Shown here piece after piece: positions 1 to 17,812 of a stretch of DNA of 17,812 nucleotides; the first letter of the stretch is position 1; each line of letters begins with the position of its first letter. The stretch comes from a bacterium (lineage in GTDB: Bacteria > UBA9089 > JASEGY01), in contig JASEGY010000014.1 of NCBI GenBank assembly GCA_030019105.1, positions 4,018 to 21,829 on the forward strand, given 5' to 3'. The position numbers and the translations under genes were made by a program. Under the pieces are notes generated by a model, which was not told where the DNA came from, did no database searches, and worked only from the letters and a program-made list of their open reading frames with translations.

Positions 1-1
1 G

Positions 2-3000
2 CCTGATACTGATTATACTGACACGACTACTGTTGATGGAACAACTTATTACTATGCTGTCAGGGCTGTTGAGAACTGGCCTACTCCTCCCTGTCCCTGC
101 CCCAGTGCTCTTTCCGATACGGCCTCGGCCACTTCTGTTTATCCTCCCTCCGCTCCCGCGAATCTAATGGCGGTGAATAATATGGGGCCGATTGATTTAA
201 GCTGGTCGGCTGTTGCCACCGGCATCGGAACGATCACTTATAACATCTACCGCAATGATACCTCTACCATAGTAAGGTCCGGTGAGACAAATACCCTTTG
301 GACTGACAGCGCCACGGATGATGGTCTTACGTATTTTTATTGGGTGACTACAGTTAAGACGGTTGACCCGGATACTACCGAGAGCCCCTTTTCTTCAGAA
401 GCATCGGATATTTCCAACTATCCTCCCCCGGCGCCGACCGGTGTGGCGGCAGGTACTGTTGGCCGGGCAATAAATATTAGTTGGAACACCGTCTCCGGAA
501 TGGTTTATAATGTTTACCGGGGGACTTCTTCGGGAGTAACTAAGGCGTCTCCTAAGATAGTGACAGAGATTCCAGGGACGAGCTTTCTCGACACCGGGGT
601 TAGTGTTGGTCAGACCTATTATTACGTAGTTACTTCAGTAGATCCCAACGATGCTCCGGCAGATCCGGCCCGGGAAAGTGATATATCAAGTGAAGTTTCA
701 GCGACCTCGATCTTTACCCCGCCTTCAAATCTAACCGCAGCTAACGCCAAAGGCCCGATCAGCTTGAGCTGGACAGGCACCTCGGGTTTAGGCACGACAA
801 CTTATAATGTCTATCGAAATGATACCCCGAGTTTTCCCGCGGCTCCTCCTCTTGTTCCAGGGATAACTGGGACAACTTACTTAGATGAGGCCACGTTTGA
901 CAGGGTGACCTATTATTACTGGGTGAGCGCGCGTGACTCTTCTGATGGTCTGGAGAGTGGTCAAAGCGGGATGGCTCAGGCCACTGCCCTTTATCCTCCG
1001 CCTACGCCCTCCGGTTTAGAGACCACCGATAAGGACAGCCAGGGAAGGCCGCTGAGTCGTCAGGTAAGGCTTATCTGGGATGGAGTAACCCTGGAAGGGG
1101 AGGCTGTTACTTACCGGGTTTATCGTCATACCTCATCTCCTGTGCCAGTAGATTCTGCTCACCGGGTGGCCACCCAGCTTCAGAATCCAGGCTATACTGA
1201 CAATCCTCCTGCCGATGAAATCCCTTACTTTTATAGGGTAACTGCCTTTACTTCTTACCGGGGTGAAAGTAATCCTACTAATGAGACCGTTGGCGTGTCC
1301 CATTTTATTCCGCCGAGCAGTCTTGAGGCTGAAAATGACAAAGGCCGGATAAATCTTAGCTGGGAGGCAACCAGAGGACGCGGCATAATTACTTATAATG
1401 TCTATCGTGATACCTCTTTTGGGGTGACTACTGATACGGCCAACCTTGTAAAGAGCGGTCTTTGGGGGACTACCTGGTCTGATGGCAATACAGTGGATCA
1501 GGTGACATATTACTATGTTGTTACGGCGGTTGATTTGGCTGATGGAGCAGAAAGCTCTATTTCTAACGAGGCTTCGGCTAAGGCCATTTACCCGGCCCCA
1601 CCAACTGTTCCTTCTGATCTAGCCACTAAGACGGAAAAGAGAAAGATAATCCTCACCTGGACTGCCTCTCAGCTTCGGGGGGGAAGTGAGGGGCCGGTTA
1701 CTTACCGTGTTTATCGGAGTCAGACCAAGCTAATGGAGGTCAATGATACTAATCTTTTAATTCAAGGCTTAACTACTACAACCTACCCTGATTTTGATGT
1801 AGAGAATAAAGTTACGTATTGGTATGTTGTTACGGCCGTGGATGAAAGTTCTTCTTTAGTAAGTAAACCCGGTGGGCCGGAAATGGGTATCTCCTTCTTT
1901 GTTCCTCCTTCTGATCTTAAGGCAACGGTTTTGACTAAGGAGGGAGAAGAGGGACAGATCAAATTAGAGTGGACTAAGACAGAAGGGATCGGTCTGATTA
2001 CTTACAATGTTTATCGTAACGGTATCCTGAAGGTATCCGGATCCGGTCGCATTGATACCAAATGGACGGATATTGATACGGCCAATAATGCCCAATATTG
2101 TTACGAAGTTACGGCGGTTGACTCCTTTGACAATTTAGAGAGTGATCCATCCAATCTCTCCTGTGCTACATCTTACCATAAACAGTCTGTGAGCAGCATC
2201 ACGGTCTTTCCTACCACGATTGATTATGAAAGCAATGGCCCTGGTACTTCTCCTAACCGGCTGGAATATACAACTATTACTCTCGATGTCAATGCCGGTC
2301 CGACTGATTCTGAGAAAAATGTAAGCACGGTCAAAAAGTTAAAGGTCGAGATTGTTGACGAAGGAGTAGATGAGACGGCGGCTGTTCTTGAATTTTACGG
2401 TTTAGAGAGCGGGCCGTTCAGCTTTAATTGGGATGGCACCTGGACCGAAGCTAAAGAGTGCGGTTGGATAAAACACAACAGTGACTATAGTGTTACGGCC
2501 CAGGTGTTTAATCATAATGATGATGAGTCGCTAAAGATAGAGACAGGCCCGGTTATTGAGGTTGATGTCGTTCACGTGCAGGGCGATGTAAAGATCGAGT
2601 ATCAAGATGCGGGTGATATGCCGGTGGCCCACGTCCTACCTGTTCAGTTTGATTATCGCCTGACCAAAGATGCTTATGTCACCTTCAGATTCTGGAATAC
2701 CAATAACACGGTCGATGAGTTGGGAGACGACGTCCTGGTTAAGACTACTGTTCATGAGACCCCCCGGCCAGGAGAGTTGGCTGACCGGGATTTCAGGAAT
2801 GAAGATATCTGGGATGGAAAGGGCGATGATGGCAGGATAGTGCCTAATGGTATCTACCGGGTAACCATTGATGCCATTGAAAACCGAGTTAATCCTGCTA
2901 CAGATAGAGCTTACGGTTGGCCGGGTGGATTGAGGCCGGCGACGGTGGCCCTTGACATCCTTCGTATCCTGGATTTAAGGGTGACCGGGATCAGTGCGGA

Positions 3001-6000
3001 TAATTCCTTAGCCGAAATAAGTTATATCCTGAGCGGTTCCGGCTTTGCTGCAGGCGGAACCGGCGGGGGAATGGATGTTGCCTTAAATATCTACAAACCG
3101 GGCACGACCGTAGATGCAGATGGTAATTGTACCGATGCAAAGGGTAACGCCGTCGATACCGCCTCGGTTTTGGTTAAGTCCTTTACCTTCTCTCGCGATC
3201 TCGGCCGGAATGCAGAATACTGGGATGGAAGAGATGAGAAGGGCGGACAGTTACCCAACGGGGTTTATGTCTTCACTTTGATGGCCAAAGATACTTATGG
3301 GAACCTGGCTCTGGATGATAAAGGAAATGATGGGATTCTGCACGGCAATATCCCGGTGGATCGCACTTCGCATCAGACACCGGGTGATATAACCAAACCA
3401 GAGGTTGCTTCTACCCAGCCGGCGGACGGCGAGGTAGTTAGTTTTTCTATCTCTCAGGTTTCGGCCGTGCTTAAAGACGAGGATGGTGGTTCAGGACCTG
3501 ATCCGAAGAAATCAACTATTACCCTGCTTGGCCCGGGTGGCCGTGAGATCCCAGCCAATAAAAGTGACAATGGGTTGAATACAATTCGTCTTCAATTTGA
3601 GGAGCAGACCGAGACAGGTACCTATACTATCAGGATTGTCGCCGTGGATAATGCGGGCAACCAAAGTCCGCCTGTTGACGCAAGATTTATCTTAAGCGAC
3701 GTATTTCTCCCGCCGGCGAATCTTACGGCGGCTACCACGATGGAAGGCAATATCAAACTGGAGTGGCAGGCGGCTGTTAGTCAAGGAAAAGTAACTTACC
3801 GAATTTATCGGGATACGAGGTCGGATGTCTCCAAAGAATCAGAACTGATGGATTCAGGAATTACTACTACTGCCTGGGTGGATACAAATGTAAGGTCCCG
3901 GACAAAATACTATTATATTGTTACCGCGTTTGATCTGGAAGGGAATGAAAGTGATCCCAGCAATATGGCCACTTCGGAGAAGGTAATTGTCCTTCCTCGT
4001 CCCACTAATCTTACGGCTAAATGTGTAAATAGAATTATCCAGTTAAATTGGGATTTGTTTATGGAGGAAGAATGGCAGGGATCGCAATCACTGCCGTACA
4101 ATATCTACCGGCATACGGGCCTCCCTGTTCCGGTGGATGAAGATCATCTGATTTCAGCCGGCACATTAGTTCCGCAGTTTACCGACATTGACATAGAAAA
4201 TGGCGTTACCTATTATTATGTGGTCACGGTTCTTTTTACGGAAACTAATGAGGAAAGCAGTCCTTCTAATACAGCCGGCGCTACTTCTGTCTTCCTCCCC
4301 CCGACGGGGCTTACCGCAGTTAGTCTCAAGGAAGAAGGGCAGGAAGGGGCCATCAGGCTTACCTGGCAGCCTACTACTGGAAGAGGGACTATTACTTATA
4401 ATATCTATGGTGATACATCTCCTGTAGAAACGGTTGATTCGGGTTATCTTCTCCAAACTGGTGTTGCTACTACCCAATGGACAGACCCTGCTACGATTAA
4501 TGGGGGAAAATATTACTACCTGGTCACGGCCGTGGATCCTTACGATAAGCTTGAAAGCGATCCTTCCAACCAGGCCTCGGCTATCTCTTATCATCGTCAG
4601 CGGATAAACTTGACAGCAGTTAACCCGCTTATTGATTTTGAGTTGGGTGGTATGCCCACTTTTGCTGTTATCCTTCTTGATATTGTAAATGGGCCGGCTA
4701 AAAAAGTAGAGATAACCATCACTGATAAGAGAGAAGACAAAGAGGCGGCTAAGTTTAACCTCTACGATGTGAATAGCAGCCGGACAGTAGAGGTTACGAC
4801 TCCTCAGGTGATGACCAATGTGGGTGATAATACCAATTACAGCTTCGCCTCTATCTGGGATGAAAGGAAGAAGCCTGTCATCGCGGTTAAAGGTATTCCT
4901 GTTTCTGAAACGACTTATACGGTAAACTATATGTCAGGTACAGTTACCTTTAAAGCGCCTAAGAGTGCAGCCGATCTAGTTACGGTAACCGGCATTACCT
5001 ATTCCAGTGGCGCAGTTGCCTGGGATGGCACCTGGCTGGAAGGTAAGGAGAAAGGGATAAAACATAATTCTTATGACTCCTATTATGAGGCTATGGCTAA
5101 GATTACTAATTATAATGGTGATGCTGTAGAGGGAGAGGGTGTTCCTATCCGGGTGGATGTGGTCCATATTCAGGGTGTTAAGTTGGAATATCAGACGATT
5201 GGAGATGCCTCCCCGGCTTATGTGCCGCCGTATAAGATCACCTACGCCTTGACCAAGGATGCCTTTGTTACGATCGAGATTTATGATCGAAAAGATATGA
5301 GTTTGGTCAAGACGATAGTCCATGAAACTCCCCATCCTGGAGAATCGTTGAACCGAAGTATGACTAATACCTATGCCTGGGATGGAAAGGATTCATCCGG
5401 ACGAAGTGTCCCTAATGGTGTGTATCGATTTGTCATTAAGGCGCAAGAATTTAGAGATGAACCGACCGATAGGGCGATCTGGGCCAGTGCGGAGGGTATT
5501 GCGGTTGATGTGCTTCGAATACTTGATGTTTCGGCCAAAAGTATTACATCTGAGAACCCCTTAGCAGAGATAAACTATACTTTGACCGGCCCTGGTTTTG
5601 GCGGTGATGGAACCAGTGGCGGCAAGGTGACCATAAATATCTATACCCCCGGGACACTTATTGACACCTACGGTAATGTTAGTAAGGGAGAATTGATTAG
5701 AACCATAACCGGTTTCAGAAGTCAAGGGACGAATACCGAAACCTGGGATGGTCGGGGTCCGAAGGGGAAGTTTCTTGACAGCGGTATTTACCCCTTTACC
5801 ATAACGGCGGAAGATGGTTTTGGCAATTTAGCCGTTGATGCGGAGGGAAATGATGGCCCCATTCATGGCTCCATTTCGGTTAACAGGGAGCCGGCAGAGA
5901 TTCGGATATTAAATCTTTCGGTGAAAGGTATCTCTGCGGTAGGGGATAGGGCTGAGATATCCTATACCCTGGAAGGAAAGGGATTGGATGCGACCGGGGG

Positions 6001-6877
6001 AGTAGAGGTAAATATTAATATTTATGAGCCGCAAGCGACTATCGAGGCTGATGGAAGCGCGACCGGCGGGGCCTTAGTCAGATTGCTTAACTTTTACCAC
6101 GAAGTTGGCCCTCAGACTGATAAATGGGATGGCCGGAATATGACGGGTAACCGGGTGGAGGAAGGTATCTATCCCTTTATCATTACGGCGGAGATTCCAG
6201 AGATGCAGATATGGACAAGGGGTCATATCGCCGTCTCCTGGGTGGAAGAACCGGTTGGCCCAGAGGATATCACTAAGCCGGTAATTGTCTATACCATTCC
6301 GTCTGATGGCGTTGCCCTGGCTACTTATATTTCAAAAGTCTCGGCTTACTTGCAGGATGAAGGCGGGTCAGGGCTAGATCTGGTGGCTTCAAGTATCAGC
6401 CTGCGTGACTCAAGCGGAGGCGCCATTAGTGGGACCAAAGAAACAGATGCCGCCGGAACAGTAACCCTTCGTCTTTACAGTGAACTGAGCAACGCGGGTA
6501 AATATACCATGGAAGTGACAGCCATAGATAAGGCCGGTAATCAGGCGACAAAGGCGGTTCAATTTACCTTGACTGAGGAAGCGGTAAGCGCGCTGGGCAT
6601 CCAGGAGGTCTATTCTTATCCTAATCCAGCTAAAAAGCAGAACCCTAATATTCACTATAAGCTGCCTTCTGCCGCTGCCGTGACCATTAATATCTTTACC
6701 CTGATGGGTGATCTGGTGAAAACGATTGAACTCGGATCGCAGGAAGCCGGAGAGAAGTCTCAAGAATGGGATATCAAGAATGATGACGACGACCTGGTAA
6801 GCTCCGGGGTTTATATCTATACTATTGAAGCGGCCGGCATGGATACGGTGAAAGGGAAGATGATAGTTATTCGGTGA
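2..6877 (+). CDS. Giant multidomain secreted protein (FN3, FlgD-like, Ig-like, type IX sorting-like C-terminus), 5' partial
   Basis: The frame is open from base 2, before the first ATG at 167, so the real start lies upstream of the window; 2291 residues are visible. About eight fibronectin III repeats (residues 1-730) share the patterns PPSxLxA, LSW, TYNVYR and YYYxVTAVD. A module with FlgD-like WDGxxxxGxxxPNGxY motifs follows (730-1125), then an Ig-like domain ending in AVDNAGNQ (1126-1233). The same order is repeated: three FN3 (1234-1530), FlgD-like module (1531-2085), Ig-like domain (2085-2195). The last ~93 residues (YSYPNPAKK, LMGDLVKTI, SSGVYIYTIEA, KGKMIVIR) resemble the type A sorting domain of type IX secretion cargo and also FlgD_ig; the two families are related in shape. 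The likely role is a cell-surface or secreted adhesive or structural protein. No enzyme domain is visible. A PorV-like gene lies just downstream. Domain types are secure; the export route is inferred. Confidence 0.9.
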   Translation, partial: PDTDYTDTTTVDGTTYYYAVRAVENWPTPPCPCPSALSDTASATSVYPPSAPANLMAVNNMGPIDLSWSAVATGIGTITYNIYRNDTSTIVRSGETNTLWTDSATDDGLTYFYWVTTVKTVDPDTTESPFSSEASDISNYPPPAPTGVAAGTVGRAINISWNTVSGMVYNVYRGTSSGVTKASPKIVTEIPGTSFLDTGVSVGQTYYYVVTSVDPNDAPADPARESDISSEVSATSIFTPPSNLTAANAKGPISLSWTGTSGLGTTTYNVYRNDTPSFPAAPPLVPGITGTTYLDEATFDRVTYYYWVSARDSSDGLESGQSGMAQATALYPPPTPSGLETTDKDSQGRPLSRQVRLIWDGVTLEGEAVTYRVYRHTSSPVPVDSAHRVATQLQNPGYTDNPPADEIPYFYRVTAFTSYRGESNPTNETVGVSHFIPPSSLEAENDKGRINLSWEATRGRGIITYNVYRDTSFGVTTDTANLVKSGLWGTTWSDGNTVDQVTYYYVVTAVDLADGAESSISNEASAKAIYPAPPTVPSDLATKTEKRKIILTWTASQLRGGSEGPVTYRVYRSQTKLMEVNDTNLLIQGLTTTTYPDFDVENKVTYWYVVTAVDESSSLVSKPGGPEMGISFFVPPSDLKATVLTKEGEEGQIKLEWTKTEGIGLITYNVYRNGILKVSGSGRIDTKWTDIDTANNAQYCYEVTAVDSFDNLESDPSNLSCATSYHKQSVSSITVFPTTIDYESNGPGTSPNRLEYTTITLDVNAGPTDSEKNVSTVKKLKVEIVDEGVDETAAVLEFYGLESGPFSFNWDGTWTEAKECGWIKHNSDYSVTAQVFNHNDDESLKIETGPVIEVDVVHVQGDVKIEYQDAGDMPVAHVLPVQFDYRLTKDAYVTFRFWNTNNTVDELGDDVLVKTTVHETPRPGELADRDFRNEDIWDGKGDDGRIVPNGIYRVTIDAIENRVNPATDRAYGWPGGLRPATVALDILRILDLRVTGISADNSLAEISYILSGSGFAAGGTGGGMDVALNIYKPGTTVDADGNCTDAKGNAVDTASVLVKSFTFSRDLGRNAEYWDGRDEKGGQLPNGVYVFTLMAKDTYGNLALDDKGNDGILHGNIPVDRTSHQTPGDITKPEVASTQPADGEVVSFSISQVSAVLKDEDGGSGPDPKKSTITLLGPGGREIPANKSDNGLNTIRLQFEEQTETGTYTIRIVAVDNAGNQSPPVDARFILSDVFLPPANLTAATTMEGNIKLEWQAAVSQGKVTYRIYRDTRSDVSKESELMDSGITTTAWVDTNVRSRTKYYYIVTAFDLEGNESDPSNMATSEKVIVLPRPTNLTAKCVNRIIQLNWDLFMEEEWQGSQSLPYNIYRHTGLPVPVDEDHLISAGTLVPQFTDIDIENGVTYYYVVTVLFTETNEESSPSNTAGATSVFLPPTGLTAVSLKEEGQEGAIRLTWQPTTGRGTITYNIYGDTSPVETVDSGYLLQTGVATTQWTDPATINGGKYYYLVTAVDPYDKLESDPSNQASAISYHRQRINLTAVNPLIDFELGGMPTFAVILLDIVNGPAKKVEITITDKREDKEAAKFNLYDVNSSRTVEVTTPQVMTNVGDNTNYSFASIWDERKKPVIAVKGIPVSETTYTVNYMSGTVTFKAPKSAADLVTVTGITYSSGAVAWDGTWLEGKEKGIKHNSYDSYYEAMAKITNYNGDAVEGEGVPIRVDVVHIQGVKLEYQTIGDASPAYVPPYKITYALTKDAFVTIEIYDRKDMSLVKTIVHETPHPGESLNRSMTNTYAWDGKDSSGRSVPNGVYRFVIKAQEFRDEPTDRAIWASAEGIAVDVLRILDVSAKSITSENPLAEINYTLTGPGFGGDGTSGGKVTINIYTPGTLIDTYGNVSKGELIRTITGFRSQGTNTETWDGRGPKGKFLDSGIYPFTITAEDGFGNLAVDAEGNDGPIHGSISVNREPAEIRILNLSVKGISAVGDRAEISYTLEGKGLDATGGVEVNINIYEPQATIEADGSATGGALVRLLNFYHEVGPQTDKWDGRNMTGNRVEEGIYPFIITAEIPEMQIWTRGHIAVSWVEEPVGPEDITKPVIVYTIPSDGVALATYISKVSAYLQDEGGSGLDLVASSISLRDSSGGAISGTKETDAAGTVTLRLYSELSNAGKYTMEVTAIDKAGNQATKAVQFTLTEEAVSALGIQEVYSYPNPAKKQNPNIHYKLPSAAAVTINIFTLMGDLVKTIELGSQEAGEKSQEWDIKNDDDDLVSSGVYIYTIEAAGMDTVKGKMIVIR

Positions 6878-6894
6878 AGTACCGATGTTGCAAC

Positions 6895-7037
6895 TATAGT
6901 GCTTAAGAAAAAGATTTTGGGGTTGGAGTTTAGGCTTTAGCCTTTCATAAATAATGAAATCCTAAAGGATTAACTCCAAGAGTTGAACACCCTGTCTTGA
7001 ATTCGCTTACCTCAAAAATATTATCTTAAAAGCTATA
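6895..7037 (-). mobile_element. MITE-like element, copy A
   Basis: This 143-bp non-coding stretch is the reverse complement of 12389-12542, with high identity apart from an 11-bp gap and short diverged patches. The ends are imperfect inverted repeats starting TATAG, then TTAAGA, then a T-rich run and GGT. The centre holds an imperfect inverted repeat from GGAGTTTAGGCTTTAGCC to the matching AACTCC end at about 6977. It carries no ORF. The TA-rich ends would suit a TA target site as in IS630/Tc1-mariner derivatives, but no clean target duplication can be fixed. It fills most of the gap between the giant gene and the small membrane-protein operon. Confidence 0.8.
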
Positions 7038-7040
7038 TAG

Positions 7041-7046
7041 TATAAT
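7041..7046 (+). promoter_or_regulatory. Possible -10 box at the edge of MITE copy A
   Basis: TATAAT lies three bases outside the MITE end and six bases before the ATG at 7052. No good -35 box sits at 17 bp. If it is used, transcription would start almost on the ATG, giving a leaderless message, which agrees with the lack of a Shine-Dalgarno sequence for that gene. The evidence is weak. Confidence 0.25.
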
Positions 7047-7051
7047 GGGTT

Positions 7052-7246
7052 ATGAACAGAGAACGGCGTAAAGAGGCTGGTAAGGTGTTTCTTGACTTGT
7101 CAAAATATCTTATTACTACTGTAGCTATCGGAAGCCTATTGGTAAAAGGTTCAATAGAGTGGTTACCTGTTATATTAGGAGGACTAATGGCGGTAGTTCT
7201 CTTTACCGGCGGGGTAAAAACAATTCCACCAGACAAGGAGGATTAA
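7052..7246 (+). CDS. Small two-helix membrane protein (DUF6722-like?)
   Basis: This 64-residue protein has a charged N-terminus (MNRERRKEAGK). Two hydrophobic stretches follow, at about residues 16-33 (LSKYLITTVAIGSLLV) and 38-55 (LPVILGGLMAVVLFTGG), with a charged tail (PPDKED). It looks like an inner-membrane hairpin. From memory it resembles the short DUF6722 membrane proteins, but that is not certain. No ribosome-binding site precedes the ATG; a TATAAT six bases upstream suggests a leaderless message. Its stop is followed two bases later by the ATG of a 26-residue ORF whose ribosome-binding site lies inside this gene's 3' end, so the two are probably co-translated. The function is unknown. 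Confidence 0.7.
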   Translation: MNRERRKEAGKVFLDLSKYLITTVAIGSLLVKGSIEWLPVILGGLMAVVLFTGGVKTIPPDKED

Positions 7247-7248
7247 TT

Positions 7249-7329
7249 ATGTGGGCTGTTGTAATACTAGGTGCGATGTTTGTAGTTGTTGCTTTAATTA
7301 CTCTCAGATATTTTGAAAAACATCCCTAA
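7249..7329 (+). CDS. 26-residue single-pass membrane miniprotein
   Basis: ATG at 7249 encodes MWAVVILGAMFVVVALITLR followed by YFEKHP and a TAA stop. A perfect AAGGAGG (7235-7241) stands seven bases before the ATG, which argues that it is truly translated. The peptide is one transmembrane helix with a short charged cytoplasmic tail. It starts two bases after the stop of the preceding small membrane protein and ends 18 bases before porV, so the three genes look like one operon. It has no recognisable family; it could be a small partner subunit of its neighbour. Confidence 0.6.
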   Translation: MWAVVILGAMFVVVALITLRYFEKHP

Positions 7330-7347
7330 CCAAAAGAGGAGGAATAG

Positions 7348-8277
7348 ATGAAGAAGGCGGTAGGAATAACCTTTCTTTGGTTGATAATTTTAGCTAATGT
7401 GGTTTATGCTGATGGAGCCGGAACCACAGGGGCAAATATGATTAGACTCGATCAAGGGGCCAGGGCTGTAGGTCTGGGCGGGGCTTATACCTCTCTGGCC
7501 TCGGATTTTACGGCCGTTCATTGGAATCCGGCCGGTTTGGCTGCTATGGAAGGTAGAGAAATTGGCGTCGGCCATGTAGAGTGGATTGAAGATGTGAGGG
7601 CTGAATTTATTGGGGGGGCTATCCCTATTGCGGCTACCGGGACAAGCCTTGGTTTTGGAGTTGTTTTAACTAAGGTGGGTGGCCTGGGTGAAAAAAGGAA
7701 TCAAAGTGGAGGGGTGATTGGTGAGTTAGAGGTGAATAATCGTGTAGCCGGCTTGTCTGTTGGTCAGCGATTAGGAGGTAATATCTTTCTGGGAGCGACT
7801 ATTAAGCAGATACATGAAGAACTGGATGGTGAAGAAGATTCAGGGCTGGCCTTTGACCTGGGAGGCATTATGCGGCCTGTTCCGGCTTTAAGTCTTGGGC
7901 TGGTTATGACTAACCTGGGGGGAGGTTTAAAGCTCCTTGATGCAGCGAGCGATTTACCTCAGACCTTTCGGGGTGGTGTTTCTTATGATTTGAATCAGAA
8001 GGCCACCCTGGTATGTGATTTTGAAAAGGCCAAAGACAGTGACCTGCAAATAAGAGGCGGCGTTGAGTTCAGACGGGCTCCTTTTGCTTTAAGACTGGGT
8101 TATCAAACCAGGGATAATAAGCATGGTGGTGAGGCAGGTCTTTCAGGCGGGATAGGGTTGTATGATTCCGGAGGCAAGATGTTTGAAGGGATGGTGGCGT
8201 ATCTCGATTATGCTGCCTCTTCTTTTGGTGATACCTTTGATGCCGTGCATTGGGTGACGTTGAGGGTGGTATTTTAG
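7348..8277 (+). CDS. PorV/PorQ family outer-membrane protein
   Basis: This 309-residue protein has a clear signal peptide (KK, then GITFLWLIILANVVYA, cleaved before DG). The early motif LDQGARAVGLGGAYTSLASD followed by FTAVHWNPAGLA is the hallmark of the PorV/PorQ (UPF0164) family. The rest alternates glycine and aromatic residues as in a beta-barrel and ends in the outer-membrane-type VTLRVVF. In Bacteroidota PorV is an outer-membrane component of type IX secretion that shuttles cargo; relatives occur in many candidate phyla where the role is untested. Start: AGAGGAGGA (7336-7344) just upstream of the ATG. It follows the two membrane miniproteins and precedes pilO. The giant type IX-like protein upstream is a possible client, by inference only. 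Confidence 0.85.
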   Translation: MKKAVGITFLWLIILANVVYADGAGTTGANMIRLDQGARAVGLGGAYTSLASDFTAVHWNPAGLAAMEGREIGVGHVEWIEDVRAEFIGGAIPIAATGTSLGFGVVLTKVGGLGEKRNQSGGVIGELEVNNRVAGLSVGQRLGGNIFLGATIKQIHEELDGEEDSGLAFDLGGIMRPVPALSLGLVMTNLGGGLKLLDAASDLPQTFRGGVSYDLNQKATLVCDFEKAKDSDLQIRGGVEFRRAPFALRLGYQTRDNKHGGEAGLSGGIGLYDSGGKMFEGMVAYLDYAASSFGDTFDAVHWVTLRVVF

Positions 8278-8283
8278 GTAATA

Positions 8284-8352
8284 GAAGTAAGAAGTAAGAA
8301 GTAAGAAGTAAGAAGTAAGAAGTAAGAAGTAAGAAGTAACTTCTAACTTCTG
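8284..8352 (+). repeat. Period-7 array (GAAGTAA x8) with inverted partner
   Basis: Eight perfect tandem copies of GAAGTAA (8284-8339) are followed at once by ACTTCTAACTTCT (8339-8351). That pairs with the end of the array (AGAAGTAAGAAGT) with one mismatch, so the transcript can form a hairpin just ahead of the pilO ribosome-binding site (AGGAGA, 8357-8362). It lies between porV and pilO. Confidence 0.95.
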
Positions 8353-8366
8353 ATTTAGGAGAAGAG

Positions 8367-8951
8367 ATGGACTGGCGAAGAAATCAATCTTTAGTAATTG
8401 GGATATTGGGCGGGATAGTTTTATGTGTATTTGCCTACTTTGCTTATATGCACAAGCCTTTGGGCGTAGCCAGACCTGATTGGTGGCAGTTTGCCATTAG
8501 GATTGATAATTTAGAAAAACAACTTAATCAAAAGAGGATTAAACTGGAAGAGGCTGAGCGGGTAGCTCAAAGATTGCCGCAGCTTAAAGAGCGTCATGAA
8601 TTGCTTCAGGAGGAGTTGGCTTACGCTCATGAGAAAATGCCTAAGGAGAAGGAAATGCCGGAGCTGCTCAGGCGTGTAACTGAAGCGGCTGACCAGAATG
8701 ACCTGGATATTTATCTCTTTCATCCGGAGAAGATTGAGCCTAAGGAGACTTATGATGAGATACCGATTAAGATGGAGCTAACGGGAAATTATCATAATCT
8801 GGGTTCTTTCCTGGCTCAGGTAGGGAGCTTGCCGAGGATAGTAACACCTAAGAGACTCAAGATTGAGGAAGAAAAACCAACGCCGGAAAATGCTTATGCT
8901 ACTATTAAGTCACAGTTAATTATTAGCACTTTTGTCTTCAGAGAAAAATAA
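8367..8951 (+). CDS. pilO: Type IV pilus inner-membrane scaffold protein PilO
   Basis: This 194-residue protein has the PilO layout: a short cytoplasmic N-terminus (MDWRRN), one membrane helix (residues 9-27, LVIGILGGIVLCVFAYFAY) and a periplasmic coiled coil (about 45-95, rich in Lys/Glu with leucine spacing). A ferredoxin-like C-terminal domain follows, with the family motif in which a sequence near IPIKMELTGNYHNLGSFLAQ leads to a conserved strand and LPRIV. PilO normally pairs with PilN and holds PilP in the pilus alignment complex. Start: AGGAGA (8357) five bases before the ATG. pilM and pilN, which usually precede pilO, are absent; porV and a period-7 array stand there instead. pilP and pilQ follow after a 500-bp repeat-filled gap. 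Confidence 0.9.
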   Translation: MDWRRNQSLVIGILGGIVLCVFAYFAYMHKPLGVARPDWWQFAIRIDNLEKQLNQKRIKLEEAERVAQRLPQLKERHELLQEELAYAHEKMPKEKEMPELLRRVTEAADQNDLDIYLFHPEKIEPKETYDEIPIKMELTGNYHNLGSFLAQVGSLPRIVTPKRLKIEEEKPTPENAYATIKSQLIISTFVFREK

Positions 8952-8954
8952 ATT

Positions 8955-8987
8955 GGTAGTCTGGTAGTCTGGTGGTCTGGTGCCTGG
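8955..8987 (+). repeat. Period-8 array, left arm (GGTAGTCT x3)
   Basis: GGTAGTCT, GGTAGTCT and GGTGGTCT run in tandem directly after the pilO stop, then decay into GGTGCCTGG. The first 19 bases are exactly complementary to 9406-9424, so the whole repeat-filled pilO-pilP gap is bracketed by this inverted pair. Confidence 0.85.
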
Positions 8988-9039
8988 TCAACTGGTACAG
9001 CGCGGCATAAGTTCTCCACTGGTTTTGACAACCAGAGAA

Positions 9040-9177
9040 GTAACCGTTCACTCCCCCCCTCTGCCAGACGTCATTTCTATAGAACAGGCATGGACGTGAA
9101 GGCAGTAAAGTTAAGCGGTTACTCTCTTTCCCTCTACTTCTTCGCCTCATAAAAGGGAGGGGGGAGTGAACGGTTAC
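9040..9177. mobile_element. MITE with 19-bp perfect terminal inverted repeats and 8-bp target duplication
   Basis: The left end GTAACCGTTCACTCCCCCC (9040-9058) is exactly the reverse complement of the right end (9159-9177). The element is flanked by the direct repeat CCAGAGAA at 9032-9039 and 9178-9185, a textbook insertion footprint. The 138-bp interior has no credible ORF. Ends beginning GTAA with 8-bp duplications are the known habit of IS66-family elements, so this is probably a non-autonomous IS66-type derivative. It landed at the edge of the GAAACC palindrome at 9183. Confidence 0.88.
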
Positions 9178-9182
9178 CCAGA

Positions 9183-9214
9183 GAAACCAGATTTTTTGAA
9201 AGAACATGGTTTCT
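9183..9214 (+). repeat. Degenerate copy of the GAAACC palindrome
   Basis: GAAACCAG, a T-rich centre and TGGTTTCT form a 32-bp imperfect palindrome. It matches 12621-12652 and 15769-15800 at 26 of 32 positions by my alignment. The MITE at 9040-9177 inserted against its left edge. Confidence 0.7.
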
Positions 9215-9249
9215 GAAACTGGTGAACAACTTCCGCCAACGTGTAATAG

Positions 9250-9392
9250 GTATCCTCTTCAAATCTATTGGTGTATCTGGTTGTAGGTTGTAGGTTGTAG
9301 GTTGTAGGTTGTAGGTTAACCGTCACACCAGCGAACCTACAACCTACAACCTACAACTTACAACAGACACCCATTAAATTTGAAGAGGATAC
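9250..9392. mobile_element. MITE with period-7 hairpin core and 8-bp target duplication
   Basis: The ends GTATCCTCTTCAAAT (9250-9264) and ATTTGAAGAGGATAC (9378-9392) are perfect 15-bp inverted repeats. The direct repeat TGTAATAG flanks them at 9242-9249 and 9393-9400. Inside, 5.6 copies of GGTTGTA (9279-9317) face about 4.4 copies of the complement AACCTAC (9334-9364) across a 16-bp spacer. Nearly the whole 143 bp can fold into one hairpin. No ORF. The 8-bp duplication and GTA start recall the neighbouring element, but the end sequences differ. Confidence 0.88.
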
Positions 9393-9405
9393 TGTAATAG
9401 TATTT

Positions 9406-9424
9406 ACCAGACTACCAGACTACC
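9406..9424 (-). repeat. Period-8 array, right arm
   Basis: ACCAGACTACCAGACTACC is the exact reverse complement of 8955-8973. It lies 28 bases before the pilP ATG and closes the bracket around the gap. Confidence 0.85.
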
Positions 9425-9452
9425 TGTTACCAATTTTGGAGTGAGCAAGACT

Positions 9453-9989
9453 ATGCTGAAAGAACTGACTATTTGTCTTAGCCTGTTTACCTTCATCCTT
9501 ATAGTTGGATGTGCGGAAGAAGAAGCGCCCCTGTCCCGAAGGGCACGAGGAATTGTTAAAGATAAGGCAACGGCGCCGGCCATCCTTGGCCGGGAAATCA
9601 TCCGGCCGGCTCCCTCTCTTTATATGTACCGGCCGTTGAATCGTCGTGATCCTTTTAAGGCCCTGATTGCCCAGAGGGAGAAAATAACGGTTACGGCAAC
9701 AAAACCTAAACCAGCCCAAAAACTTCCTGAGCCAGTGAAAAGAGAGCTTGATATCAGAGACCTTACCCTGGATGGTATCATTTGGGATGCAGAGAATGGA
9801 GTTGGCATAGCCCTTCTTCGGAATGGAGAGAACTATGGATTTATCCTGAAAGAAGGGAGATTGTTGGGCAGGAATCAGAAGCGCATGGAAGGTATTTATG
9901 GACGAGTAGTCGGAGAAGAAGTGCGACTTGTTCAGGATCAAGCCAAAGTAACCCTTAAGGTTGGGGAGTCAGGTCTAAAAAACAAATAA
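9453..9989 (+). CDS. pilP: Type IV pilus assembly lipoprotein PilP
   Basis: This 178-residue lipoprotein has a hydrophobic leader ending in the lipobox IVGC (Cys20 of the chosen start), then a proline- and charge-rich linker. The PilP signature PLNRRDPFKAL and a small beta domain with LTLDGIIWDAENGVGIALL follow. PilP is anchored in the inner membrane or envelope and links the PilN-PilO dimer to the secretin PilQ. A GTG at 9441 is in frame, but it overlaps the GGAG that would serve as ribosome-binding site, whereas that GGAG sits well spaced for ATG 9453; I therefore use 9453. pilQ starts 24 bases after the stop, in the usual pilP-pilQ order. Confidence 0.87.
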   Translation: MLKELTICLSLFTFILIVGCAEEEAPLSRRARGIVKDKATAPAILGREIIRPAPSLYMYRPLNRRDPFKALIAQREKITVTATKPKPAQKLPEPVKRELDIRDLTLDGIIWDAENGVGIALLRNGENYGFILKEGRLLGRNQKRMEGIYGRVVGEEVRLVQDQAKVTLKVGESGLKNK

Positions 9990-10013
9990 TAAAAAGGAGT
10001 GGAAGGAGGAGAG

Positions 10014-12308
10014 ATGATCAGGTTGAATAAAAACTGGTTAATAACCGGATTAATTTTAATATTTCTGATGGGTTTTAAAGGGATAGGGTGGTCCCAGGTA
10101 GATATTTTTCACCTGACCGATATCAGGGTGGAAGATTCGGGTAACGAAACCAGGGTGATTATTGTCACTGATAAACCGGTGGGAAGATACTATCCTTTTA
10201 CTTTGACCGAGCCTCCTTCTATTGTGGTTGATTTATATGAAACAGTATATGCTGTCCCTTCGAAGAAAAAGATAGGAAAGGGCGGTGTGATTGAGGAAAT
10301 ACGTGGGGATCAATATGAAGAGCGAACAGCCCGGGTGGTCCTGGCAGTGACTGAGTTGGTTCCTTATCAGGTGAGTAAACGGGATAATGAAATAGTTCTT
10401 GATATTACCAATCCTTATTATAAGGAAAAAGCAGCCGCGGCTGCCCCCAGAATAACAGGGATGATGTTTGATGAGAGCAAAAATGAGGTCATTATTTCGG
10501 CTACCACGGCAGTAGAATATAACCATTTCAAGAAGGAAGACCCTCCACGAGTGGTGGTGGAATTTACGGGAGTAGATGTTGATTGGAAAGATAAAGTTGT
10601 TGAGGTGGAAAAGGGTGGTGTGACCCAGATCAGGGTCAGTCGCCTTCAGGATAAACCGGTTAAAAAGGTAGGGGTCGTGATCGACCTGAAGGAAAGTTTA
10701 CCTTATTGGGTTTATAGCCGGGCCAATCAGACCATTGTAGCGATAGAGACGGGAGCCGAAGCTGAGGAGAAAATTTCGCCTGAGATACCTGAGATAGCAG
10801 AAGAGGAAGGGGCGACTGAAAAGAAATCTTTGCCTGCCTGGGTAAAACCGGATGAAGCAGTTGTTCCTCCGACTGAGAAAGCGGCCACTGAAAAGAAAGC
10901 CCCGTCGGTGCCTGACTGGGTAAAGCCGGATAAAGCAGTTGTTCCTCCGAGTAAAAAAGCGGCCACTGAAAAGAAAGTCCTGCCGGCGCGGGTAAAGCCG
11001 GACAAACCGGATAAAGCAGTTGTTCCTCCGAAGAAAGAACTTCCGATAGAAGAAGTAGTAAAGGAAGAAAAAGTAGTCATAGAGGGAAAAAAGCCTCTTA
11101 TTTCAATGGATTTCAGAGAGGCAGAGATAGGGGATGTGTTAAGGCTTATCTCTCATAAATCTGGGATAAATATTGTGGCCGGAAAAGAAGTGACGGATAA
11201 GGTTACCCTCAGACTGGAAGGGGTTACCTGGAGACAGACCCTGGATATGCTGACCAGGGCTTATGGTTATACCTACGTGGAAGAAGAGGGTATTATCCGG
11301 GTCGGTAAGGCCTTAGTTAAAGGAAAATTTACTACCCGGATATTTGATTTTGATTATGCTGATGCCAAAGAGATCGCTGATTCGATCAAGCCTCTTTTGA
11401 CTGAGAAAAAAGGGGATGATCCGGCTGGAGAATTGATCGTAGTGGAGCGGACAAATTCCATCGTTATTAATGATAATCCGGCTGTTATCGAACAGGCCGC
11501 CGACCTTATTGCCGGTCTGGATGTGAGAACCCCGCAGGTGATGATCGAGGCCAAGATCGTGGAAGTGACCCTGCGGGATTTTCAGGAGCTGGGGATTGAG
11601 TGGCAGAGTGAAGATGAGAAGGGCGCTGGAGAAAAGACCTGGGGAGGGGTAGGAGTTAGTCTGCCTGATAGAGTGACAGCCAGGGCTGCTGAAGAAGAAG
11701 AGAAGAAAATAACTGCCGCCGGACCGGGAACTATTACTAAAGATGAGCTGGCAAGCGGTAAAGGGAGTTTTTTTAGGATCGGAACTGTCAGGGGTGAGTT
11801 TAATATCGAGGCCAGATTAAATGCCTTAGTAGAAGACGCCAAGGCCGATATCCTGTCCAATCCGAGAATACTGGCCATAGATAACAAAGAAGCCAGGATA
11901 ATGGTTGGAGATGAATTTCCGATAAAGAAGGTAACGATAAGTGAAGGGAAAATTACAGAGTCGATAGAATATAGGGACCTGGGAATAAAACTTTATGTTA
12001 CTCCCAAGATCAATTCGGATGGCTACGTGGTTTTAAAGGTTCATCCTGAGGTGAGTGCATTTACGACGTATGCCCTCAATGGCAACCCTATTTTTTCCAC
12101 GCGTGAGACTGAATCTGAGATCCTGGTTAAAGACGGAGAGACGATTGTTATTGGCGGCTTGATCCAGAATGAAAAGAAAGAGACTATTTCTAAGGTGCCG
12201 ATTTTGGGTGATATACCTCTGCTGGGGTTGCTCTTTAAAAATAGAAGCGTGTCAGGACAGAAGACGGAGCTTCTTATCTTTATTACCACTACTATTAAGA
12301 GAGGCTGA
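10014..12308 (+). CDS. pilQ: Type IV pilus secretin PilQ
   Basis: This 764-residue outer-membrane channel carries a signal peptide (residues 1-28, ending GIGWSQ). Two AMIN domains (about 29-134 and 145-246) bind peptidoglycan in this family. A Lys/Pro/Glu-rich repetitive linker follows (250-359), then a secretin/TonB N-terminal domain (359-435, MDFREAEIGDVLRLIS), an N1 domain (439-504, RIFDFDYADAKEI) and the secretin core (505-760). The core holds LSNPRILAIDN, GGLIQ and VPILGDIPLLGLLF, the classic secretin marks. It forms the gated pore through which a pilus leaves the cell. A GTG at 9999 is in frame, but AAGGAGGA (10003-10010) lies inside that extension and points to ATG 10014. The stop overlaps a short stem (CTGAAG/CTTCAG, 12305-12320). 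Confidence 0.93.
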   Translation: MIRLNKNWLITGLILIFLMGFKGIGWSQVDIFHLTDIRVEDSGNETRVIIVTDKPVGRYYPFTLTEPPSIVVDLYETVYAVPSKKKIGKGGVIEEIRGDQYEERTARVVLAVTELVPYQVSKRDNEIVLDITNPYYKEKAAAAAPRITGMMFDESKNEVIISATTAVEYNHFKKEDPPRVVVEFTGVDVDWKDKVVEVEKGGVTQIRVSRLQDKPVKKVGVVIDLKESLPYWVYSRANQTIVAIETGAEAEEKISPEIPEIAEEEGATEKKSLPAWVKPDEAVVPPTEKAATEKKAPSVPDWVKPDKAVVPPSKKAATEKKVLPARVKPDKPDKAVVPPKKELPIEEVVKEEKVVIEGKKPLISMDFREAEIGDVLRLISHKSGINIVAGKEVTDKVTLRLEGVTWRQTLDMLTRAYGYTYVEEEGIIRVGKALVKGKFTTRIFDFDYADAKEIADSIKPLLTEKKGDDPAGELIVVERTNSIVINDNPAVIEQAADLIAGLDVRTPQVMIEAKIVEVTLRDFQELGIEWQSEDEKGAGEKTWGGVGVSLPDRVTARAAEEEEKKITAAGPGTITKDELASGKGSFFRIGTVRGEFNIEARLNALVEDAKADILSNPRILAIDNKEARIMVGDEFPIKKVTISEGKITESIEYRDLGIKLYVTPKINSDGYVVLKVHPEVSAFTTYALNGNPIFSTRETESEILVKDGETIVIGGLIQNEKKETISKVPILGDIPLLGLLFKNRSVSGQKTELLIFITTTIKRG
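10815..11037 (+). repeat. In-frame tandem repeat in the pilQ linker
   Basis: Three degenerate units of about 72-78 bases start ACTGAAAAGAAA at 10815, 10887 and 10965. They encode variants of a segment with WVKPDKAVVPP and KKAATEKK. The unit is a multiple of three, so copy changes alter linker length without a frameshift. The linker sits between the AMIN domains and the periplasmic ring domains. Confidence 0.85.
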
Positions 12309-12316
12309 AGTAAGCT

Positions 12317-12344
12317 TCAGGTGTCAGGCGTCAGGTATCAGGTT
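12317..12344 (+). repeat. Period-7 array (TCAGGTR x4)
   Basis: TCAGGTG, TCAGGCG, TCAGGTA and TCAGGTT run in tandem nine bases after the pilQ stop. The same word, TCAGGTA, is reused at the 3' end of coaBC (17723-17735). No long inverted partner is seen here. Confidence 0.8.
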
Positions 12345-12388
12345 TCGCCTGGGATACAACTCGCAACTGTTCCGAAAAGGTTGAAAGA

Positions 12389-12542
12389 TATAGCTCTTAA
12401 GATAAATATTTTGGGGTAAGCGAATTCAAGATAGGCTATGTAGCTTTCGGAGTTAATCCTTTAGGATTTCATTAGTTATGAAAGGCTAAAGCCTGAACTC
12501 CAAAGGATAGCCAACCCCAAAATCTTTTTCTTAACCACTATA
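12389..12542 (+). mobile_element. MITE-like element, copy B
   Basis: This 154-bp stretch matches copy A (6895-7037) in opposite orientation, so the pair brackets the porV-pilOPQ block. It keeps an 11-bp segment lost from A (CCAAAGGATAG, about 12500-12510). Part of that segment, GGATAGCC, can pair with the other side of the core, so B looks the more intact copy. The centre holds two 24-nt arms (12449-12472 and 12478-12501) that match as an inverted repeat at 19 of 24 positions. Each arm is also a small hairpin by itself (AATCCT/AGGATT and AGGCT/AGCCT). It is non-coding and lies in the 392-bp gap between pilQ and pgpA. Confidence 0.82.
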
Positions 12543-12586
12543 GAATAATCCGTCTTTAAGTATAAATTCACGGGATAACGTAAACG

Positions 12587-12610
12587 TAGGGGAGGCTTTG
12601 TCCTCCCCTA
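12587..12610 (+). repeat. GC-rich hairpin
   Basis: TAGGGGAGG and CCTCCCCTA form a perfect 9-bp stem with a six-base loop (CTTTGT). TTGCTTT follows, which is only a poor T-run, so it may be a weak terminator for the pil block or a remnant of a small repeat element. Confidence 0.6.
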
Positions 12611-12617
12611 TTGCTTT

Positions 12618-12654
12618 AAAGAAACCAGGTTTCTTCAAGAAACCTGGTTTCTTT
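12618..12654 (+). repeat. GAAACC palindrome, 37 bp perfect
   Basis: Two 18-base arms are perfect reverse complements around a single C at 12636. Each arm is itself a near-palindrome (AGAAACC A GGTTTCT), so either one long or two short hairpins can form. The core 32 bases are identical to 15769-15800. It ends 46 bases before the pgpA ATG. Confidence 0.9.
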
Positions 12655-12700
12655 GACCTTTGACGCGATATTGGTTCCTTGCCATTCACCAGTTGCCCGG

Positions 12701-13153
12701 ATGAACTTTTTAATTAGACTTATTGCTACAGGTTTTTACACCGGTTACGCTCCTTTTGCTTCAGGAACAGTAGGAAGTGTCGTTGGGATTCTGCTATATT
12801 TGTGCTTCAATTTGCCTGGCAGCCGGCTATATTTGTTGAGTCTGGCGATCTGTCTTATCGGGGGGATATGGATTTGCAGCCGGGCAGAGGAGATTTATAA
12901 CGAAAAAGATTCATCCCTGATTGTCTGGGATGAGGTTACCGGGTATCTGGTGGCTATGTTTGGCCTGGCCCCCACTTTATCTAATATTATGATTGCCTTT
13001 GTCATATTCAGAATTATGGATATTGTAAAACCGTATCCCATTCACCTCACCGAACGACTACCAGGTGGCTGGGGGATAATGTTAGATGATGTGCTGGCCG
13101 GCCTTCTAACTAATGTTACTATTCGAGTGGGAGTAATATTAGTCGGGCCTTGA
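12701..13153 (+). CDS. pgpA: Phosphatidylglycerophosphatase A
   Basis: This 150-residue integral membrane enzyme removes the phosphate from phosphatidylglycerophosphate to make phosphatidylglycerol. Family motifs are complete: TGFYTGYAPFASGTVGS near the start, WDEVTGYLVA, FRIMDIVKPYPI and LPGGWGIMLDDVLAG, with the acidic metal-binding residues in WDE and LDD. Length is normal for PgpA. The frame is open upstream to a TTG at 12653, inside a palindrome, but the family N-terminus starts right at ATG 12701, so I use that; no strong ribosome-binding site precedes it. The last codons and the stop (VGP, TGA) lie inside the left arm of an inverted repeat (13140-13168). The context is repeats on both sides, with no functional partner adjacent. 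Confidence 0.92.
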   Translation: MNFLIRLIATGFYTGYAPFASGTVGSVVGILLYLCFNLPGSRLYLLSLAICLIGGIWICSRAEEIYNEKDSSLIVWDEVTGYLVAMFGLAPTLSNIMIAFVIFRIMDIVKPYPIHLTERLPGGWGIMLDDVLAGLLTNVTIRVGVILVGP

Positions 13154-13287
13154 TCATCGTTTGGGCCACTCAAGTTGAAAATGGGAAATGGGAAATTAGG
13201 AAATGGGAAGTATCTTGATTTACTTCCTAATTTCCCATTTCTTACTTCCTATTTTTAAATGGCCGAAACGATGAGCAAGGCCGACTA
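13140..13287. mobile_element. Inverted-repeat element with period-7 hairpin core, overlapping the pgpA 3' end
   Basis: The left arm 13140-13168 (TAGTCGGGCCTTGATCATCG, then TTTGGGCCA) matches the reverse complement of 13260-13287 with two mismatches and one indel. Inside, a GGGAAAT-type period-7 run (about 13178-13210) contains an 18-bp arm (13185-13202, GAAATGGGAAATTAGGAA) exactly complementary to 13224-13241. The plan of outer inverted ends around an inner period-7 hairpin is the same as at 9250-9392. No target duplication could be identified. It fills the pgpA-nucleotidyltransferase gap and could act as a two-way terminator. Confidence 0.75.
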
Positions 13288-13306
13288 CTGAGTAAGGGGT
13301 GATTGA

Positions 13307-13939
13307 ATGGAGATAAATTGCGGAGTACTTATCGCTGGAGGAAAGGGTGTGCGGGCCTACCCGGCTACGTCATTTATTACCAAGCCTATGTTGGAAGTAG
13401 CAGGCAAGCCCTTGATTCAAAGGAATGTAGAAGTTCTACGTGATAGTTTGGGACTTAGAGAGATCTACATTGTTATTGGCTACTTAGGAGAACAGATCAA
13501 GGGCTGTTTAGGGGACGGTTCTAAATTTGGGGTAAATATTACCTACATCCAGGATAATGTAATGAAAGGACTGGCCGAGGGACTTTATTGGGTCAGGGAT
13601 TATGTAAAGGGACCTTTTATAACTGTTCTGGGAGACGAGCTCTATATCGGTTCTAATCATAAAGCAATAAGGGCCTTTAATTGGAATGAGTTTAGCGCTG
13701 TTTGTGCTTTAAAGGAAACCAATCTTCCTCAGGAGATCAAGAAGAATTATGGGGTGAAGATAGAGGGAGACCGGATCCTTTCCTTGATTGAGAAACCAAC
13801 TACTGTGACCAACAAATATCTTGGATGCGGCACTTATATCTTTTCTCCCCTTAACGAGGAAGTTTATTGTCCGGTTGCTTTTTATGATTTTTGTGGCCTA
13901 TGGCTGTGGGCCACCTTCATCTCCCACCCCTGCGCCTGA
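13307..13939 (+). CDS. Sugar-nucleotidyltransferase-like protein, 3'-truncated hybrid
   Basis: Residues 1 to about 182 are a nucleotidyltransferase fold of the NTP_transferase (RfbA/GlmU-like) family. The nucleotide-binding loop is LIAGGKGVRAYPATSFITKP, followed by MLEVAGKPLI, a metal-site LGDE and the late motif LSLIEKP leading to LGCGTYIFSP. Such enzymes activate a sugar phosphate with an NTP to make a nucleotide sugar. After about 13853 the family likeness ends. The remaining 28 residues (cysteine- and tryptophan-rich, ending HPCA) are out-of-frame reading of a lipoprotein-like segment belonging to the next gene. The C-terminal part of the family is therefore missing and the protein is probably inactive or altered. 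Start: AAGGGGTGA before ATG 13307. The substrate cannot be told. Confidence 0.75.
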   Translation: MEINCGVLIAGGKGVRAYPATSFITKPMLEVAGKPLIQRNVEVLRDSLGLREIYIVIGYLGEQIKGCLGDGSKFGVNITYIQDNVMKGLAEGLYWVRDYVKGPFITVLGDELYIGSNHKAIRAFNWNEFSAVCALKETNLPQEIKKNYGVKIEGDRILSLIEKPTTVTNKYLGCGTYIFSPLNEEVYCPVAFYDFCGLWLWATFISHPCA

Positions 13940-14015
13940 AACGCCTGCACCCACATCTGCACTGCCTGCAGAGGGGCTATCGCCGTCTGCCCCACCAGAG
14001 AAAGGAGGTCAAACA
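13854..14015 (+). pseudogene. Probable lost 5' end of a ybhB-like lipoprotein (signal peptide and Pro/Ala linker)
   Basis: In the ybhB reading frame this stretch encodes TRKFIVRLLFMIFVAYGCG, a basic start, a hydrophobic core and a cysteine at codon 13905. A linker rich in Pro, Ala, Thr and Ser follows, up to the domain at 14016. That is the layout of a lipoprotein leader and tether, but no ATG exists at its head; upstream, the same frame runs into nucleotidyltransferase sequence. I infer that the original start codon was lost at the junction. The lipobox (A-Y-G-C) is not ideal. Translation from TTG 13821 or ATG 13884 cannot be excluded. Confidence 0.4.
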
Positions 14016-14477
14016 ATGCCTTTTGAACTGAGAAGCACCGCATTTACCCCAGGGGAGCCGATTCCCACTAAGTATACCTGTGACGGTGAGGATATCTCGC
14101 CGCCGTTGCAGTGGAGCGATCCACCCCGGGATACTCAAAGCTTTGCCCTCATCTCCGATGACCCGGACGCGCCGGCAGGCGACTGGGTTCACTGGGTGCT
14201 CTACAACCTGCCGGCTAAAACCCGTACTTTACCGGAGGACGTCCCCCCTGACGGTGACCTGCCGGACGGCAGCCGACACGGCAAGAACAGTTGGCGGCGG
14301 CTGGGCTATGGCGGCCCCTGTCCGCCCGGCGGCACTCATCGCTACTTCTTTAAACTCTATGCCCTGGATACCGTACTCAACTTAGCCGCCGGCGCAAGTA
14401 AGGAACAGTTGCTCCAGGCAATGAAGGGACATATCCTGGCCAGGACAGAGTTAATGGGGATATACTCCAGGCAGTAG
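14016..14477 (+). CDS. YbhB/YbcL family (PEBP, Raf kinase inhibitor-like) protein
   Basis: This 153-residue protein is of normal length for the bacterial phosphatidylethanolamine-binding-protein fold. Marks are FTPGEPIPTKYTCDGEDISPPLQW, SFALISDDPDAPAGDWVHWV, LYNLP, GKNSWRRLGYGGPCPPGGTH and YFFKLYALD, with the conserved Asp/His ligand-pocket residues (DPDAP, HWV, GTHRY). The biochemical role in bacteria is unsettled. Start: AAGGAGGT at 14002-14009 is ideally placed for ATG 14016, although the frame is open further upstream through a lipoprotein-like leader. The gene is visibly richer in G and C than its neighbours (for example CCGGACGCGCCGGCAGGCGA), suggesting transfer. It follows a truncated nucleotidyltransferase and is followed by a pair of competing stems. 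Confidence 0.88.
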   Translation: MPFELRSTAFTPGEPIPTKYTCDGEDISPPLQWSDPPRDTQSFALISDDPDAPAGDWVHWVLYNLPAKTRTLPEDVPPDGDLPDGSRHGKNSWRRLGYGGPCPPGGTHRYFFKLYALDTVLNLAAGASKEQLLQAMKGHILARTELMGIYSRQ

Positions 14478-14490
14478 CGGACAAGTATTT

Positions 14491-14531
14491 ACCTTCCCGA
14501 AGGCCCGAAAGCTTCGAGCTTTCGGGAAGGT
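14491..14531 (+). other. Two mutually exclusive stem-loops
   Basis: ACCTTCCCGAA (14491-14501) pairs perfectly with TTCGGGAAGGT (14521-14531). CCCGAAAGCT (14504-14513) pairs perfectly with AGCTTTCGGG (14517-14526). Both need 14521-14526, so only one can form at a time. No T-run follows. It could be a weak terminator or an attenuator-like switch ahead of the next gene. Confidence 0.5.
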
Positions 14532-14561
14532 CGGATCAAAGGAGGTAAATTTTAGAATAAG

Positions 14562-15719
14562 ATGTCATCACTGGATAAAATTATCGAGTCCGGAGAGAAT
14601 TTTTATACGGAGTTTAAGCGAGAGATGGAACATCCCGATAAGATAGCGGCTGAGATAGTTGCTTTTGCCAATGTTGAGGGGGGGATGATCATATTTGGAG
14701 TAGATGATGAGGGGGAAATCTATGGTGTTGAAGAACCGAATCAACTTGAACAACGAATCAACAATATCCTGCGGACTAATTGTATCCCACCCTTAACCGG
14801 GGATATTGAAAAAAAGCAGCTAACCGGCAAGACTATTCTGATTCTTCATATCCCTAAAGGCAGTGATAAACCATACAAAACCAACAGAGGAGTATATTAC
14901 GAAAGGGTGGGAACATCCAGGCGAGAGGTAACCAGGGAGGAATTGGCCAGACTGTTTCAACAGGCAGGAATGCTCCATTATGATATCTTGCTGGTAGAAG
15001 ACACCTCACTGGAGGATTTGGATTTAACCAAGGTTCGGGAGTATTTCAGGAAATTTGTCGATATTGATATAGATAGACTGGATGTTCCGCTCTCTCTTTT
15101 TTTGAAGAACGCCAAGATACTGGGCAAAAAAGAAGACAGATTCCTGGCCACGGTAAGCGGCATCCTGATGTTTGGCAAGCAGCCTCAAGATGCCCTGTAT
15201 CAAAGCGGTATCTCACTTGCCAGATATGAAGGTACAGTGATATCAGAGAGGCTTCTGCATCACCAGCATATCACTGGCACTCTTCCTGAGCTTATTACCA
15301 AGGCTAATAGTCTGGTTAATGAATACAATCGGACATCTTCCATCATTAAGGGTATGAAACGGATAGAATCAAAGAAGTACCCTGACGTGGTTTTGAGAGA
15401 GGCTGTTATTAATGCGGTGGCACATAGAAATTACAGCCTATCGGGTAAGCGTATCCGGATATTTATCTTTGATGATCGGATAGAGGTGCGAAGCCCTGGC
15501 AGGTTGCCTAATACAGTTACTTTGGAATCTATAAAGATAAGTGATTCCTTTGCCAGAAATCCTGTTCTGGTCAAATACCTGAATAATTATGGATTTATCG
15601 ATGACCTTGGTCGAGGGGTTCCCCTTATGATACATAAAATGGAGGAAATAGGCGGGGAGACGGAACTCGAGATCGTAGGTGAAGAGTTCATTGTGACCCT
15701 ACGAGCGCCGGAAGATTAA
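14562..15719 (+). CDS. AlbA_2 (Schlafen-like) and GHKL ATPase domain protein
   Basis: This 385-residue protein has an N-terminal AlbA_2/Schlafen-type nucleic-acid-binding domain (about 10-130) with YTEFKREM, IVAFANVEGGMIIFGVDDEG and GVYYERVGTSRREVTREEL. A C-terminal HATPase_c_4-type ATP-binding domain (about 270-380) follows, with the N-box REAVINAVAHRNYS and the glycine loop in DDLGRGVPLM. Such proteins are annotated as RNA-binding or transcriptional regulators and are often found in defence or mobile contexts; the exact activity is not established. It ends straight after the ATPase domain, without the C-terminal winged helix of longer relatives. AAAGGAGGT (14538-14546) lies 15 bases before the ATG, unusually far, and an in-frame TAG at 14553 rules out an earlier start. 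A BrnT-like toxin pair follows. Confidence 0.88.
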   Translation: MSSLDKIIESGENFYTEFKREMEHPDKIAAEIVAFANVEGGMIIFGVDDEGEIYGVEEPNQLEQRINNILRTNCIPPLTGDIEKKQLTGKTILILHIPKGSDKPYKTNRGVYYERVGTSRREVTREELARLFQQAGMLHYDILLVEDTSLEDLDLTKVREYFRKFVDIDIDRLDVPLSLFLKNAKILGKKEDRFLATVSGILMFGKQPQDALYQSGISLARYEGTVISERLLHHQHITGTLPELITKANSLVNEYNRTSSIIKGMKRIESKKYPDVVLREAVINAVAHRNYSLSGKRIRIFIFDDRIEVRSPGRLPNTVTLESIKISDSFARNPVLVKYLNNYGFIDDLGRGVPLMIHKMEEIGGETELEIVGEEFIVTLRAPED

Positions 15720-15737
15720 AGGCGGTTGGTAGTTATC

Positions 15738-15832
15738 CTTTACACTTTTTCCTGAGATTAGGGCGAGAGAAACCAGGTTTCTTCAAGAAACCTGGTTTCT
15801 GGGTCTGTGCGCTTCACCCCAAAAGTGTAAAG
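15738..15832. repeat. Short inverted-repeat element enclosing a GAAACC palindrome
   Basis: The ends CTTTACACTTTT (15738-15749) and AAAAGTGTAAAG (15821-15832) are a perfect 12-bp inverted pair. Between them lies a GAAACC palindrome (15768-15800, two 16-base arms around one C), identical over 32 bases to 12621-12652. No target duplication is clear. It occupies most of the 165-bp gap before the toxin gene. Confidence 0.75.
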
Positions 15833-15884
15833 TTGCTATTTGGGCGCTTTGAAACGATGCCCCATTTTGTTTCAAGGAGACGGA

Positions 15885-16169
15885 ATGAAGATTGAAGGTG
15901 TCATATGGAATAGAGATGTGGTGGACAAACTTGCTTTCAAGCACCAGGTTGAAACTGATGAGGTCGAGGAGGTGCTCGATAGCAAACCAAAGTTCCGCTT
16001 CGTGGAAAAAGGAGAACAAAAGGGCGAAGATGTATACCTGGCTCTGGGACAAACCGATGCGGGACGGTACCTGGCTGTACTCTTCATCTACAAGAAGACG
16101 AAAGAAGCATTGATATTGAGTGCCAGAGACATGGAGAGAAAGGAGAGAAGGCAATATGACAGAAAGTAA
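15885..16169 (+). CDS. BrnT-like (DUF497) type II toxin
   Basis: This 94-residue protein fits the BrnT pattern: an N-terminal strand with IWNRDVVDKLAFKH and a middle DEVEEVLD. A strand in GRYLAVLFIYKK and the C-terminal hallmark ILSARDMERKERRQY follow. BrnT toxins are small RNases that slow growth by cutting RNA and are held by a DNA-binding partner. The match is by motif only, and the sequence is divergent. Start: AAGGAGA (15874-15880) right before ATG 15885; the frame is open further up but without a better start. The gene overlaps the CopG-type antitoxin by 14 bases in the usual toxin-first order, so the two are co-translated. The pair may repress its own promoter, as known for the family. 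Confidence 0.75.
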   Translation: MKIEGVIWNRDVVDKLAFKHQVETDEVEEVLDSKPKFRFVEKGEQKGEDVYLALGQTDAGRYLAVLFIYKKTKEALILSARDMERKERRQYDRK

Positions 16170-16419
16170 GCTTAGGTCCATACCCCATTTTGCCTCCCTC
16201 GATGAGCTTGTGGAGTTTTTTGAAACCCACGATTTGGGTGAATACTGGGAACAAATGCCCGAAGCCCACTTCGAGGTGGACATCAAGAGACGGACGCACC
16301 TGTTCGCTCTTGACGAGGAGATTGCCGATAAGCTGACCGAAATCGCTTTATCGAAGCAAGTCCCGTCGGCGGTGCTTATTAATTCCTGGTTGAGGGAGAA
16401 GCTTCTGGCACAAGCATAG
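16156..16419 (+). CDS. CopG-family antitoxin
   Basis: This 87-residue protein matches the CopG_antitoxin type: an N-terminal IPHFASLDELVEFFETHDLG and YWEQMPEAHFEV that wrap the toxin. A short ribbon-helix-helix-like end follows (RTHLFALDEEIADKLTEIA, then VPSAVLINSWLREKL). It should neutralise the BrnT-like partner and bind the operator of the pair. An in-frame ATG at 16120 would add 12 residues lying wholly inside the toxin gene. ATG 16156, behind GAGAGAAGG, gives the standard family N-terminus and a 14-base overlap, so I prefer it. Confidence 0.82.
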   Translation: MTESKLRSIPHFASLDELVEFFETHDLGEYWEQMPEAHFEVDIKRRTHLFALDEEIADKLTEIALSKQVPSAVLINSWLREKLLAQA

Positions 16420-16435
16420 ATTAGAAGAGGACATA

Positions 16436-17758
16436 ATGCTCAAAGGAAAAGAGGTTATTTTAGGAGTTACAGGTAGCATTGCGGCCTATAAGTCGGCTGA
16501 GATTGTCCGGGAGTTAATCAAGCAAGGGGCCAAAGTCCAGGTAGTGATGACTAAAGCGGCGACGGCCTTTATCACCCCTCTCAGCTTGCAGACACTTTCC
16601 GGCCGGACGGTAATCACCGATCTATTCTCTTCCCCATCAGCCTGGGAGATAGAACATGTATCTCTGGCTGAACGGGCTGATCTTATCCTGATTGCCCCGG
16701 CTACGGCTAATATCATCGGCAAGATCGCCGGCGGGATTGCCGATGATATGCTTTCAACCCTTGTTCTGGCCGCTCGCTCGCCCATCCTGATTGCCCCGGC
16801 GATGAATGAGGCCATGTACGAAAACCCCATCCTGAAGGCCAATATTGAAAAACTCAAAAACCATGGGTTTTGCTTTATTGAGCCTGAAGAAGGAGACCTG
16901 GCCTGTGGAAAGAAGGGCAAAGGAAGGCTGGCCTCAATTGAGACAATAATAAGGGGTGTCTTAACTGCAATCCGAAATCCGCAATCCACGGAACAGTCCG
17001 CAGTCCACAGTCCACAGTCCACAGTAGGCAGTCCGCAGGCCATCGACCGTGGACTATTCCGCAATCCGAAATCCGAAATCCGAAATCGGAAGATACTGAT
17101 TACGGCCGGACCTACTCAGGAGCCAATAGATCCGGTGCGCTACATCAGCAATCCATCCTCCGGCCGGATGGGTCTGGCCTTAGCCGAAGCAGCCCACCGG
17201 CAGGGAGGAGAGGTGATCGTAGTTACCGGCCCGATTGCCCTTGAGCCACCCCCTGGTGTAACCACCATCAGGGTACAAACGGCCCAACAGATGCGCGAGG
17301 CGGTCATGGAACATTTCTCCTCGGTTGATATTTTTATTTCGGCTGCTGCTGTCTCTGACTACCAACCTGAAAAATCAGCTAAAGAGAAGATCAAGAAGAC
17401 TAAGGATCGCTTAACTCTGGAACTGGTAAAGACGCCGGATATTCTGGCTGAGGTGGGTCAAGTCAAAGGCGAGAACCAAATTGTAGTTGGTTTTGCGGCC
17501 GAAACAGAGGATCTGGAACAAAACGCCCGGAAGAAACTGGAGGAGAAGGATCTTGATCTCATCGTGGCCAACGATTTAACCCGGGAAGGGGCCGGCTTTG
17601 GAGGCGAGACAAACATGGTGACTATGATTACCAGGAGTGGTGAAGTAATTAAGACGCAGAAGTTGCCCAAAATCGAGGTGGCTGAAGCCATACTTGAGCA
17701 AGTAAGCAGGATTAGTAAGCGTTCAGGTATCAGGTCTCAGCCAAAACCTGATACCTGA
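16436..17758 (+). CDS. coaBC: Bifunctional phosphopantothenoylcysteine decarboxylase / phosphopantothenate-cysteine ligase
   Basis: This 440-residue cytosolic enzyme makes 4'-phosphopantetheine for coenzyme A in two steps. The CoaC half (1-176) is an FMN-binding decarboxylase with GVTGSIAAYK, the catalytic His74 (IEHVSLAERAD), the PAMNEAMYENP motif with Asn124, and Cys157 in LACGKKGKGRLA. The CoaB half (218-428) is the CTP-dependent ligase with ITAGPTQEPIDPVRYISNPS, SSGRMG, AAVSDYQP, KTPDIL, FAAET and DLIVANDL. All key residues are present. The oddity is the linker, residues about 177-217, coded by a period-7 array, which makes the protein about 40 residues longer than a typical CoaBC (near 400). 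The tail (RSGIRSQPKPDT) and stop lie in another inverted repeat. Start: GAAGAGGA before ATG 16436. Confidence 0.95.
   Translation: MLKGKEVILGVTGSIAAYKSAEIVRELIKQGAKVQVVMTKAATAFITPLSLQTLSGRTVITDLFSSPSAWEIEHVSLAERADLILIAPATANIIGKIAGGIADDMLSTLVLAARSPILIAPAMNEAMYENPILKANIEKLKNHGFCFIEPEEGDLACGKKGKGRLASIETIIRGVLTAIRNPQSTEQSAVHSPQSTVGSPQAIDRGLFRNPKSEIRNRKILITAGPTQEPIDPVRYISNPSSGRMGLALAEAAHRQGGEVIVVTGPIALEPPPGVTTIRVQTAQQMREAVMEHFSSVDIFISAAAVSDYQPEKSAKEKIKKTKDRLTLELVKTPDILAEVGQVKGENQIVVGFAAETEDLEQNARKKLEEKDLDLIVANDLTREGAGFGGETNMVTMITRSGEVIKTQKLPKIEVAEAILEQVSRISKRSGIRSQPKPDT
16967..17090 (+). repeat. Period-7 arrays inside coaBC
   Basis: GCAATCC, GAAATCC, GCAATCC (16967-16987) lead into AGTCCRC-type units (about 16995-17036). 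A partly inverted stretch follows (GTGGACTATTCC, about 17048-17060), then GCAATCC and GAAATCC units (17061-17088). Translated, it gives runs like SPQST and RNPKSEIRN. The array falls exactly between the two enzyme domains and keeps the frame. Confidence 0.9.
17724..17757. repeat. Inverted repeat spanning the coaBC stop codon
   Basis: CAGGTATCAGGT (17724-17735) and ACCTGATACCTG (17746-17757) are a perfect 12-bp inverted pair with a 10-base loop. The word TCAGGTA is the same as in the array after pilQ (12317). The TGA stop (17756-17758) is supplied by the repeat. It may double as a terminator, though no T-run follows. Confidence 0.85.
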
Positions 17759-17794
17759 TATACTCAGCACGGTCATAAATAGTGATTTTGAATA

Positions 17795-17812
17795 GGTTGT
17801 AAGTTGTAGGTT
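17795..17812 (+). repeat. Start of a GGTTGTA period-7 array, cut by the window end
   Basis: GGTTGTA, AGTTGTA and GGTT run to the last base. The word is the same as in the MITE core at 9279-9317, so a related element probably continues beyond the window. Confidence 0.7.

Follow-up and report, generated by a model that had tools for sequence, protein, structure and literature searches.

The window, a stretch of 17,812 nucleotides, carries tandem arrays of 7-nt units whose word changes from site to site, which raises the question of how one period is kept by many words and how the same word comes to stand at distant sites. The period-7 arrays are real and well above chance. They are probably heptamer microsatellites, some of which make up the hairpin portion of MITE-like elements, with element dispersal acting together with slippage in 7-nt steps.

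Samples and counts

The genome of the window (G000) was compared with a genome of the same genus (G001). A scan of genome contigs gave relatives of CoaBC at 41-50% identity, their labels being mixed. Periods were counted only in 531,618 bp of G000 taken without repeat-based selection, whereas most later G000 counts refer to a set of 763,199 bp that includes 20 loci (231,581 bp), nearly all chosen because their contig carries GGTTGTA. Long contigs are over-represented in the genome samples, and the gene models are plain open reading frames. Cluster totals vary with merging (204 and 200, or 203 and 195, for G000 and G001, respectively), and two of the 195 G001 clusters were left out of the hairpin count for their length, leaving 193. 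Cargo and length-ladder counts were made on TIR pairs of at most 400 bp. The features of the window are collected in Table 1; its second GGTTGTA array is truncated because the window ends where the contig (C109) ends.

Table 1. Arrays, elements and target duplications along the window
Feature	Position	Strand	Context	Source
GAAGTAA array, 8.1 copies	8283-8339			Tandem Repeats Finder
GAAGTAA array with short inverted part (AACTTCT x2)	8283..8351		porin-like/PilO gap	
GGTAGTCT array, period 8	8954..8981		left outer arm, PilO-PilP gap	Tandem Repeats Finder
8-bp target duplication CCAGAGAA, left copy	9032..9039			
Element, TIR GTAACCGTTCAC/GTGAACGGTTAC, without period-7 segment	9040..9177			
8-bp target duplication CCAGAGAA, right copy	9178..9185			
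8-bp target duplication TGTAATAG, left copy	9242..9249			
143-bp element, TIR GTATCCTCTTCAAAT/ATTTGAAGAGGATAC	9250..9392		cargo: GGTTGTA hairpin	
GGTTGTA array, left arm, 5.6 copies	9279..9317	+		Tandem Repeats Finder
GGTTGTA array, right inverted arm	9334..9364	-		Tandem Repeats Finder, inverted-repeat listing
8-bp target duplication TGTAATAG, right copy	9393..9400			
Inverted partner of GGTAGTCT array	9405..9424		432 nt from array; 9406-9424 in inverted-repeat listing	
TCAGGTR array (Tandem Repeats Finder: TCAGGTG)	12317..12343	+	immediately 3' of PilQ stop	Tandem Repeats Finder
Dispersed palindrome, outer arms GGCCTTGATCATCG.../...CGATGAGCAAGGCC	13146..13282		AAATGGG hairpin within	
AAATGGG array	13179-13209			Tandem Repeats Finder
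AATCCGA and ACAGTCC arrays	16967..17091	+	within CoaBC frame, linker between Flavoprotein and DFP domains	
AATCCGA array	16969-16987			Tandem Repeats Finder
ACAGTCC array	16993-17025			Tandem Repeats Finder
TCCGAAA array	17058-17091			Tandem Repeats Finder
TCAGGTA array with short inverted ACCTGAT part	17724..17760		end of CoaBC frame	
ACCTGAT array	17746-17760			Tandem Repeats Finder
Second GGTTGTA array, start only	17795..17812	+	cut by contig end	

Period-7 excess and word drift

Tandem Repeats Finder lists arrays of period 7 with differing words in the window, as the preliminary description had reported, and the period dominates genome-wide. In the unselected part of G000, 74 exact arrays of at least three copies have period 7, compared with 2, 2, 7 and 3 at periods 5, 6, 8 and 9, so that the suggested comparison with periods 6, 8 and 9 came out clearly in favour of 7. 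The signal is equally strong in G001, with largely different words, and a Markov control for that genome gave one lag-9 segment and none at lag 7. No lag-7 segment was found in 16 loci of other lineages (263,615 bp). The same phylum was represented by four short stretches only, with one degenerate period-7 segment each in two (G006 and G002) and none in the others (G013 and G018). The lack of arrays in the first 8.2 kb has an ordinary cause, since positions 2-6877 are a single open frame and clusters are depleted in genes, 41 of 204 falling largely inside open reading frames of at least 150 amino acids, though such frames make up 78% of the G000 sample.

Repeated words number 55 in G000 and 34 in G001. 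A one-substitution neighbour exists for 53 of the former (30 random sets: mean 37, maximum 44) and 31 of the latter (random sets: mean 15, maximum 22), and unit number shifts by steps of 7, which bears out the earlier impression of a constant period with a drifting word. The right arms of one G001 element have a length that is a multiple of 7 in 29 of 30 cases, and five of seven GGTTGTA elements of G000 measure 129, 129, 136, 143 and 150 bp. A common rule of word composition was sought and none was seen. Single sites with differing period-7 words in the two genomes are the porin-PilO gap and one coding site (L115, L182), joined, by eye, by the 3' side of PilQ. Word drift at the same site was rejected as the rule between species: both carry arrays in 8 of 96 orthologous gaps, compared with 6.7 under independence, i.e. 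at chance level.

Within an element, 7-nt units would thus be gained, lost and substituted, each arm independently. The length ladder in steps of 7, the one-substitution network of words and the different word set of the sister species all argue for such turnover, for which strand slippage would be the likely cause and replication may set the preference for 7.

Inverted partners

Partners of at least 14 nt occur in the window for GGTTGTA, GGGAAAT and the distant GGTAGTCT only; shorter ones were recognised by eye for GAAGTAA and TCAGGTA (17724). The inverted-repeat listing of the window holds none of at least 14 nt for TCAGGTR (12317) or for the arrays at 16967-17091. Across the genome samples, hairpins occur in 70 of 203 clusters in G000 and 102 of 193 in G001; random stretches gave 8 of 203 and 3 of 193, respectively. 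The claim that most arrays face their reverse complement was therefore overstated, as this is a majority in G001 only, but the enrichment over chance is strong. For G001, this count was preferred to the word-swap control, which is high (27% at 9 nt) because G001 words resemble each other. Enclosure of clusters within other inverted arms reaches a modest level, with 13 of 204 in G000 (swap mean 2.9, maximum 7) and 9 of 200 in G001 (swap mean 4.5, maximum 10).

Such hairpins could stem from templated copying, with template switching rewriting one arm from the other and so creating and maintaining inverted partners; a few copies do repeat rare units in mirror order (e.g. G001 c2:41702). Two tests on 30 matches of one G001 element, the set that also supplied the right-arm lengths, obtained with a fuzzy pattern and all kept, including a few composite or reversed ones, speak against it. 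Arm lengths show no correlation (Spearman 0.16, p = 0.40; 0.24, p = 0.22 minus two outliers), and the arms of one copy are not significantly more similar to each other than to those of different copies (permutation p = 0.155). Arm co-evolution was rejected on the same tests, and we regard templating as very unlikely. Of the active copying by slippage plus hairpin templating that had been proposed, the steps of 7 agree with slippage, whereas the templating part found no support.

Elements with terminal repeats

Two elements in the window, one with and one without a period-7 segment, are bounded by TIRs and 8-bp target duplications; no TIR was recognised at the GAAGTAA array (8283..8351). The PilO-PilP gap measures 489 bp in the window and less than 35 bp in G001. 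The TIR GTAACCGTTCA forms 21 facing pairs in G000 and 82 in G001, of which 19 and 73, respectively, span at most 555 bp; two longer innermost G001 pairs enclose other genes, as judged by eye. Duplications were sought at innermost pairs only (19 of 21 and 70 of 82, the latter including one at a contig edge), and exact 8-bp copies flank 9 of 19 in G000 and 30 of 69 in G001. No other length between 4 and 12 gave more than one duplication, and the swap control averaged 0 at 8. Two GTATC TIRs form 13 and 7 facing pairs in G000; the exact 8-bp duplication is present at 11 of 13 GTATCCTCTTCAAAT pairs and at 1 of 7 pairs of the third TIR (GTATCTTCTCAATA). As the duplications are of 8 bp, 7-bp target duplications were rejected as the source of heptamer footprints.

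Seventeen elements of at most 400 bp combine a period-7 segment with an 8-bp duplication (3 + 7 in G000, 7 in G001). Words vary within a single TIR frame and may be lacking altogether, and 40 of 67 GTAACCGTTCA elements in G001 and 5 of 17 in G000 are heptamer-free. Any of the three TIRs lies within 200 bp, on one or both sides, of 57 of 203 clusters in G000 and 47 of 195 in G001, compared with a random expectation of about 10 and 11; 146 and 148, respectively, have none within that distance. TIRs thus mark the elements and not the arrays as a whole. TIR-less arrays may be elements that have decayed or belong to other families, may have grown in place from seeds, or may have been moved by other means.

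The TIRs, the exact 8-bp duplications and a size below transposase capacity suggest non-autonomous, transposon-like elements. Shared TIR frames (GTAACCGTTCA, GTATCCTCTTCAAAT and perhaps GTATCTTCTCAATA) would insert into intergenic gaps and other repeats, bringing the array along with its inverted partner; the duplications and the multiple words per frame point to such dispersal, presumably by a transposase. Because part of the arrays sits in these elements, one word can recur far apart, which can explain the words that had been noticed at distant sites.

Ends of this type and 8-bp duplications are known from IS66 elements. IS66 family transposase (PF03050) was found in neither of the two genomes and was rejected as the mobiliser; no multi-copy transposase was recognised in either sample. 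That a reverse transcriptase or a REP-associated (RAYT) transposase produces or disperses the arrays is scarcely credible: G000 gives a single Y1_Tnp match and three for RVT_1, of which two exceed the cut-off, but G001, 96% complete, gives none for either and has an equally strong period-7 signal, and both were rejected as required drivers.

Pure in-place growth, in which seeds of any word expand by polymerase slippage preferring 7 nt and words re-arise without movement, would also yield steps of 7. It accords with chance-level array presence in orthologous gaps and with the blocks whose flanks are not repeated, 50 out of 234 in G000 and 60 out of 225 in G001 (a flank may score as repeated through holding an inverted arm). 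In two papers (PMC4679880, PMC4692102), heptamers are reported to be the most frequent long simple sequence repeats of many bacteria, and the polymerase footprint is offered as a guess at the reason. Arrays bounded by TIRs and 8-bp duplications, the same word shared by many copies of an element and the absence of lag-7 segments from the loci of other lineages make this reading unlikely.

A further possibility, rather improbable in our judgement, is that the heptamer array is itself the spreading unit, which would enter gaps, genes and transposons, keep its period, drift through a connected word set and merely be acquired by TIR elements. Possible traces are the AATCCGC arrays, 19 among the 50 G000 blocks without repeated flank, and the arrays within reading frames (11 of 488 ortholog frames, 10 itemised). 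A further trace may lie in a wider search: of 193 genomes, 8 carry AATCCGC arrays, including three from outside the phylum, compared with 2 of 193 for a reversed-pattern control.

Position relative to genes

Selection for functional cis elements (terminators, mRNA 3' hairpins or translation control) would fit the G000 excesses at -15 to 10 nt from stops (31 vs 14.0 expected) and 10-25 nt upstream of starts (26 vs 8.7), as well as the scarcity of arrays in divergent gaps (7 of 134 in G000). However, G001 positions are weaker and different (stop -15 to 10, 23 vs 16.2; 25-50, 25 vs 14.3), and orthologous gaps share arrays at chance level, which renders this account highly improbable.

Discussion

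Heptamer microsatellites carried in part by MITE-like elements share features with several known systems. Like bacterial MITEs, the elements are short, dispersed, chiefly intergenic and bounded by TIRs and target duplications of fixed length, but here a heptamer array opposite its own reverse complement often makes up the body, with word and unit number varying by copy. The SDR elements of Nostoc, reportedly described by Elhai in 2008, are said to be very small mobile hairpin elements with nested insertions that commonly sit within heptameric tandem repeats and minitransposons. The parallel drawn earlier with cyanobacterial STRR is fair for the repeats themselves; compared by description only, the heptamers here differ from both in being carried within TIR elements that have 8-bp duplications. 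REP/RAYT elements differ through the Y1 transposase, with its single match in G000 and none in array-bearing G001.

As with the heptamers among long simple sequence repeats, period 7 exceeds neighbouring periods and chance. The GGGAATC repeats of Xanthomonas, described by Rehm et al. (2015, PMC4692102), likewise have heterogeneous heptamer units, intergenic positions, variable length and about 70 inverted pairs, but are described there as mainly of one word and generally without mobile-element association, compared with the 55 words, chance-level site sharing and TIR and target-duplication association found here. Similarly, the TAACTGA repeats of Beggiatoaceae are abundant intergenic heptamer direct repeats, for which MacGregor (2015, PMC4679880) gives one favoured word with seldom repeated one-substitution neighbours; here, such a neighbour is repeated for 53 of 55 words, and the 55 and 34 words form a connected network. 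No literature linking heptamer arrays to bacterial TIR elements was found in a search covering few subscription journals.

Heptamer arrays inside tiny transposon-like elements are thus an unusual pairing of two known things, and the combination shows a way for heptamer repeats to disperse and diversify. With dozens of nearly identical element copies that bear insertion marks, a single genome offers replicate starting points from which the gain, loss or substitution of individual 7-nt units can be followed in each copy and slippage distinguished from hairpin templating. A word found at many sites does not have to reflect convergent slippage or selection, as transposition can also be the cause.

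Predominance of period 7

The window occupies positions 4018–21829 of contig C109, with its right end at the end of that contig, within a draft genome (G000) of 4,337,204 bp in 1053 contigs. The arrays and positions of the preliminary description were recovered by Tandem Repeats Finder. Its claim of a constant period was borne out by a count of exact arrays of at least three copies in 60 stretches of G000 unchosen for repeats (531,618 bp), which yielded 2, 2, 74, 7 and 3 arrays at periods 5, 6, 7, 8 and 9, against none at period 6 or above in three order-2 Markov controls. A mismatch-tolerant score reached 237 at lag 7 versus 3, 30 and 29 at lags 6, 8 and 9 in 763,199 bp of G000, a set that takes in contigs picked for repeats, with a harmonic of 7 at lag 14 (142). 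The corresponding scores were 255 versus 2, 31 and 27 in 1,013,228 bp of a genome from the same genus (G001), and no lag-7 segments were found in 16 loci of other named lineages (263,615 bp). Eight period-8 arrays in the unpicked G000 sample share the word ACCAGACT, which corresponds to GGTAGTCT in the window; a single family thus accounts for most of period 8.

The 18-mer GGTTGTAGGTTGTAGGTT had 77 overlapping matches in G000 and was absent from 60 other genomes, which included one of the same genus. GGTTGTA arrays lie at the start or end of several G000 contigs (C65, C99, C112, C133, C148 and C351); repeats of this type probably break the assembly and are hence under-counted.

Repeat words

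Arrays of at least 2.5 copies numbered 235 with 55 words in G000, led by AATCCGC (35) and AACCTAC (25), and 213 with 34 words in G001, led by AGCATCG (73). The drifting word that had been proposed was upheld, as 53 of the 55 and 31 of the 34 words lie one substitution from another word (random means, 37 and 15). Given this excess and the differing leading words, the words drift and the two genomes hold mostly different sets; 11 words are common to both, with 2.3 expected (maximum of 6 in 30 draws). AATCCGC arrays occurred in six further genomes of 193 searched, three of which, with 3 to 6 matches each (G052, G058 and G079), lie outside the phylum of the window.

Inverted partners and arm lengths

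An inverted partner matching over at least 9 nt within 150 bp accompanied 45 of 151 arrays in G000 (word swap, 3.3%) and 30 of 45 in G001, where, however, the word swap gave 27%. Hairpin scores were positive for 70/203 clusters of merged arrays in G000 versus 8/203 random stretches, and for 102/193 versus 3/193 in G001, so that inverted partners exceed chance. Enclosure by further, non-heptamer arms is modest (13/204 clusters versus a swap mean of 2.9, and 9/200 versus 4.5), and nesting in the window is clear.

Lengths change in steps of seven. Among 30 pattern matches to a G001 element, the distance from core to right border ranged from 21 to 168 nt and was a multiple of 7 in 29, while two residue classes covered 28 of the left arms. 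Five of the seven GGTTGTA-bearing GTATCCTCTTCAAAT elements in G000 measure 129, 129, 136, 143 and 150 bp; the remaining two (174 and 302 bp) carry further inserted repeats. Hairpin templating, which had been proposed together with slippage, found no support in the G001 element: its two arms were uncorrelated in length (Spearman 0.16, p = 0.40) and no significantly more alike within than between copies (p = 0.155). Ordinary slippage is therefore favoured over hairpin templating for changes after dispersal; the origin of the first inverted pair lies outside this inference.

Terminal inverted repeats and cargo

When the window was compared with the G000 sample by BLAST, 12 segments had at least two matches elsewhere, mostly intergenic. 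Features of the window are listed below.

Elements, hairpins and genes located in the window
Feature	Window position	Remarks
Element with GGTTGTA hairpin, GTATCCTCTTCAAAT...ATTTGAAGAGGATAC	9250-9392	TGTAATAG on both flanks
Adjoining element without heptamers, GTAACCGTTCAC...GTGAACGGTTAC	9040-9177	flanked by CCAGAGAA
Dispersed ~150-bp element, TATAGCTCTTAAGATAAATATTTTGGGG.../...CCCCAAAATCTTTTTCTTAA	6888-7045; 12385-12549	putative TA duplication suggested by eye
Short perfect hairpin, AGAAACCAGGTTTCTT-AAGAAACCTGGTTTCT	12618-12654; 15768-15800	
Nucleotidyltransferase frame (PF00483) and PEBP-like gene	13307-14477	frame enters and overlaps the PEBP-like gene (PF01161)
BrnT-type toxin gene (PF04365), then small frame	15840-16420	small frame downstream may be the antitoxin, by eye

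Exact 8-bp duplications flanked 11 of 13 sampled elements of the GTATCCTCTTCAAAT kind, and 9/19 (G000) and 30/69 (G001) of the GTAACCGTTCAC...GTGAACGGTTAC kind, for which no alternative length between 4 and 12 turned up more than once; a third terminal inverted repeat (TIR), GTATCTTCTCAATA, showed the duplication in 1/7. Cargo varies inside one TIR frame: in G000, 12/17 GTAACCGTTCA elements have a period-7 segment, with AAATTGG, AACCGTG, ACCTGAT, AGCAGGC and others among the words, and the rest have no word; in G001, 27/67 have such a segment, with words resembling AGCATCG. Those of GTATCCTCTTCAAAT hold AACCTAC, ACCCCTG or none (period-7 segment in 8/13). One of the three TIRs lay within 200 bp of 57/203 clusters in G000 and 47/195 in G001, compared with about 10 and about 11 under random placement; blocks without a repeated flank numbered 50/234 and 60/225.

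No transposase was found, either of the IS66 family in the two genomes or as a multi-copy gene in the samples. A two-copy ORF starting MEFLDVKTDFAFKKIFG on G001 contig C4, with a TIR within 400 bp to its left, presumably resembles Rpn/PD-(D/E)XK nucleases and is a lead as a candidate mobiliser.

The TATAGCTCTTAAGATAAATATTTTGGGG.../...CCCCAAAATCTTTTTCTTAA element was counted at about 85 merged sites over 763 kb, and other copies have heptamer arrays adjoining or within them; the AGAAACCAGGTTTCTT-AAGAAACCTGGTTTCT hairpin occurs at about 45 merged sites in the sample, and also as cargo within GTATCTTCTCAATA frames. The PF00483/PF01161 overlap possibly reflects a truncated gene fused through rearrangement, or misassembly.

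These repeats bring together heptamer simple sequence repeats and MITE-like elements, each of a known kind, in a combination without a match in the literature searched. Xanthomonas heptamers also form inverted pairs, but are reported to lack, as a rule, an association with mobile elements (PMC4692102), whereas here part of the arrays lie in MITE-like elements.

Gain, loss and placement

The PilO–PilP gap spans 489 bp in G000 versus less than 35 bp in G001. Across 96 orthologous gaps, arrays were present in G000 only in 26, in G001 only in 11, in neither in 51 and in both in 8, versus 6.7 under independence. Turnover need not be fast, because median identity over 244 ortholog pairs is 77%. Arrays lay inside the reading frame in 11 of 488 ortholog ORFs, including CoaBC of the window. 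Clusters in G000 are over-represented directly after stops and 10–25 nt before starts, and the same pattern is weaker and shifted in G001. This placement, together with chance-level sharing of sites, agrees better with short gaps being filled than with a conserved function.
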